DNA of 64,000 nucleotides from the NCBI GenBank assembly GCA_021737785.1, contig JAIPDI010000027.1, positions 1 through 64,000 of the forward strand, in the 5' to 3' direction. The notes beneath the pieces were generated by a model, which worked only from the letters and a program-made list of their open reading frames with translations, searched no databases and was not told the origin of the DNA. Below are positions 1 to 64,000 of this stretch, in pieces. How positions within the stretch are numbered: the first letter of the stretch is position 1; every line of letters starts with the position of its first letter. A program made the position numbers and the translations under genes. The DNA is from Deltaproteobacteria bacterium. GTDB lineage: Bacteria > Desulfobacterota > DSM-4660 > Desulfatiglandales > Desulfatiglandaceae.

Positions 1-28
1 CCCGGGCTCCGGATAATGTTTACGGAAA

Positions 29-221
29 GGCAGCAAGGACATACCGTCCCATAAAAGGCTGTACTTGGGGCTGGAACAGACTGTATTGTAAAGCCCTGCT
101 GCCGTCCCCAGGAGCTGTATTCGGTTTTTGCAGCTCTTGGGCAGAGACCCCCACGGGCAAACTTCTTCGCACGTTGCAGAGAAGTTACAGACAAAGAGTC
201 TAAGGCGGCCTAACAGCCGCC
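29..221 (+). other. Hairpin-rich leader, possible structured RNA
   Basis: No gene is evident in the first 338 bases. Several hairpins can be drawn: an outer stem 29-35/97-103 enclosing two inner stems (37-40/46-49 and 68-72/92-96), an 11-bp stem with one G-U pair 107-117/131-141, a stem 160-166/180-186, and a perfect 6-bp stem 204-209/216-221. This is more helix than expected by chance, and it sits upstream of the DsrE-like gene. I compared it by eye with RNase P RNA, SRP RNA, 6S RNA, tmRNA and common riboswitches and found no convincing match. The last hairpin resembles a short repeat found elsewhere in the window. It may be a leader RNA or a composite of repeats. Confidence 0.3.
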
Positions 222-338
222 GGTCCCTGGCGTATTCCGGTGCTCATGCGGAGGATCCAGTCCCCATTTGGGGGGTCCCATACAGGATGTCCTATCAGGT
301 CAGGAGACTTTCAAAGTCAACATAAAGAGGTAATTGCA

Positions 339-716
339 ATGACTGAAAAAACAAAGCCAGAAAAGATCGTTTACATCTCAACCAACGGAATGGAAAATCC
401 TGAAAAGGCAAGCCTTCCATTCGTCCTGGCAAACGCCGCCATGGTCATGGAGGTGGAGACCCTGGTGGTTCTCCAGGGCCCGGCCGTTTTCTTATCCAGA
501 AAGGGGTGTCTGGAACATGTGCATGCGGCCGGTTTTGCCCCCTTAAAGGAGCTGGTGGAGGCCTTTTTTGACCAGGGGGGAAGACTGGCGGTGTGCGTTC
601 CATGCATCCAGGAGAGAAAAATCGACGTTGCAGACCTGATTGAAGATGCCATCCCGATGGCCGGAGGCACCTTGACGGAAGAGATCCTGTCCGCCAACGC
701 AACGCTGGTCTATTAG
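339..716 (+). CDS. DsrE-family (DsrE/TusD-like) protein
   Basis: A 125-residue soluble protein with the compact alpha/beta layout of DsrE/DsrF/TusD-like proteins, which carry or reduce sulfur on cysteines. It has an early strand (IVYISTNG), a mid-protein hydrophobic strand (ETLVVLQGP) and C86-V-P-C89 in the strand before the last helices. C57 is the only other cysteine. The start at 339 is chosen over the longer frame opening at 240 because a purine-rich AAAGAGG lies just upstream and the extension looks non-coding. The next gene encodes a rhodanese, so the pair may belong to one sulfur-handling unit, although 285 bases separate them. The exact sulfur donor and acceptor cannot be told. Confidence 0.8.
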   Translation: MTEKTKPEKIVYISTNGMENPEKASLPFVLANAAMVMEVETLVVLQGPAVFLSRKGCLEHVHAAGFAPLKELVEAFFDQGGRLAVCVPCIQERKIDVADLIEDAIPMAGGTLTEEILSANATLVY

Positions 717-779
717 CGGGAAACGACGATTTCCCCTGCCGACGTCCCTGCATGGGGGAGTATATGGGAGGCCAAAATC

Positions 780-985
780 GTGGGACGCATGGGGCATGGA
801 GCATAGGGCAAAGCGAGAAGTCGCAGCCTGCATCCCGCAACGAGTGCCTGAACGAAAACCCCGTTCAGGGACAATTGACTATTCAAGAATTGAAAATTGA
901 AAGTTTCTTGATTTTCCGGGTTTCCGTTCGGGTACGAATTCCTCTGAAGACGGGATTTTCGACCGGTAACCAGTAACGAGCAACG
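780..985. repeat. Intergenic short-word repeats
   Basis: This stretch between the DsrE-like and rhodanese genes is built of degenerate repeated words: GCATGGGGCATGGAGCATAG near 788, a perfect-looking CGTTCAGG/GAACG pairing around 850-870, and GGTAACCAGTAACGAGCAACG near 966. Closely similar word strings occur before gcvH (60,390-60,450) and in other gaps. No gene is supported here. Confidence 0.5.
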
Positions 986-1001
986 AACAAAAGGAGGGTG
1001 T

Positions 1002-2336
1002 ATGAACAATAGAGGATGGACGAAACGGACAACCGTAGTTGCCGCCATGATTTTTGCCTTTTCCCTCGGCCTGGCCGGCAATGTTTCTGCCGAGGCTCCG
1101 GCTGCAAAAGCGGAAGCGGACGGAGCGCTCGAGATCAAAGGACAGGTCAAGGCGGTGTCAAACAAGGCCAAGACCATCTCTGTTACGGTAGGAGGCAAGG
1201 GCGTCGTCGTGGTCAGGTTCGATGATGCCACTGAATTCGTGAACTTCGAAAAGACGAAAGAGATCCAACCGCCGACCGGTGTTCTGGTCAAATATAAGAC
1301 GGTCGGTCCTGACAAGGTGGCAACCTATATCAAAAAAACCCTCATAACGCTGCCGAGCGGGGTGACGGAGATCAAGACCAAGGAAGTGGCCGAATTGGTC
1401 GCAAAAGGATCTGTTGAAGGAGATTATTGTCTGATTGATTCGAGACCTGCAAAGATCGCCGCTGCGGAACACATCCCTACTGCCGTTTCAATTCCGGTGG
1501 ATGTGCTTAAGGAGAAGGGGGAGAAGCTGCTCCCCTGTAATAAGGATAAGCTGATCATATTCTACTGCGGCGGCGTTACCTGAGGCATGAGTCCCAAATC
1601 CGCCGGTCTGGCGAAGAAATGGGGATGGAAGAATGTGCGGGTGTATATTGAAGGGATGCCTGCATGGAAAAAGAGCGGGAACTATACCGTATCCACGCCC
1701 GATTATGTGAGGACGGCCAATATCGTTCTGATCGATCTCCGGGCCCCCGCCGCCGTTGCCGCGGGCCACATCCCGAGGGCAGTGGGGCTTCCTGCAGGCA
1801 ATCTCGAGGCGGCCAAAGATTCATTTCCAGAGTCCTTGACAGCTCCGATCGTCTTTTACTCGGATAATTTGGATGAATCCGTAAGGGCGGTGAAGACCGC
1901 CCGCAGCTGGAGGTACAAGAACGTCACCCTCCTCGAATTTCCCGGGATCCTGGAGTGGCAGAAAAAGGGCTATGACGTCAAGACAGGGCCTGCAGCAACG
2001 GAAATCGTCTATATTCGGAAGCTGGAGCCGGGCGAAATCAGCATCCCCGACTTTGAGGCGGCCTTGAAAACCCAGGCCATTACGGTCGTTGATGTGCGCG
2101 CCCCTTCTGAATATGCTGCCGGACATTTTCCGGGGGCCATCAATATATCCCTTGATGAACTGCCCACGCGATTGGACCAAATCCCCAGAGACAAGTTTGT
2201 TGTGGTCCATTGCAGAACCGGTGTCAGAGGGGAGATGGCCTATCTGCTTCTCAAGGAAAAGGGCTTTGATGTGAAATACCTCAAGGCGGGATGCAAGTGC
2301 AACCTGGACGGGACCTATCTGATCTGGGAATTGTAA
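1002..2336 (+). CDS. Secreted triple-rhodanese protein, candidate selenoprotein (UGA194)
   Basis: Read through the UGA at 1581-1583 this is a 444-residue protein. Residues 1-30 are a signal peptide ending VSA. An all-beta stretch (about 38-115) precedes three rhodanese domains: about 130-225, 245-330 and 345-440. Domain 1 has C189-G-G-V-T-U194, where rhodanese relatives commonly have a second cysteine (C-x4-C). Domain 2 has no active-site cysteine (FYSDNLDE). Domain 3 has the catalytic C404 in HCRTGVR. Coding continues in the same frame immediately after UGA with good family sequence (SPKSAGLAKKWG). The in-frame ATG at 1587 has no usable ribosome site, and starting there would cut domain 1 in half. 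A GGAGG precedes the start at 1002. A sulfur- or selenium-transfer role in the periplasm is inferred. The alternative is a nonsense-mutated gene. Confidence 0.85.
1581..1626 (+). promoter_or_regulatory. UGA (Sec) codon and candidate bacterial SECIS
   Basis: UGA at 1581-1583 is followed by a hairpin with upper stem CGCC (1601-1604)/GGCG (1610-1613) and apical loop GGUCU (1605-1609). A lower stem can form between GUCCC (1591-1595) and GGGAU (1622-1626), across an internal loop. Twenty-one bases separate the UGA from the loop, within the range used for bacterial SECIS elements. The loop carries the GU that SelB recognises. The GGUCU loop is the one I recall from E. coli fdhF. Folding was done by eye. 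Confidence 0.75.
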
Positions 2337-2356
2337 GCCCGGCTCACATGTTTCGA

Positions 2357-2386
2357 TGACCGCCCCGGCCAAGACCGGGTCGGTCA
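2357..2386 (+). terminator. Hairpin after the rhodanese gene
   Basis: TGACCG (2357-2362) followed by CCCGG pairs with CCGGG and CGGTCA (ending 2386), giving an extended GC-rich hairpin 20 bases after the stop codon. No U-run follows, so it may act as a 3' end stabiliser rather than a classical intrinsic terminator. Confidence 0.45.
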
Positions 2387-2469
2387 TCCTGTGAGTTCAC
2401 CCAACCTCATGCGGTTTCCGGTGCGCTTTCATGACGGACCCTATGCTTCACGGAGTCATTGGTAACGCC

Positions 2470-2499
2470 TTTACACATCGGTTGCCCCTGTGGTATCAT
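2470..2499 (+). promoter_or_regulatory. Candidate sigma-70 promoter
   Basis: TTTACA (2470-2475), an 18-base spacer and TATCAT (2494-2499) lie 33 bases before the start of the small TPR gene. The match to consensus is fair and the position is right. Confidence 0.45.
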
Positions 2500-2531
2500 C
2501 CAATTCATTCCAAATTAAGGAGGTGTGATCC

Positions 2532-2945
2532 GTGAAACACGGGCGTTATGTTGTCTTGGGGATGTTTGTCTTAGGTACGCTTCTTTTTCTGCCCCTGAAT
2601 GTGGCTGCAGCAGACGCCGAGGGACCTGCCCCGGACAAGGCCCTCTGCGCCAAGATGATTCAGACCGGGAAACAGGCGTATCAGGCGGGGAGGTTTCTTG
2701 ACGCCAAGGAGTACTTCAGGAAGGCGGTGCAGGCCGATCCCTCGTCCACCGCGGCCTGGGACCACTATGATCTGTCTGTCATCAATGCCCTGGGGGAGAA
2801 GGTAAATAAAAATTCGGGCCTGATCGCCCCCGGTGCTTCCGGAGAGGAGCCAGCCAAAGGGATAGAGGCCCCGCCCCCCCCGCCGCAAGCGCCGGCACCT
2901 GCCAAAAAGCCCAAATTCGTGATTGAAGACGACGAAGGCTGTTGA
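2532..2945 (+). CDS. Small exported protein with one TPR-like unit
   Basis: A 137-residue protein with a GTG start, chosen because AAGGAGG lies about ten bases before it. Residues 1-27 form a signal peptide ending VAA. Residues 37-75 form a tetratricopeptide-like helix pair (YQAGRFLDAKEYFRKAVQAD). A proline-rich linker (PPPPPQAPAPAKKP) and an acidic tail ending EDDEGC follow. TPR proteins bind other proteins, so a periplasmic partner is likely but unknown. The stop is UGA directly after the last cysteine. I do not read it as selenocysteine, because the downstream frame shows no family-like sequence. Confidence 0.65.
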   Translation: MKHGRYVVLGMFVLGTLLFLPLNVAAADAEGPAPDKALCAKMIQTGKQAYQAGRFLDAKEYFRKAVQADPSSTAAWDHYDLSVINALGEKVNKNSGLIAPGASGEEPAKGIEAPPPPPQAPAPAKKPKFVIEDDEGC

Positions 2946-3297
2946 CGGACCATGCGGTTTAAAAGGGAGGGCATAACTCCCTGTGAAGTCGGCGATACCG
3001 AGTAGGGATCCCCGGCCGTCATGAGTTGTCCATGTCCTGAGGCTGCGGCACGCTGATGGCAAGACACCCGCTTCTACACCCATTTCCGGAGTAACCTTCG
3101 AATTTTGGCGCGGTGCGAAAAGCCAATTCCCATTGTGAATCGACCTCCCCGATAGTTTAGAATCTTTTGTGGTAATCCCGCCTTGCGGGACACCCTGCAG
3201 AGAAGTTGGTGGCGTATGGGTAAGCGCCCGGAAAATTCCGGGAGTTGTACCAATACCTTTTTGGTTGCGGCTGTCAGGCCGCCTTGGAATCGTGTCC
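2946..3297. other. Gene-free stretch with small palindromes and a repeat copy
   Basis: No reading frame here looks coding. It holds two small palindromes: CCCGC-CTTG-CGGG near 3178, and CCCGGAAAATTCCGGG at 3227-3242. A copy of the dispersed motif TTTTTGGTTGCGGCTGTCAG begins at 3258. No clear promoter for the large cyclase gene was found. Confidence 0.5.
3251..3290 (+). repeat. Dispersed GGTTGCGGCTGT-AGGCCG hairpin motif, copy 1
   Basis: CAATACCTTTTTGGTTGCGG followed by CTGTCAGGCCGCC. A near copy lies at 43,098-43,140 and a related inverted one at about 190-222. The GCGGC/GCCGC arms form a short hairpin. Confidence 0.5.
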
Positions 3298-6200
3298 ATG
3301 AAATGTGAACGCTGCCAGTTTGAAAACCCCGAAGGAATGAACTTCTGCGGCAAATGCGGTCATCCCCTCTCCGTGCCATGCCCGAAGTGTGGACATGCCA
3401 GCCCTGCCGGGTCACAATCGTGCGAAAACTGCCACGAACCGCTGCCCGCAACGCCTTTTTCCATCTCTACAGATATGTCTCCTCATGAGTATACCCCTCG
3501 CTTCCTGAAGAAGGAAATCCTGAGACAAAAGAGCAGCCTTCAAGGCGAACGGAAGATCGTGACCGTCCTCTTTGCCGATGTGGCCGGATCTACGCGCATG
3601 TCGGGAAGGCTCGATCCTGAAGACATCCACGATATCATGGATGAGTGTTTTGACATCCTGGGTCAGGAGATCCATGGGGCCGGGGGGAGCATCAATCAGT
3701 ACACTGGAGACGGAATCATGGCCCTTTTCGGCGCGCCTACCGCCTATGCGGACCATATCCACCGGGCATGCCACGCAGCGCTTCGCATACAGGATCGCAT
3801 GAAGGCCTATGGGGAACAGGTACAGCGCCGTTATGATATCACTTTCCAGTTGCGGATCGGGATCAACACGGGGAAGGTGGTGGTGGGGGCCATCGGTATT
3901 GATTTGAGACGGGACTATACCGCTGCGGGCGAGACAACCAATCTGGCAGCCAGATTGCAGACCCTTGCCCCGCCGGGCGGGACATTCGTTTCCGAGAGGG
4001 TGAGAAACGGGGCGATCCGGCTTTTCAGGTTTCGAAGGGCAGGGTCATTCATGGTGAAAGGAAGGGATACGCCGCTTACCGCATATTCCCTGATTGGAGA
4101 GCGGAGGCATATACACCTGCTGAGAACTGATAAGGGGCGCTCCACACCGTTTTTCAACCGAAAAGACGAGCTTTCGGTAATGACGCATGTCCTGACGTCC
4201 GCCCTCGCGGGTGCATCCAGGATGGTGGCGGTGGTGGGAGAGGCGGGTATAGGGAAAACACGTCTGCTGGCTGCTTTTCGGGACGCCATCCGCATTGAAA
4301 AGGCCCTGATCCTGGAAGCTCGTTGTCTCCCCTATGGAGAGTCCACCGTCCTTTACCCGATAACCCAGATGTTCAGGACCTACTTTGAACTCCCGGAAAA
4401 TGAATGCCTTTCGGTGGCAAAAAAGCGGTTCCGGGACAGGATACGGGAGAAATCCCTGGTCTCTCGATTGGACAAGGTATGCGATCACCTTTCTCATTTG
4501 AGCGATGAAGGGCGCACCACTGTTTCATTCGAAGGAAGAAAGCGGTCAATATTTAGATCTCTACATTCGCTGGTAAGCGCCATAACGAGGGCAAAGCCGC
4601 TCATCCTCATATTTGACGACATGCAATGGGTCGATCAGACCACACGGGATTTTCTCCTTTTTCTCATCCGGACCGAGTCACCCGGCCCCCTGTTTATCGT
4701 CTGTTCAGGGCGAATGACCGAGAAGGCCTGGTGCCCGGACTCCCCCGAACGGGTTCTCCATCTCGGGCCGCTAACGGACGACGCTTCCCTCAATATATTT
4801 CATTCGGTCCTCGGTACGGAACTGCTGGATAAGACCATATCACAAAAGATCCTCGATCAGGCAGGGGGAAATCCCCTCTTCCTGGTGGAAATGGCGGAGA
4901 CCATCAGACACCGGAAACTCATGGTCTGCGATTCCCATGCATGCACCCTCACCTCGGAGGTGGAGGATCTCGAAATCCCCGAGACCATCAGAGACGTCTT
5001 GACGGCACGCCTGGATGCGCTTCCCGGACCCGCCAAACGGGTGGCTCAGCTGGCATCGGTCATCGGCGTCGAGTTTTCCCATGAGCTGCTGAAGCGTCTT
5101 TCAAGGGATCATGACCGCCTGAAACAACACCTGAAGTTTCTTGAAAAAGAAGGGATTATACACAAGACATCCTCTGATGTCGGGGGCAAATACGCATTTC
5201 ATCACCAGATGATGCAGGAGATTGCCTACCGAGGTCTGTTGCGCCGCAATCGGAGGGAGTATCACCGTCTGGTGGGCGAGGCCATGGAGAGACTGTATCG
5301 AGACGACCTTTCCAATCATGCCGGTTTCCTGGCCTATCACTTCTACCAGTCTCAGGACTGGCCCAAGGCGCTGGCCTATACTCTCCATGCGGGGGACCGG
5401 GCAAGGCGCTCGTTCTCCTGTCAGGAGGCCCTAGAGTGTTATGACAGGGCCCTGGATATCCTTCAAAGGGGGAGGTGGGACCACGCCCGGGAAAAGGCGC
5501 TGCAGATTTACAGATGGAAGGGGGGAATGCATTTCTGTGCAGGCCAGATGGAAAAAGGGAGATCCACCTTCAAAAAGATGTATTCCGAAGCAAAGGCCCT
5601 CAAAGACGATGAGGCAGAAGCAGAGGCGCTCTTTCGGCTGGGGTGGATCTCCTTTTACATGCACCATCCCCGTGCTGCCGTTGATTTCCTCCACAAGGCC
5701 ATTCGACAGAGCCGGGAACCGTCGCTTTCAGAGCCGCTCCTCAAGGCCACCAGTTTTTTGGGATTTGTCTATTCGGTCCTGGGTAGGTTGAAAGATGCCA
5801 GACCCCTCTTGTTTAAATCCGTTAAACTAAGTAAAGACGTTTCCAGCCTGGAAGGAAAGGCATGGAGTCTTTCGTATCTTATTCAGTATCATAACTGGAC
5901 CGGTGAGTTTGATAAGGCCCTGGCCATGTGTGATGAACTGCGGGTCCTGAACGAGACCATCCAGAGCCCCTTTTTTCATATCGTCCTTCATTTTCGCAAA
6001 GGCCTGGTATACGGGGCATTGGGGAGACTGGATGAGGCGGAACGTGTCCTCACAGAGGGTCTGAATCATCTGGAAATCGGAGATGAAAAATTCTGGAGAC
6101 CCCGTATGTTAAATACCCTCGGCTGGGTTTACAGCGAAGGGGGCCGGATGGAAAAGTCCCTGGAACTGAATCAACAATCGTTGGCAGAGGCCCTCCCCAC

Positions 6201-6624
6201 CGGCGATCCGGAAACGATCCATAATGCCACCATCAATGTGGGAGAAAATTATCTCCGGTTGGGCGATATCGGGAAGGCCGGCGAGGTGCTGGAAGAGGCC
6301 TGGAAAAAGATCAAAGGCACGGGGATCACCTATACCCGATGGCGCTACAAGACCAGACTCCTTATTGCGCTTGCAGAACTCTATGAAAAGACCGGGGAAA
6401 GAAAAACGGCCATCTCCATGGTCAACAAAGCCCTTCAGGCAGCCAGGGACAAGGGCGCCAGAAAACACGAGGCCAGGGCCCTTTATGTGAAAGCCGGGAT
6501 CCTTTCACGAACCCGGCCCGAAACGGCCCGGCGGTACTTCGAAGAGGCCCTTGATCTGAGCGTTAAAATGAATGCGCGGCTCCTTGCGGAACAGATCAGG
6601 GGAAATTTAGGGATGAGGAATTAA
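3298..6624 (+). CDS. Zinc-ribbon / class III nucleotidyl cyclase / ATPase / TPR protein
   Basis: A 1,108-residue cytoplasmic signalling protein. It has two N-terminal zinc ribbons (C3, C6, C17, C20 and C28, C31, C42, C45). A class III adenylate/guanylate cyclase domain follows (about 80-260; VTVLFADVAGSTRMSG, INQYTGDGIMALFG). Next is an AAA/STAND-type ATPase (about 285-560) with Walker A GEAGIGKT and a Walker B-like LILIFDDMQW. The C-terminal half is TPR-like helical repeats (about 700-1,100). The start at 3298 is chosen because the zinc ribbon begins at once; the longer upstream frame runs through repeat sequence. The architecture fits the fused cyclase-ATPase-TPR proteins of Deltaproteobacteria. 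The input signal is unknown, and the key cyclase residues appear intact by eye. Confidence 0.85.
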   Translation: MKCERCQFENPEGMNFCGKCGHPLSVPCPKCGHASPAGSQSCENCHEPLPATPFSISTDMSPHEYTPRFLKKEILRQKSSLQGERKIVTVLFADVAGSTRMSGRLDPEDIHDIMDECFDILGQEIHGAGGSINQYTGDGIMALFGAPTAYADHIHRACHAALRIQDRMKAYGEQVQRRYDITFQLRIGINTGKVVVGAIGIDLRRDYTAAGETTNLAARLQTLAPPGGTFVSERVRNGAIRLFRFRRAGSFMVKGRDTPLTAYSLIGERRHIHLLRTDKGRSTPFFNRKDELSVMTHVLTSALAGASRMVAVVGEAGIGKTRLLAAFRDAIRIEKALILEARCLPYGESTVLYPITQMFRTYFELPENECLSVAKKRFRDRIREKSLVSRLDKVCDHLSHLSDEGRTTVSFEGRKRSIFRSLHSLVSAITRAKPLILIFDDMQWVDQTTRDFLLFLIRTESPGPLFIVCSGRMTEKAWCPDSPERVLHLGPLTDDASLNIFHSVLGTELLDKTISQKILDQAGGNPLFLVEMAETIRHRKLMVCDSHACTLTSEVEDLEIPETIRDVLTARLDALPGPAKRVAQLASVIGVEFSHELLKRLSRDHDRLKQHLKFLEKEGIIHKTSSDVGGKYAFHHQMMQEIAYRGLLRRNRREYHRLVGEAMERLYRDDLSNHAGFLAYHFYQSQDWPKALAYTLHAGDRARRSFSCQEALECYDRALDILQRGRWDHAREKALQIYRWKGGMHFCAGQMEKGRSTFKKMYSEAKALKDDEAEAEALFRLGWISFYMHHPRAAVDFLHKAIRQSREPSLSEPLLKATSFLGFVYSVLGRLKDARPLLFKSVKLSKDVSSLEGKAWSLSYLIQYHNWTGEFDKALAMCDELRVLNETIQSPFFHIVLHFRKGLVYGALGRLDEAERVLTEGLNHLEIGDEKFWRPRMLNTLGWVYSEGGRMEKSLELNQQSLAEALPTGDPETIHNATINVGENYLRLGDIGKAGEVLEEAWKKIKGTGITYTRWRYKTRLLIALAELYEKTGERKTAISMVNKALQAARDKGARKHEARALYVKAGILSRTRPETARRYFEEALDLSVKMNARLLAEQIRGNLGMRN

Positions 6625-6716
6625 GGAATTAAGGAATCGAAGGATTCAGGAATTTAAGGAGTGATACCGGCGGACTCTGCGTAACCTGTGCCGGAATCGC
6701 GGAGAACCGGAAGCGG

Positions 6717-6965
6717 TCACTCAGGGTGGCTGCGGCTGATGCATTCGCGGAGCATAGACATGAGTCGCTCTCGGGCGTCGGCCGGGATCTCTTCCCTTGC
6801 CGCCTCTTTGCACAGTTGGATGGTCTTTCTCATGGAGTCGACACACTCCCTGCACTCAGGGCAGTCACGAAAGTGCCGTTCGATCTCTCGACATACGTCA
6901 TCGTCCAGTTCGCCGTCCAGATATTCGGACAGCTTTTCGAAATCCTTTTTGCAGTCTTCCCTCAT
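6717..6965 (-). CDS. Anti-sigma factor with zinc-finger (zf-HC2 type)
   Basis: An 82-residue soluble protein whose middle holds H-x3-C-x2-C (HFRDCPEC), the zinc-binding signature of ZAS-type anti-sigma factors. Its start overlaps the stop of the upstream sigma factor gene by four bases (ATGA), so the two are translationally coupled and almost certainly act as a pair. There is no membrane segment, so it would bind and hold the sigma factor in the cytoplasm. Redox sensing through the zinc site is possible by family analogy but not shown. Confidence 0.85.
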   Translation of the reverse strand: MREDCKKDFEKLSEYLDGELDDDVCREIERHFRDCPECRECVDSMRKTIQLCKEAAREEIPADARERLMSMLRECISRSHPE

Positions 6966-7576
6966 CGGATGGCTTCCTCTTTGTAGGAGGTGGATATCTT
7001 TTCCCTCAGGAAGAGGCGCGCTCGGTGCAGTCGGGTCTTGACCGATTGCGTGGATATTCCGAGGATGTCGGCGGTTTCCTGGGTGCTGAATCCCTCGATG
7101 TCCCTGAGATTGAACACCAGCCGGTATTTGTGCGAAAGTGAGTGAATGGCGGCGTCGATGATCTTTTTCAGCTCTCCCTGCAGCACACGATCTGATGGAT
7201 TTTGAGACCAGTCCGGGATGTCGTATGTTGCGTGATCGCCATCCTGGGGAATAAACGATTCCAAGGAGATTTCATGGTCCGGTTCGGCCTTCTTCTTCCT
7301 TCGTTTCCGGATGCAGGCCGTGGCTGCGATCTTGAAGAGCCAGTTCTTCAATTTGGTCTCCTCCCGGAAGTCTTTGAGATATCGGAAGGCATTCAGGAAG
7401 GTCTCCTGGGCGATGTCTTCTGCATCCTGAAGATGCCCGCACATCTTGAGACCAAAGATAAATATCCGGTCCTCATACCGTTTTACGATTTTTTCCATGG
7501 CCTCCATGGAGCCGGCCTTGAAATCGGAGATCAGACGATGGTCGATAGGATCGGTGGCTGTTTCGTAGTCGTTCAT
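6962..7576 (-). CDS. ECF-type RNA polymerase sigma factor
   Basis: A 204-residue sigma-70 family protein. Region 2 (about 20-90) contains CGHLQDAEDIAQETFLNAFR, the usual core-binding and -10 recognition helix. Region 4 (about 135-190) contains LRDIEGFSTQETADILGIST, a helix-turn-helix for the -35 element. Spacing and size fit the extracytoplasmic-function group. It is the first gene of a two-gene operon with the anti-sigma factor. Its target genes are not visible in the window, and no autoregulated ECF promoter could be pointed out with confidence upstream. Confidence 0.9.
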   Translation of the reverse strand: MNDYETATDPIDHRLISDFKAGSMEAMEKIVKRYEDRIFIFGLKMCGHLQDAEDIAQETFLNAFRYLKDFREETKLKNWLFKIAATACIRKRRKKKAEPDHEISLESFIPQDGDHATYDIPDWSQNPSDRVLQGELKKIIDAAIHSLSHKYRLVFNLRDIEGFSTQETADILGISTQSVKTRLHRARLFLREKISTSYKEEAIR

Positions 7577-7907
7577 GTAACATCCCTGCTTCAGATCGGT
7601 TGTTTAGAAAAGAGCGGCCCGACGATCTCCAACCCCGGCATCAGGCATGTGTCTCACTGTATATGAAAGCGTGTCCGATTTCAAACGGAATCATCCGGGG
7701 ACAGAAATGGGATTTCGCTGCCGACCTTCAAGCGTCCCAGGGTCGTCTTGATTTTTTCGGGCTCTCGTGAGATAGTCTCTCAGGGGCGGGCTCAGGACGC
7801 CCCCGAAAGGAAAAAACGTCATTTCACGCAGATTGCAGGCTCGGTTGACATGCGGGAAAAGGGGAATAATGGGGGTAAGAGATTTTTTGAAAACCCGGAG
7901 CGAACCG
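7577..7907. other. Intergenic region with weak promoter candidate
   Basis: This 331-base divergent region separates the sigma factor gene from the secreted lectin-fold gene. TTGACA at 7844-7849 with TAATGG 16 bases further on is a weak plus-strand promoter candidate. Otherwise I see no gene, repeat or RNA in it. Confidence 0.35.
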
Positions 7908-9131
7908 ATGAAGAAGACCCGAGACCCGGTGGCAGGGATATGGCAGAGACCGCTGATCGGCCTCACGGTTTTTCTGTTGAGCTGGGCAATGCCCTCTTTG
8001 TCAGGGGCTCTGGAATACGGAATCGCATCTCAATATGTGGGGGATCGGGGCATTGAGAATGATCCGAATGTCATTTTTTCAGAGAATTTTGAAGGAGAGG
8101 GGATTGAAACGGTATTGTCGGGATGGGAGTATGCCACCCATGAAGAGCGGATGACCGTCAGCTCAGACACCCCTGTTCTTTCCGCTGGAAGCCAGTCCCT
8201 GTTCATGGGAGGGAGCGCGGATATGTACCAGCGGCTCCTGCCCGGCCATGATCAGCTCTATATTCGATTCTATGCCAAGTTCGAGTCGGTCTGCCAGGCT
8301 CCCGGCCACTGGGTCTGGCTCGGCGGACGGAATCCCTCCGTTCCCTGGCCCTGGCCGGAGGCGGGCACGTGCCCTGATGGGGATGAACGGTGGGCAACCG
8401 GCGTAGAGCCGATGGGGACACATTGGGCCTGGGATTTTTATACCTACTGGATGGGCATGCGATCCGCGCCCAGCAGCGATTGCTGGGGCAACACCTTCAG
8501 CGGCCGGCCCTCTCCCTGGCCTGTTCCGAAGAATGAATGGATTTGCGTGGAATTCATGGTGAAGATGAATGACCCTGTGACCGCTCATAACGGTGAGCAG
8601 GCGTTCTGGATCAACGGCCAAAGAATGGCCCATCTCGGCCCCGGGTTCCCTGTCGGGACTTGGATATGGGACGGGTTTTATCCCGGCGTTGACGGGCGCC
8701 CATTTGAAGGGTTTCAATGGAGGAAGGCCCAGGGACTCAACATCAACTATGTTTGGCTCGAACACTATGTGCCCAACGACTCCGGCTGCGGCTGCTGGTT
8801 TGACGACCTGGTGATCGCGAAAAAATACATCGGACCGATTTCGGGCGCCTTTCTGACGGTCCATGTGGACCCTAGCGGTCCATGTAATGGATATATGCCA
8901 TGCTTTTCAAGCATCCAGGAGGGGATCGATGCTGCGGCAAGCGGTGCTACCGTCAAAGTGGTCGAGGGAGGCTATCCTGAGCACCTTGTCATTCGGGAAA
9001 CAAGAGATCTGGACCTTAAGGGGGGGTGGGATGCCGGCTTTATGAACCAGACCTCAACCACCACAGTTCGATCCGTTACCATCGATGGCCGTGCCGGAGC
9101 AGTGGTTGTAAGCAACCTCACAATTGAATAG
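7908..9131 (+). CDS. Secreted polysaccharide-lyase-like protein with beta-helix end
   Basis: A 407-residue exported protein. The start at 7908 opens a clear signal peptide (MKKTRDP followed by a hydrophobic core ending LSGA). Residues about 50-320 resemble the jelly-roll fold of secreted polysaccharide lyases and lectins: many Trp and Gly residues, FYAKFES, WICVEFMVKMND and a closing WFDDLVIAKKYIG. From about 325 a second unit begins (FSSIQEGIDAAASGATVKV), typical of the opening coil of right-handed beta-helix proteins. It stops after about 80 residues with VVVSNLTIE, so the helix is short. Catalytic residues were not identified, so a binding or lyase role is open. Confidence 0.6.
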   Translation: MKKTRDPVAGIWQRPLIGLTVFLLSWAMPSLSGALEYGIASQYVGDRGIENDPNVIFSENFEGEGIETVLSGWEYATHEERMTVSSDTPVLSAGSQSLFMGGSADMYQRLLPGHDQLYIRFYAKFESVCQAPGHWVWLGGRNPSVPWPWPEAGTCPDGDERWATGVEPMGTHWAWDFYTYWMGMRSAPSSDCWGNTFSGRPSPWPVPKNEWICVEFMVKMNDPVTAHNGEQAFWINGQRMAHLGPGFPVGTWIWDGFYPGVDGRPFEGFQWRKAQGLNINYVWLEHYVPNDSGCGCWFDDLVIAKKYIGPISGAFLTVHVDPSGPCNGYMPCFSSIQEGIDAAASGATVKVVEGGYPEHLVIRETRDLDLKGGWDAGFMNQTSTTTVRSVTIDGRAGAVVVSNLTIE

Positions 9132-9355
9132 CAGCCGCATCGCCCTGTAGTTCCTGAGGCCTTCTGCCGAGCCCCACATCCGGTGGCCTCTATGTCACAC
9201 TGCCAAAGAGATCCGAAACATCGAGCCTTGCGGATATGGCACTTAATCGTTGATTACAGAGGCGTTTTCGTATACATTGGATGCCCGACACGCCGGCAGC
9301 AGGATCAGGATACATGGGAAGAGAACCGGATAAGGGGGGTAGAAAAAAGGTTTTG

Positions 9356-10246
9356 ATGAAACATAGAGCACTCAAAGTCCGTAGAAATGATCCTTGCCCG
9401 TGCGGGAGCGGGCTCAAATATAAGAAGTGCTGTCTCAACAGGGAAACCATCGATCCTTCGGCCCAGAACAAGGATCTGTACCGCCAGAAGTACAATATCC
9501 GGCTGAAAGAAGAGGCGGATATTCGAGGTATTCGGGAGGCAGGGCGTCTGGCCTTGAGTACCCTCGATCTGGTGGCCTCGCACATAGCGCCGGGAATAAC
9601 GACGGATGACATTAATTCCCTGGTTCACGATTTCACCATAAGACACGGTGCTGTCCCTGCCCCGCTGAATTATCGCGGATTTCCGAAAAGCGTTTGCGTA
9701 TCGGTCAACGAGGTGATCTGTCATGGCATCCCCGGAGAACGGGTGTTGAAGGACGGGGACATTGTCAATGTGGATGTCACCCCCATTCTGAACGGCTATT
9801 ATGCGGATACGAACAAGACGTTTTTTGTGGGGACGCCGGGGCCGGATGCCCGGAAGATCGTAAAGGTCGCCAGAAAATGCCTTGAACTGGGGATGTCGGC
9901 GGTCCGGCCCGGCAACAGGATCGGCGACATCGGATGGGCCATTCAGACCTATGCAGAAAGTCAGGGATGTTCGGTGGTCAGGGAATTTGTGGGCCATGGC
10001 GTGGGATTTGATTTCCACGAGGCCCCCCAGATCCCTCACTATGGACGTCAGAGCGAGGGGATTGTCCTGGTTCCGGGGATGGTCTTCACCATTGAACCGA
10101 TGATCAACCTGGGGAAAAAGGATCTGAATGTCCTGAGCGACAACTGGACCGCCGTCACCCGTGACAGTTCTTTGTCAGCGCAATTTGAACAGACCCTCCT
10201 GGTTACAGAGACCGGATATGAAAGCCTCACCCCCTTTGATCTGTAA
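9356..10246 (+). CDS. map: Methionine aminopeptidase with N-terminal SEC-C motif
   Basis: A 296-residue type I methionine aminopeptidase, which removes the initiator methionine from new proteins. The N-terminus carries a SEC-C zinc motif (NDPCPCGSGLKYKKCC), the same motif found at the SecA tail, which probably helps it dock on ribosomes or chaperones. The metal site residues are visible: the two aspartates in VDVTPILNGYYADTNKTF, the histidine in GHGVG, and the glutamates in FTIEPM and FEQTLLV. The start at 9356 places the SEC-C motif near the N-terminus; two upstream in-frame starts add about 25 non-conserved residues. It is followed 33 bases later by queG. Confidence 0.93.
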   Translation: MKHRALKVRRNDPCPCGSGLKYKKCCLNRETIDPSAQNKDLYRQKYNIRLKEEADIRGIREAGRLALSTLDLVASHIAPGITTDDINSLVHDFTIRHGAVPAPLNYRGFPKSVCVSVNEVICHGIPGERVLKDGDIVNVDVTPILNGYYADTNKTFFVGTPGPDARKIVKVARKCLELGMSAVRPGNRIGDIGWAIQTYAESQGCSVVREFVGHGVGFDFHEAPQIPHYGRQSEGIVLVPGMVFTIEPMINLGKKDLNVLSDNWTAVTRDSSLSAQFEQTLLVTETGYESLTPFDL

Positions 10247-10279
10247 TCGCATCGGGGCCCGGAAAACCCTTCATGAACG

Positions 10280-11218
10280 ATGGATCTGATCCGACAGGCA
10301 GGCAATTTGGGCTTTGTTGCCGTGGGTTTTTCCCGTCCCGGTACCCCCCTCTTTTTTGACCGGTTCCGCGCCTGGATATCCGAGGGGAAGCACGGCGGTA
10401 TGGCATGGATGGAGAGGAACCTGGACCTCAGGGAAGATCCTTTGAGGCTCCTTGAAGACTGCCGGACGATCGTTACCCTTGCCTATCCCTACTCCCGACG
10501 GAAACCCTCTACGCCTGAAGGCCTGTCCGCGGCCAGATACAGTGAACCCCGACAGATGGATTACCATAACCGGCTGAGAAAGAAGGCCAAAGAGTTGGCA
10601 AAAGCCCTTCAGCGGCAGTTTCCCGGGACCCGAACCCGGGTCTGCGTGGATTCGGCGCCCATACTGGAGAGGAGCCTTGCGTACCAGTCCGGGATCGGCT
10701 TTATCGGAAAGAACACCCAGTTGATCCTCCCGGGCCATGGGTCTTATCTCTTTCTGGTGGAGATCCTTACCACCGCCGTCCTTTCCTTTCCTGAGCCGGT
10801 GCTTATGGATAACCGATGCGGTTCGTGTACCCGATGCCTGGATGCCTGTCCCACCGATGCACTCGAGGCCCCTTACCGCCTCAATGCCGCGAAATGCCTG
10901 TCCTATCGAACCATTGAACAGAAGGAGCCGGTGGACAGTGAAACGGGCAAAAAGATGGGGGACTGCTTTTTCGGCTGTGATGTGTGCCAGGAGGTCTGTC
11001 CTCTGAATAAGGGAGATGAATTGGAAGAAATCATCCTCCCTTCGATACATGACATCCTCCACATGGACGAAGCGAACTTTCGGGCCTCCTATGGGAAAAC
11101 CGCCTTTGCCCGGGCCGGGCTCAATAAGATCCATAGCAATATCAGGGCGATGGCAAATAATGAACCCCTATGGGAGAAGGAGCTGGATGGAATAAAAAAG
11201 AGGGAGGGGTCGGTTTAG
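10280..11218 (+). CDS. queG: Epoxyqueuosine reductase QueG
   Basis: A 312-residue iron-sulfur protein that reduces epoxyqueuosine to queuosine in tRNA, the last step of queuosine synthesis, using a cobalamin cofactor. Two ferredoxin-type 4Fe-4S clusters are clear: CGSCTRCLDACPTDAL and FFGCDVCQEVCPLN. The preceding region has the QueG signature around VDSAPILERS. At 312 residues it is shorter than the E. coli enzyme (about 380) and seems to lack the C-terminal HEAT-like extension, a common short form. The cobalamin need fits the B12 genes and riboswitch further right. Confidence 0.93.
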   Translation: MDLIRQAGNLGFVAVGFSRPGTPLFFDRFRAWISEGKHGGMAWMERNLDLREDPLRLLEDCRTIVTLAYPYSRRKPSTPEGLSAARYSEPRQMDYHNRLRKKAKELAKALQRQFPGTRTRVCVDSAPILERSLAYQSGIGFIGKNTQLILPGHGSYLFLVEILTTAVLSFPEPVLMDNRCGSCTRCLDACPTDALEAPYRLNAAKCLSYRTIEQKEPVDSETGKKMGDCFFGCDVCQEVCPLNKGDELEEIILPSIHDILHMDEANFRASYGKTAFARAGLNKIHSNIRAMANNEPLWEKELDGIKKREGSV

Positions 11219-11237
11219 CAGAGGGCCGGGGATTGAA

Positions 11238-11441
11238 ATGATTATGGAATTTTGCGATCTCAATTGCCAATATGCGAAATGGCCGGAGGATGAGGGGCTG
11301 GATGGATCCGGCAGCTGCAGGACGTTTCAGGCGATTTACTGTACCAAAAAGGCACGGCATGTCCACAAGAACATGCCGTGCCCCGAGAAAAAGAAAAAAG
11401 AGTCCCGGTCCGCGGTCATGGAAGAGGGACGGTCTTCATAG
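11238..11441 (+). CDS. Small cysteine-rich protein
   Basis: A 67-residue protein with five cysteines in the pattern C-x3-C (CDLNC), C in GSGSCRTF, C in AIYC and C in NMPC. The spacing suggests a metal site or iron-sulfur-like fold. I recall similar small proteins in related bacteria but cannot name the family. Either the ATG at 11238 or the one two codons later could start it. Its C-terminal third is encoded by bases that also form the perfect hairpin serving as the terminator of the convergent purH gene, and its last bases overlap the purH stop. If that part is not translated the protein could end earlier. Confidence 0.5.
11346..11382 (-). terminator. Intrinsic terminator of purH
   Basis: On the minus strand, GGCACGGCATGT pairs perfectly with ACATGCCGTGCC (12 bp, 8-base loop) and is followed at once by TTTTT. 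It lies 54 bases after the purH stop, inside the reading frame of the convergent small cysteine-rich gene. Confidence 0.88.
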
Positions 11442-12032
11442 GGACGCGGCATCGAGGTATTGGGTGATGGCCCCGTCATACTCGTGGGTCAGGCGGAAAA
11501 CCTTTTTGGCCAGGCGGAACCGGGTTTCGAGGGTGGTCTCTCCGCCGGAGGCCGCCATCTCTTTCAGCACTGTATCGTAATCAGCCGGATCCACGAGCAC
11601 CGTCACAAACCTGAAATTCTTGGCCGACGACCGGAGCATTGACGGCCCCCCGATATCGATGTTTTCAATCGCCTCTTCCAGGGTGACCCCCTCTTTAGCG
11701 ACTGTTTTTTCGAATTGGTAGAGGTTTACCACCACCATATCGATGGGCGTGATCCCGTGCGCCTCCATCATTTTGACATGCTCGGGGTTGTCCCTCAGAC
11801 CCAGCAGGCCCCCGTGAACCTTGGGATGGAGGGTCTTGACACGGCCGTCCATCATCTCCGGGAAACCGGTGTATTCCGAGATGTCCGTCACCTCAATTCC
11901 GCCCTGGCGCAGGGCATTGGCGGTCCCGCCGGTGGAAAGCACCCCTACGCCGAATCTGGAAAGAGATGCGGCAAAATCTACAATGCCGCTTTTATCGGTA
12001 ACGCTGATAATAGCCTTCCTGATCTTGCTCAT
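11436..12032 (-). CDS. purH: IMP cyclohydrolase (PurH N-terminal domain, stand-alone)
   Basis: A 198-residue protein matching the methylglyoxal-synthase-like domain of PurH, which closes FAICAR to IMP in the last step of purine synthesis. Recognisable parts are [48 protein letters not shown] and [14 protein letters not shown]. The usual bifunctional enzyme is about 520 residues. Here the AICAR formyltransferase domain is absent and the frame ends cleanly, with a strong terminator after it. A separate formyltransferase must therefore be encoded elsewhere. Stand-alone cyclohydrolases are known in other prokaryotes. It looks like a genuine split rather than a truncation. Confidence 0.9.
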
Positions 12033-12044
12033 CTGTAAAAAGTC

Positions 12045-12140
12045 CTTTCTGGATACTGGATACTCGATACTGGATTCTGGATGAAACCCTTCCGCCTAAC
12101 GCCTTGTGCCTCCTGCATTGGATACTGGATATGGGCTGAT
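12045..12140. repeat. GATACTGG word repeats
   Basis: Between purH and the DUF1178 gene the word GGATACTGG or GATACTGGAT recurs about six times (CTGGATACTGGATACTCGAT and so on), with GGGCTGATGGCTGATAAA following. This is the same kind of short-word repetition seen in other gaps of the window. No gene is supported between 12,033 and 12,231. Confidence 0.6.
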
Positions 12141-12231
12141 GGCTGATAAACTCGTAAGCTATTGATATGCCGGACTAAATAACAGCTCAAAGGCCTCGGT
12201 CCTTACTGCTTACTCCCCACCCCTTACTTCC

Positions 12232-12657
12232 TCAGTTTGTCTTATTATCATCCTCTGACACGGGAAAAGGGACCTTGACAAAATCGACCCCTTCCTCCTT
12301 GAGGGTCTTCTCCTCATCCGTGGTTGCCGATCCGCGGATACTCCTTTTTTCGGCCACGCCATAATGGATTTTGAGGGCCTCTGAAGCGAATTGGGCCCCG
12401 ACATCCTCGGAATTGGTCTTGATATATTCCACCACCTCTTTTGCAAGGCGCTGATAGTCAATGGTCTCCTGACCGGTTGGCGCAACGGGTTGGGATTTTC
12501 TGACCGCCACCGGCGACAGGACCTTTCGTATATCTGAATCGTCACACACCGGACAGCGGACAAGGCCGTTTATGTTCTGTTCTTCAAAGGATTCATTGCT
12601 GTCAAACCAGCCTTCAAATATATGTCCCTCGGGACACATCAGATCAAATACTATCAT
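12232..12657 (-). CDS. DUF1178 family protein
   Basis: A 141-residue protein that opens MIVFDLMCPEGHIFEGWFDS, the hallmark of DUF1178. It has four cysteines or histidines suited to a zinc ribbon near the N-terminus (C8, H12 and the CPVC at about 36-39), a helical middle and an acidic C-terminal tail. The family is widespread in Proteobacteria and its function is not established. It lies between purH and an XRE regulator on the same strand, but the gaps hold repeat words, so a shared operon is uncertain. Confidence 0.85.
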   Translation of the reverse strand: MIVFDLMCPEGHIFEGWFDSNESFEEQNINGLVRCPVCDDSDIRKVLSPVAVRKSQPVAPTGQETIDYQRLAKEVVEYIKTNSEDVGAQFASEALKIHYGVAEKRSIRGSATTDEEKTLKEEGVDFVKVPFPVSEDDNKTN

Positions 12658-12717
12658 CTGTGAGTTATTCCTCCATTAACCGTCGCAGGACACTCAGGTT
12701 CCCCCAGCAGCGGCACC

Positions 12718-13419
12718 CTATTTCTCGGCATACAAGACCGCTAAAATCAGGGTCCTCTCCCGGCCATGGCATTTTACCAGATGGGGGACCGTCGAGTCGT
12801 AGTAGATGGCGTCCCCCGGCTCAAGGAGATGGATCTCCTCTCCCAGACGGACCTCCATGGTCCCCTCCAGCACATAGATGAATTCCTGGCCGTCATGGGT
12901 GGATCGTTCTTCTTCGGTTTCGGCGGGATCAAGGGTGACGAGGAAGGGCTCCATATGCCTGTCTGTCTTATGGGGCGCCAGCGACTCGTAGCCGTAGCCA
13001 TAATAGGCCCCCTTTTTGGAATCATATCGGGAGATCACCTTCCGGTCGTCTTTCCGCACAATGGTATAGGGCCGGTCTTCTTCGCCGGATATGAAGTAGC
13101 CCATCTTGAGATCAAGGGCCTTTGCCAGCTTGATGACCGTCCCCAGGGGCGGGGCCAGACTCCCATTTTCGATCCGCTCCAGGAGGGACACACTTAGATC
13201 GGTCCTCTGGGAGATATCCTGGAGGCTCAAATTGCGTTTCTCCCTGACCGCTTTGACCCGTTCGCCCACATTTACCTGAATATCTTCCTGGGCCGGACCT
13301 TGACTGATGCTGTCCAGAAAATCCTTTTCCTGATCCCTTCTTCCGAACTGACTGCTGACGTCGGTCAGGTAATCCCGATGGGCATCATGGGTGTCGGCCG
13401 GGTCATGTTTTTTTTCCAT
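12718..13419 (-). CDS. XRE-family regulator with C-terminal cupin
   Basis: A 233-residue DNA-binding regulator. After a charged N-terminal tail of about 45 residues comes a helix-turn-helix (VKAVREKRNLSLQDISQRTD), then a cupin domain (about 150-230; HDGQEFIYVLEGTMEVRLGE, HLLEPGDAIYYDSTVPH). Such HTH-cupin proteins usually bind a small molecule and control nearby metabolic genes. The start at 13,419 is preferred because GAGGA lies just upstream; the frame itself stays open to 13,464. The ligand and targets are not evident, though a cupin of this type often senses amino acids, polyamines or ethanolamine. Confidence 0.85.
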   Translation of the reverse strand: MEKKHDPADTHDAHRDYLTDVSSQFGRRDQEKDFLDSISQGPAQEDIQVNVGERVKAVREKRNLSLQDISQRTDLSVSLLERIENGSLAPPLGTVIKLAKALDLKMGYFISGEEDRPYTIVRKDDRKVISRYDSKKGAYYGYGYESLAPHKTDRHMEPFLVTLDPAETEEERSTHDGQEFIYVLEGTMEVRLGEEIHLLEPGDAIYYDSTVPHLVKCHGRERTLILAVLYAEK

Positions 13420-13559
13420 AGTCATTTCCTCAACTAAAATATTTCGGCTCCCCTCAAACAACAAGGGTCGATGCGAAAGGCCCTACGCATCCTGCTGAAT
13501 ATATGCGGCATCGATTTCTCACGGGCCGGGCAAGCATTCCGCATGGGTTTTTGACAGCC

Positions 13560-13766
13560 TCAGGCCTCGAGGACAAAAATCACTTCCATCCTGACCCGGT
13601 ATTCACTGATCATGTCATCTTCAACAGATACCCTCTGCTCAAGGACTCTCAGCCCGGTAATCCCCCTCAGTGTCTTGCTGGCCCTTTCGAATCCGACCCT
13701 TATGGCATCGTCAAAACTGGTTGGAGAGGCGCCGATGATCTCCGAAACTCTTGCCACACGTTCCAT
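13560..13766 (-). CDS. Dodecin (flavin-binding)
   Basis: A 68-residue dodecin, a small beta-alpha-beta-beta protein that assembles into a hollow dodecamer and stores flavin or a related compound. The family pattern is plain: VARVSEIIGASPTSFDDAIR, RASKTLRGITGLRVLEQ and YRVRMEVIFVLE. A second, diverged dodecin gene is at 15,676-15,885, so this genome keeps at least two, perhaps with different ligands. A GAGG stands just upstream of the start on the minus strand. Confidence 0.92.
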   Translation of the reverse strand: MERVARVSEIIGASPTSFDDAIRVGFERASKTLRGITGLRVLEQRVSVEDDMISEYRVRMEVIFVLEA

Positions 13767-14114
13767 TAGATGACCTCCTCATTCATGTACAGGTAAATAA
13801 AGCATCTCACAAATTATACACCTTATTGAGAACACAGGCATTTGTCGGGGTCTGGATTTCTGCCGAACACATGAAATACCGCTCCCCATCCCCAGCCTCT
13901 ATTAACACCCTATCGTGAACACGCCCCAGGGGTAAAGGAGTGTTCGAATTCAAGATGACCGATGGGATGATGGATTGCCCGTTTGCGGCAAAACACGACC
14001 CTTGACACCCGTTGCTCACGGAATTATGATGACGCTGCCTGAAAACTAAAGGATAAAGTCAGAAAAATCAATGATTTTTTCGTTACCCCCATCGAAAGGA
14101 AAGGACTTCTAACC
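13767..14114. other. Divergent intergenic region
   Basis: This 348-base region lies between the dodecin gene (minus) and the LOG-family gene (plus). It holds the strong promoter at 14,002-14,030 and AAGGA about 16 bases before the start at 14,115. The frames that cross it do not look coding. Confidence 0.5.
14002..14030 (+). promoter_or_regulatory. Sigma-70 promoter for the LOG-family gene
   Basis: TTGACA (14,002-14,007), a 17-base spacer and TATGAT (14,025-14,030) form a near-consensus promoter. Transcription would begin near 14,037, about 78 bases before the start codon. Confidence 0.8.
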
Positions 14115-14768
14115 ATGCGGGAAAAGCAATATATCGTGGATGACCTGACGCTGAGCGAATCCTGGCGAATGTTTCAGATCATGGCCGAATTCGTCAAGGG
14201 GTTTGAGGCCATGCCCGATGCCTATCCGGCGGTGAGCGTCTTCGGTTCATCCAGGACCGACTCCAAAAGTAAGGCCTACAAGGACACGGTCAAGGTGGCT
14301 CGTCTGCTGGTGGAAAACGGGTTCAATGTGATTTCCGGCGGGGGCCCGGGCGTTATGGAAGCGGCCAACCGGGGGGCCGCAGAGGCCGGGGGAAAGTCCG
14401 TGGGCCTTCACATTGAGCTTCCCAGCGAGCAGAAGCCCAATGAATTTGCCAATCTCCGTCTCGATTTCAAATATTTCTTTATCAGAAAGGTCATGTTTGT
14501 CAAATATGCGGTGGCCTACATTATTATGCCGGGTGGATTCGGCACCCTGGATGAACTCTTTGAGGCCCTGACTTTGATTCAGACCAAGCGGATCAGATAT
14601 TTTCCCGTTATCCTTATGGATTCCAGTTACTGGAGAGGGCTTCTGGCTTGGATTGAGGAAACCCTGATCACCGAACGGACCATTTCGAAAATCGATTTTG
14701 ATATATTCAATGTGGTAGACACCCCGGAGGAGGCGGTGGCTATCGTAAAGAGACGGGTCGTTGTCTGA
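14115..14768 (+). CDS. LOG-family protein (TIGR00730)
   Basis: A 217-residue Rossmann-like protein with both signatures of the LOG/TIGR00730 family, GGGPGVMEAANRGA and PGGFGTLDELFEALTLIQ. These enzymes remove ribose-5-phosphate from nucleoside 5'-monophosphates; the plant and some bacterial members release cytokinins, and others (PpnN-like) handle purine nucleotides. Its end overlaps the start of rsmG by eight bases, so the two are probably co-transcribed from the strong promoter at 14,002. The exact nucleotide substrate cannot be read from the sequence. Confidence 0.88.
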   Translation: MREKQYIVDDLTLSESWRMFQIMAEFVKGFEAMPDAYPAVSVFGSSRTDSKSKAYKDTVKVARLLVENGFNVISGGGPGVMEAANRGAAEAGGKSVGLHIELPSEQKPNEFANLRLDFKYFFIRKVMFVKYAVAYIIMPGGFGTLDELFEALTLIQTKRIRYFPVILMDSSYWRGLLAWIEETLITERTISKIDFDIFNVVDTPEEAVAIVKRRVVV

Positions 14769-15429
14769 TCCGGCCAAAGACGTTCAAGAAAGATTCACAC
14801 CGCTGCTGCGGGAATGGGGGGTCCGCCTCCATTCGGACCAGGACCGGAAGTTGGGTGTTTTCCTGGATGAGTTGGAACTCTGGAATAAGAGGATAAACCT
14901 GACAGGTCTTTCTTCCCGTCAGAGAATCGTGGATGAACTCCTGGTCGATTCCCTCCTGCCGGCCCCTTTTCTGCCTGACCAGGGGACCCTCCTGGATGTC
15001 GGTTCGGGAGGAGGGTTCCCTGCTATTCCCATAAAGATCTGCAAGCCCCGGCTCAGATGCCGGTTGATCGAACCCAATGCAAAAAAGACCCATTTCCTGA
15101 AACAGGTCATCCGGCTTGCACGGCTCGGGAATATCGAGGTGATTCAAGGACGCATGGAGGAGCAGGAAGGGGTGCTTTTCCCCGAAGGATACGATGTCAT
15201 CACATCCAGGGCCTTTGTCCCCTTGGCCGGGTATCTGACCCTGTGTGGGCCCCTTCTTTCCCCCGGGGGCCGCATGGTGGCCTTTCTCGGCAACCAGAGT
15301 GAATCCGCGATTCAAGAAAGCGCGAAGGTCATTGACATGCACCGCCTCTTCCCCTTCAAGAGGATCTCCTACCGGCTACCCGGGAAGGGGAGGAAGCGGG
15401 AGATTCTCATCTTAAAAAAAGAGACCTGA
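14761..15429 (+). CDS. rsmG: 16S rRNA m7G527 methyltransferase RsmG
   Basis: A 222-residue S-adenosylmethionine-dependent methyltransferase that modifies G527 of 16S rRNA. The glycine-rich cofactor loop is TLLDVGSGGGFPAIPIKI and the family motif NLTGLSSRQRIVDELLVDSL lies before it. The start is a TTG at 14,761 inside the end of the preceding gene, giving translational coupling. In many bacteria rsmG sits with mnmG and parA/parB near the origin. Those neighbours are absent here. Confidence 0.92.
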   Translation: MSDPAKDVQERFTPLLREWGVRLHSDQDRKLGVFLDELELWNKRINLTGLSSRQRIVDELLVDSLLPAPFLPDQGTLLDVGSGGGFPAIPIKICKPRLRCRLIEPNAKKTHFLKQVIRLARLGNIEVIQGRMEEQEGVLFPEGYDVITSRAFVPLAGYLTLCGPLLSPGGRMVAFLGNQSESAIQESAKVIDMHRLFPFKRISYRLPGKGRKREILILKKET

Positions 15430-15504
15430 CAGGGCGGGAGGGGATTCAGTGACCGGGATTCCGGGGAAATGGCAACCCTTCACAGGGTTCAGGAGCGATA
15501 GCGT

Positions 15505-15640
15505 CGAAATCCGAAATGCGAGGCGACGTCCAATACCAGGCGAAAGATCCTTCTCGGCGGTTCCTCAGGGAAAGGGCTCCCCTGACAGGCGATCGGACCG
15601 GCATCGGGTCGGCATCTCGCATGTTTCACTTCGGATTTCG
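15505..15640. repeat. 136-bp inverted-repeat element
   Basis: CGAAATCCGAA (15,505-15,515) pairs perfectly with TTCGGATTTCG (15,630-15,640), and just inside ATGCGAG (15,516-15,522) pairs with CTCGCAT (15,616-15,622). The interior is GC-rich with partial further pairing. It lies between the convergent ends of rsmG and the second dodecin gene. It could be a small non-autonomous element or a long terminator hairpin. No gene is present between 15,430 and 15,675. Confidence 0.6.
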
Positions 15641-15675
15641 ATGGATGGAGTGTGAACATCAGGCGCCGGTCAGGC

Positions 15676-15885
15676 CTACCTGACATATTTGAAAGAAACA
15701 TTCACCCTGGTGCGATATGCCACCACCTTGCCGTTTTCAATGGTCATATCCAGTTTGGTTACCTCAGCAATCCTCAGGTCCTTCAGGCTTTCTCCCGCCG
15801 TTTCCACAGCAGTTTTAGCCGCTTCTTCCCAAGATTGGTCGCTTGTCCCAACCAGCTCAATGATCTTGTAGGTGCTTCCAGCCAT
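15676..15885 (-). CDS. Dodecin, second copy
   Basis: A 69-residue dodecin-like protein (YKIIELVGTSDQSWEEAAK, AVETAGESLKDLRIAEVTK). Starting at 15,885 is chosen because GAGGAGG stands six bases upstream; the longer frame to 15,972 would place this ribosome site inside the gene. It differs strongly from the copy at 13,560-13,766. It is closer to the bacterial dodecins with a WEEAA helix, so a different ligand preference is possible. Confidence 0.9.
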   Translation of the reverse strand: MAGSTYKIIELVGTSDQSWEEAAKTAVETAGESLKDLRIAEVTKLDMTIENGKVVAYRTRVNVSFKYVR

Positions 15886-16071
15886 TTTCATCCTCCTCGT
15901 GTCGGTAAAGGTTATGCCCAAAGACGCAACTTCCCCCGATGTCTCACCTCCTTTCAGTCGCAGATATCCCATAGAAATTTAAAACAGTTTATCAGATCGC
16001 AGTAACCTTGGCAATAGGCTATTGCATCCGTTTAATAATCAGCGAAAAAATGTCATGGAGGCAAAAATCTT

Positions 16072-16100
16072 TTGACAACTGCTGGAGATCGGGCTAATGT
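16072..16100 (+). promoter_or_regulatory. Sigma-70 promoter before the cobalamin riboswitch
   Basis: TTGACA (16,072-16,077), a 17-base spacer and TAATGT (16,095-16,100). It lies about 85 bases before the riboswitch P1 stem. A small palindrome TGTGTG-TACGCG-CACACA follows near 16,120. Confidence 0.75.
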
Positions 16101-16184
16101 CATGGCGATATTGTGTTGAATGTGTGTACGCGCACACATGATCGGTGTTCGCAGGAGGGCCTTCGAACGGTACATCTCAGGAGA

Positions 16185-16489
16185 CCGTCAGATGAGCCCT
16201 GCGTTGCGGATGAAAAGGGAAGGCGGTGAGATTCCGCCACACGCTGGCCGGTGCTGTGTCCCCGAAACAAGGCATGCCCCGTGTTTGAGGGCATCGATCA
16301 TTCAGCGAAGTCCCGGTGAATCATTGACCGGGTGAAAAGTCACTGCCGTTTAATGCGGTCTTGTGATCGGTTCCGCGGGCATTTTTTTTGAAGTGCCGCC
16401 ATTACCTCGGAGACTGAAATCAAGGCTGCGTTCAGGGCGGGAAGGCGAGCTGAGTGAGGGGAAGTCAGAAGACCTGCCGATCATGACGG
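16185..16489 (+). promoter_or_regulatory. Cobalamin (AdoCbl-type) riboswitch
   Basis: The conserved core is visible: GGGAAGGCGGTGAGATTCCG then CCAC in the 5' part, AAGTCACTGCC in the middle, and GGGAAGGCGAGC followed by GAAGTCAGAAGACCTGCC (the B12 box) near the 3' end. A P1 stem closes it: CCGTC plus ATGA (16,185-16,195) pairs with TCAT plus GACGG (16,481-16,489). It is rather long because of a peripheral insertion. It is followed at once by a terminator before cobT, so B12 should shut the operon off at transcription. Confidence 0.92.
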
Positions 16490-16502
16490 ATGGAGTCGCC
16501 AA

Positions 16503-16552
16503 AACCCCGTTCGGGTCTGTTTCCATGTGACCTGGGCGGGGTTATTTTTTTT
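16503..16552 (+). terminator. Riboswitch-controlled terminator before cobT
   Basis: AACCCCG (16,503-16,509) pairs with CGGGGTT (16,537-16,543), followed by A and eight T. It sits between the riboswitch and the cobT ribosome site (AAGGAGG, 16,553-16,559), the expected place for an expression platform. Confidence 0.8.
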
Positions 16553-16562
16553 AAGGAGGTAG

Positions 16563-17618
16563 ATGGATATGTGGAAACAAGACCTGAAGCGGGTTCAACC
16601 CGTCTCAACCCGGTGGTTTGGGGTGGCGCATGACCGGTGGGACAGCCTTACCAAGCCTAAGAAGAGCCTGGGGATGCTCGAAGAGATCGCCGCCCGGGTG
16701 GTGGCGATCAGGGAAGAAAACCTGCCGGCGATTTTGGGCAAGGAGGTGTTTGTATTCGCCGGCGACCACGGCGTCGTCTCAGAAGGAACCAGCCCCTATC
16801 CCCAGGAGGTGACCGGATTGATGGTGAGAAATTTCCTGCAGGGGGGCGCGGGCATCAATGTCCTGGCCCGATGTGCCGGGGCAGGGGTTACCATCGTCGA
16901 TATCGGAATGAAGGACGACCTCTCAGATGTCCAGGGTCTCGTCAGAAGGAATGTCAGGAGAGGGACCCGAAATATGGCGGAAGGCCCGGCAATGACGCTG
17001 AAAGAGACGGAGGCGGCGATCAATACGGGAGTGGACATGGCTGAAGCGGCCTTCAGGAGGGGGGCCTTCATGGTGGCCACAGGCGAGATGGGCATCGGAA
17101 ACACCACGCCCTCTGCGGCCCTCTTCTCAGTGCTCCTTCCGGCCACGGTCGAGGAGGTCACCGGGAGAGGGACCGGTCTCGATGATGACGGACTGAGGCG
17201 CAAGACGGCCGTTATCGCCAAGGCCCTGGAGGTAAACCGCCAGGCAATAGAAGACCCCCTTTCAGCGCTTTCCGCGGTAGGCGGCCTCGAGATCGCCGGG
17301 CTCTGCGGTCTCTGCATCGGAGGGGCGGCCAGACGGATGATGGTGGTTGTGGACGGCTTCATCTCCACTGCCGCGGCCCTGGTGGCCATGCGTCTCAATC
17401 CAGACATAAAAGAGTATCTGTTCTTCTCCCATCAATCCTCTGAAAAAGGACATGGACTTTTTTTTGAAAAGGAGGGCATCCGTCCGATCCTCGACCTGGG
17501 CCTCCGTCTCGGAGAGGGGACCGGCGCTGCCTTGGGCATGCAGATCATTGAAAATTCCCTGAGGCTCTACCGGGAGATGGCCACCTTTGAAGAGATGGGC
17601 ATCACGCCGGGGGCGTAG
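16563..17618 (+). CDS. cobT: Nicotinate-nucleotide:dimethylbenzimidazole phosphoribosyltransferase CobT
   Basis: A 351-residue enzyme that makes alpha-ribazole phosphate (or an analogue) for the lower ligand of cobalamin. Family landmarks are VFAGDHGVVSEGTSPYP, the glycine-rich GEMGIGNTTPSAAL, and the C-terminal LGEGTGAALGM that holds the catalytic glutamate. The length is the family norm. The ATG at 16,563 has AAGGAGG just upstream. It is under the cobalamin riboswitch and is followed 92 bases later by cobS, the next enzyme of the same branch. Confidence 0.95.
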   Translation: MDMWKQDLKRVQPVSTRWFGVAHDRWDSLTKPKKSLGMLEEIAARVVAIREENLPAILGKEVFVFAGDHGVVSEGTSPYPQEVTGLMVRNFLQGGAGINVLARCAGAGVTIVDIGMKDDLSDVQGLVRRNVRRGTRNMAEGPAMTLKETEAAINTGVDMAEAAFRRGAFMVATGEMGIGNTTPSAALFSVLLPATVEEVTGRGTGLDDDGLRRKTAVIAKALEVNRQAIEDPLSALSAVGGLEIAGLCGLCIGGAARRMMVVVDGFISTAAALVAMRLNPDIKEYLFFSHQSSEKGHGLFFEKEGIRPILDLGLRLGEGTGAALGMQIIENSLRLYREMATFEEMGITPGA

Positions 17619-17710
17619 TGGACTGACGATTGAAAATTTTCTATTGAAAATTGAAGACGGATGGTCCCCCGAAAGTAAAAAACCACATACATGAGCAATA
17701 GGATTGCCAT

Positions 17711-18514
17711 ATGACAACATCCACAAATCGCTTTTCACTGAACGGTCTCGGGACTGCGCTCAAGACCCTTACGGCCGTCCCCTGGCCGGGACGCGATGGG
17801 GATGATTTTGCCGCATCTCTTCTGTGGTTCCCGGTTGTCGGGCTCCTGTTGGGAGCTATCCTGTACGCCCTGAGTTTGCCATGGGAACTCCTCCCGGTCG
17901 CCCCGTGGCCTGCCGGGGCAGCCCTCCTTTTAACAGCCGCGGACGTCTGCCTCACGCGGGGGCTCCATCTGGATGGGCTGGCCGACTGGGCCGACTCCGT
18001 CGGGGGCCTTCTCGGAAGGGAGAAACGACTGGCCATCATGAAAGACACCGCCCTCGGGACCTTCGGGGGCCTGGCCCTGATCCTGGCCCTCTTGGCCAAA
18101 TGGATCGCCTTTGAAAGGCTCATCTCATGCGGCAATGCAGTCTGCCTGATCCCGGTCTTCATTATCTCGAGGACCATGATGGTGGAACTGATAACCACGC
18201 TCCCCTACGCCCGCACCACAGAGGGGATGGGCCGGCCGTTTGTTACTGGGGCATCCGCCCGGCAGCGGGTCCTGTCCCACGTGATAACGGCTTCGCTCTG
18301 CATTCTTTTCGGCCCTTTTTTTCTGCTCCTGTTCTGCCTGGGGTGGATAGAGACCCGGTTCTTCGGGATTCGTTGCCGGCACGCATTCGGGGGGATCACC
18401 GGGGATCTCCTCGGGACCGCCAATGAGATGGTGGCGATCACCCTGTTGATGATATGTGCGTTTGCGGGGAACGGCCTCCTCCCTTTTACCGGGTGGGGTT
18501 GGCTCTTCAAGTGA
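17711..18514 (+). CDS. cobS: Adenosylcobinamide-GDP ribazoletransferase CobS
   Basis: A 267-residue integral membrane enzyme that joins adenosylcobinamide-GDP and alpha-ribazole (or its phosphate) to finish cobalamin. The family metal-binding motif is LHLDGLADWADSVGG, preceded by LTAVPWPG near the N-terminus. About six hydrophobic segments follow. It lies downstream of cobT with no promoter or riboswitch of its own seen, so it should share the B12 control. No other cobalamin genes are in the window. Confidence 0.95.
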   Translation: MTTSTNRFSLNGLGTALKTLTAVPWPGRDGDDFAASLLWFPVVGLLLGAILYALSLPWELLPVAPWPAGAALLLTAADVCLTRGLHLDGLADWADSVGGLLGREKRLAIMKDTALGTFGGLALILALLAKWIAFERLISCGNAVCLIPVFIISRTMMVELITTLPYARTTEGMGRPFVTGASARQRVLSHVITASLCILFGPFFLLLFCLGWIETRFFGIRCRHAFGGITGDLLGTANEMVAITLLMICAFAGNGLLPFTGWGWLFK

Positions 18515-18932
18515 TCCCTCCGCGTCGGGCTGCCCTGTTTCCCCGGTTCCGGGCACCTTCTCGTTTTCAAACTCCTCAACCCCTCTCTGCCTGATCGAAA
18601 AAATGATGCGGGATTCCGGGATTAAAAAACGATGCATATGAACTCAATTAATTGTAGTTAACATTAATCATAATCCGTTTTTAACAATGTCGCTTGTTTT
18701 GGTTGCATCCGGAAGTGCTATGTGGTAGATTGGTCATAATGTTTCGAATCAGGACCCCCAGCACCTTGTGTGCGTCGGAAAGGCAGTCTGAATTCATAGG
18801 GGTTGGACCACGTGGGCATATCTCAACATCTTGGTGTCCTGTAATTTTTGAGGTTTCCAGAAGATACTTTTTATCGGGGGAGAAAATGAAGCAGGTGCTT
18901 ATCAATTTTGATTAAAAGGATTTGTGCTTTCC
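18515..18932. other. Gene-free stretch
   Basis: This 418-base region separates the convergent ends of cobS and the 486-residue ATP-grasp gene. The central part (about 18,640-18,690) is AT-rich (TTAATTGTAGTTAACATTAA). I see no family-like reading frame, strong terminator or RNA. Confidence 0.4.
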
Positions 18933-20393
18933 TCATTCATCATTCAAGCCGTAGATCCAGTCGAGCACCCTGCGGGCATGGGGGGTCAGGGCGGTCCCGG
19001 CATCTGAAACAGGGTAGGAAAAAAGGAGATGACACAGCCTTGAAAAGGAATCCCCAGAGATCCTCTCGCCGGTTCCTGATAGGGGCGGCCCATCCACCAC
19101 GACAAACTGGTTCTGGTTCCGGATATCCCGGTACCCTGTTCCCTCCCTGACAAACCGGACGGCCTTGTCTCTCGGCCCGGCCTCGTAGACGCCGGCCCGA
19201 AGCCCGAATCCCCGCACCTGTCGCCCATGGGGTGGAAAAAAGAGGAGGAGATGGCTCCCTTTCAGAGGCGTTTGATATCGCCTGTTCAGTTCTGCCACGT
19301 CTATCCGGTAGGGGAGATCCATGAACTCGAGGATATGGAATATGTCCAAGGGGATGATCCCGTTTTGGATATGGAGGAGCGAGACCATGGGAAACGCCCC
19401 GGTAAGGCGCGGGTTGATCTCGATGGGATAAACCCCTTCGGCCTTTTCATCGATCACGAAGTCGATTCCCAGGATCCCGCGGTATCCCAGGGCGGCCACA
19501 TATTTCCCGACCTTCTCGGCCTGTTTAATGGCCGCGGAACGAACCGCCGGAGCCCAGGGGTTCCCATCCCATACGTGGCCGCAGAATATGCCGTTCTCAG
19601 CGGGATTTGCGCAATAGGGGAGGTCGATGAGCTGTTTCTGGAGCCCTGATATCAGGATGCCGTGTCGCGTCACACAGACGGCCACGCTGGCCGCGATTCC
19701 CTTAACGAACCTACGGATCAGGGCAGATGTGAGACGGATATCCCGCCAGACATGCCCTTTCAACCGCTCCCTGAGCCGGTCATAGTCCTGTGCCGAACGG
19801 ATAAAGAAGGTCCCTCTCCCCCCGCCCTGGGCGATGTCCGGGAGCTGGACCACCAGCTCCGGTCCCAGGTCCCCGGCCCACACTGCGTAGTCCTTTTCAT
19901 GAAGGACTGCGATGGGTTGGATGGCGCCGGGCACCTGACAGAGATCCAGGTCCGCGGCCATCTGCTGAAAAAAGGCCCGCTCCCTGAGCCTGAGACGGAG
20001 GTCTGCCGGGTTGGCCAGGGGAATCCATCCCTCTTCCCTCGCCAGGTCCTTCAGATCCGGATAGCTCTGATACAGGAACAGGTACTTCAACCCCGGCAAA
20101 CTGTTCAGATAGCCCCTTGTCAGGGTATGGGCAAGGAGGGAGGCGGAATCGCGGCTCTGTTCCGGGAGCGTTCCCCCGGCTTCTTCCAGGCAGAAGATGT
20201 CGGTCCGTTTTCTCAGAAGGGGGAGGTCGGCGGTTCTGCTGACGGTTGCCACATGATAGGAGTCGAGAAAATAGGCGGGGACAATCCGTGAAAAGGCCGT
20301 TATGCTCACCCCGACCAAGCTGCCGGCAAGGGCTTGAAACCGTTTCCTGACGTGCTCCAACTCCTGCAAGAACATCGGCGTTACCCCGGCCAC
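18933..20393 (-). CDS. ATP-grasp ligase of unknown substrate
   Basis: A 486-residue protein whose middle third is an ATP-grasp fold: the ATP/Mg region IDFVIDEKAEGVYPIEINPR is clear, with LVVQLPDIAQGGGRGTFF as the nucleotide-binding loop. ATP-grasp enzymes join a carboxylate to an amine through an acyl phosphate. The N-terminal 130 residues and C-terminal 120 residues are not recognised. It is the last gene of a minus-strand run with an oligopeptide transporter, two other ATP-grasp enzymes and a radical SAM enzyme. It lies 18 bases after the transporter ATPase gene, so it is most likely part of that operon. The substrate is unknown. Confidence 0.75.
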   Translation of the reverse strand: MAGVTPMFLQELEHVRKRFQALAGSLVGVSITAFSRIVPAYFLDSYHVATVSRTADLPLLRKRTDIFCLEEAGGTLPEQSRDSASLLAHTLTRGYLNSLPGLKYLFLYQSYPDLKDLAREEGWIPLANPADLRLRLRERAFFQQMAADLDLCQVPGAIQPIAVLHEKDYAVWAGDLGPELVVQLPDIAQGGGRGTFFIRSAQDYDRLRERLKGHVWRDIRLTSALIRRFVKGIAASVAVCVTRHGILISGLQKQLIDLPYCANPAENGIFCGHVWDGNPWAPAVRSAAIKQAEKVGKYVAALGYRGILGIDFVIDEKAEGVYPIEINPRLTGAFPMVSLLHIQNGIIPLDIFHILEFMDLPYRIDVAELNRRYQTPLKGSHLLLFFPPHGRQVRGFGLRAGVYEAGPRDKAVRFVREGTGYRDIRNQNQFVVVDGPPLSGTGERISGDSFSRLCHLLFSYPVSDAGTALTPHARRVLDWIYGLNDE

Positions 20394-20411
20394 CGGACCC
20401 TCACAGCCGGG

Positions 20412-21449
20412 TCATTGGCCTTCGGCCAGACCATATGAAAAGGGGTTCAGACTGCTCTCACTGCTCCCCTGGCGAAAACAGGCGACCCAGCAGCCGGTCT
20501 TGATCTCGGTCAATCCGGGTTCTTTTCGGGCGCACAGGTCATTATCGGCGACCGCGCATCTCGGATAGAAGATGCACCCGTTGTCCTCTCTGTCCTCCTG
20601 ATCCTTGACGAGAAGGGTCCCGTACCGTCTGGCGTCTTTGCTGTGTCCGAACTTGGGAACGGCATCGATCAGGGCCTGGGTATAGGGGTGCCGGGGATTC
20701 TGGATGACCCCCTCCGCCGGGCCCAGCTCCACCAGATGCCCACGGTAGATAACGGCGATCCGATCACAGAGGTATCGGGCTGCGGCCAGACTGTGGGTAA
20801 TGAACATCTGGGTGACCCCGAGGTTCTTCCTCATGGTCAGCAGGATGTTGAATATCTGGGCCGAAATAGAGGCATCCAACATGGAGGTGGGCTCGTCCGC
20901 AATGACGAACTCGGGATTCAGGACCATGGCCCTGGCAATGGCCACCCGCTGCCGCTGGCCCCCGCTGAGTCGATGAGGATATCTGTAGAGATAATCATCG
21001 GGAGGTGAGAGACCGACCGCTTTTAAGGCTTCTCTGACCCTGTCCTTTCTATCGGAAGCCTTCCCCATCCGGTGGATTTTCAACGGCTCGGATACCGTAT
21101 CATAGATGGATCGCTGGGGATTCAGAGACTGATACGGATCTTGAAAGATCATCTGGACCTTTCGACGGAAGGCCTTAAGGGACCGCCCCTTTAATCTGCT
21201 CACCTCATGGGTGTCCAGGAATATGCGTCCGGACGTCATCTCCTCCAGTCTGACAATCAACCGTCCAGCGGTGGTCTTGCCGCTGCCGCTTTCTCCCACC
21301 AGCCCGAATATCTCCCCCTTAAATATATCGAGGGAAATGCGGTTGAGGGCAATGACGTCCTTCCCCGAACCCCGGAAAAGGTTTCCCTTGCCCCTGTAGA
21401 TCTTGTTGATGTTCCTCATCTGGAGAATCGGTCTGTTTTCTTCAGCCAT
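20412..21449 (-). CDS. Oligopeptide/dipeptide ABC transporter ATPase (OppF/DppF type)
   Basis: A 345-residue ATP-binding subunit. Walker A is GLVGESGSGKTTAGR, the signature motif is HRLSGGQRQRVAIARAMV, and Walker B is FVIADEPTSMLD. The C-terminal oligopeptide-transporter extension carries cysteines (GCIFYPRCAVADNDLC). The start at 21,449 (MAEENRP) is used because the longer frame overlaps the preceding gene with non-family sequence. It powers peptide uptake together with the OppD-type partner encoded just upstream. Confidence 0.92.
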   Translation of the reverse strand: MAEENRPILQMRNINKIYRGKGNLFRGSGKDVIALNRISLDIFKGEIFGLVGESGSGKTTAGRLIVRLEEMTSGRIFLDTHEVSRLKGRSLKAFRRKVQMIFQDPYQSLNPQRSIYDTVSEPLKIHRMGKASDRKDRVREALKAVGLSPPDDYLYRYPHRLSGGQRQRVAIARAMVLNPEFVIADEPTSMLDASISAQIFNILLTMRKNLGVTQMFITHSLAAARYLCDRIAVIYRGHLVELGPAEGVIQNPRHPYTQALIDAVPKFGHSKDARRYGTLLVKDQEDREDNGCIFYPRCAVADNDLCARKEPGLTEIKTGCWVACFRQGSSESSLNPFSYGLAEGQ

Positions 21450-21481
21450 TTTCAAGCTTCCAGTTTCCAATCTCGATCCCT

Positions 21482-22435
21482 TCAGACCCTGCAACAGAGA
21501 ACCCTGTGCCCTGAACCGATGTCCACCCACTGCGGGGGGGTACCTTTGCAGAACGTCTGGGACTCTGGACAGCGATCACAGAAACGGCACCCGATCGGCG
21601 GGCTGATCAGATTGGGCGTTTCCCCCGGAATCGGTATCAGGTCGGTCTTCTTGCCGGTCAGTGTGGGAAATGATGAGAGGAGGGCCTTTGTATAGGGATG
21701 GGCCGGAGTTTCAAACACGGTCTGCCACGGCCCGAGTTCCACCAACTGACCCGCATACATGACGCCGATGTCGTGACACATATCCGCCACGATGGAGATA
21801 TCGTGGGAGATGAATATGATGCCGATATTGAATTCCCGTTGCAGGGCCCTCACCTCATCCAGGATCTGATCCTGGACAATGACATCCAGGGCAGTGGTGG
21901 GTTCGTCGGCAATGATCACCTTGGGATGGCAGGCCAATGCCATGGCGATGACCGCCCGCTGTTTCATTCCGCCGCTATACTGGTGAGGGTAGTCTCTCAG
22001 ACGTTCCCGCGGGATCCCTACCAGATCGAAAAGCCCCTCCACCTGGGCAAGGGCCGCGTCCTTATCGAGGGATAAATTGTGGACCAGTATCGCCTCTGCG
22101 ATCTGATCTCCCACCCGTTGCACCGGGTTCAGGGCGTTCATGGCGGCCTGAAAGATCATGGCCATCTCCCGCCACCGGATGCGGCGTTTCTCCTCTTCCG
22201 ACATGGCCAGGGTGTTTCTTCCTTCCAGCAGAATGCGACCGTTTCTGACCGAGCCGTTGGGCGGAAGCAGCCCCATGAGGGCCATGCCGATGGTGGTCTT
22301 GCCGCAGCCAGATTCCCCTACCAGGCCGAGGGACTGTCCCTGCTCCAAGGCAAAGGACACCCCTTCCACGGCCTTCACGTAGCCTTTCCGTGTATTATAA
22401 CCGATGCTGATGTTGTCTACCTCTAATAGGGCCAT
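21482..22435 (-). CDS. Oligopeptide/dipeptide ABC transporter ATPase (OppD/DppD type)
   Basis: A 317-residue ATPase with Walker A GLVGESGCGKTTIGMAL, signature YSGGMKQRAVIAMALACHP and Walker B IIADEPTTALDV. It ends in the family cysteine cluster GCRFCDRCPESQTFC, which in some members binds iron-sulfur or zinc. Its ATG follows the stop of the upstream permease gene with no gap, indicating coupled translation. It pairs with the OppF-type ATPase. Confidence 0.93.
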   Translation of the reverse strand: MALLEVDNISIGYNTRKGYVKAVEGVSFALEQGQSLGLVGESGCGKTTIGMALMGLLPPNGSVRNGRILLEGRNTLAMSEEEKRRIRWREMAMIFQAAMNALNPVQRVGDQIAEAILVHNLSLDKDAALAQVEGLFDLVGIPRERLRDYPHQYSGGMKQRAVIAMALACHPKVIIADEPTTALDVIVQDQILDEVRALQREFNIGIIFISHDISIVADMCHDIGVMYAGQLVELGPWQTVFETPAHPYTKALLSSFPTLTGKKTDLIPIPGETPNLISPPIGCRFCDRCPESQTFCKGTPPQWVDIGSGHRVLCCRV

Positions 22436-23353
22436 CTAATCTGTCTGGTCCTCCTTCCTCAGCCTCGGATCGAGCACCTCGTCCATGGCCCTTCCCAACA
22501 TGTAAAAGGAAAGGGTGATCAACGAGATGCACATGCCCGGAGGGAGAAGCCAATAGGGCGCCTTGAACATATGGCCGGTCTTCCATACCCATTGGAGCAT
22601 CATGCCCCAGCTTACGGTCCCGGGATCTCCAAATCCCAGGAAGGCGAGGGCGGCCTCGGTGATAATGGCGGACGTGACCCTGAAGGTCATGAACAGGAAG
22701 GCGAGGGGAAGGACATTGGGCATTATATGCTGAAAAATAATCCGGGAATGGGAGGCTCCCGCCACCTTGGCAGCCTCGATAAAAGGCCGCTGCTTCAGTG
22801 AAAGGGTTTGGCCCCGGATGATCCGGGAGACCCCGGGCCACCTGAACAGGGCGATAATCAGGACAATGGTCCAGATATTGAGCTGACCGAATACCGCGGA
22901 AAGGATCAGGACCACCAGAAGGGTCGGCATGACCATGATCATGTCGGCCAGTCTCATGAGAAGGGTATCCATAAGCCGGCCCATGTATCCGGCCGTCATA
23001 CCGATGGCAACACCCAGGACAATACTCATGACCGCGGCTGAGATGCCCACCATGAAGGCCACCCGGGCCCCTGCCAGGAGTTGGCTCAGGATATCCCGAC
23101 CCATGAAGTCCGTCCCCAGCCAGTGTTTCAGGCTGGGAGGCGTGCAGCAGGTGATGTCCGGATCAACCCCGGTCATCGGGTTGTACATCGGATCTATCCA
23201 TGGTGGGATATAGCTGCACACGGCCATCAGGGCAAATAGGATCAGGAGAACCAGTCCGATCCTTCCCACGAGGCTCTGCTTGAATATGGACCAGCCTTCC
23301 AGGAAGCTGTTCAGCAGGGGATATTTTTCTCTGGCTGTCATAGGATCACTCAA
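22436..23353 (-). CDS. Oligopeptide ABC transporter permease (OppC/DppC type)
   Basis: A 305-residue inner-membrane permease with an N-terminal cytoplasmic tail, a first membrane segment (LVGRIGLVLLILFALMAVCS), a periplasmic loop and five more segments. The cytoplasmic EAA-like loop (EAAKVAGASHSRIIFQHIMP) contacts the ATPases. It is longer than OppB in its periplasmic loop (about 50-95), as usual for OppC. Confidence 0.93.
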   Translation of the reverse strand: MSDPMTAREKYPLLNSFLEGWSIFKQSLVGRIGLVLLILFALMAVCSYIPPWIDPMYNPMTGVDPDITCCTPPSLKHWLGTDFMGRDILSQLLAGARVAFMVGISAAVMSIVLGVAIGMTAGYMGRLMDTLLMRLADMIMVMPTLLVVLILSAVFGQLNIWTIVLIIALFRWPGVSRIIRGQTLSLKQRPFIEAAKVAGASHSRIIFQHIMPNVLPLAFLFMTFRVTSAIITEAALAFLGFGDPGTVSWGMMLQWVWKTGHMFKAPYWLLPPGMCISLITLSFYMLGRAMDEVLDPRLRKEDQTD

Positions 23354-23494
23354 ATCTCACTGCCGTGTCCGACGCCGATCGCTTTAAAATAACTTCAGGC
23401 ATTTTATCTACTTACCATTCTCAGGGTCCGCAACCCGCAATGGGTGATGGGTAACGCGTCCAAATTTCAAATATCTATGGTCAGGCATTTTCTG

Positions 23495-24472
23495 TTAATA
23501 CCGTATCCGCGGATCCAGATATGCATAGAGGACGTCCACCACCAAGTTGGAGACCAGGACCACTGCGGCAATCAGCAAGAAGGAGGCCTGGGCCAGGGGG
23601 TAATCGTTCTGGCTGACCGCGGACACCAGCTCCCTCCCGATGCCCGGCCAGGTGAAGACCGTCTCGGTCAATGCCCCCCCGTTGATGGAGAAGGCCAGGC
23701 TCAGGCCCACACTGGTGACCACCGGGAGGGCGGCGTTCGGGGCGGCATGCCGGTCCCGGATCACCTTTTCCTCAAGCCCTTTGGCCCTTGCGGTCAGTAT
23801 GTAGTCCTCTTTCAGGGTCTCCAGCATGCTGCTCCGCATGATCAGGAGGTAGGCCCCGAAGTGGATCAGGAAGAGGGTGGACAGGGGGAGGATCATGTGA
23901 TACGCGACATCCAAAGTCTTCCTAACAACGCCTGAATCCGGATCCAGCCATACGTCTTCCGAAATCATTCCGGTGATGGGGAACCAGTTAAACTTGTAGG
24001 AAAAGAGCCAGATCATGATGAGGGCAAGCCACGGCAAAAAGACCGTGTGGGTCACCAGGGCTCCGATGGTCAGGAAGGAATCGATCTTTTTTCCTTTGTG
24101 CCATGAAGCGATCTTGCCCAGGAATACGCCCACCAGTGCCGATAGTATAATGGATGTGGTGAACAACAGGACAGTGTTGGGGAGGCGGTTCCATATAATA
24201 TTGACCACCGGTTCCCCATAATGGAACGAAAATCCGAAATGACCGGTGAAAAAATTTTTGAGATAGACCAGATATTGTATTCCTAACGGCTTGTCCAGGC
24301 CCAGCTCGACCATGAGTCGATGGGCATCCTCAGGCGTCATATCCGGATCCACCATTCGCGATACCGGATCGCCCGGCGCCAGGCGGAACAGGAGGAAGAG
24401 CACCGTCAGGATGATGAAAAAGATAATGACGATCTGGACCAGTCTTCGGCCGATATATTTTCGCAGTTCCAT
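23495..24472 (-). CDS. Oligopeptide ABC transporter permease (OppB/DppB type)
   Basis: A 325-residue permease beginning MELRKYIGRRLVQIVIIFF, the standard OppB/DppB opening, with six membrane segments. The EAA-like loop is TARAKGLEEKVIRDRHAAPN and the C-terminus ends in the family pattern LYAYLDPRIRY. It stands between the binding protein gene and the OppC-type gene, separated by gaps of 97 and 141 bases that contain repeat words rather than promoters I could name. Confidence 0.93.
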   Translation of the reverse strand: MELRKYIGRRLVQIVIIFFIILTVLFLLFRLAPGDPVSRMVDPDMTPEDAHRLMVELGLDKPLGIQYLVYLKNFFTGHFGFSFHYGEPVVNIIWNRLPNTVLLFTTSIILSALVGVFLGKIASWHKGKKIDSFLTIGALVTHTVFLPWLALIMIWLFSYKFNWFPITGMISEDVWLDPDSGVVRKTLDVAYHMILPLSTLFLIHFGAYLLIMRSSMLETLKEDYILTARAKGLEEKVIRDRHAAPNAALPVVTSVGLSLAFSINGGALTETVFTWPGIGRELVSAVSQNDYPLAQASFLLIAAVVLVSNLVVDVLYAYLDPRIRY

Positions 24473-24479
24473 ATTTTCC

Positions 24480-24565
24480 CGCGTGGTGCATGGCGCAGAG
24501 CGCAGGGAGCAGGGGGCATGCAGGAAGACTTTCCGGTATGCACGATGCCCCTGGCGCTTTGCGCT
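24480..24565. repeat. GCGCAG/GGGCAT word repeats between transporter genes
   Basis: The gap between the binding protein and OppB genes consists of short repeated words (GCATGGCGCAGAGCGCAGGG, then AGCAGGGGGCATGCAG and GGCGCTTTGCGCTTAT). The style matches the words at 780-985 and 42,785-42,830. Confidence 0.5.
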
Positions 24566-24569
24566 TATA

Positions 24570-26309
24570 TCATTTGGCCGGTTTTAACTCGCAAAACGTC
24601 CAGACGCTGCCGATGCCCCCCAACATCTGAACCCATCCGGTAAACCGCCCTTTGCGTACGGCCTCAACCAGCTTCGGGTTGTAGAGGGGGAGATATGGGA
24701 CATCCTTCATGATGATCTTCTGCATCTCCCAAATCAATGCCTGCCGCTTGTCGCGGTCCATGGTGCGTGCGGATTCGTCGGCGATTTTGTCAAATTCCGG
24801 GTTGTTATACCCGCTCATATTCCATCCGCTGGGTTTGTCGTTGCGCGAGATGAAAAAATTCCGCAGGTAATCCGGGTCCAGGGAGAGATTGCCATATCCC
24901 AGGACAAATGCCTCAAATTCATGCCGGGCCTTTACCTGCTGCAGCAGTGCCCCGAAGGCCATCGGCTTGGAAAAAGCCGGGATGCCCAGCATCCTGAGCC
25001 ATTCCTGCATCATCATGCCGCACATGGCCCGGTGGGGGTCATAGTCGGCCGGAGGCGTCAAAATGGTGAATTTCTCCATGGGCCGGCCGTCCGGGTGCAT
25101 GATCCCATCGCCGTTCACCACCTTTCCCGAGGCCTCAACCGGATCGATCTGCCAGGTGTATCCCGCATCCCGAAGGATTTGAAAGGCCTTCCGGATACGC
25201 GCTTCCCTGTCGAGACCCACGGCGTATTTGGGAACATCCGGGCAGTACCAGAAGGTATTTCCCGCAGGGACGATGGAATACATCTTTGCCCCGTATCCCT
25301 GAAGGATCCGTTTGATGATGAAATCTTCATCCACCAGGGTGGCAACGGCCCTCCTCAGGTTCGGATCATTGAACGGCGGCTTCCTGACATTGAACCCCAT
25401 ATAGTAGAGGGAGCTCTTTTCGTTTTGAAATAACTCTATATCCGGATTGGCCCTCAAGTCCTCCATGTAACCGGGCTGAACGCCCCACCAGAACATATCG
25501 ATGCTCCCCTTCTTCAGGGCCAGAATGGCGGCGTCGGAGGTCCCGAAAATCTTGAAGATCACCCCGTCGATGTAGGGGCCCAGAAGTCGCCCATTGATGG
25601 TTTTACCGGTTCCGAAAAAATGGGGGTTCTTCTGAAGGAACAAATAAGATCCGTCCCGCCACTCCTTCAGAACGAACGGCCCGCTGCTGACCGGGATTTC
25701 TATTTTTTCATTGAGGAGCGTTCCCAGTGGCTTTTCGGTCTTTTTTGCGGCCTCAATCCGATCCACCCACTCTTTTTTCTGGACAATCGGGGTGGTCAGG
25801 CTTCGACTGACAAAGATGGCCTGCGGTTCCTTGAGGTAAAACTTTACCGTATGTTTGTCCGGGGTCTCTATCCTGTCGATGAAGTTCCACTTGGAATAAT
25901 ATTGCGGGATCTTGAACTCGTTGATGAAATTCGCCGTGAACGCCACATCCTCTGAGGTCAGTTCCGTGCCGTCAGACCACGTCGCGGGCCGGAGCTTGAT
26001 GGTATACGAGAGGTCTTTTTCATCAAAAAGGGGCTGTTCGGCCGCCAGCCAGGGAATCAGCATCAGGGTTTCCGGGTCCCGCACATAAAGGGGTTGGTAT
26101 AAAAGCCCCAGCACCTTTCGTGACCACGTATCGCTGGCCCGCCATACATTGAGGGTCTTGGGCTCTTCCAGAAAACCCATTTTGAGCATTTCTCCTGCAG
26201 CGGCATTGGAACCGGCAAAGAGAATGCCGGAAAATATCATGACCGCGCATGCGAGCATCAGGACCCAACCGCAGAAATCTTTCTCTCTTTTTTGATACAT
26301 AGGGTGCAT
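24570..26309 (-). CDS. Extracellular solute-binding protein, family 5 (peptide type)
   Basis: A 579-residue periplasmic protein. A signal peptide with a positively charged start and hydrophobic core precedes SNAAAGE. The family 5 fold is plain: PKTLNVWRASDTWS, LSYTIKLRPATWSDGTELTS, and a C-terminal AKTFDKIADES-like helix pattern. Family 5 proteins bind oligopeptides, dipeptides, nickel complexes and other ligands, so the substrate is not fixed. It is the receptor of the four-subunit transporter encoded immediately downstream. No lipoprotein cysteine is seen. Confidence 0.92.
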   Translation of the reverse strand: MHPMYQKREKDFCGWVLMLACAVMIFSGILFAGSNAAAGEMLKMGFLEEPKTLNVWRASDTWSRKVLGLLYQPLYVRDPETLMLIPWLAAEQPLFDEKDLSYTIKLRPATWSDGTELTSEDVAFTANFINEFKIPQYYSKWNFIDRIETPDKHTVKFYLKEPQAIFVSRSLTTPIVQKKEWVDRIEAAKKTEKPLGTLLNEKIEIPVSSGPFVLKEWRDGSYLFLQKNPHFFGTGKTINGRLLGPYIDGVIFKIFGTSDAAILALKKGSIDMFWWGVQPGYMEDLRANPDIELFQNEKSSLYYMGFNVRKPPFNDPNLRRAVATLVDEDFIIKRILQGYGAKMYSIVPAGNTFWYCPDVPKYAVGLDREARIRKAFQILRDAGYTWQIDPVEASGKVVNGDGIMHPDGRPMEKFTILTPPADYDPHRAMCGMMMQEWLRMLGIPAFSKPMAFGALLQQVKARHEFEAFVLGYGNLSLDPDYLRNFFISRNDKPSGWNMSGYNNPEFDKIADESARTMDRDKRQALIWEMQKIIMKDVPYLPLYNPKLVEAVRKGRFTGWVQMLGGIGSVWTFCELKPAK

Positions 26310-26363
26310 TGTTTTTCCCTTTCTTTGGTTAAATGGTTTTCTTCTTTATTGCGTTCGCCGAAA

Positions 26364-27359
26364 TCAGATCGTTCCTTTCATCTCAGCGACTTTTTGCTCA
26401 ATAAAATCGATAACAGCCACCTCCAATCGGACCTTGTCCAGCCGGTTGATGCGGGGGATGCCTCCCGGGCTGAGACAATTAATTTCTACCAGTTTGTCGC
26501 CGATCACGTCAACTCCCACGAAAAATAGGCCGTCCTCAACCAGTTTTTTCTTGATGGCCCGGCAGATCTCCCTCTCCGGATCGGTCAGATCGTGCTTGAA
26601 CGCCCTTGCCCCGGCGTGGATATTGGTCCTGAATTCTCCCTTACGGGGCCTTCGTTTCATGGCCCCCAGGATCTCTCCATTTAACAGGAGAATCCGGACA
26701 TCCCCCCCCATCCCCACCACATCCAGGTATTCCTGCACCATGATCGCCGCTCTCTCAGGATAGGAACGATAGGCCTTGACATAGTAATTGATGAGGGAGT
26801 GGAGGTTTTCCTGGTCCTTGACGCTCACCTTGATCACCCCTTCGCCCCCATATCTCTGAAGCGGCTTGACCACCATGGCCCCCCCGAAATCATTGATGAT
26901 TTTTCTGAGCCTCGCAGGATCTCTGGACACGTGGGTTTCCGGGATAATATCCGGAAAGTTGAGGATATAAAGCTTGCTGTTGGCCAGGATCTGGCCGGCG
27001 GCGCTGTTGATCATGAAGACCTTGTCGCTCACCGATGACAGAAATTCCATGGTCTGATAGACGATGGGCGGATTTTTTCTCAGAAAGAGGGCGTCCAGGT
27101 CGGAGATGGTCTCGAATACGAGTTCGTCCTTTTTGAGGCACTTGATGAGGGCGCGCCAGTATTGTCTCATGGAGAGGCCGGGGTCCACCGTGATGTTGCG
27201 CATCCTGGCGACCACCGCCTTTTTCCGGATGTAGATGTCATGGGGTTCGAGAAAATAGACGGAATGTCCCCTCTGGTTGCATTCATACATCAGGTGGCTG
27301 GTGGTCTCCATTTCCGGTTCAATGGATTCCAGCCGGTCCATCAGAAAGGCGATATGCAT
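26364..27359 (-). CDS. GshB-like ATP-grasp ligase
   Basis: A 331-residue protein related to prokaryotic glutathione synthetase: DRLESIEPEMETTSHLMYEC opens it like GshB, ILNFPDIIPETHVSRDPARL marks the middle, GGAMVVKPLQRYGGEGVIKV is the ATP loop, and FVGVDVIGDKLVEINCLSPG is the metal site. No glutamate-cysteine ligase gene is seen here, so true glutathione synthesis is doubtful. Its start lies 19 bases inside the end of the RimK-like gene. In this context it probably forms an amide bond in a short peptide-like product. Confidence 0.85.
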   Translation of the reverse strand: MHIAFLMDRLESIEPEMETTSHLMYECNQRGHSVYFLEPHDIYIRKKAVVARMRNITVDPGLSMRQYWRALIKCLKKDELVFETISDLDALFLRKNPPIVYQTMEFLSSVSDKVFMINSAAGQILANSKLYILNFPDIIPETHVSRDPARLRKIINDFGGAMVVKPLQRYGGEGVIKVSVKDQENLHSLINYYVKAYRSYPERAAIMVQEYLDVVGMGGDVRILLLNGEILGAMKRRPRKGEFRTNIHAGARAFKHDLTDPEREICRAIKKKLVEDGLFFVGVDVIGDKLVEINCLSPGGIPRINRLDKVRLEVAVIDFIEQKVAEMKGTI

Positions 27360-28243
27360 GGCTTCCCCATCATAATTTTGTGAGATACATATCCGATGAT
27401 CCGGGAGGCGATATCCACTCCGGTGGCCTGTTCCAGCCCCCTGAACCCTGGAGAATAATTGACCTCAATGATCTTCGGAGTCCCCTCTTTATCCACAATG
27501 ATGTCTGTCCCGGCAATCTCCAGGCCCAGGACCTCGGCCGAACGGACGGCCAGTTCCGACAGCTCCTCATCCAATGTGAGCCCTTTTCCCGATCCCGTCA
27601 AATGAATATTCGATCTGAAATCTCCTGCAAGGGGGGTCAATTCCATGGCGGCCACGACCTCCCCACCCACTACAAAGGCCCGGATATCTCTCCGGTTCTC
27701 GGGGATCAGGTACTCCTGAACCAGCACTCCCCGGGAATTGTCCTGGAGATTCTCCATGACAAAATCCGATGTGATTGCTGAATCGATACGGAGCACACCC
27801 TGGCCCTGCCTGCTGGAGGGCATCTTGGCCACCACCGGATAACCCCCAAGGGTTTCCGCGGCCTCTTGAGCCCCCCTTGCATTAACCGCCAGCAGTGTGT
27901 CCGGCACCGGAAGACCGGCCGCGGCCAGGGCCTGGAGACTCAGGAATTTATTTCGTGCCAGAAGGATCGCTTTAATGCCGTTGACCACAGCCACGCCCGA
28001 GAGTTCAAAATGACGTACCACCCCTAAGGCATAGTCGTTGATGGTCGCCCCGATCCTGGGGAGGAGGATATCCGGTTTGCCCCCACTCTCCACGGTCATC
28101 CCGGGTCGGCCGCCGATGATCTTTGGAAGGCAGTCCCTGGTGTGGATGAGCCTGGCCCGGTATCCTGACCGGGCTGCGGCCTCCATCAACCTCTGGTTGG
28201 GAGGGTATCGCTCGTCTTGTACGCTCAGGATTCCGATGTCCAT
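27341..28243 (-). CDS. RimK-type ATP-grasp ligase
   Basis: A 300-residue ATP-grasp enzyme of the RimK/LysX/MptN type, which add amino acids such as glutamate to a carboxylate. Landmarks are LLPRIGATINDYALGVVRHF, the ATP loop GYPVVAKMPSSRQGQGV, and metal-site residues in AGTDIIVDKEGTPKIIEVN. The ordinary RimK C-terminal extension is absent. It sits 12 bases after the radical SAM gene and overlaps the GshB-like gene, so the three are probably translated as a unit. No obvious carrier protein or precursor peptide is encoded nearby. Confidence 0.87.
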   Translation of the reverse strand: MDIGILSVQDERYPPNQRLMEAAARSGYRARLIHTRDCLPKIIGGRPGMTVESGGKPDILLPRIGATINDYALGVVRHFELSGVAVVNGIKAILLARNKFLSLQALAAAGLPVPDTLLAVNARGAQEAAETLGGYPVVAKMPSSRQGQGVLRIDSAITSDFVMENLQDNSRGVLVQEYLIPENRRDIRAFVVGGEVVAAMELTPLAGDFRSNIHLTGSGKGLTLDEELSELAVRSAEVLGLEIAGTDIIVDKEGTPKIIEVNYSPGFRGLEQATGVDIASRIIGYVSHKIMMGKPCISPF

Positions 28244-28255
28244 GTCTTGCGCCCG

Positions 28256-30022
28256 TCACCTGACCAGGGTCTCCAGCTCTGAAAGGATCTTCTCGGTTTC
28301 TGAACCCCGTTCACCGGCCCGGATCCCCTTTATACTCAACTGCAACCCTCTCTTCAATCGAAAAAGTTTTCTTATTTCTGCCGGAGCGTATCCTTCCCCC
28401 CGGAGGAGCTTGTAGATCTCCTCGACATAGGCCTGACCGTCGGTAAAGCTTTGGTCGACCCTTTCCACCATTTGTGCCATCAGCCGGGAGGCCTCCATCG
28501 AATCCATGGTATGATGCCGCCATGCCAGGCCGAGGCCTTCAAGGCCGAGGGTCTTTCTCTCCCGGTGCACCAGGGTGTTTCCGGTATAATAAAAGAGATA
28601 GGGATGATAATAGGGAAGCCCGCTCTGGTTTATGAATTGGATGGTCTCTGAAAAGGTATCCACGGTCTCGCCGGGATAGCCGATGATAAAACTCCCCCTG
28701 CTCTCAATGCCGTTATCGTTGAGCATCTGTATGGCTTTCAGGGATTGTTCCTTTTCCAGCCGCTTGTCCATATTGTCCAGGATGGTCTGGCTCCCCGATT
28801 CCAGCCCCAGATCCACGAATTCGCATCCGGACGCCTTCATGAGCCTCACCAGTTCCGGCCTCAAGGCGCTGGCCCGCGCAAATGACGACCAGGTAAACCC
28901 GAACCCCTGGGCGACCATCATCTCCAGCACGGACGTCATTCTTTCCCTGTTGGCAGTAAAATTGTCGTCGGTAAACCGGACGTGGGTGACAGACCCCAGC
29001 GCATCGATTCTCTTCAGCTCATCCTTCAGAACATCCATTGATTTGTAGTGGACCTTTGGAAACAGCCAGTGATAGGTGCAGAAACGACACCGGTAATAAC
29101 AGCCCCGGCTGCTGTTCACCGGAAGAATATTGCGGAGATAGTTTTTGGGGACCCGGTCCCATGCAATCGCGGTCTGGTCCATATGGATCTCTTCCTGTTC
29201 CCGCGGGGTGAAGACCATGCGCCCCTCTCCATTAAAATAGGCCAGATTGGGGACACAATCCAGATCCCGTCCCTGTCTCAGGGCCGCCAGGAGTTTCACC
29301 AGGGTCGCCTCTCCCATGGCCTCCACCACAAACGCATCCACATGGCCGTGAAAACCGCCCATGAAATCCAGGGTCTTATCTGAAAACCGCTCCCCATCAT
29401 TCAGGACCTTTTTGACCAGCATCCCCCCCGCAATAACCGGTACGTGCGGGGCGATCCGCTTGATAACCCCGCCCATTTCATTGATATCGTTCATGAAGAT
29501 GAAATTGGAAGAGATGCATACCGCCAGCGGATCCTCCTCAAGGAGGCCGGGAAGATCGGCCGTGGCATAGTTCTGGACAACGACCGGATCGTATCCGTGC
29601 GCGAGGAGGTATTGATAAAGATAGATGCCGTTGAGGGTCACGGTATTGGCCAGGGAATAGTGCTGCGTCACGTTCTCCGGGGTGATCTCTGGAATGTGGC
29701 GGCCGCATCTTACAAAATTCATCAGATCCAGGAGGTCCATGTACCGGCCGTCGATAAACAATAGGGATTCCATTATATTCCGGTGGACGCCCTTTTGAAT
29801 GGCCGAAAGGTCCAGGTCGGGAAAGCGGGCGGACTGTCGCTCGGCCCTCTCCTCGGCATCCGCCAGCTTACGCCTCAGGTGGGCGTCGGTATCCAACGGC
29901 TGGTTCTGGGCAATGACAATGACTCTCGGGTCTTTCAAGATCGGTTTCGGCCCCCTGCCTGTGATTCGCGGAATGGATTTCCGCGCATGGTAGGTAAAAC
30001 CGGGTCCGATGTCAATGGGCAT
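28256..30022 (-). CDS. B12-binding-domain radical SAM enzyme
   Basis: A 588-residue enzyme. An N-terminal extension of about 140 residues precedes a Rossmann-like region (about 150-260; AVCISSNFIFMN, VPVIAGGMLV) in the place of a cobalamin-binding domain. The radical SAM domain carries C308-x3-C312-x2-C315 (CYYRCRFC) for the 4Fe-4S cluster and continues with VRFTDDNFT and FIIGYPGETVDTFSE. Such enzymes commonly methylate or rearrange unactivated carbons, but some bind no B12. It is the first gene of the minus-strand ligase and transporter cluster, so it probably modifies the same compound. The product is unknown. Confidence 0.87.
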   Translation of the reverse strand: MPIDIGPGFTYHARKSIPRITGRGPKPILKDPRVIVIAQNQPLDTDAHLRRKLADAEERAERQSARFPDLDLSAIQKGVHRNIMESLLFIDGRYMDLLDLMNFVRCGRHIPEITPENVTQHYSLANTVTLNGIYLYQYLLAHGYDPVVVQNYATADLPGLLEEDPLAVCISSNFIFMNDINEMGGVIKRIAPHVPVIAGGMLVKKVLNDGERFSDKTLDFMGGFHGHVDAFVVEAMGEATLVKLLAALRQGRDLDCVPNLAYFNGEGRMVFTPREQEEIHMDQTAIAWDRVPKNYLRNILPVNSSRGCYYRCRFCTYHWLFPKVHYKSMDVLKDELKRIDALGSVTHVRFTDDNFTANRERMTSVLEMMVAQGFGFTWSSFARASALRPELVRLMKASGCEFVDLGLESGSQTILDNMDKRLEKEQSLKAIQMLNDNGIESRGSFIIGYPGETVDTFSETIQFINQSGLPYYHPYLFYYTGNTLVHRERKTLGLEGLGLAWRHHTMDSMEASRLMAQMVERVDQSFTDGQAYVEEIYKLLRGEGYAPAEIRKLFRLKRGLQLSIKGIRAGERGSETEKILSELETLVR

Positions 30023-30157
30023 CTTTTTGCGTATTCAGGACGGGGGCCGCCCCCTTGAGGTTTTCTGTCTATCAAACCCCGGCCCGGCAGGATACACGTC
30101 TAAAATTCTCAATATCATTACGCGGACCCATAAGACGGGGCGAGGCCCGGGTCCGTG

Positions 30158-30173
30158 AGCGATAGGTTTGCCA
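30158..30173 (-). promoter_or_regulatory. Possible sigma-54 promoter for the ligase/transporter cluster
   Basis: On the minus strand TGGCAAACCTATCGCT keeps GG-N10-GC spacing but has TC in place of TT in the -12 element. It lies 135 bases before the radical SAM start. A hairpin (CGGACCC 30,123-30,129 with GGGTCCG 30,149-30,155) follows in the leader. The rest of the 357-base gap between the two divergent genes shows no other feature. Confidence 0.3.
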
Positions 30174-30335
30174 ATTCTGCCGGCATGAACGATGCGCATG
30201 AATTGCCCTGTTTTCACCGTGTGTGTAGGCAATTTTGACGGTGTGACGGAGCGATCGGCATTCCCCCCAAGGCCCTGCAGTATTGAAATTTCCTGTTATT
30301 CGAAGGACTTGAGAAAACGGGACATTGAATTGTGA

Positions 30336-30351
30336 TGGCATGGATATTGCT
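30336..30351 (+). promoter_or_regulatory. Sigma-54 promoter for the NlpC/P60-like gene
   Basis: TGGCATGGATATTGCT matches the -24/-12 consensus in every fixed position except one, with exact GG-N10-GC spacing. The predicted start near 30,362 is only about 18 bases before the ATG, with GGAAGAGG directly at the transcript start. Confidence 0.7.
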
Positions 30352-30379
30352 GTCTATATGCGGAAGAGGTATTTAAAAA

Positions 30380-31492
30380 ATGGGCCACACGATCGAATCC
30401 ATTCAAATTCAGCGCATGCAGGGAAAAGCGCGTGCCCCGGGCACGAAGAGCGGGGATGCGCCGTCCGGATTTAAAGAAGTATTGCAGCGCCGGATTCAAA
30501 CCCCAGAGACCCAAAGGGTTTCAGGTTCCGCCCCCCCGTCGGGCCATGGCAACGTCGGCTCCGGCCTGATCCATGTCGGGACCATCTCCCGGGAAGCCCC
30601 CACCGCCTCCCATCTGCTCATATCCCATCCCGACCTTCGAAATGACTGCTGGGAGATCATCCATTCAGAGGCCAATGCCCGGAAGGCGTTTCGAACGCTC
30701 CATGAAGGAGAAGACATATTCATCGATCGTGCCACCCATGAGGTGGTATGGGAGGGTCAGTCAATTTCCCCCTTGCAAGGGCCTTCCCCTGATACGCTCG
30801 ACTCTTCGGTTCCTTCGCCCGGCACGCAGGCCGCGAAGCAGGAACTTTCATCTCCCGAGAAAATCGGGAAAGTCGCCGCACGCACTGTCCGCACCGGTGA
30901 TGTTTCAGGGACCCTGGCAACGGTTTTGAAGCCTCATATCGGAACCCCTTATGAAAGGCTTGACTGTTATGAACTGGTGGTGGCGGGTCTCAAGGAGATG
31001 GGCGTTCGTTACGGCGGCAAAGATGGGCTGCAGGCGCATCTCATCCATGCCGCAAAGGAGAATGGACTTCCAATGAATGCCTACCTGACCGGCAATGGGT
31101 TGATCGAGGCCTCTTCCACCCCGGTGTTTGACCGGACCATCACAGGGCGTGATGGGGCTCAGCCGCGTGCTGCCGAGATCTGGAAAGATCTGGAGCCGTA
31201 TTTGGAGGCGGGTCTTATCGTCTCATTTTCAGCCGGCGACAAGGGGCATACGGGAGTGGTCTCCAGATACGGCGACACATGGACGTTTCTCAATTCAGGG
31301 GATATGGACAACGATGTCCGGTCCGAGGTCCGGAGAAAAGGGGTCGGCGAAGAGGACCTCAAGTCCGAGATTTCAAACTGGCTCAGGCGTGCACGGCAAA
31401 GCAAAGATCCCCTCAGGATTTCCCTGGGACGGTTGGACAGGGACAAGCTGGCCGCATTCCAGGGCGCCTCTTCATCCCTCCGCACTGCATGA
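30380..31492 (+). CDS. NlpC/P60-like protein of unknown role
   Basis: A 370-residue protein. Residues 1-175 are low-complexity with a helical patch (SHPDLRNDCWEIIHSEANAR) and a short FIDRATHEVVW unit. The C-terminal part (about 180-340) has the arrangement of papain-like NlpC/P60 peptidases: a cysteine in GTPYERLDCYELVVAGLKEM and a histidine in GDKGHTGVV, followed by a strand. There is no signal peptide. The family cuts peptidoglycan peptides, but an export route is not obvious. Its sigma-54 promoter is notable, because in this group sigma-54 often drives flagellar and envelope genes. A terminator follows, so it is a single-gene unit. The family assignment is tentative. Confidence 0.6.
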   Translation: MGHTIESIQIQRMQGKARAPGTKSGDAPSGFKEVLQRRIQTPETQRVSGSAPPSGHGNVGSGLIHVGTISREAPTASHLLISHPDLRNDCWEIIHSEANARKAFRTLHEGEDIFIDRATHEVVWEGQSISPLQGPSPDTLDSSVPSPGTQAAKQELSSPEKIGKVAARTVRTGDVSGTLATVLKPHIGTPYERLDCYELVVAGLKEMGVRYGGKDGLQAHLIHAAKENGLPMNAYLTGNGLIEASSTPVFDRTITGRDGAQPRAAEIWKDLEPYLEAGLIVSFSAGDKGHTGVVSRYGDTWTFLNSGDMDNDVRSEVRRKGVGEEDLKSEISNWLRRARQSKDPLRISLGRLDRDKLAAFQGASSSLRTA

Positions 31493-31552
31493 GGCGCCGG
31501 AAGCATCTGAGACAGCTTTCACTGCCGTATCGCCTTGGACGTGTATGCCTTT

Positions 31553-31578
31553 AACCCTTGCAGGGGGGTTGTTTTTTT
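31553..31578 (+). terminator. Intrinsic terminator
   Basis: AACCC (31,553-31,557) pairs with GGGTT (31,566-31,570), followed by G and seven T. An alternative larger stem GCAGGGGG/CCCCCTGC around the T-run also exists and could serve the opposite strand. Confidence 0.65.
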
Positions 31579-31640
31579 AAAGCCCCCTGCAGCAGGTCGA
31601 CCAGCCGCAGAGGGGCTTACGGGGAGCTTGAAAAATGGGA

Positions 31641-32492
31641 TCAGAATGCCACGGAGAGCGTCACCCCGCCGAAGACATGGTTGGCATTTCCCCCCCAGCT
31701 CAGGGCCTGCATTTCATTGTCCGCCTGGTGGGACAGGGGAAAGGCATAGGCAATGGAGGGAACAACGGTGAAGTATTTCCAAAATGGTATGGTCAGCCCC
31801 ACGGAGACGAGACCGTCGTGGAGCCCGCTGAACCGCTCGGCAGTCCTTGACAGGTCGCTGTTGTATTCCACCATATTGTCATTGTCAGACCCCCAGTAAG
31901 ACACGGATCCGGCCAGGTCAAGGGTCATCTCCCCGGGCAGCTCAAAGGAATGGGATATCCCTAAATTGACATACCACCCCTGGTTTTTGGAGATCTCCCT
32001 GTAAACCGTGAGCGTGGGGGCCAGAAGGGTGTCCACCCCGAGACTGAGATAAACCTCCTTCCAGTCGTCGGCCCCGTCCAGGGCATAGTAGATGAACCCG
32101 GCGCCTATCCCCAATATCCCGAAACTGGTATCATACCCGAAGGTGAGGTCTGTTTCGTTCCACTTGGAGTCTCCCTCGTAAGCGCCTTGATAAACATCGG
32201 TATCCAGGTTGCCCCAAAGATTGAGGCTGAACCCTTTAAATGCGGCCGTCACCGCCGGTTGAATCACCAGACTGTCCTTGCTCAGGGCATATCCCCGCCA
32301 GATGTACTGGCTGAGGAAGGCCACATCCGCCGAGGCGGTCGGCCGGTCTGTAACCTCCTGATCTGCCGCAGCCACGGTTGTGCCTTCTCCGGGGGGGAGG
32401 TATTTCTCCGTTGCCCAGGCCGGGGGGGCCAGTCCCAGTGCAAGCCCTGCAATCCACAGCATCATGACCCTTTGACCTAGTTTCCGTTTCAT
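31641..32492 (-). CDS. TorF-like outer membrane beta-barrel protein
   Basis: A 283-residue exported protein with a signal peptide ending AWA. The mature part has regular amphipathic strands (ADVAFLSQYIWRGYALSKDS, FSLNLWGNLDTDV, TLDLAGSVSYWGSDNDN) and ends in aromatic VAF, as barrel proteins do. The pattern fits the TorF family of putative porins. AAGGAGG stands upstream. It follows amtB on the same strand with a GC-rich hairpin between, so it may share nitrogen-related expression, but this is only position. Confidence 0.8.
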   Translation of the reverse strand: MKRKLGQRVMMLWIAGLALGLAPPAWATEKYLPPGEGTTVAAADQEVTDRPTASADVAFLSQYIWRGYALSKDSLVIQPAVTAAFKGFSLNLWGNLDTDVYQGAYEGDSKWNETDLTFGYDTSFGILGIGAGFIYYALDGADDWKEVYLSLGVDTLLAPTLTVYREISKNQGWYVNLGISHSFELPGEMTLDLAGSVSYWGSDNDNMVEYNSDLSRTAERFSGLHDGLVSVGLTIPFWKYFTVVPSIAYAFPLSHQADNEMQALSWGGNANHVFGGVTLSVAF

Positions 32493-32517
32493 CTCTTTCC
32501 TCCTTATTTTAATTTGG

Positions 32518-32533
32518 GGGGCGCGGACGCCCC
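32518..32533 (-). terminator. Weak terminator or processing hairpin after amtB
   Basis: On the minus strand GGGGCG-TCCG-CGCCCC forms a perfect 6-bp stem with a four-base loop, followed by an AT-rich but not T-only tract. It may attenuate reading from amtB into the TorF-like gene. Confidence 0.4.
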
Positions 32534-32566
32534 TGTAAATGATTTCATGGATGTCATCTTTAAGAT

Positions 32567-33901
32567 CTAACGCTGCACATAGGTCGATATCTCGAAGTCG
32601 GGATAGGCATTTCCCCTGTGTTCCGTATAGTCGAGCCCTTCGGCCTCCTCTTCAGGGGTGACCCTCAGGCCGATGGTCTTATGGATGATCTTGAACAACA
32701 GGTATGCGGTGCCGAATGTCCACAAAAAGCAGACGCCGATCCCCAGTAGCTGAATGCCGATGATCCTGACCGACGTACCGCCCATGGCGAAGATTCCGGC
32801 CGCGAGGGTGCCCCAGGCCCCGTTGACCCCATGGACCGAAACAGCGCCCACCGGATCATCCACCCTGATCCTGTCAAAGAAGAAGACGGATACCACCACC
32901 AGTATCCCTGCGACTGCCCCGATGATCACCGCGCTCGATGGGGATACCGAGGCGCAACCGCTGGTAATGGCCACCAGTCCGGCCAGGGCGCCGTTGAGGC
33001 TCATGCCCGCATCGGGTTTGCCGAGCTTAATCCAGGACGTTATCATGGCGAACACGGCGCCGGTGGCGGCGGCCAGGTTGGTATTGACAAAGATCATGGC
33101 GATATCCTTGTTGGCGGCAGTGGTGGAACCGGGGTTGAATCCAAACCATCCCAGCCAGAGGATAAACACCCCCAGGGCGGCCAGGGGGAGATTGTGACCC
33201 AGAATCGGCCTCACCTTTCCGTCTTTGTCATACTTTCCGATGCGGGGTCCCAAGACAAGGGTTCCTGCCAGGGCGGCCCAACCGCCGACCGAATGGACCA
33301 CCGTGGACCCGGCAAAATCGATGAATCCCAGTTTTTCCAGCCAGCCGCCCCCGTGAAACAGGCCGCCCCAGGCCCAGCTTCCAAATATCGGATAAATGAA
33401 TCCGCAGATAAAGAGACTGTACAGGAGATACCCTTTGAACTGGGTTCGCTCCGCCATGGCCCCCGATACAATGGTGGCCGCAGTGGCGGCGAAAACCACC
33501 TGAAACATCCAGAATGCGAGGACCCACGGATCCCCATCGGGCGTAAAGTCGCTCAGGAAGAATCCGGAGGTCCCGATCCACCCGGATCCTGACGCGCCGA
33601 ACATGAATGCAAAGCCGATGGCCCAGAAGGCCAGGGTCCCCATGGAAAAATCCATCAGGTTTTTCATCATGATATTGATGGCGTTTTTGGCCCGGGTGAA
33701 TCCGGCCTCCACCATGGCAAAGCCTGCCTGCATAAAGAAGACCAGGGCCGCGGCCACCAGGGTCCAGACATAATCCGCATGGGTCTGAACCAGGGCAATG
33801 GCCTCCTTGTTGGACATGGGGGTCGGTAGATCATCCTCCGCCCATGTCACGGAGACCAGAAGGCTGCTGAACAGCATCAAGAACATCACCATCGTTTTCA
33901 T
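32567..33901 (-). CDS. amtB: Ammonium transporter AmtB
   Basis: A 444-residue inner-membrane ammonium channel with a signal-like first segment and about eleven further membrane segments. Family landmarks are AGFAMVEAGFTRAKNAINIM, FGSWAWGGLFHGGGWL, GSTVVHSVGGWAALAGTLVL and SVHGVNGAWGTLAAGIFAMG, with the two pore histidines in VHSVGG and VHGVNG. The ATG at 33,901 is preferred over the GTG one codon earlier. It follows glnB by 22 bases, the usual glnB/glnK-amtB pair, in which the PII protein blocks the channel when nitrogen is plentiful. Confidence 0.96.
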   Translation of the reverse strand: MKTMVMFLMLFSSLLVSVTWAEDDLPTPMSNKEAIALVQTHADYVWTLVAAALVFFMQAGFAMVEAGFTRAKNAINIMMKNLMDFSMGTLAFWAIGFAFMFGASGSGWIGTSGFFLSDFTPDGDPWVLAFWMFQVVFAATAATIVSGAMAERTQFKGYLLYSLFICGFIYPIFGSWAWGGLFHGGGWLEKLGFIDFAGSTVVHSVGGWAALAGTLVLGPRIGKYDKDGKVRPILGHNLPLAALGVFILWLGWFGFNPGSTTAANKDIAMIFVNTNLAAATGAVFAMITSWIKLGKPDAGMSLNGALAGLVAITSGCASVSPSSAVIIGAVAGILVVVSVFFFDRIRVDDPVGAVSVHGVNGAWGTLAAGIFAMGGTSVRIIGIQLLGIGVCFLWTFGTAYLLFKIIHKTIGLRVTPEEEAEGLDYTEHRGNAYPDFEISTYVQR

Positions 33902-33923
33902 CACAACTTTCCTCCCTCTTCAT

Positions 33924-34608
<685 letters not shown>

Positions 34609-36321
34609 ATGCCTGTCATCAGGATTGCCCAGGCCCAGATCAACACCACGGTCGGTGATTTCTCAAATAATTCGGCGAAGATCATCGAAGCCATTCACCA
34701 CGCGCGCGACCAAGGCGTGGATATCATCACCTTTCCGGAGCTTTCAGTCTGCGGATACCCGCCGGAAGATCTCCTCCTGAAGCGCGGATTCCTGCAGGAC
34801 AACCTCGATTGGCTGGAACGGGTCGGCGAAACCACTGAAGGGATCACGGCTGTCATAGGTCATGCGGATCATATCGATGACAAGGTGTATAACGCGGCCT
34901 CGGTCTTTCAGGACCAGACGCGGATAGCGAGTTATTATAAGATTGAACTTCCCAATTACGGGGTATTTGATGAAAAACGCTATTTTGTAAGAGGATCAGA
35001 GGCGGGCGGGTTTAACCTGAAACAGATGCGCTTCTTCTTGACCATCTGTGAGGACATATGGATAGACGGCGGCTGTCAGGAATCGTTCGTAAAAACCGCT
35101 CATGCGGACATCATATTAAATATCTCGGCCTCCCCTTTTCACGCGGGCAAACTGGGCCTCCGTCTTCAGAGGGCGAGCCATTTCGCCCGCCTCGGAAACG
35201 CCTTTTTCTGTTTCAATAATCTGGTGGGAGGGCAAGACGAACTGGTGTTTGATGGCGGCTCATTTGTGATGGATCCACAGGGGAGGGTGGTGGCGCGGGC
35301 GAGACGCTTTGAGGAAGAAACCCTGATCACCGATATTCAGGTTGAAGCGTCAAGGGTGCCTGAAAGACCAGGACTGCCGGATGAACCCCGGTTGGTCTCC
35401 GCCCGCCTGGAATCTTATGAAGATCACCCAAACCCGGAAGCCTCCCTCCCCACCACGGACGGGTACGGCAGGCTGGAAGAGATCTATCAAGCCCTTGTTT
35501 TGGGAATAAAAGACTATGCGGCCAAGAACGGTTTTGAAAAAGTATTGATGGGGCTGAGCGGGGGGATCGATTCGGCCCTGACCGCGGTCATTGCGGTGGA
35601 TGCATTGGGTCCGGAAAATGTCGTGGGAGTCACCATGCCCTCGCAGTACACCTCTTGCGAGACCCTCGGCGACGCAGGCCGTCTTGCTGAAAACCTGATG
35701 ATTCAACTGATCACCGTCCCCATTCTGGAGATTTACGAGGCCTACCTGCGTGCCACCGATACGATTATGGATAACACCCGTCACAGCCTTGCCCACGAAA
35801 ATATCCAGGCCCGCATCCGCGGCAATATATTGATGGCGCTCTCCAACCAGTACGGATGGCTGGTGCTCACCACCGGCAACAAGAGCGAAATTGCAGTGGG
35901 GTACAGCACCCTTTACGGCGATATGGCAGGGGGATTTGCAGCCATTAAGGATGTCCCCAAGACCCTGGTGTTCGAGCTTTCACAACATGTGAACCGTTCC
36001 CGGGACCGGGAAGTCATACCTGAAACCACGATTGCCAGGCCTCCATCCGCGGAATTGAGGCCCGATCAGAAAGACGAGGACAGCCTCCCCCCATACCCAG
36101 TGCTGGACAGGATTCTGCATGCCTATGTGGAAGAAGACAAGGCCCCGGATGAGATCATTGCCGCAGGGTTTGACCGGAAGACGGTCAAGGATGTCATCCG
36201 CATGGTGAACCTCAACGAATACAAGAGACGCCAGGGGCCGCCCGGAGTGAAGATCACGCCCAAGGCGTTCGGCAGGGATCGGCGGTTGCCCATTACGAAC
36301 GCCTACCTGAGAAAGTTCTAA
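34609..36321 (+). CDS. nadE: Glutamine-dependent NAD+ synthetase NadE
   Basis: A 570-residue two-domain enzyme that converts nicotinate adenine dinucleotide to NAD+. The N-terminal nitrilase-type amidase (about 1-260) supplies ammonia from glutamine; its Glu-Lys-Cys triad lies in FPELSVCGYPPEDLLL, YYKIELPNYG and LTICEDIW (C147). The C-terminal synthetase domain (about 290-570) has the pyrophosphatase loop LSGGIDSALTAVIAVDALG. The ATG at 34,609 has GGGAGG upstream; the longer frame from 34,540 does not. The length is normal. Confidence 0.95.
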   Translation: MPVIRIAQAQINTTVGDFSNNSAKIIEAIHHARDQGVDIITFPELSVCGYPPEDLLLKRGFLQDNLDWLERVGETTEGITAVIGHADHIDDKVYNAASVFQDQTRIASYYKIELPNYGVFDEKRYFVRGSEAGGFNLKQMRFFLTICEDIWIDGGCQESFVKTAHADIILNISASPFHAGKLGLRLQRASHFARLGNAFFCFNNLVGGQDELVFDGGSFVMDPQGRVVARARRFEEETLITDIQVEASRVPERPGLPDEPRLVSARLESYEDHPNPEASLPTTDGYGRLEEIYQALVLGIKDYAAKNGFEKVLMGLSGGIDSALTAVIAVDALGPENVVGVTMPSQYTSCETLGDAGRLAENLMIQLITVPILEIYEAYLRATDTIMDNTRHSLAHENIQARIRGNILMALSNQYGWLVLTTGNKSEIAVGYSTLYGDMAGGFAAIKDVPKTLVFELSQHVNRSRDREVIPETTIARPPSAELRPDQKDEDSLPPYPVLDRILHAYVEEDKAPDEIIAAGFDRKTVKDVIRMVNLNEYKRRQGPPGVKITPKAFGRDRRLPITNAYLRKF

Positions 36322-36342
36322 TCGGATGCGTTGCGCCTGCGG

Positions 36343-37869
36343 CTACCTGTATTGCTTGGGTTCGATCCCGTATTTTTTGACCTTATAGCCGAAAATGCGT
36401 TCCGTGGTCTTGAGGGCCATGGCCGCCTGCCGCATGTTGCCGCGACTGCTCTTGAGTGCGTCGATGAGAAGTTCTCTTTCAAACCGGTCCACGGCCTCAA
36501 CCAGAGACTGGATCTGCTGGGTCCCGGTCTCCTGGGCGGTCTGCAGGGTAGGGGGGAGATGGTAGCTGTGAATGACCTGGTCGTCGCACAGGAGGACGGC
36601 CCGTTCCATACAATTCTCAAGTTCCCTTACATTTCCGGGCCAGTGATATTGGGTCAGGGCCTCAATAGCCGGGGTTGAAATCCGTTTGATGTCCTTGCCG
36701 TATTCCTCCGCGTATTTTTCCAGGAAGTAATCGGCCAGCAACAAGATGTCCGCCTCCCGTTCCCTCAGGGCGGGCATATATATCGGGTATACGTTCAGCC
36801 GGTAAAACAGGTCTTCACGAAAGGTCCCCTGTTCAACGGATTGGGCCAGATCCCTGTTTGTGGCGGCGATAAGACGGATATTGACCTTTATGACCTGTGT
36901 GCCGCCCAATCGTTCCAGTTCCCTTTCCTGGAGCACCCGCAGGAGTTTCCCCTGGCTCTCCAGGGCGAGAGATCCGATTTCGTCCAGAAAGATCGTGCCG
37001 CCGTGGGCCAGCTCGAATTTTCCCGCCTTTTCCCGATTGGCCCCGGTAAAGGCCCCTTTTTCATAGCCGAACAACTCGGCCTCCACCAGGTTTTCGGGGA
37101 GGGCCGCGCAATTCACCTTGATAAAGGGCTTGGTGGCGCGGAGACTGTTGTAGTGAATGGCATTTGCGGCCAGCTCTTTCCCGGTGCCGCTTTCTCCCAG
37201 CAAGAGCACGTTGGCATTGCTCTTGGCCACCTGGGTGATCAGATAGAACACCTCCTGCATCTTGCGGCTGTTCCCGATGATATTGGAAAAGCTGTATTTC
37301 TTGTCCAGCTCTTTCCTGAGACGGAGATTCTCCTCTTTGAGCCGTTCCTGCTCCCTGTTGATGCTCTCCAGGACGGCCACTTTCTGGGCGATGAGGGTGC
37401 TGATCACCGTCAGGAGCCTCACGTCTTCTTCCAGAGGGGCGGACCCTTCGAATACCCGATCCACGCTCAACGCCCCCAACACCTTTCGACCCTCTTTTAT
37501 GGGCACGGAGATAAACGATATGGTGGATTTATTGATCCGGCTCCTGGCGCCGGTCCGATCCAGAAAAAGCGGCTCGTCATCGATCTTGGGAACGGCCATC
37601 GGCCGCCCCGTTTCGATGACGCGGCCGGTGACGCCTTCGCCCAATTTGTACCGGCCTCTGGTCTTTTCCGAACTGGATATCCCATGGGCCACTTCTATAC
37701 GGATCTCGGAGGTATCGGGGTTGAGGAGGGCAATGGATCCCCGATTCATCCCCAGATGTTCCGACATGAGGGCAAGGGCCTTGTACAGGGCCTGTCTGAG
37801 ATCCATGGTGGCATGAATCGCCTTGGTGATCTCATAGAGACAGATAATTTCATCGGGTTTGTGTTTCAT
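36343..37869 (-). CDS. NifA-type sigma-54 transcriptional activator
   Basis: A 508-residue regulator with a GAF sensor domain (about 20-170), a coiled linker, an AAA+ domain (about 195-430) and a C-terminal Fis-type helix-turn-helix ([20 protein letters not shown]). The AAA+ part has Walker A GESGTGKE, the sigma-54 contact loop GAFTGA and the arginine finger region. The layout is that of NifA. No nif structural genes are in the window, so it could control nitrogen fixation elsewhere or the glnB-amtB sigma-54 promoter 2 kb away. NifA-like activators without the redox-sensitive cysteine cluster (C-x11-C-x19-C-x4-C) are not oxygen-sensing; I do not see that cluster here. Confidence 0.87.
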
Positions 37870-37939
37870 TTCTACACGAATTCTGGGATTGGCGAATTGA
37901 GGGATTGAGGAATTCCGGTTCCCCCATTTGCATGTGTCT

Positions 37940-39400
<1,461 letters not shown>

Positions 39401-40588
39401 TTACCGGGCAAACACCCCTTTGATCTTCTCAATTCGCTGTTTCAGGTCTTCCTCGGTCCACGAGAGCTTGATCTGCATGGAAAGGGTCCGGCTCATGACG
39501 GCGTCGGACTGCGGGAGCCTTACCTGCATGTAATCCGGGCAATGGTCAAAATCCTTGATCGGAAGCCTGGCCGCCGAAGAAAGGGCCTTGATATGGTCCC
39601 ATCGCCGAAGATAGTGCCAGTTGTTATCGTACCAGTAGAAACAGCCGTCAATGCCCGCCTCACCGAGCCCCTTTGCCGCTGCCCTTGTCCTCTCCTCGTC
39701 GGGCAGGAAAAAAGAGAGGAATGTGGCCGAATCCCCCTCTTCATCGGGGATATTCCGGAAAGAGATCTCCGGAAACCGTGCAAGCGCCTCCTTTATGGCC
39801 TTTTTATGGGATCGCTGGGTTTCCAGAATGGCGTCCAGCTTTTTCAACTGGGCGAGCCCTACGGCCGCATTCAGCTCGCTGATGCGGAAATTGGTTCCTA
39901 AAATGAGATGGTCTTCAAGGCCCCGGTCGTTGCCCATGTGGTCATGCCCATGGTCGGCATAGGCATCTGCCGCCCTATAAAGGTCTTTATCCGCGGTGAC
40001 CACCGCACCCCCCTCGCCGCAGGTAATGGTCTTGACCGGATCGAATGAAAAACATCCCATCCTGCCGAACGTGCCCAAGGCTTTCCCCTTGAACGCAGCC
40101 CCCACCGACTGACAGGCATCCTCTATGAGGATAAGGCCTTTTTGATCACAGACTTCCTTGATGTCGTCTATCCTTGCCATGGCGCCGCACATGTGGACCG
40201 GTATCACAGCCCTGGTGCGCGGGGTTATCACGGTCTCAATCCCATTGGGATCGAGGCAGAGGGTGTCATCGATCTCACCAAACACCGGCACGGCACCCGC
40301 CTGGAGAACCGCTTCAATAGTGGCCACAAAGGTAAAGGGGGGGACGATCACCTCGTCGCCCGCACCCACCCCGCAGGCGGCAAGGGCAATGGAAAGGGCG
40401 GCAGTTCCGCTGGAGCAGAGATGGCACCAGGGCGTGCCCAGGCGTCGGGCAAAGGCCTCCTCAAACTGCTTTGCCTTCCAGTGTCCCTGACGGGCCTGAT
40501 CGAACCCATAGCGAAACAATACGCCCGTATCCAGAACATCCCGGACCTCTTTCCTCTCTTCATCGCCAAAAACCTCAAAACCGGGCAT
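39401..40588 (-). CDS. kdnA: Kdo 8-aminotransferase (KdnA type)
   Basis: A 395-residue PLP-dependent aminotransferase of the DegT/DnrJ/EryC1/StrS family, with the PLP lysine K186 in DPVKTITCGEGGAVV and the sugar-aminotransferase motifs CSSGTAALSIALAACGVG and ILIEDACQSVGA. The start at 40,588 has AGGAGG just upstream; the longer frame to 40,762 adds unrelated residues. Because the next gene encodes a KdnB-type oxidase, the enzyme most probably transfers an amino group to the 8-keto Kdo intermediate, giving Kdo8N. Without that neighbour only a generic sugar aminotransferase could be claimed. Confidence 0.82.
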   Translation of the reverse strand: MPGFEVFGDEERKEVRDVLDTGVLFRYGFDQARQGHWKAKQFEEAFARRLGTPWCHLCSSGTAALSIALAACGVGAGDEVIVPPFTFVATIEAVLQAGAVPVFGEIDDTLCLDPNGIETVITPRTRAVIPVHMCGAMARIDDIKEVCDQKGLILIEDACQSVGAAFKGKALGTFGRMGCFSFDPVKTITCGEGGAVVTADKDLYRAADAYADHGHDHMGNDRGLEDHLILGTNFRISELNAAVGLAQLKKLDAILETQRSHKKAIKEALARFPEISFRNIPDEEGDSATFLSFFLPDEERTRAAAKGLGEAGIDGCFYWYDNNWHYLRRWDHIKALSSAARLPIKDFDHCPDYMQVRLPQSDAVMSRTLSMQIKLSWTEEDLKQRIEKIKGVFAR

Positions 40589-41051
40589 ACGAGCCTCCTG
40601 AACGAAAAAGCGCCTTGCCAAGCCGCGGCGCCGGGTTGAATATCCATAAGACGGCCTCAAGATCTGAAAGCACAAAAATAAAAGCATACAAAAATGTAAG
40701 ATAATTTGCAAGGGCTTTTTGGCCGGGCACTGTGATATGCTCCCCCCTGCAAGTTCATGCATTCAATGGGGTTCACCGGGAAAATTACATTGAATCATGG
40801 ATGCCTTGTCGACGAACGCCCGGATCATCGGCAAAAGCGGCATTCGATGGATTCAGCACCAGTGCCCACACCGTGTTGAGTGGTCTTGATTTTACAATAA
40901 AACCAGAGAGATACCAAAAGAATAAGTTGACAAGGGCCTTTTGCATCGATATGGTGTATGAATTTAATTTTTGAATGCAAGGGGATTGGCCCTTGACTGT
41001 CACCCCTTGGCTATCCGGGCAAGCCGGAATTTAAAAAGACTCACACAAACC
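40589..41051. other. Divergent kdnA-kdhA-like intergenic region
   Basis: A 463-base AT-richer region with a good plus-strand promoter at 40,927-40,955. The frames across it (for example one of 80 residues from 40,732) have no family character. No regulator site was recognised. Confidence 0.5.
40927..40955 (+). promoter_or_regulatory. Sigma-70 promoter for the sialidase-like gene
   Basis: TTGACA (40,927-40,932), a 17-base spacer and TATGGT (40,950-40,955). Transcription would start near 40,962, about 90 bases before the chosen ATG. Confidence 0.7.
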
Positions 41052-42218
41052 ATGAATAGACGGCTCGTCATCACCCTCTGCCTGATAACTCTGGGCCTGT
41101 ATGCTTGGCCCGCATATGAATGGGTTTCCTCAGGGAACCGGGATCGCGGTACATTTACGGCCGCCCCGGTCTCATCCTCGTCCCCTTCTGCCGCACCCTT
41201 TATGATCCGGGAATTCATCAGCCCGGATTCAGGGACCGGGATGGTTCATGTGGGATCCATTTGCGAGCTCCCCCGGGGGGGGCTGGCTGCGGCCTGGTAC
41301 GGGGGGACCCGGGAAGGGGCCCGGGACGTGGCCGTCTTTCTTTCTTTGAAAGGTCCTGAGGACGCCTCCTGGTCAAGACCGAAGACCATTATGGACAGGG
41401 CGTCCGCATCCAGGGATCTGTCCAGGTACGTCAAGAAGGTGGGCAACCCGCTCCTTTTTTCCGGGCCCGGGGAGCGGCTATGGCTCATCTATGTGACCAT
41501 CGCAGTGGGCGGGTGGTCCGGCAGTTCGCTTAATGTAACGTGGTCGGATGACAACGGGGCCACCTGGACCAGGAGCCGGCGATTGACACTCAGTCCCTTT
41601 TTCAACATCAGTGAGCTGGTCAGAAACAGGCCCCTTTCCATGAGCAACGGCGGTTTTGCCGTTCCCATCTACCACGAATTCCTCGGTTATTTCCCGGAAA
41701 TGCTCTGGCTTCAACCACCGTTAAAGGGTCCGGAAATCCATTTTACAAAGAGCCGGATGACCGGGGGACAACGCTTTATCCAGCCTTCTGTGGTGGCTTT
41801 GGGGCCATTCGCGGCAAGGGCGTTTTACCGGTCCCGGGCCCATGAAAAGGCGATCGGCACGGCCGCTACAGAGGATGCCGGGGCAAGCTGGTCCGAGCCG
41901 AGGCCCCTCAGCCTGCCCAATCCGGATTCCGGGCTGGACGCTCTTCTCCTCTCAGATCAACGGATCCTCCTGGCCTTTAATGACAGCACCGTAAACCGGG
42001 AAAATCTGCGCCTTGCCGTGTCCGACGACCAGGGACGCCGCTGGACCCGGATAGCCACCCTCGACAGCGCCCCGAAAGGGGAATTCTCCTATCCCTACAT
42101 GATCCGCACACAGGACGGCCGGATTCACCTGGTCTACACCTGGAACAGAAAACGGATCCGGCACATCGTGTTGAACGCGGCATGGATCGACGCCCGGATG
42201 AAAGGGACCCTGAAATAA
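41052..42218 (+). CDS. Sialidase-fold hydrolase, probable Kdo hydrolase catalytic subunit
   Basis: A 388-residue protein with one N-terminal membrane anchor or signal (LVITLCLITLGLYAWPAY) and a six-bladed propeller of the sialidase type. Asp-box repeats are visible: TWSDDNGATWTRS, ATEDAGASWSEP and AVSDDQGRRWTRI. The N-terminal arginine and other catalytic positions look plausible but were not aligned. The next gene, overlapping by one base, encodes a small multi-spanning protein. A sialidase-like protein plus a membrane partner is the make-up of the two-part Kdo hydrolases of Francisella and Helicobacter, which trim the outer Kdo from lipid A-core. Next to Kdo8N genes this role is the best guess. 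True sialidase activity is the alternative. Confidence 0.7.
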   Translation: MNRRLVITLCLITLGLYAWPAYEWVSSGNRDRGTFTAAPVSSSSPSAAPFMIREFISPDSGTGMVHVGSICELPRGGLAAAWYGGTREGARDVAVFLSLKGPEDASWSRPKTIMDRASASRDLSRYVKKVGNPLLFSGPGERLWLIYVTIAVGGWSGSSLNVTWSDDNGATWTRSRRLTLSPFFNISELVRNRPLSMSNGGFAVPIYHEFLGYFPEMLWLQPPLKGPEIHFTKSRMTGGQRFIQPSVVALGPFAARAFYRSRAHEKAIGTAATEDAGASWSEPRPLSLPNPDSGLDALLLSDQRILLAFNDSTVNRENLRLAVSDDQGRRWTRIATLDSAPKGEFSYPYMIRTQDGRIHLVYTWNRKRIRHIVLNAAWIDARMKGTLK

Positions 42219-42829
42219 TGACTTGGGCCTTTTCATTCCTTTTTCCTTTTCTCCTGGTAACGGCCCTTTTGCAGGGTGTGACGGCACTCTCGGGCAGAAC
42301 CCTGCAAGGCCGGGGTCCGGCCCTGGTATTGGGTCTCATAGGCGCCGGGATAGTCCTGTTTCCGGTGGGTGGATTGCCGTTGGCCCGCTGGCTGATCGGT
42401 TTCAATGCCAATTTCAGCATCCCCCTGACGGCGATACTCTTCTCCAGGGTTGTCAGGGCCACTTTTGGTATCAGGGTGCTGGATGACAAGGCCCTTCTGA
42501 CATGCTGGATTTTCGCCATCACCGCAGGGGCGGCACTCTACCCGATGGCCCTGGGGCTGGGCCGGTGGGATCCCTATGCAGCCGGCTGGGAATTCTCATG
42601 GCTGTTCATCCTCTTGTTTTTTCTCACAGTGGTCCTGCTGATAATGAAAAACCGTTTTGCCATGGTTCTGATGGCCGTCATCCTGGCCTACCATCTCCGG
42701 CTGCTGGAATCCACAAACCTGTGGGACTACCTGGTCGATCCGTTCCTGGTAGTTGTATCGTGTATCGGGCTGGGAGGTAGTTTGAGGCGCAGGGCAGGAG
42801 GCGCAAGGCGCAAGGGGGTGCAGGATTGA
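42218..42829 (+). CDS. Membrane protein, probable Kdo hydrolase accessory subunit
   Basis: A 203-residue protein with about six membrane segments (FSFLFPFLLVTALLQGVTAL, ALVLGLIGAGIVLFPVGG, FSWLFILLFFLTVVLLIM and others). Its ATG overlaps the stop of the preceding gene (TAATG), so the two are coupled and surely function together. The pairing suggests the KdhB-type partner of a Kdo hydrolase. The last 15 residues (RRRAGGARRKG) are coded by a short-word repeat (GGCGCAGGGCAGGAGGCGCA), so the natural end may be slightly shorter. Confidence 0.65.
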   Translation: MTWAFSFLFPFLLVTALLQGVTALSGRTLQGRGPALVLGLIGAGIVLFPVGGLPLARWLIGFNANFSIPLTAILFSRVVRATFGIRVLDDKALLTCWIFAITAGAALYPMALGLGRWDPYAAGWEFSWLFILLFFLTVVLLIMKNRFAMVLMAVILAYHLRLLESTNLWDYLVDPFLVVVSCIGLGGSLRRRAGGARRKGVQD

Positions 42830-42868
42830 AAATTCAAAGAGTTTACTTTTTTTGAGCTATCGTATAGT

Positions 42869-43056
42869 TTCTAAAGCGGATAACCGCAACCAAAACGGCT
42901 GGTGCTGTCCCGTCATTCCGGCATGCCCTTAGCCGGAATCCAGTCCGCCGTATTTCTGGATTCCGGCTAGAATCGTGCCGGAATGACGGAAGGCTAAGCG
43001 TGCAGTGGAAGGATGGCAATAATTTCTTGTTTTTCATGACAGAAGACTGGGGAATA
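42869..43056 (-). repeat. 188-bp dispersed repeat, copy B (inverted)
   Basis: On the minus strand this matches copy A (39,060-39,248) almost base for base, including the internal CCGTCATTCCGGCA/TGCCGGAATGACGG arms and the end TTTTGGTTGCGGTTATCCGC. It fills most of the 324-base gap before the GT2 gene. No other gene is in that gap. Confidence 0.9.
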
Positions 43057-43097
43057 AGAGTCTAAAAGCCGGTTCTCGTATTTCAGCCGAGCCGCCC

Positions 43098-43140
43098 AAT
43101 ACCTTTCTGGCTGCGGCTGTTAGGCCGGCTGAGGCATAGA
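43098..43140 (+). repeat. Dispersed GGTTGCGGCTGT-AGGCCG hairpin motif, copy 2
   Basis: CAATACCTTTCTGGCTGCGG followed by CTGTTAGGCCGGC, near-identical to 3,251-3,290. It also resembles the last 30 bases of the 188-bp repeat, so the short motif may be a decayed or separate end of the same element family. Confidence 0.5.
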
Positions 43141-43153
43141 ATCAGGTCGATTG

Positions 43154-44182
43154 ATGAAGGGACGCATGACAAAAGCCGATTCACCATCCAGGGAAGCAGG
43201 GGAATCAACGGCCTTTTCAGGGTCTGAAGACGCATCCGTCGGTCCGGAGATTTCCATCGTCGTTCCCGTGTATAATGAGGCGCCGAATCTCAAAGACCTT
43301 GTGGAACGGATTTTTCAGGTGATGCGGCCGATGGGCCGTTCATTTGAGGTGATCCTCATTGATGACGGGAGCACGGATGAAAGTCCTGATCTGCTGCGGG
43401 CCATCAAACAGGATTACAGGGAACTCCGGGTCATCCTGTTTCGGCGGAACTTCGGCCAGAGCGCCGCCATGACCGCAGGCTATGACCATGCCCTGGGGGA
43501 CATGGTGGTGACCATGGATGGAGATCTCCAGAATGATCCGCAGAATATCCCTCTGATGATCACCACCCTCGAACAGGGATATGATCTGGTAAACGGATGG
43601 CGGAAAGACCGGCAGGACCCCTTTCTTTCCAGGCGGCTTCCCTCTCTGATCGCCAACTGGATGATCGGGATGGCCACCGGGGTGCGGCTTCACGATTATG
43701 GATGCTCTCTCAAGGCCTACCGGAGCGACCTGACCAAACACCTTCTTCTCTATGGCGAGCTTCACCGGTTTATACCGGTCCTGGCAGGGTTTCACGGCGC
43801 CCGCATCGGGGAGGTGGCGGTATCCCACCATGCACGGGTCAAAGGAAAAAGCAAGTACGGGATCGGTCGTACCTATCGCGTGCTCCTGGACCTGGTTCTC
43901 ATGCTCTTTTTTCAGAAATTCGCCACACGGCCCCTTCAGCTCTTCGGGCTCAGCGGCGGTCCCCTCCTTGTGGCCGGTGTGGTCATCGAACTCTATCTCA
44001 CATGGCTGAAGCTGTGGCATGGCGCGGATATCGGCGGGAGGCCGCTCCTCCTATTGGGCGCCCTTCTGATCATTACGGGGATCGTTCTCATCGGAATCGG
44101 TCTCTGCGCCGAACTCGTGGTCCGCACCTATTACGAATCTTCGGGCAAACGGATCTATACGGTGCGCGAGGTGCTGGAGTGA
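43154..44182 (+). CDS. Family 2 glycosyltransferase (DPM1/ArnC-like)
   Basis: A 342-residue enzyme with an N-terminal GT-A domain (ISIVVPVYNEAPNLKDLVER, VILIDDGSTDESPDLLRAI, the metal DXD in MDGDLQNDPQ, and the QKFATRPLQLFG end) and two C-terminal membrane segments. This arrangement is that of ArnC and dolichyl-phosphate-type transferases, which load a sugar on a polyprenyl phosphate. The sugar cannot be told. A 4-base overlap links it to the flippase-like gene, so the pair may make and flip a lipid-linked sugar for envelope modification. Confidence 0.88.
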   Translation: MKGRMTKADSPSREAGESTAFSGSEDASVGPEISIVVPVYNEAPNLKDLVERIFQVMRPMGRSFEVILIDDGSTDESPDLLRAIKQDYRELRVILFRRNFGQSAAMTAGYDHALGDMVVTMDGDLQNDPQNIPLMITTLEQGYDLVNGWRKDRQDPFLSRRLPSLIANWMIGMATGVRLHDYGCSLKAYRSDLTKHLLLYGELHRFIPVLAGFHGARIGEVAVSHHARVKGKSKYGIGRTYRVLLDLVLMLFFQKFATRPLQLFGLSGGPLLVAGVVIELYLTWLKLWHGADIGGRPLLLLGALLIITGIVLIGIGLCAELVVRTYYESSGKRIYTVREVLE

Positions 44183-45111
44183 CGGATAATGCGCGCCGTA
44201 AGGCGGGAAACCTCATCCGGATCGGCATCAGCATGGGACTGCTCATCTGGCTCCTCTGCCGGTTTGATCTGGAAGGGGTGTGGGGCTATTTTGAAGACCT
44301 GCGGATATCTGTATGGGCCGCCGCTTTTCTGATGGTCCTGCTGGCCCAGGTCCTCAGCAGCATCCGGTGGTGGATCATGGCCCGAACCGTGTCATTCCAG
44401 GGATCCTGGCCCACCTATTTGGGATTTTACTATGTGGGGATGTTTTTCAACCTGTTTCTCCCCACCGGCATCGGAGGCGATCTCTTCAAAGCCCACTTTC
44501 TGTCCCGGGAGGAGGGAAGGAGGGTTATGGCCCTGTTCACGGTGGTGGGGGACCGTTTCTTCGGTCTGATTGCCATGCTCCTCCTGGGAGGGGCGGCGGT
44601 CACCCTCTGGTCCGGACTCCTTCCGGAACCTTTCGCGGGATTTCTGACCGTCAGCAGCCTTCTCATCCTGGGCGGCCTGGCCGGGCTTCCGTTGCTTCAA
44701 CGGGCCATCCGGCATTACCTGCCCCGGCTTTCCAGGCACCTGGAAGGACTTCTTATTCTTTGGCGACATCCGAAGCGGCTCTTCTGTGTGCTGGGCCTCT
44801 CTTTCTCTCTTCAGATATTGGGCATGGGGGCGGTGGCCCTTCTCGGGGGAGGCATCAATATCCACCTTCCGCTGTCTTTTTACTTTGCCAGCCTTCCCCT
44901 GATAGGAATCATAACCCTCATCCCGGTCAGTTTTAACGGGATCGGCGTCCGCGAGGGGGCCTTTGTCTATTTTTTCGGCCTCAAAGGGATAGCGGCAGAA
45001 CCTGCCTTCGGTCTCGGACTCCTCTTTTTTTCAGTTCAGGTAGGCCTGAGTCTCATCGGCGGGATCGCCTATGCCTTAGGCGTACACCGGCGGTCCATCA
45101 TAGATAAGTGA
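44179..45111 (+). CDS. Flippase-like membrane protein (AglD/LPG-synthase TM family)
   Basis: A 310-residue protein with about eight membrane segments and the family motifs YYVGMFFNLFLPTGIGGDLF, VVGDRFFGL and ISVSFNGIGVREGAF-like (VSFNGIGVREGAFVYF). It begins with GTG at 44,179, overlapping the preceding stop by four bases (GTGA). A frame reading far into the preceding gene exists but is not used. Members of this family sit with glycosyltransferases and are thought to move or attach lipid-linked sugars. No catalytic evidence is available. Confidence 0.85.
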   Translation: MTDNARRKAGNLIRIGISMGLLIWLLCRFDLEGVWGYFEDLRISVWAAAFLMVLLAQVLSSIRWWIMARTVSFQGSWPTYLGFYYVGMFFNLFLPTGIGGDLFKAHFLSREEGRRVMALFTVVGDRFFGLIAMLLLGGAAVTLWSGLLPEPFAGFLTVSSLLILGGLAGLPLLQRAIRHYLPRLSRHLEGLLILWRHPKRLFCVLGLSFSLQILGMGAVALLGGGINIHLPLSFYFASLPLIGIITLIPVSFNGIGVREGAFVYFFGLKGIAAEPAFGLGLLFFSVQVGLSLIGGIAYALGVHRRSIIDK

Positions 45112-45120
45112 CTTCTCGAA

Positions 45121-46248
45121 ATGACCCTTTATCGCTATATCATCAACGAGATCTGGCCCACCTTTCTGGCGAGCCTGCTGGTATTTATTTTCATCATGGT
45201 AGCGGCCCAGATGCTGTCCATTACCGAATTGATCGTCACCCGGGGCGTCGCCATTACCCGGGTGGTCGGGATGGTCCTCTACCTCCTCCCTGACATCCTG
45301 ACTTTCGCCCTTCCGGCAGTGACCCTCATGTCGGTGGTGGTGGCGTTTCTGCGCCTCTCGGCAGACAGCGAGATTATCGCCCTGAAATCGTCCGGGATCA
45401 GCCTCTATCAGATGCTCCCCCCTGTGGTGGTGTTCTCTGTGGTGGTGTTCCTGGCGGGGATTGCCATCAGCATGTTTGCGGCGCCGTGGGGCAACCGGTC
45501 GTTCAAGGACCTTTTGTTCAAGATCGCCGAGTCACGGGCGGACCTGGGGATTAAGGAACGGGTCTTTTGTGAGCCCTTTGACAATCTGGTCTTTTATGTA
45601 AACAGCTTTTCCAGGCAGGAAAAGGTATTGAAAAATGTCTTTGTGGTGGACAGCCGTGACGAGGAGGTGACCAATACTATTGTGGCCGAGGAAGGCCGGA
45701 TGATTGTGCAGCCCGAGCAGCGCATTATCACCATTTTCTTTTCAAAGGGCACCATATTCGCGGTAGAAAAAAACCTGAATACCGCCCGGACCATCAAATT
45801 CAACACATATGGCTTAACCATCGGCCTGAAAGATGTTATGAAGAACCTTGAGTCTAGGCAAAAGGCGCCCCATGAGTTACCTGTGGGGGAACTGATCCGG
45901 CAGATCAAGGCGTCTCCGAAAGGGGATGTGGACCGAAGCAAGATGATGAGGGAACTTTTTGAGAAGTTCTCCATCCCCCTGGCCGTGATCTTCATGGGGA
46001 TCATCGGGGTTCCACTCGGCGCCCAGATGAGGGCCAAGGGACGCACCGCGGGAATCGGGGTGAGTCTGGCGGTCTTTTCCATCTACTACATCTGCTTGAT
46101 GGTCGTGCGGAGCATCAGTTCCAGCGGTTCGGTTCCCCCTGCCGCGGGCGTATGGATCCCGGACCTTTTTCTGATCATGACCATTATATATCTCCTGCGA
46201 CGCGCCGCTGATGAACGCTCGATCAATTTTCTGAAATCGAGGCATTAG
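45121..46248 (+). CDS. lptF: LptF/LptG-family permease
   Basis: A 375-residue inner-membrane permease of the LptF/YjgP type, which with LptB and LptG extracts lipopolysaccharide from the inner membrane. It starts MTLYRYIINEIWPTFLASLL, has three N-terminal membrane segments, a periplasmic beta-jellyroll (about 110-260) and three C-terminal segments (IPLAVIFMGIIGVPLGAQMR). No LptG partner is in the window. It follows the flippase-like gene by 9 bases and fits an envelope-polysaccharide operon. Confidence 0.88.
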   Translation: MTLYRYIINEIWPTFLASLLVFIFIMVAAQMLSITELIVTRGVAITRVVGMVLYLLPDILTFALPAVTLMSVVVAFLRLSADSEIIALKSSGISLYQMLPPVVVFSVVVFLAGIAISMFAAPWGNRSFKDLLFKIAESRADLGIKERVFCEPFDNLVFYVNSFSRQEKVLKNVFVVDSRDEEVTNTIVAEEGRMIVQPEQRIITIFFSKGTIFAVEKNLNTARTIKFNTYGLTIGLKDVMKNLESRQKAPHELPVGELIRQIKASPKGDVDRSKMMRELFEKFSIPLAVIFMGIIGVPLGAQMRAKGRTAGIGVSLAVFSIYYICLMVVRSISSSGSVPPAAGVWIPDLFLIMTIIYLLRRAADERSINFLKSRH

Positions 46249-46254
46249 CTGAAG

Positions 46255-48084
46255 ATGCCATTTTATTTTTATCTATCCGTTTTTGGATTCAGCGCCATCC
46301 TGTCGCTTATTCTGACTCCCCTGGCGAGAAGACTTGCCATTCGATGGGGACAGGTGGCAATGCCGAAGGATAACCGGTGGCACCGGAAAGAGACCGCCCT
46401 TATGGGCGGTGTCAGTATTTTTACGGCCATGATCACGGTCTGGATCCTGGCAGCCTACCTGACGGGCTGGTCCGCTTTCGGGCAGCCCTATCTGATCATG
46501 ATCCTCTGTTCGGGGGGGATATTCGCCCTCGGGCTCATAGATGATATCTTCAATATGGACCCGCAGCACAAACTGGCCGGCCAGGTCATTATCGCCTCAA
46601 TCCTCATATTTTTCGGGTATCGTCTCGGCTGGACCGACTCCAAGACCCTTAACCTGTTTCTGTCCATCATCTGGATTGTGGGGATCACCAATGCCTTTAA
46701 TCTCCTGGATAACATGGACGGGCTTGCATCGGGCATAGCCCTTATCGCCGGAGGCTTCCTTTTCCTTCACCTCTATTTGGACCCGGGCTCCGGCTGGATT
46801 TCCGCACCTGCTCTCCTGGCGCTCAGCGCCTATCTTGGCGCTGTCTCAGGCTTCCTGGTTTTTAATTTTAATCCGGCCTCCATATTCATGGGCGACGCGG
46901 GCAGCCTCTTTGTCGGGTTTGTACTGGCCTGCCTGACCATTACCGGGACAGCATCCCAGACGGGTGAAAGGGACTTTTTCCATCTCCTGTATGTCATTGC
47001 CATCCCTGTGCTGATCCTGTTTATTCCCATCCTGGATACCGGTTTCGTCAGCCTGATGCGCAAACTGTTCCGCCGGCCTATTTCTCAGGGGGGGCGTGAC
47101 CACTCTTCCCACCGCCTGGTGGCCATCGGTTTTTCCGAGAAAAAAGCGGTCCTGGTCCTCTACGCCTTTTCCGGCGTATCCGGACTGATGGCCCTCGCCA
47201 TCAACCGCTTCAACACCGGCACCAGTCTGGTCCTCATTGCCATATACCTCCTCTTCATCGTATTTTTCTGGATCTATCTGGCAAGGGTAAAGGTGTATTC
47301 GGAAAAGTCGATCCTATCCGGCGAGGTTTCAGGCCTGGTGACGCCTCTCCTGATTGATATGACGTTCAGACGGCGGATTTTCGAGGTCCTTCTGGATCTG
47401 GTCCTGATTACCGTGGCATACTATACGGCCTATCTTCTCCGGTTTGAGGGGACCATCGGGCCCAATTTTGATTTTTTTCTCCACTCCCTCCCCATCGTCA
47501 TCGCCTGTCAGATCCTCTTTTTTTATGTTTTCGGCATCTACCGGGGCGTGTGGGAGAACACGAGCGTTCGGGATCTGATCTCCTATGGAAAGGCGATTAC
47601 GGCCGGGACTGTTCTCCCCATCCTGATCCTTCTGTTTATCTATCGGTTTTACAGCTTTTCCCGAGCCGTTTTTGTCATCTACTGGGGGTTGATGCTCATC
47701 CTGGTATCACTTTCGAGGCTTTCTTTCCGGCTCCTGGATGAGGGGGTCCGCGGCGCCAACAGGGAGGGGAGGCGCGTCCTGGTGTACGGCGCCGGCCTCG
47801 GCGGGCAGATGGTTCTCAGGGAGATTGAAACCAACCGGGATCTCGGCTTGACAGTGGCGGGCTTCATGGACGACAATCCGCGCATACAGCGGACAAGCCT
47901 CCGCAGCTATCCGGTATTCGGGGGCTTTAAGGACCTGGAACGGATCATCGCCGACCAGAAGATCCAGGAGATCATCATCTCTTTCAAGATGAACAGCTCG
48001 GAGAAAAGGAGGGAAATCAAGAGATGGTGTGAAGAGATGGGCGTCGACGTGGAGGTAAAGGAGATGCGCCTCACCATCACTTAG
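46255..48084 (+). CDS. WecA/MraY-like transferase fused to FlaA1-type N-terminal region
   Basis: A 609-residue fusion. Residues 1-350 form a polytopic glycosyl-1-phosphate transferase of the WecA/TagO type, with the family motifs FALGLIDDIFNMDPQHKLAG, FNLLDNMDGLASGIALIAGG and IFMGDAGSLFVGF. Residues 365-500 are four more membrane segments of the kind that open CapD/FlaA1-type sugar dehydratases (FEVLLDLVLITVAYYTAYLL). Residues 510-605 are the first Rossmann part only (RRVLVYGAGLGGQMVLREIE). The SDR dehydratase catalytic domain (YxxxK) is missing. The protein presumably starts lipid-linked glycan chains, with a nucleotide-binding tail of unknown use. Its stop overlaps the convergent mobA by eight bases. 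Confidence 0.85.
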   Translation: MPFYFYLSVFGFSAILSLILTPLARRLAIRWGQVAMPKDNRWHRKETALMGGVSIFTAMITVWILAAYLTGWSAFGQPYLIMILCSGGIFALGLIDDIFNMDPQHKLAGQVIIASILIFFGYRLGWTDSKTLNLFLSIIWIVGITNAFNLLDNMDGLASGIALIAGGFLFLHLYLDPGSGWISAPALLALSAYLGAVSGFLVFNFNPASIFMGDAGSLFVGFVLACLTITGTASQTGERDFFHLLYVIAIPVLILFIPILDTGFVSLMRKLFRRPISQGGRDHSSHRLVAIGFSEKKAVLVLYAFSGVSGLMALAINRFNTGTSLVLIAIYLLFIVFFWIYLARVKVYSEKSILSGEVSGLVTPLLIDMTFRRRIFEVLLDLVLITVAYYTAYLLRFEGTIGPNFDFFLHSLPIVIACQILFFYVFGIYRGVWENTSVRDLISYGKAITAGTVLPILILLFIYRFYSFSRAVFVIYWGLMLILVSLSRLSFRLLDEGVRGANREGRRVLVYGAGLGGQMVLREIETNRDLGLTVAGFMDDNPRIQRTSLRSYPVFGGFKDLERIIADQKIQEIIISFKMNSSEKRREIKRWCEEMGVDVEVKEMRLTIT

Positions 48085-48826
48085 GCGTTAAAGCCCTGAG
48101 GGCGTCACCCGGCCCGGGTTCCGACCGGGAGGCGCCATGTTGCTGCGAGCGATCTCCGGGTGCAATCCCTTGTCCGGACCTGGATCGTGCCAGTCGCCTC
48201 AATTCATCGGGGGTATTGATATTCAGAAAGGATGTCAGGTCAGGATCCCATCTCCTGACCTCATCCTCATCCACAAAGCGCACCGAGACCGATGAAAAAA
48301 ACCTGAAGATCTGGTATGTCCCGGACCGGATCAGGCCTTCGATGCCGGCCAGACACCTTTTGCCATATACCCCGTGAAGGGCCTCTATCTTTCCGGAAAT
48401 CCTCGGGACCACCACGTCGAAATCATCCCTGATCGCCACCATATGCCGGATCAGACAGGGGTTGAGAAACGGCATATCGCAGGCGACAAAAAACCCCGCG
48501 CGATCCGGGATCACCTTCAGACCGGTATAAATCCCGCCCAACGGCCCCAGCCCCCGGATAACATCCTGGGCCATCGGAATCCGAAGATAGGCATATTCGT
48601 CCGGCGTGTTGGTGATCATGACGACGTGATGAAAGATGGCGCCCATGACCTGGAGCACCCTCTCGATCAGGGGCACGTGGTCCAACTCCGCCAGGGCCTT
48701 ATTTTTCCCGTAGCGGCTGCTCCGGCCCCCTGCCAGGACAACACCGGTAACGTCCTCGATCTTTTCAGCGCTGCTGGAAGCGCGATTCTCTGATTCAGGA
48801 TTCACAATTTTCCCATCCCTGTCCAC
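48077..48826 (-). CDS. mobA: Molybdenum cofactor guanylyltransferase MobA
   Basis: A 249-residue nucleotidyltransferase that links GMP to molybdopterin, making the bis-MGD cofactor of formate dehydrogenases and related enzymes. The GTP site VTGVVLAGGRSSRYGKNKAL and ACDMPFLNPCLI are family marks. It starts with GTG two bases after the fdhD stop, and the first 25 residues before the fold may be dispensable. It is coupled to fdhD, as suits two steps of the same maturation. The formate dehydrogenase itself is not in the window. Confidence 0.92.
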   Translation of the reverse strand: MDRDGKIVNPESENRASSSAEKIEDVTGVVLAGGRSSRYGKNKALAELDHVPLIERVLQVMGAIFHHVVMITNTPDEYAYLRIPMAQDVIRGLGPLGGIYTGLKVIPDRAGFFVACDMPFLNPCLIRHMVAIRDDFDVVVPRISGKIEALHGVYGKRCLAGIEGLIRSGTYQIFRFFSSVSVRFVDEDEVRRWDPDLTSFLNINTPDELRRLARSRSGQGIAPGDRSQQHGASRSEPGPGDALRALTPK

Positions 48827-48828
48827 AC

Positions 48829-49644
48829 CTAAAACCCTTGGATGCGGCGGGCATGGCTGTATATCCGGTTGGTGTCCCTGGCCAGGTCTATGAGGGTGAT
48901 ATTATAGAACTTGGCCGCTTCCACGGCCCGCGAGGTGGGACGGGACATCACCAGAAAAACAGGAAAACCGATTCTCGCCATCTTCAGGATCATCTCCAGG
49001 CTGGCGCGACCGCTCGACACCAGCGCCTTGTCTTCCGGTGGGATTCCCTGGATCAGTGAGGCGCCGATGACCTTGTCCAATGCATTGTGCCGCCCCATGT
49101 CTTCGGCATGAAGGACCTGATTTCCTTTTGAATCAAAAAGGACCGCTGCGTGAGCCCCCCCTGTCCGGATGTAGAGGGGTTGAAACGCCTTCAGCCCGTA
49201 CGAGGCCTTTTTCAGCATGTCCATGGTAAACCGATGCCTGCTCTTTACCCGCCGCAGCCTGTCCCTTAAATGATAGTAGTTTTCCGTACCGCAGATACCG
49301 CAACTGGAGTATGATATCCGCTTTCCGCTGACTGCCGAAGAAAAGGGTCCCTTGGATGCGATTTCCACCCGGGCCTCGATAATCTCATCGCCATCGGCCC
49401 GGCGGGTTGTACAAATGCTGAAATCGACGATCTCCCTGAAGTCGCTTATCAGACCTTCCGTAAAGATAAATCCGACCACTAATTCTCTGATCTTATCCGG
49501 GGTGAACATGACCAGGGTATGAGGCTGGTCATTGACGATAATCTGGAGAGGGACCTCGACCGTGAGATCGGTCAGATTGGGAGATATCCTGCCGTGGTTC
49601 AAGGTAAATGTTCGGAATGTCCGATAGATTTTGTCCGACATCAT
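48829..49644 (-). CDS. fdhD: Formate dehydrogenase accessory sulfurtransferase FdhD
   Basis: A 271-residue protein that passes sulfur from IscS to the molybdenum cofactor of formate dehydrogenase. The reactive C-x2-C lies in SSCGICGTE, and the C-terminal half has HAEDMGRHNALDKVIG and the SSGRASLEMILKMARIGFPV block. The start is one of two adjacent ATGs without a good ribosome site. Together with mobA it points to a bis-MGD formate dehydrogenase, an enzyme that is often a selenoprotein. Confidence 0.94.
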   Translation of the reverse strand: MMSDKIYRTFRTFTLNHGRISPNLTDLTVEVPLQIIVNDQPHTLVMFTPDKIRELVVGFIFTEGLISDFREIVDFSICTTRRADGDEIIEARVEIASKGPFSSAVSGKRISYSSCGICGTENYYHLRDRLRRVKSRHRFTMDMLKKASYGLKAFQPLYIRTGGAHAAVLFDSKGNQVLHAEDMGRHNALDKVIGASLIQGIPPEDKALVSSGRASLEMILKMARIGFPVFLVMSRPTSRAVEAAKFYNITLIDLARDTNRIYSHARRIQGF

Positions 49645-49784
49645 GATTTACAGTATCCAGTCACGCTTCCTGCGGGATCTACGCATTACGCCCATTAAAC
49701 AAACCAAATTTCAGATATCCGGCAATCACCATCCCATGTTTACATGAAAACAGGGCGTCAGGGCAAAAAAAAGTGCACATTTGA

Positions 49785-49812
49785 TTGACATCAGGAAACA
49801 AAATGGTATGGT
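49785..49812 (+). promoter_or_regulatory. Sigma-70 promoter before infA
   Basis: TTGACA (49,785-49,790), a 16-base spacer and TATGGT (49,807-49,812). It lies in a 331-base gap between the divergent fdhD and infA genes and leaves a leader of about 155 bases. Nothing else is evident in the gap. Confidence 0.6.
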
Positions 49813-49975
49813 AAGAGTTTCATATGAACCTTCTGCGAGCAATAGGAATCCTGCGGCTTCACAGACACTCTCCCTGACTGCTGACAGCCGTCCGAAAGCG
49901 GGGAAACCTCTTTTAACGCATCAGAACGAAATCGGCAATCTTTATTAAAGACTTTCATGCCGAGAAAGGAGCAAC

Positions 49976-50191
49976 TTGAGTCGAAATGATCTCATCCAGT
50001 TAGAGGGAGTCGTCGCCAAGGTCCTGGGTGGCGGCAGCATGGAAATCCAATGCGAAAACAATATGGTCGTAAGGGGTGTGCTTTCCGGGAGGATGAAGAA
50101 ACACCGGATCAAGGTCATGGTTGGAGACAAGGTCCAGGTCAGCGTCTCACCCTACGACACCTCTCATGGATTAATCACCTACCGTTTTTGA
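49976..50191 (+). CDS. infA: Translation initiation factor IF-1
   Basis: A 71-residue S1/OB-fold protein with the IF-1 layout: IQLEGVVAKVLGGGSMEIQC, a turn with HRIKVMVGDKVQVSVSPYD and a short C-terminal strand GLITYRF. The start is a TTG with AAAGGAG upstream. It lacks the usual neighbours (rpmJ, secY). Many deltaproteobacteria carry more than one infA-like gene, so this may be a paralogue. Confidence 0.9.
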   Translation: MSRNDLIQLEGVVAKVLGGGSMEIQCENNMVVRGVLSGRMKKHRIKVMVGDKVQVSVSPYDTSHGLITYRF

Positions 50192-50202
50192 GCCCTTGCC
50201 TC

Positions 50203-50610
50203 TCACGAATCTCTTTCACAGAGTTCCACCAGGACGCCGTTGGTTTCTTTGGGATGGATAAAGGCGATTCTTGCGCCCCCGGCCCCGCGTCGAGCCTCTT
50301 GATCGATCAGGCGCACCCCTTTTTCCTTGAGCTCCGCGAGAGCCTCATCGATATTTTCCACTCGAAAGGCCACGTGCTGGACCCCTTCTCCGCGTGCATT
50401 GATATATTTGGCAACCGGTCCGTCCGGATCGGTGGACTCCAGCAGTTCCACTTCGCTGTCGGTGACCGGGATAAACGCCACGTTCACCTTCTGGTCCGCG
50501 ACATTTTCTATCCCGGTTATCTTAAGACCGAGGATGTCGGTATAAAATTTGCCCGCAGCTTCAATGCCGTTGACGGCGATACCGATATGATCAATATGCT
50601 TTACCTTCAT
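50203..50610 (-). CDS. mce: Methylmalonyl-CoA epimerase
   Basis: A 135-residue vicinal-oxygen-chelate enzyme that interconverts the two epimers of methylmalonyl-CoA in propionate metabolism. The two halves each carry metal ligands: HIDHIGIAV, FIPVTDSEVELLES, GVQHVAFRV and NGVLVELCE. The start at 50,610 is chosen because GGAGG lies just upstream of two adjacent ATGs. The mutase that uses its product is B12-dependent, in keeping with other B12 genes here. Confidence 0.94.
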   Translation of the reverse strand: MKVKHIDHIGIAVNGIEAAGKFYTDILGLKITGIENVADQKVNVAFIPVTDSEVELLESTDPDGPVAKYINARGEGVQHVAFRVENIDEALAELKEKGVRLIDQEARRGAGGARIAFIHPKETNGVLVELCERDS

Positions 50611-50821
50611 CATCTCCTCCTGTCGGATTCTCCCGCCGGATCCCAAGAAGACGCCATCCCCTAGGGGGTCACCGATTCCGATGGAAACTCACACAAACCG
50701 TTTAACAGCCATCGCTAAAAGCCCTTGCCTTTACAGACCTGTATGATTATTATAGGACAATTTTCAGCTGCGATATCAGCAACCGTACCATAACTTCAAT
50801 ATCAAATCCAAGGTTTTCTCA

Positions 50822-51070
50822 ATGAATGACAGCCCGTATGACTTTGCACGTCCCCCTGCCCAAACCAGGGCGCGCCCGGATCATTTCAGGGAACTGGATG
50901 CCACCGAACTCTACTGCCCCAACTGCGGGCGTGCGGTTCCGGTCAATAAATTCCTTCTCCTGGTCCTGCCGGACGGTGACAGATATGAATATCGGTGTAA
51001 ATACTGCGGCACCAAGGTGGGGGACAAGGTCGATCATTCCGGACAGTTTTACGGCATCCTGAAGGGTTGA
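50822..51070 (+). CDS. Small zinc-ribbon protein
   Basis: An 82-residue protein with two C-x2-C pairs (CPNCGRAV and CKYCGTKV) about 28 residues apart, a classical zinc ribbon, preceded by a charged tail. Such proteins usually bind nucleic acid or another protein. No ribosome site is obvious upstream. The function is unknown, but the spacing of cysteines strongly argues that it is a real gene. Confidence 0.65.
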   Translation: MNDSPYDFARPPAQTRARPDHFRELDATELYCPNCGRAVPVNKFLLLVLPDGDRYEYRCKYCGTKVGDKVDHSGQFYGILKG

Positions 51071-51178
51071 GATGCCCATCGCGTCATCTTTACTCGTTAA
51101 TATCCATATGCATCAAAAACAGGCAGCCCTGTGTCAAGGCCCGGCCAGGGTGTCATACCCATTTAATGAAGGAGCTCC

Positions 51179-52765
51179 ATGAAAACAAAGACAACTCTCC
51201 TGTTCGGCGTCCTTGCGATGCTGTCCCTGTTCACCCTCATCCAGGCGGCTGTTTCTGCAGATGAGACCCCGAAAAAGATCGCTGTGCTCCCCTTTACCAT
51301 GAACGCGGACCGTGACCTCGGCTTCCTGCAGACCGGGATCATGGATATGCTCAATTCGCGACTGGCCTGGAAGGGAAAAGTGCAGATTATCGAAAAAGGC
51401 GTGGTCCAAAAGGAGATTGAGGCGGTGCCCGGCCCTTTGGATAAGGAAAAGGCATTGCGCGTGGGGAGTGCCCTGGGGGCCGACTATGTAATCCTGGGAA
51501 GTCTCACCGTTTTTGGAGAGAGCGTGAGCATCGATGCCAAAATCCTTGATGTGGCCAAATCAGATGAATTGGTTACCGCCTTTGACCAGTCCAAAGGGAT
51601 GGACGGGGTGATCCCCACCGTGAACCAGTTCGCCGAAGATATCAACGCCAAGATTACGGGGAAAGAGGTATACCGGCCGGAGCGTTATGCCGATGAGGAG
51701 CAACGGGCATCCTCCGGACCGATTATCGCCACGGGAGACGGGACGGGCGACTCCGGAAGCACCAGGCCGTCTTATGTTCAGCGCTATAAGCTGGAAATCC
51801 GGGGCCTGGACGTGGGGGACGTGGATGGTGACGGAAAGATGGAACTGGTAATGATCGACAAAGACACGGTGTACGTCTACAAGTGGGGGAAAAACAGGCT
51901 TCTTCTGTTCAGGGAGGTTAAGGGGACCTGGTCGCCCAATTTCATCTATGTGAGTATTGCCGATCTGAGCGGCGACGGCCGGGACGAGATATACGTGAGC
52001 AACCTGACCGCCTCGAACGCGTCCACCTTTGTCCTGGAATGGGACGGCAACAACTTCAAAGAGATTACAGGCAGGGAAAGCTGGCTGATCCGGGTGGTCG
52101 ATCTCCCCGGACGGGGCAAGACGCTCCTGGGACAGAAGCGGTCAACCGAGGGAAAGTATATCGGAGATGTCTATGTACTGAAACGGGAGGGGAATGGGTT
52201 TGTCGCCACCGAGCCTTTAAAACTGCCGAGATATTCAAATGTCTTCAATTTTGTCCAGAGCGACCTGGAAGGGAAGGGGGCGATATATACGACCCTTCTG
52301 GATCCCTACGAGCATCTTATCGTGTACAATCAGGAAGGGGAGCGTCTGTGGAAAAGCGATGAATATTTCGGTGGGAGCATCAGCTATATGGAATATATGG
52401 ATGTCAATGTCAACCGTATGGTCCACACGGGGATACGGCTCTTTATCCCCTCCCCCATTTTTCTGTATGATGTCAACGAAGATGGAAAGCAGGAGATCGT
52501 CATTTGTCAGAACCACTCGAAGGTGGCGCGCATATTCGGAGATCTCCGCTGGTTCGGCAGCGGCAAGGTCCATTTCCTGGAATGGGACGGTGCCGGTCTT
52601 CTCACGAACTGGGTGACCCCTAAGACGTCGGGGACAACCGTCGGGTACAAGGTCGCCGATCTGGATGGTGACGGTCTTCTGGAACTCGTCGTGGCCTCCG
52701 TCACCAGCGAGAGCTACTTTGTAGGGCTGCCCCAGAGCCGACTTCTTGTGTATGATCTCAAGTAG
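51179..52765 (+). CDS. Exported FlgO/TolB-like plus FG-GAP repeat protein
   Basis: A 528-residue exported protein (signal peptide ending VSA). Residues 35-165 resemble the small alpha/beta domain of FlgO and CsgG-like proteins (KKIAVLPFTMNADRDLGFLQ, ALRVGSALGADYVILGSLTV). From about 200 to the end there are FG-GAP/VCBS-type propeller blades with calcium-binding loops (DVDGDGKMELVM, DLSGDGRDEIYV, DVNEDGKQEIVI, DLDGDGLLELVV). AAGGAG lies upstream. Such proteins sit in the periplasm or outer membrane and bind ligands. The exact role is unknown. Confidence 0.8.
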   Translation: MKTKTTLLFGVLAMLSLFTLIQAAVSADETPKKIAVLPFTMNADRDLGFLQTGIMDMLNSRLAWKGKVQIIEKGVVQKEIEAVPGPLDKEKALRVGSALGADYVILGSLTVFGESVSIDAKILDVAKSDELVTAFDQSKGMDGVIPTVNQFAEDINAKITGKEVYRPERYADEEQRASSGPIIATGDGTGDSGSTRPSYVQRYKLEIRGLDVGDVDGDGKMELVMIDKDTVYVYKWGKNRLLLFREVKGTWSPNFIYVSIADLSGDGRDEIYVSNLTASNASTFVLEWDGNNFKEITGRESWLIRVVDLPGRGKTLLGQKRSTEGKYIGDVYVLKREGNGFVATEPLKLPRYSNVFNFVQSDLEGKGAIYTTLLDPYEHLIVYNQEGERLWKSDEYFGGSISYMEYMDVNVNRMVHTGIRLFIPSPIFLYDVNEDGKQEIVICQNHSKVARIFGDLRWFGSGKVHFLEWDGAGLLTNWVTPKTSGTTVGYKVADLDGDGLLELVVASVTSESYFVGLPQSRLLVYDLK

Positions 52766-52866
52766 ATGAAGGGACCGTAATGCCGCACCCGGTATCCGGA
52801 TCCGGCATCCGGCGGGGGTGTAAAATTGTTAATTGTAAATATATGTCATGATGGATCAGAGGGGTT

Positions 52867-53892
52867 ATGAGAGTGAAGAAAGGCGTTTTTACAGCTTTTT
52901 GCGGCATTTTAGGAGTTTTTTTAGTGACCTTTGGTTCCGGCGCCCAGGAGGAGACCCCGGGGACAGCGTCGGTCTCCTTCCCTGAACCCGCCTATACCTT
53001 CGACGCTGTATTTGAAGGGACGTCTGTTTCGCATGAGTTTGTCATCCGGAACAAAGGGACAGCGATTCTCGAGGTCAAACGGGTTGAGGGAGGGTGAGGG
53101 TGCGTCGTTGCCTCCTTCACGAGGGAGATCCCGCCGGACGGCGAGGGAAAAATTTCTGTAAAGGTGAATACGAGCGGTTATGGCGCAAGGACCCTGAAGA
53201 AGACGATCTCGGTGTATACCAACGATCACCAGCATCCGGTCTCGGGCCTCACAGTGACGGGCGAGGTCAAGAGGTTGGCAATTGTTACCCCGTCAAGGGT
53301 CGCACTGAACGGCGAGGTCGGAGAGAACCTGAGGATTGCGGTGAAGATCTCACCCGTCTCAAAGGGACTGTTTGAGAGCATCGCGGCAAAGGCGGATCGG
53401 GGAGAGCACATCCGTCTCACCCTGACCGAAGAAAAGGGAACAACCGGGGACAAGATCTATACCCTGGTGGTGGAAAATACGAAGATAACAGCGGGACAAT
53501 TCCATGACATCATCCGTCTCCGAACCACAGACAAGATCCAGAAGGAAATCCTGATACCGGTTTCGGGAAATATCCGGCCCCTCCAGATTGCCGCTGTTCA
53601 GCCTCGCCACCTGGTACTTAACGGACCTGCCGGGAAATCGATCAAGGGGGTGGTCACCATTGTTCCCCGGGACGGCTATCCCTTTTCCATCATCGAGACC
53701 AAGGCCCACAGCGGAACATTTATCAAGTGGGATCTTCAGGAATCCGTAAACTCCGGGAAAAAGATCTATACGCTTACGGTCGAAAATCTGAAAACCGAAA
53801 AGGGGCGGTATTACGACGGCATTTTCTTAAAGACGGATCGTAAAGACCTGCCGGAAATACGGATCAGCGTATCTGGCCGTATCACAGATTAG
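52867..53892 (+). CDS. DUF1573 exported protein, candidate selenoprotein (UGA77)
   Basis: Read through the UGA at 53,095-53,097 this is a 341-residue protein with a signal peptide (about 1-27). The first domain (about 35-135) is DUF1573, an immunoglobulin-like fold whose conserved motif is C-G-C-T/V; here it reads EGG-U77-G-C-VVASF, so UGA takes the place of the first cysteine. The frame then runs on with good family sequence (EIPPDGEGKISVKVNTSGYG). Two further immunoglobulin-like repeats follow to residue 341 (similar blocks around 150-240 and 250-340). Starting translation after the UGA would remove the heart of the domain. A gene broken by a point mutation is the alternative, but no other lesion is seen. 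Confidence 0.78.
53095..53148 (+). promoter_or_regulatory. UGA (Sec) codon and weaker SECIS candidate
   Basis: After UGA (53,095-53,097), UCCC-GCC (53,129-53,135) pairs with GGC (53,140-53,142) and GGGA (53,145-53,148) across a two-base bulge, leaving an apical loop GGAC. The stem is strong and the loop begins GG, but 38 bases separate UGA from the loop, just past the usual limit. A nearer, mismatched stem (53,098-53,103 with 53,110-53,115) has a GU-starting loop. Confidence 0.4.
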
Positions 53893-53900
53893 CGGAATCG

Positions 53901-54827
53901 ATGGAAACCCCAGGGTCCGATGATATACGGGACCGGCCATTCCTGGCGCATGCCGACATCCTGCAACTGAATTTTATCCGGAGTCCGGGCAAATATGTCT
54001 TCAGGCGACATTATCGTGCAGGGCTTCGTTCCCATCTCATGGAGGTCCTGGATCCGGAGGATGTGACCCGGGAAAGCCGCGGGGTGCTGGCGGACGGGTT
54101 GTATCTGTTTCCCAGGGCGGTCCCCCTCAAGATGCTTCGGATCTTCAGGAGGAGGTTCAACGGCCTGACAGAGGCGAGGGAAGAGATCCGGCGGGTCAAG
54201 ATCGTCGAGGCCTCCCTCGCCCCGGACCATATCGCCCGGCCATCGGAATTTCTGGTGGACTATTCGGGGCCGGAGAAATGGGAGATCCTCCTTGCCGGGC
54301 TTCAGGAGTACGTTGCAGGAGAGGTGCTGGAGCCGTGGGGCGATCTGGGGAAAGGCCTCCTCAGCGGACTTTTGGACCGCATGCGCACGAATCACGGACC
54401 GGACCCGACCCGTGAAAGGGAGCACTGGGTCGAGGAGGTGCGGACCAGGGCCGGGGGCTTTGTTTCAAGGGTGAGACACCTGATTGTGGAACACCGGCTG
54501 ATTCCGGATCTTGCGGGTGTCGGGAACCTTCTCCTCACCAAGACCGGGGACATCAAGCTCGTGGACATCAACAATATCTCCGATGTTTCCCCCGGCCCGA
54601 GTGTGGCCCTCGATGACCGGGGCTATCCGGTGTGCGATAAATCCATGGCCGTCCTGTTTCATTTGGAGGAAAAACTTACCAGCAGATCCCCCCGGAGGGA
54701 TGACCCGGTATACGGTCCCTTCCTGGATCCCCGAAGAATCCAGAAAGTAAAGGCCCTTGAAAAAAGATTCCACCTGTCAACCGGGCCTTCAAGCCCCTGC
54801 CCCGGTCAGTGTGACCATGATCCATAA
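53901..54827 (+). CDS. Protein-kinase-fold protein (YrbL-like)
   Basis: A 308-residue soluble protein. The C-terminal half contains HRLIPDLAGVGNLLL then GDIKLVDINNIS, which resembles the catalytic and metal-binding loops of protein-kinase-like folds; the DINNIS form is reminiscent of the YrbL group. The N-terminal half has no clear glycine-rich loop. It begins eight bases after the DUF1573 gene and is probably co-translated with it. If active it would phosphorylate a small molecule or protein, but the missing N-lobe motifs make this uncertain. Confidence 0.55.
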   Translation: METPGSDDIRDRPFLAHADILQLNFIRSPGKYVFRRHYRAGLRSHLMEVLDPEDVTRESRGVLADGLYLFPRAVPLKMLRIFRRRFNGLTEAREEIRRVKIVEASLAPDHIARPSEFLVDYSGPEKWEILLAGLQEYVAGEVLEPWGDLGKGLLSGLLDRMRTNHGPDPTREREHWVEEVRTRAGGFVSRVRHLIVEHRLIPDLAGVGNLLLTKTGDIKLVDINNISDVSPGPSVALDDRGYPVCDKSMAVLFHLEEKLTSRSPRRDDPVYGPFLDPRRIQKVKALEKRFHLSTGPSSPCPGQCDHDP

Positions 54828-54939
54828 TCCGCTTGTCCCTCATTGGCCACAAAAGATGGCGCCCGGCTGCCTGGCGGACACCGATGGTGATCATCCCCTC
54901 AAAAATAAGAACGGTAATTCAACGGGAGGCCCGACATAA

Positions 54940-57354
54940 ATGAAATGGTTGAAAAGATTGCTGGTGGCAGGCGTTGTGCTGGGCATGGGGGTTGGGCTTG
55001 CTTTCTATTTGCTTCCCCGTTTCAACGATTATCAGACAGACGGAGAACGGGTCTTGAGCGGTCTTGAAAAGGACGTGATGGTCAAGCGGGATGAGAAGGG
55101 AATGGCCTTCATCTATGCCCGGGATCTTCCCGACGCCACCATGGGGCAGGGGTTTGTCACGGCCCAGGACCGGCTGTTTCAGATGCAGCTCACGCGACTG
55201 CTGGCCCATGGCCGCATCAGCGAACTGGCAGGGGCCTCCGCCCGGAACCTGGACATTCGCATGCGAACCATCGGCCTGGGGCGCATCGCCCGGAAACAGG
55301 CCGGGATTCTGGATGACGATACCCGGGCCTATTTTCAGAGCTATGTGGACGGGGTGAATGCCTTTATTCAAAACTGTCCCGAAGATGTGCCGATGGAGTT
55401 CACCCTGTCCGGTATCTCTCCCGAACTTTGGACGGTGAGCGATTCCCTCTCTGTCCTCTATTATATGGCATATTCCACGTCAGCCAACCTCCAGACCGAA
55501 ATCACGGCACAGATGCTGTTTGAGGCCGTGGGACCGGAGAAGGGGGTGGAACTCCTCCCCATCAATATCAATCCGGACAGCCCGGGGGACACGGGGGAGA
55601 CCCGGATTCCCGATCTTCCCCAAAACGCCTTCAACATCCGATTGAAATGCCGCTCCCTTCAGGCCTTGACCGCCCCCCTGCCACTTTGCATCGGGAGCAA
55701 CAACTGGGTAACCGGTCCGGATATGTCTGCAGGCGGCCGGCCCATTCTGTCGGGCGACCCCCATCTGGATGCCAGGATCCTCCCGGGCGTATGGTATCCT
55801 GTAGGTATCGTCACCCCGAACATCCGGGCCGTGGGCGCCACCATTCCCGGTCTTCCCGGCATGGCCATCGGCCGGACCGATCACGTTGCCATTGCCATGA
55901 CCAACAATTACGGGGACATGCAGGACCTTTACGTGGAGACCGTGGATCCCGCATCCCCGGACCGGTATCTGGAAGGGAGCGCGTCCGAACCTTTTCAGGT
56001 TATCGAGGAAACCCTTCGGATCAAAGACAAAAAGGCCCCCCAAGGGTTTCGCGAGGAGAAAATACGCATTCGAATGACGAAACGGGGGCCTGTGGTGTCC
56101 GACGTCTTTCCGGATCTCAAGACCGACCGGGTGGTCACCCTTAGATGGGCCCCGGCCGAATCCATGCTCTCCACCATCGGTCTGTCTTCCATTCTCACGG
56201 CACAATCGACCGAGGAGATCCACGAGGCATTGAAACAGCTTCCCATGCTCTGCCTGAACTGGGTCTTTGCCGACAAGAACGGCCATATCGGCCATCGGGC
56301 GTCGGGCAGGATCCCGGTGCGGGGGCCTGGGCAGGGGACCCTTCCCCATGTGGTAAAAGACGGTGAAGACAACTGGAAGGGCTGGATACCCCAGTCTCTG
56401 ATGCCCCACGCGGACGACCCTGAGAAGGGCTGGCTGGGAACCTGCAATCACAAGACCGTCCCCCACGATTACCCCTACTACTACTCTTCGTACTTTTCCC
56501 CCTCCTATCGATACCGCAGGCTCAAGGAACTCATGGCCGATCCCGGAAAAAGAACGGTGGACGATCACTGGCAGTATCAGAGGGACGTGAAGAACCTCAT
56601 GGCCCGGGCCGTAGCCCCGATTATGGCAAAGGGACTTCAGGCCCATGAGGACACCCGGGAGATGGGAGACATACTGGCCCGATGGAACTTCATGGACCGG
56701 CCGGACCTGGCGGCCCCAACCATTTTCCAGGCCACCTACATCAATTTCGCGAGACGGGTATTCGAAGACGAGCTGGGTCCCGAAACCGTCATGACCCTCC
56801 TCAACAACTGGTATTTCTGGGAGGAGCGCCTGGAGCGGATGGTGCTCGAGGGATCTTCCCCCTGGTTCGATGATCAGCGGACATCGGATCGGGTGGAAAC
56901 CGCCGGCGATCTGTTCCACACGGCCGGTCAGATGACCCGCTCCCAGTTGACGCCGGAATTGGGCAAGGACCCGGAGGACTGGCTGTGGGGCAGGATTCAC
57001 ACCCTTGAACTGGTGAGTCCGTTGCGGCGAAAGGGGCCGGGTAAAGGGCTGTTGGGATCAGGTCCCATGGCCGCCGGCGGATCCGGGGAGACCCTCAACA
57101 GGGGATGGTACGATCTGGAGGCCCCCTTCGGGGTGACCCATTCGGCCTCCCTCCGCATGGTGGCGGACCTGTCCCAGGATGAGAAGGTGGCGGCCGTGCT
57201 TCCGGGGGGTGTCACCGGACGTCAGTTCAATCCTCACCAGAAGGATCAGGTGGGGGCATTCATGAACGGCGACAAGCTGTACTGGTGGTTCAGCGACGCC
57301 GCCATCGATGACCATACCCGCTCCACGCTTCACCTGAAGGCTGAAAAGCGTTAG
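54940..57354 (+). CDS. Penicillin acylase family (Ntn) hydrolase
   Basis: An 804-residue exported precursor. An N-terminal membrane/signal segment (LLVAGVVLGMGVGLAFYL) is followed by the alpha chain. Self-cleavage is expected before S253 in CIGSNNWVTG, the N-terminal nucleophile of the beta chain. Other family parts are SGDPHLDARILPGVWYPVGI, GLPGMAIGRTDHVAIAMTNN and the C-terminal PGGVTGRQFNPHQKDQ. These enzymes cut amides of hydrophobic acids, including acyl-homoserine lactones and beta-lactams. The natural substrate cannot be told. The length is normal and the frame is intact. Confidence 0.93.
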   Translation: MKWLKRLLVAGVVLGMGVGLAFYLLPRFNDYQTDGERVLSGLEKDVMVKRDEKGMAFIYARDLPDATMGQGFVTAQDRLFQMQLTRLLAHGRISELAGASARNLDIRMRTIGLGRIARKQAGILDDDTRAYFQSYVDGVNAFIQNCPEDVPMEFTLSGISPELWTVSDSLSVLYYMAYSTSANLQTEITAQMLFEAVGPEKGVELLPININPDSPGDTGETRIPDLPQNAFNIRLKCRSLQALTAPLPLCIGSNNWVTGPDMSAGGRPILSGDPHLDARILPGVWYPVGIVTPNIRAVGATIPGLPGMAIGRTDHVAIAMTNNYGDMQDLYVETVDPASPDRYLEGSASEPFQVIEETLRIKDKKAPQGFREEKIRIRMTKRGPVVSDVFPDLKTDRVVTLRWAPAESMLSTIGLSSILTAQSTEEIHEALKQLPMLCLNWVFADKNGHIGHRASGRIPVRGPGQGTLPHVVKDGEDNWKGWIPQSLMPHADDPEKGWLGTCNHKTVPHDYPYYYSSYFSPSYRYRRLKELMADPGKRTVDDHWQYQRDVKNLMARAVAPIMAKGLQAHEDTREMGDILARWNFMDRPDLAAPTIFQATYINFARRVFEDELGPETVMTLLNNWYFWEERLERMVLEGSSPWFDDQRTSDRVETAGDLFHTAGQMTRSQLTPELGKDPEDWLWGRIHTLELVSPLRRKGPGKGLLGSGPMAAGGSGETLNRGWYDLEAPFGVTHSASLRMVADLSQDEKVAAVLPGGVTGRQFNPHQKDQVGAFMNGDKLYWWFSDAAIDDHTRSTLHLKAEKR

Positions 57355-57433
57355 CAGGACAGGTCAGATAAAAAGCTGCACATCCCAAATCGTCCGGGGT
57401 GTTCGGTCCGCTGAGAAAGGGCTGTTCGTTGCG

Positions 57434-60088
57434 CTACGCAATGAGCTGGTGCAGTCCCTGGATCAGGTCTTCGTATTCATCGCCCTTAAAACAGAACCTC
57501 AATTCCCGGAATTGCTCCCGTAACTTCAGGACCTGATCCAACACGCCGGCATTGTTGACAATCACATCATGCATCAACTGGGCGAGTGCTTGAAAATCCG
57601 CAGGCGCCATGCCGAACCGGGTCATCTCCGATACCCCCAGTCTGAGGGCCCCGGAGGCGGTGAACCCTTCCTCGTCGGTATTGGCCTGGTAATTACAGAT
57701 GATGTTGTTGGCCTCCAGACGGTCTGCAATCTCCGGCCCCCGGCTGTACCCCACATCCACCACCACCTGGTGGGTCTCGGTGAAGTCGATGTCCGGGTCC
57801 CCGGCCACCTCCAGCCCCGTCTCCTTGAGTGCCCGGGCAAAGGCCTTGGCATTGGCAATGACCATGGGTTGATAGGCATCTTTAAAATGGTTCATCTCAT
57901 AGGCGGCCATAAGGAGACCCAGGAGGGTTCCCAGGTGATGGTTGGACACGGATCCGGGAAAGGCCCGCCTCAGGAGAGACTCCCAGAGGGGGTATCGCTC
58001 ATCCTGTTCCTCGAAAGCACAGCCCACCACCCCCCGCTGGGTACCGAAATAGGTCTTGTGGGTAGAGCCGGTGACCAGGTCCGCCCCCTCGGCAAAGGGC
58101 TCCTGAAAGTGAGGACCGATGAGACCCAGTACGTGGGCCATGTCGTACATCACGATGGACGGGATCCCCTGATCGTCCAGGAACTGCCGGATCTCCGACA
58201 CCGGTTCCTTATGGAGGATCATGCTCTTGCCGAAGATAATGAGTTCGGGCCGGTAGCGATCGATCAGTTTCAGGGTGGCCGGGACATCCATCCGAAAGGG
58301 GTTGTCAACGAGGACAGGGAAGTTGACCACTGCCGGTCTCTCGGTCCGGGGATCCCGGGCCACATAGTCCTTCAAGGCCCCCATGGGCTGGGCGCTCAAG
58401 TGGCCCCCCTTACCGATATGGTTGTTCATGACCTGACGGATCCGTCTCGGCTCCTGTTTGCGATCGGCCCGGTTGAGGTAGTCCACCATGGCGCTGAACA
58501 CGGCCGTGTTGGCCATCTGACCGCTGATGAGCCGTGTCTCCACCTCCCCGCACCCTAAAAAGGCCTTCATCTCTCTTTCCACCAGCTCTTCCACTTCACC
58601 GATGAACCGGGTCCCCTGGTAATAAAAGATGTCCGCCTGGTAGAAGGCCGGGGATTTTCTATGCTCTGCATAGCGGAAGGCCGGGTCCATCACCGAAAGG
58701 AGGCGGGCCATGGGGGAGAGGGTCATTTCAGAGGGGATCAGGTTGATGCATTCCTGCTGCCGCCATACGGTGTTGCGGACGGCCTTTTCCATAAGCCGCC
58801 TAGCCAGGGACGGCCGGTCGTTGGAAGGAAGGTCATGCCCTGCCGGTGAATAATCCAACAGGATGGGCCGGGCATAGGGGGGGGCCTCCGACCGCATGTG
58901 AAACGGCACCACCACGGCATCCACCCTCTTGCCGCGAATCTCCACAGAGAGGCGTTCGGCATCCGGGATATCGCTGTCAATGTAGCAGAGGGCGATGGAA
59001 CGGAGTTCATGCTCCTCGACCAGTCTGGATTCGAGGCCTTCCCCTTCCACGCGCCAGAGGGGGACCGCGGTCCCGCTGGTCACATATCCCACCTCCTTGT
59101 TCCCCTTAAAGAGCGTGGCCCCTTCCCGGGCGATTCCCCGGCCGATGACGGCCAGGTGCCGGATCATGCGGGGGAGGTTCTGAATGGTGGAAAAATCCCC
59201 GGACAGGATGTGCTTGAGGGCGGCCTGCTGCCGGGTCAGGGCCTCCCTCCCGATGAAGTCCCCTTTGAGCGGGGAAAAGCTCACGGCGAATCTGGAGAGG
59301 GGGCAGGCCATGGCAGGGATCTCCCTGCCGTCACGGTCGTGGCCCAGTTCGTGGCCGTAGAGGGGGAGTCCTGCCTCCAGGCGGAGGGTATCCCGGGCCC
59401 CCAGACCGATGGGTGTGGCGCCCCTGGACAGGATCAGGTCCCACAGCATAAGTCCGTCCTTTCGGTCGGCAAAGAGTTCAAAGCAGAGGGGTTCGCCCGT
59501 ATATCCGGTTCTGGAGACCTTTACCAAGGCGCCGGAAACGGTCACCTGGCTGACCGCATTGCGCATCGGTTCAGGAAGGCGACCCGCCGTGATGATCTCT
59601 TCCATCAGGGCGCGGGACCGGGGTCCCTGAAGGGCGAGCATGACGATCCCTTCACTCTGGTCGGTCAATTCCACATCATCAAATTCCCTTGACAGGGGGA
59701 CCAGGTGATCCCAGTCCTTTTCCCGGTTGGCTGCATTGACCACCAACAGATATTCCTCCTCCACAAACCGGTAGAGATAGGCGTCGTCCACGGCCCCGCC
59801 CGTGGGAGTGGGGATGAGGGTGTACTGGGCGCCCGCTGTCCGGATGTCGAGGGCCTCTGCGTTGTTGGTGAGGACATGCTGGAGAAATTTGAGGGCCCCC
59901 TTGCCCCGGACGATGAACCGGCCCATATGGGATACGTCAAAGAGTCCGGCCCCCTTCCGGGTGGCCAGGTGTTCTCCAATAATGCCGGTCGGATACAAAA
60001 CGGGCATGTCCCAGCCCCCGAATTCCACCATTTTGGCGCCCAAGGCCACGTGTCGATCGTGGAACAGCGTTTTTTTCAGTTCGGTCAT
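57434..60088 (-). CDS. GcvT-serine hydroxymethyltransferase-like fusion
   Basis: An 884-residue fusion. Residues 1-410 are aminomethyltransferase, the T protein of glycine cleavage (FHDRHVALGAKMVEFGGWDM, LFDVSHMGRF, GYTGEPLCFELF, LRLEAGLPLYGHEL). Residues about 440-884 are a diverged serine hydroxymethyltransferase-like domain with the PLP lysine K678 in GSTHKTYFGTQRG and opening INLIPSEMTLSPMARLLSVM. Both use tetrahydrofolate one-carbon units, so the fusion could pass methylene-THF directly between glycine cleavage and glycine-serine exchange. It is transcribed divergently from gcvH-gcvPA-gcvPB. AAGGAGA precedes the start. Whether the SHMT half is active is not shown, since its substrate residues are diverged. 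Confidence 0.92.
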   Translation of the reverse strand: MTELKKTLFHDRHVALGAKMVEFGGWDMPVLYPTGIIGEHLATRKGAGLFDVSHMGRFIVRGKGALKFLQHVLTNNAEALDIRTAGAQYTLIPTPTGGAVDDAYLYRFVEEEYLLVVNAANREKDWDHLVPLSREFDDVELTDQSEGIVMLALQGPRSRALMEEIITAGRLPEPMRNAVSQVTVSGALVKVSRTGYTGEPLCFELFADRKDGLMLWDLILSRGATPIGLGARDTLRLEAGLPLYGHELGHDRDGREIPAMACPLSRFAVSFSPLKGDFIGREALTRQQAALKHILSGDFSTIQNLPRMIRHLAVIGRGIAREGATLFKGNKEVGYVTSGTAVPLWRVEGEGLESRLVEEHELRSIALCYIDSDIPDAERLSVEIRGKRVDAVVVPFHMRSEAPPYARPILLDYSPAGHDLPSNDRPSLARRLMEKAVRNTVWRQQECINLIPSEMTLSPMARLLSVMDPAFRYAEHRKSPAFYQADIFYYQGTRFIGEVEELVEREMKAFLGCGEVETRLISGQMANTAVFSAMVDYLNRADRKQEPRRIRQVMNNHIGKGGHLSAQPMGALKDYVARDPRTERPAVVNFPVLVDNPFRMDVPATLKLIDRYRPELIIFGKSMILHKEPVSEIRQFLDDQGIPSIVMYDMAHVLGLIGPHFQEPFAEGADLVTGSTHKTYFGTQRGVVGCAFEEQDERYPLWESLLRRAFPGSVSNHHLGTLLGLLMAAYEMNHFKDAYQPMVIANAKAFARALKETGLEVAGDPDIDFTETHQVVVDVGYSRGPEIADRLEANNIICNYQANTDEEGFTASGALRLGVSEMTRFGMAPADFQALAQLMHDVIVNNAGVLDQVLKLREQFRELRFCFKGDEYEDLIQGLHQLIA

Positions 60089-60457
60089 GGATTCTCTCCT
60101 TATTCGTCGAATGCCCTTGAAGGGAACTTGGGGCAGGCCGTGTCAAGGCTGGAATTGCTATATCAGGCCTGACAAATTTCGTCAACAGGAGAAAAGGGCG
60201 GCCTTGGCAATTGCATTTTATGGGAATGATATGGTAAACAATCTCAACTGAAAAGCGGTGGAAGAGGCTTGGCTGAAAGCTCAAAGCTGAAAGCGACCTC
60301 AATCAGGCGCTGGTACGCCCCCTGTTTGTAGTGTGCCCGTCAGGGCATGGGGTCGGCAACAGAACGCCCAGCTGCAGCCTTTTTGAACCGGGGCAACCCG
60401 CATCTAACGAGCAACGAGTAACCAGTAACCGGCAACCAGCAACGAGGAGAAACCACC
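60089..60457. other. Divergent glycine-cleavage control region
   Basis: This 369-base region holds the promoter of the GcvT fusion gene (60,157-60,185, minus) and, near gcvH, word repeats (CGAGCAACGAGTAACCAGTA, then ACCGGCAACCAGCAACGAGG) that end in the gcvH ribosome site. A hairpin GCCC-GTCA-GGGC lies near 60,337. I looked for the glycine riboswitch core on both strands and did not find it. Confidence 0.5.
60157..60185 (-). promoter_or_regulatory. Sigma-70 promoter of the GcvT-SHMT fusion gene
   Basis: On the minus strand TTGACG, a 17-base spacer and TATAGC. Transcription would begin near 60,150, about 60 bases before the start codon. Confidence 0.7.
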
Positions 60458-60862
60458 ATGAAGGAAATCAGTGAACTCAACCTGCCGGACGATCTCCGGT
60501 ATGCACAAGACCATGAATGGGCCAGAATCGAAGGGGACACGGTCCGGGTGGGCCTGGACGACTATGCCCAGGACCAGCTGGGCGATATCGTGTTTGTGGA
60601 ACTGCCCCAGGTGGGGGCTGCGTTTAAGAAAGGGGCTGAATTCTCAACCGTAGAATCGGTCAAGGCCGTGGTGGAGTGCTACCTTCCGGTTTCCGGAAAA
60701 ATCACCGCGGTCAACAAGGCCCTGGAGGACGCCCCGGAACTGGTGAACCAGAGCCCCTACGGGGACGGCTGGTTTGTGGAGGTGAGCCCGGACGATATAT
60801 CGGAGTGGGACACCCTTATGACGGCCGAGGCGTGCCTCGAAAAGCTGAAAGGAGCGGCGTAA
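60458..60862 (+). CDS. gcvH: Glycine cleavage system H protein
   Basis: A 134-residue lipoyl carrier that shuttles the aminomethyl group between the P and T proteins. The lipoylated lysine K69 lies in STVESVKAVVE, and YAQDQLGDIVFVELPQVG and the NPYGDGW-like SPYGDGWFVEV are family marks. GAGGAG precedes the start. It is followed directly by gcvPA with no gap, so the genes are coupled. Confidence 0.96.
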   Translation: MKEISELNLPDDLRYAQDHEWARIEGDTVRVGLDDYAQDQLGDIVFVELPQVGAAFKKGAEFSTVESVKAVVECYLPVSGKITAVNKALEDAPELVNQSPYGDGWFVEVSPDDISEWDTLMTAEACLEKLKGAA

Positions 60863-62203
60863 ATGCACTATCTGCCCCATACCGATGAAGATATCCAGGC
60901 CATGCTTCAGGTGGTGGGTGTGGATCATCTGGATGATCTCTTTTCAACCGTCCCTGAGGATTGCCGTGTAAAGACCCCCTTGAATCTCCCGGATTCCCTG
61001 AGTGAGTGGGAATTGAACGACCATATGGAGGTTCTTGCCGGAGGCATGGCGGCAGGGCAGGGATACCAGACGTTTATCGGAGCCGGAAGGTATGAGCATT
61101 TTATCCCGGCATCCGTATCCTATCTCCTGGGCCGGTCCGAATTTGTGACCTCCTACACCCCGTATCAGCCTGAAATGAGCCAGGGGACCCTTCAGGCCGT
61201 CTACGAGTATCAGACCCTGGCGGCCCGGCTTATGGGCATGGAGGTGGCCACTGCGTCCCACTACGACGGCGCCACGGCCCTGGCCGAGTCGCTGCTCATG
61301 GCCGTTCGGGTGACCGGCCGCACACGGGTGGCCGTGTCCCGCCTGGTCCATCCTTTGTACCGACAGACCGTTCAGACCTACTTCGAGCCCACCGGTTATG
61401 AGGTGGTGGAACTTCCTTATCTCCCCGACGGCACGACCGATCTTGGTGGACTGGAACGGATCGATGACCTGGCCGGGGTCGCCATTCAGTCGCCCAATTT
61501 TTTCGGCTGCATTGAGGACCTTCAAGAGGCGGGGGGACAGATCCACGAGACCGGCGCACTGTTTATTCCCTGCTTTACCGAGGCCCTGGCCTACGGACTC
61601 CTGAAAAGTCCGGGGAGTCAGGGTGCCGACATCGCCTGCGGCGAAGGGCAAAGCCTGGGAATACCCCTTTCTTATGGGGGCCCCGGCCTCGGAATGATCG
61701 CCAGCAGCAAGACCCATATGCGCAAACTGCCCGGCCGCCTGGTGGGCCAGACCAAAGATCTGGAGGGGAGGCGGGGATTCGTTTTGACCCTTGCCACCCG
61801 GGAGCAGCACATCCGGAGGGAAAAGGCCACCTCCAATATCTGCACCAACAACAGCCTCTGCGCCCTGGCCGCTGTGATGTACATGGCCTCTCTCGGAAAA
61901 ACCGGGATCCGGGAACTGGCAGGCCTCAACCACGACAAGGCGGAGTATCTCAAAGCCCGCCTGAAAGAGGCCGGGTTCACCATCCCCTTTGAGCGGCCCT
62001 CGTTCAATGAATTTGTGGTGGAATTTCCAGAGGGATTTGACAGGACCTATGAACGCCTGCTGACCCAAAAAATGATTCCAGGCCTTGCCCTCAAGCCGTT
62101 TTACCCGGAATCCGCCGGCCACTATCTCTTGTGCGTGACAGAAACCAAATCCAGAGAGGCGATGGATGCCTTTGTCGGCATCTTAACAAAGACACTGAAT
62201 TGA
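60863..62203 (+). CDS. gcvPA: Glycine dehydrogenase (decarboxylating) subunit 1
   Basis: A 446-residue subunit forming the N-terminal half of the P protein, which decarboxylates glycine. Landmarks are FIGAGRYEHFIPASVSYLLG, YTPYQPEMSQGTLQAVYEYQ, ATASHYDGATALAE and SYGGPGLGMIASSKTHMRKL. It lacks the PLP lysine, which is in the GcvPB subunit. It starts immediately after gcvH. The split P protein is common in Deltaproteobacteria, Firmicutes and archaea. Confidence 0.96.
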   Translation: MHYLPHTDEDIQAMLQVVGVDHLDDLFSTVPEDCRVKTPLNLPDSLSEWELNDHMEVLAGGMAAGQGYQTFIGAGRYEHFIPASVSYLLGRSEFVTSYTPYQPEMSQGTLQAVYEYQTLAARLMGMEVATASHYDGATALAESLLMAVRVTGRTRVAVSRLVHPLYRQTVQTYFEPTGYEVVELPYLPDGTTDLGGLERIDDLAGVAIQSPNFFGCIEDLQEAGGQIHETGALFIPCFTEALAYGLLKSPGSQGADIACGEGQSLGIPLSYGGPGLGMIASSKTHMRKLPGRLVGQTKDLEGRRGFVLTLATREQHIRREKATSNICTNNSLCALAAVMYMASLGKTGIRELAGLNHDKAEYLKARLKEAGFTIPFERPSFNEFVVEFPEGFDRTYERLLTQKMIPGLALKPFYPESAGHYLLCVTETKSREAMDAFVGILTKTLN

Positions 62204-62227
62204 AGATGAACGGGCTGCAATTTGTTA

Positions 62228-62312
62228 TCACACAGAGCCACAAAGCCCACAAAGAAGAAAATATCAAATTCTGACAACTACAGAATCTTCGTGCCTTGGT
62301 GTCTTTGTGTGA
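62228..62312. repeat. Imperfect inverted repeat between gcvPA and gcvPB
   Basis: TCACACAGAGCCACAAAGCC and onward (62,228-62,255) is complementary, with a few mismatches, to 62,286-62,312 (reading TCTTCGTGCCTTGGTGTCTT then TGTGTGA). The CTTTGTG-type words look like part of a dispersed family. The structure separates two genes of one operon and could act in RNA processing or just be a repeat insertion. Confidence 0.6.
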
Positions 62313-62344
62313 GCATATTTTTCCCGGTTTAGAGAGGTGATATC

Positions 62345-63802
62345 ATGATGGATTCATTGGGCACCACAGGACTGATTCTGAACGAACCGCTGTTGTGGGA
62401 AAAGGGGAAAGCTGGACGGTGCGGATTTTCGCTCCCCAGACGGGATGTGGAGGCATCTCCCCTGGACCCCGGTCTTGTGGGCGACGGGCCTGACTTTCCG
62501 GAACTGAGCGAGGTGGACGTGGTGCGCCACTACACCCGCCTGTCTCAATGGAACTTTGGTGTGGATACCGGGATGTACCCCTTAGGGTCGTGCACCATGA
62601 AATACAATCCCAAGACCAACGAACGCCAGGCCGCCCTTCCGGGCTTTGCCGGGGCCCACCCCCTGATTCCCGACGCCCTTTCCCAGGGGGTGCTCCGGAT
62701 GATGTTCGATCTGGAGCAGTATCTTATGGAGATCACCGGCATGGACGCGGCCACGCTCCAGCCGGCCGCAGGGGCCCACGGGGAGCTGACCGGCATGCTC
62801 CTCATCCACGCCTGGCACCAGAAGCGGGGGGCCCAGCGCACCCGGATCATTGTCCCGGACACGGCCCACGGCACCAATCCGGCCAGTGTGGCCCTGTGCG
62901 GATACCGGCCCGTGGCCGTGGCGTCAAATGAGCAGGGGATCCTCTCCGCCGAAGCGGTTGCAGCGGTCATGGACGACGACACAGCCGGCATCATGGTCAC
63001 CAACCCCAACACCCTGGGGCTCTTTGAGGAAAATATCCTCGAGATCGCCGAGATCGTCCATTCGAGAGGGGGGCTGGTATATTGCGACGGTGCCAACATG
63101 AATGCGGTCATGGGGGTGGTGCAGATGGGGAAGATCGGGGTGGATGTGATGCACCTGAACCTCCACAAGACCTTTTCCACGCCCCACGGCGGCGGGGGCC
63201 CGGGTTCCGGCCCGGTGTGCGTCAAAAAAGAGCTGGAGCCATTTCTGCCCGTCCCCAGGGTGGTGAAGCGAGGCGGCGGCTATGCCCTGGAGGAAGACCG
63301 GCCCGACGCCATCGGAAGGCTTCAGGCCTTTTACGGCAATATCAGCGTCATGCTCAAGGCCTACAGCTATATCCGCACCATGGGACCGGAAGGCCTCAAA
63401 AAGGCCAGCCAACTGGCCGTGCTCAATGCCAACTATATCAAGGAGATGCTGAAGGGCACCCTCCATCTCCCTTATGACCGGCCCTGCATGCACGAATGCG
63501 TATTTTCCGACAAGCACCAGGCCCAGCACCATGTCACCACCCTCGACATGGCCAAACGGCTCATGGACTACGGATATCACCCGCCCACGATCTATTTCCC
63601 GCTGGTGGTGGCGGGGGCCATCATGATGGAGCCGACGGAAACCGAATCCAAGGAGGATATCGACAGCTATATCGACGCGTTCAAGGCCATTGTTCAGGAG
63701 GCCAAAACAGATCCGGACCTGCTGCACGATGCCCCCCGCAAATGCAAGGTCCGCCGGCTCGACGAGACCACCGCAGCCCGGAAACCGTGTCTGGCAGGAT
63801 AG
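62345..63802 (+). CDS. gcvPB: Glycine dehydrogenase (decarboxylating) subunit 2
   Basis: A 485-residue subunit carrying the PLP lysine K275 in HLNLHKTFSTPHGGGGPGSG. Other marks are MYPLGSCTMKYNPKTNERQA, ATLQPAAGAHGELTGMLLIH and HGTNPASVALCGY. GAGAGGTGATATC lies before the start. With GcvPA it forms the active P protein. The operon then ends before the GemA-like frame 100 bases further on. Confidence 0.96.
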   Translation: MMDSLGTTGLILNEPLLWEKGKAGRCGFSLPRRDVEASPLDPGLVGDGPDFPELSEVDVVRHYTRLSQWNFGVDTGMYPLGSCTMKYNPKTNERQAALPGFAGAHPLIPDALSQGVLRMMFDLEQYLMEITGMDAATLQPAAGAHGELTGMLLIHAWHQKRGAQRTRIIVPDTAHGTNPASVALCGYRPVAVASNEQGILSAEAVAAVMDDDTAGIMVTNPNTLGLFEENILEIAEIVHSRGGLVYCDGANMNAVMGVVQMGKIGVDVMHLNLHKTFSTPHGGGGPGSGPVCVKKELEPFLPVPRVVKRGGGYALEEDRPDAIGRLQAFYGNISVMLKAYSYIRTMGPEGLKKASQLAVLNANYIKEMLKGTLHLPYDRPCMHECVFSDKHQAQHHVTTLDMAKRLMDYGYHPPTIYFPLVVAGAIMMEPTETESKEDIDSYIDAFKAIVQEAKTDPDLLHDAPRKCKVRRLDETTAARKPCLAG

Positions 63803-63901
63803 GTGGAATGGTCCTGACACCAATCCGTTGAACTCCCTGGACGGACCGCTTGCAGGTCCTTAATGCCGGGGTTTCTCCGGATTGCATACACAGGAGCCGC
63901 A

Positions 63902-64000
63902 ATGCTCGACCCGAATAAGCTGGCCGTCATACATATCGTCAAAAAGGAACTGAATCTTTCCGATACGGAATACCGCGATACCCTGGAGAAGTTCGCCGGG
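63902..64000 (+). CDS. GemA/Gp16-like (DUF1018) protein, N-terminal part
   Basis: The first 33 codons of a gene that runs off the window: KLAVIHIVKKELNLSDTEYR matches the helical opening of the DUF1018 (Mu Gp16/GemA-like) family as I recall it. AGGAG stands seven bases upstream. In phage Mu these proteins affect host DNA gyrase or gene control, but bacterial chromosomal copies of unknown role are also found. Nothing else in the window is phage-like. Confidence 0.55.
   Translation, partial: MLDPNKLAVIHIVKKELNLSDTEYRDTLEKFAG

Follow-up and report, generated by a model that had tools for sequence, protein, structure and literature searches.

Rhodanese selenoproteins and the gene in the window

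Bacterial selenoproteins with rhodanese-like domains are known in five forms, listed in a 2026 review as UxxS, UxxG, CxU, UxxG and, for TsoB, UxxxxU (PMC13188914), in line with the first-pass annotation of the present locus, which mentions such proteins as reported in bacterial selenoproteome surveys. Form 1, with the motif UxxS, is a rhodanese-like domain-containing selenoprotein with WP_010941598.1 as its type (PMC13188914), while TsoB (NF045694), a rhodanese/DsbD fusion-like selenoprotein, is credited there to Haft and Tolstoy 2025 (PMC13188914, ref. 64). Sulfur disproportionators carry a gene cluster named YTD, with the order yedE-tusA-dsrE-chp (PMC12998232, PMC9751629).

We analyzed a 64,000-nucleotide stretch of DNA (hereafter the window) from a Desulfobacterota-like bacterium, in which the ORF at 1002-2336 holds a single in-frame UGA, at 1581-1583 (codon 194). 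The frame is open again after this TGA, up to a TAA at 2334-2336, and the read-through product has 444 residues, as the first-pass annotation had read it. The features of the gene and of its predicted product are the following:

991-998, + strand: ribosome-binding site AAGGAGGG upstream of ATG 1002 (sequence)
1002-2336, + strand: gene of a very probable three-domain rhodanese selenoprotein, predicted secreted, 444 aa with Sec194 (ORF, Pfam, homologues)
1362-1697, + strand: rhodanese domain 1, Sec-bearing, aa about 121-232 (Pfam; NF045694 match 124-227)
1566-1568, + strand: Cys189, rhodanese nucleophile position (retained throughout the family, in Sec and Cys members alike)
1581-1583, + strand: UGA codon 194, very probably read as Sec, +5 after Cys189, in the loop C-G-G-V-T-U (58 UGA, 21 Cys, 0 other)
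1707-1991, + strand: rhodanese domain 2, aa about 236-330, without catalytic Cys (FYSDN) (alignment)
2037-2306, + strand: rhodanese domain 3, aa about 346-435, canonical loop C404-R-T-G-V-R409 (Pfam, alignment)

The Pfam family PF00581 finds three rhodanese stretches in the product (E = 3.5e-42, 143 bits against a gathering score of 22.2). Residues 1-30 appear to form a signal-peptide-like N-terminus, followed by an N-terminal region without assignment. A catalytic Cys is present in the active-site loops of domain 1 (Cys189) and domain 3 (Cys404) and is missing from domain 2. The AlphaFold2 model, built from five input sequences, was poor (mean pLDDT 51, pTM 0.31).

Elsewhere in the window, an 884-aa ORF at 57434-60088 looks by sequence like a fusion of glycine cleavage T-protein and serine hydroxymethyltransferase and is adjoined by gcvP-like genes (60863-63802), and a stretch at 18933-30022 encodes ATP-grasp proteins, a radical SAM protein and an oligopeptide ABC transporter, a cluster that may serve to produce a modified peptide and to export it.

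Among the described forms, TsoB resembles the window protein in the loop, where the second of its two Sec residues takes the same site (FYUAGLAUVRSDSAARVA in TsoB, FYCGGVTUGMSPKSAGLA in the window), and has a SECIS of the same geometry. The TsoB profile NF045694 matches with 62 bits over aa 124-227, that is, over the rhodanese part only and far under its cut-off of 805. TsoB has two Sec residues (UxxxxU), one of them at the nucleophile, and a single rhodanese domain fused to a DsbD-thioredoxin part, whereas the window protein keeps Cys189, has one Sec and contains three rhodanese domains with no DsbD part. Form 3, represented by NF041203 (rhodanese_LYCAU), shares the rhodanese fold and a Sec near a Cys, but its motif is CxU rather than CxxxxU, and its profile reaches 44 bits (cut-off 115), with the best match in domain 3. 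Form 1 was compared by its motif, which is matched by U194-G-M-S197; because U-G-M-S fits UxxS, the triple-rhodanese C-x4-U family may already be recorded under this form. The window protein, whose selenocysteine reading is strongly supported, is a further case of a known kind of bacterial selenoprotein. The suggestion in the first-pass annotation that the triple-domain secreted form may be new has become doubtful, since a UxxS rhodanese selenoprotein and TsoB are both already listed (PMC13188914).

A UGA codon that exchanges with cysteine

Homologues were drawn from the order, the phylum, one further family (f49, possibly Geobacteraceae) and named contigs. At the site of codon 194, UGA is found in 58 distinct genes or domains (among them that of the window, and two entries from the tandem C-x4-Sec domains of a single locus, L048), Cys in 21 and anything else in none, a count that leaves out the remote paralogues L096 and the second gene of L048, as well as L146, which has no clear motif. 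The first-pass annotation had expected only Cys or Sec at this position, and the alignment bears this out. The motif reads U-A-L-S in the f49 homologues, and the delta proteobacterium NaphS2 is among the organisms with a close homologue (L024). Some of the Cys homologues sit in genomes with selB, and Sec is therefore not essential for function.

This distribution bears on whether the UGA is simply a defect, that is, a nonsense mutation, the mark of a pseudogene, or a TGC or TGT misread as TGA. Translation table 11 does split the ORF, and the assembly behind the window is a draft in 96 contigs. However, the same codon is UGA in dozens of genomes, in homologues down to 37% identity, which excludes the sequencing error that the first-pass annotation had raised as a concern; moreover, the frames on either side of the UGA are intact, and the codon is followed by a conserved SECIS that is absent from Cys homologues. 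We thus regard a defect of any of these kinds as extremely improbable.

The machinery that would decode such a codon is encoded in the host genome, as the first-pass annotation had proposed to check: searches found selA (617 bits), selB (397 bits) and selD (373 bits), together with a tRNA-Sec (selC) with a UCA anticodon. The host selD itself has an in-frame TGA followed by ASKLPPGDLD, which is the usual place of Sec in SelD. SelB scored above the cut-off in 54 of the 56 carrier genomes, the other two (G027 and G082) being drafts in 570 and 660 contigs. A general reassignment of UGA was considered and rejected, given a dedicated tRNA-Sec in the genome and a site that is matched by Cys alone.

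The first-pass annotation had placed the putative Sec at a cysteine position of the rhodanese domain. This holds in that homologues have Cys there, but the position is not that of the rhodanese nucleophile, which is Cys189. When the loop of domain 1 (C189-G-G-V-T-U194) is set against the canonical loop of domain 3 (C404-R-T-G-V-R409), and in the family alignment, the Sec or Cys occupies the site of the last Arg of the canonical CxxxxR loop, and the nucleophile Cys is always retained. As judged from these alignments, Sec194 is located five residues after Cys189, in a C-x4-U pair. Since the nucleophile Cys is present in every Sec and Cys member, the Cys-Sec pair was added to the rhodanese loop and the catalytic Cys was not replaced.

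A relative at L048 (G065:C3, minus strand) has two tandem rhodanese domains that each carry C-x4-Sec (CEGATU and CEGYTU), with UGA at locus offsets 1653 and 1965 and a SECIS-like hairpin of its own after each.

The hairpin downstream of the UGA

Immediately downstream of the UGA lies a hairpin, supported by comparison across Sec and Cys homologues, with the following parts:

1581-1625, + strand: bacterial SECIS element, UGA included
about 1590-1595 with 1621-1625, + strand: SECIS lower stem
1601-1604 with 1610-1613, + strand: SECIS upper stem, with apical loop GGUCU at 1605-1609

The loop GGUCU starts 21 nt past the UGA, at the distance given in the first-pass annotation, which corresponds to an offset of +24 counted from the U of the UGA. 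In a first set of homologues, all 48 UGA sequences (window included) form a stem of 4 bp or more closing a 5-nt loop in the same register, while in any one other register a hairpin occurs in at most 4 of the 48; the stem is found in none of the 12 Cys genes. Position 2 of the loop is G in each of these 48 UGA sequences, and the pair +20/+32 (1601/1613) appears among UGA sequences as C-G, U-A, U-G or G-C, a compensatory pattern. In a further clade, the 10 Sec genes all have stems of 6 bp or more, and a 4-bp stem is present in 2 of 9 Cys genes, both lacking the G at loop position 2. With both sets joined, hairpin and loop G occur together in 58/58 UGA genes and in no Cys gene. Furthermore, the codons +7 to +10 after the UGA are all invariant in the nine closest sequences; of the 154 columns with an invariant residue in the rest of the gene, only 8 have an invariant codon as well. 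As the hairpin tracks Sec and its codons are frozen, it is conserved beyond the needs of the protein.

Folding the window alone gave no such signal: in four stretches, the sequence folded no better than its shuffles (z between -1.0 and +0.8), and support for the hairpin therefore rests on comparison and not on energy. The SECIS proposed in the first-pass annotation is accordingly upheld by the comparison, and its folding is not above that of shuffled sequence. The Rfam SECIS model (RF00031) found no match genome-wide, nor did cmscan over 1400-1800, and a control with RF00031 was also silent, making these searches uninformative.

The hairpin also weighs on the reading of the locus as two genes, with UGA as a true stop and a second protein starting at ATG 1587. 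A 249-aa ORF does begin at this ATG, 3 nt past the UGA. Nevertheless, it has no good ribosome site and a start there would cut the rhodanese active-site loop, objections already made in the first-pass annotation; the 21 Cys homologues are continuous proteins, many UGA homologues have Leu or another codon in place of the ATG, and the SECIS would be left unexplained. Two separate proteins are hence hardly conceivable. Given the conserved UGA, the Sec/Cys exchange, the SECIS that tracks Sec and the presence of the decoding genes, UGA 1581 is almost certainly decoded as selenocysteine, and its decoding would be carried out by SelB and tRNA-Sec, directed by the hairpin.

Operon context and possible function

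Two conserved neighbors flank the rhodanese gene in the window:

339-716, + strand: DsrE-family protein, conserved neighbor, 125 aa from ATG 339 (mechanical ORF 240-716) (Pfam PF02635; cluster c0, 8 loci)
2532-2945, + strand: small TPR-like protein, predicted exported, conserved neighbor (weak TPR matches; cluster c1, 7 loci)

In close relatives, the gene belongs to an operon with the order mvhD-hdrA-hdrA-hdrC-CCG-dsrE-Sec rhodanese-TPR-yedE/tsuA, where genes are named by likeness (mvhD-like, HdrA-like, HdrC-like, CCG protein, YedE/FdhT-TsuA-type transporter). The operon is seen at L097 (1342-10386) and is similar in L098, L099, L100, L102 and L023, and in L022 from the CCG gene on only. The window retains dsrE and the TPR gene, while the yedE/tsuA transporter does not adjoin the rhodanese gene there; the contig begins at window base 1, upstream of dsrE, so that the hdr region is out of view. 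The arrangement in close relatives partly resembles the YTD cluster, as a YedE-like transporter and DsrE lie beside the Sec rhodanese, but TusA was not found among the conserved neighbors of the relatives, which have Hdr subunits and the Sec rhodanese instead.

The HdrA-like gene of L098 (about 3281-5239) has two in-frame stops, where the closest relatives mostly have Glu and in one case Asp. Checked as candidates for recoding, the stops proved to be TAA codons, and they are probably an assembly error or the sign of a decayed copy.

The hdr-dsrE-rhodanese-TPR-yedE/tsuA operon of close relatives suggests that the rhodanese selenoprotein handles sulfane sulfur outside the cytoplasm, a role to which we give about an even chance. 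In such a role, the Cys189-Sec194 pair would be a fast redox centre: sulfane sulfur (thiosulfate, polysulfide or persulfide) would be taken up as a Cys persulfide, whose sulfur would be released or reduced through a selenenylsulfide, and domain 3 would hand sulfur on. The rhodanese could then feed the YedE/TsuA-type importer, DsrE and the Hdr-like complex, which are encoded alongside it in close relatives. The host genome has a gene for a DsbD-like protein that lacks any rhodanese domain, and a DsbD-like protein may re-reduce the Cys-Sec pair, by analogy with the fused TsoB. More distant relatives do not keep the operon context, and what the model says on sulfur import is therefore not general.

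The same neighbors and domains weigh on two other roles for a genuine Sec. Cys-Sec pairs typically occur in redox enzymes, and in TsoB the equivalent UxxxxU domain is fused with DsbD and a thioredoxin-like domain, as would be expected if the C-x4-U domain were a general extracytoplasmic thiol oxidoreductase or a peroxide-reducing centre rather than a site of sulfur transfer. Yet the rhodanese fold, the second canonical sulfurtransferase loop in domain 3 and the sulfur-trafficking genes that adjoin in relatives make this role rather unlikely. The protein could also act on selenium or oxyanions (selenite, tellurite, selenium delivery) and not on sulfane sulfur. The transporter of the relatives matches the YedE/FdhT selenium-metabolism family somewhat better than TsuA (133 bits with a cut-off of 350, and 107 bits with a cut-off of 400, respectively), and in Geobacter the rhodanese gene extH lies within a selenite-reduction cluster (PMC5877670). 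The match to ExtH is nevertheless negligible (12 bits) and the DsrE and Hdr-type neighbors indicate sulfur, so that we consider a selenium role unlikely.

Returning to sulfane sulfur, we tentatively propose, as a possibility short of an even chance, that these genes belong to a large Desulfobacterota family, undescribed as such, of exported triple-rhodanese Cys-x4-Sec selenoproteins that would act as an extracytoplasmic polysulfide/sulfane-sulfur reductase-transferase, feeding a YedE/TsuA-DsrE-Hdr route by which sulfur is disproportionated or respired. Standard gene calling splits the gene at the UGA, so that a truncated rhodanese and a separate fragment are easily annotated in place of its product. 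The operon in close relatives ties the Sec rhodanese to YedE/DsrE/Hdr sulfur trafficking. With a very probable Sec replacing the conserved loop Arg beside an intact nucleophile, the family would offer a case, open to testing, in which a sulfurtransferase fold has become a Cys-Sec redox centre.
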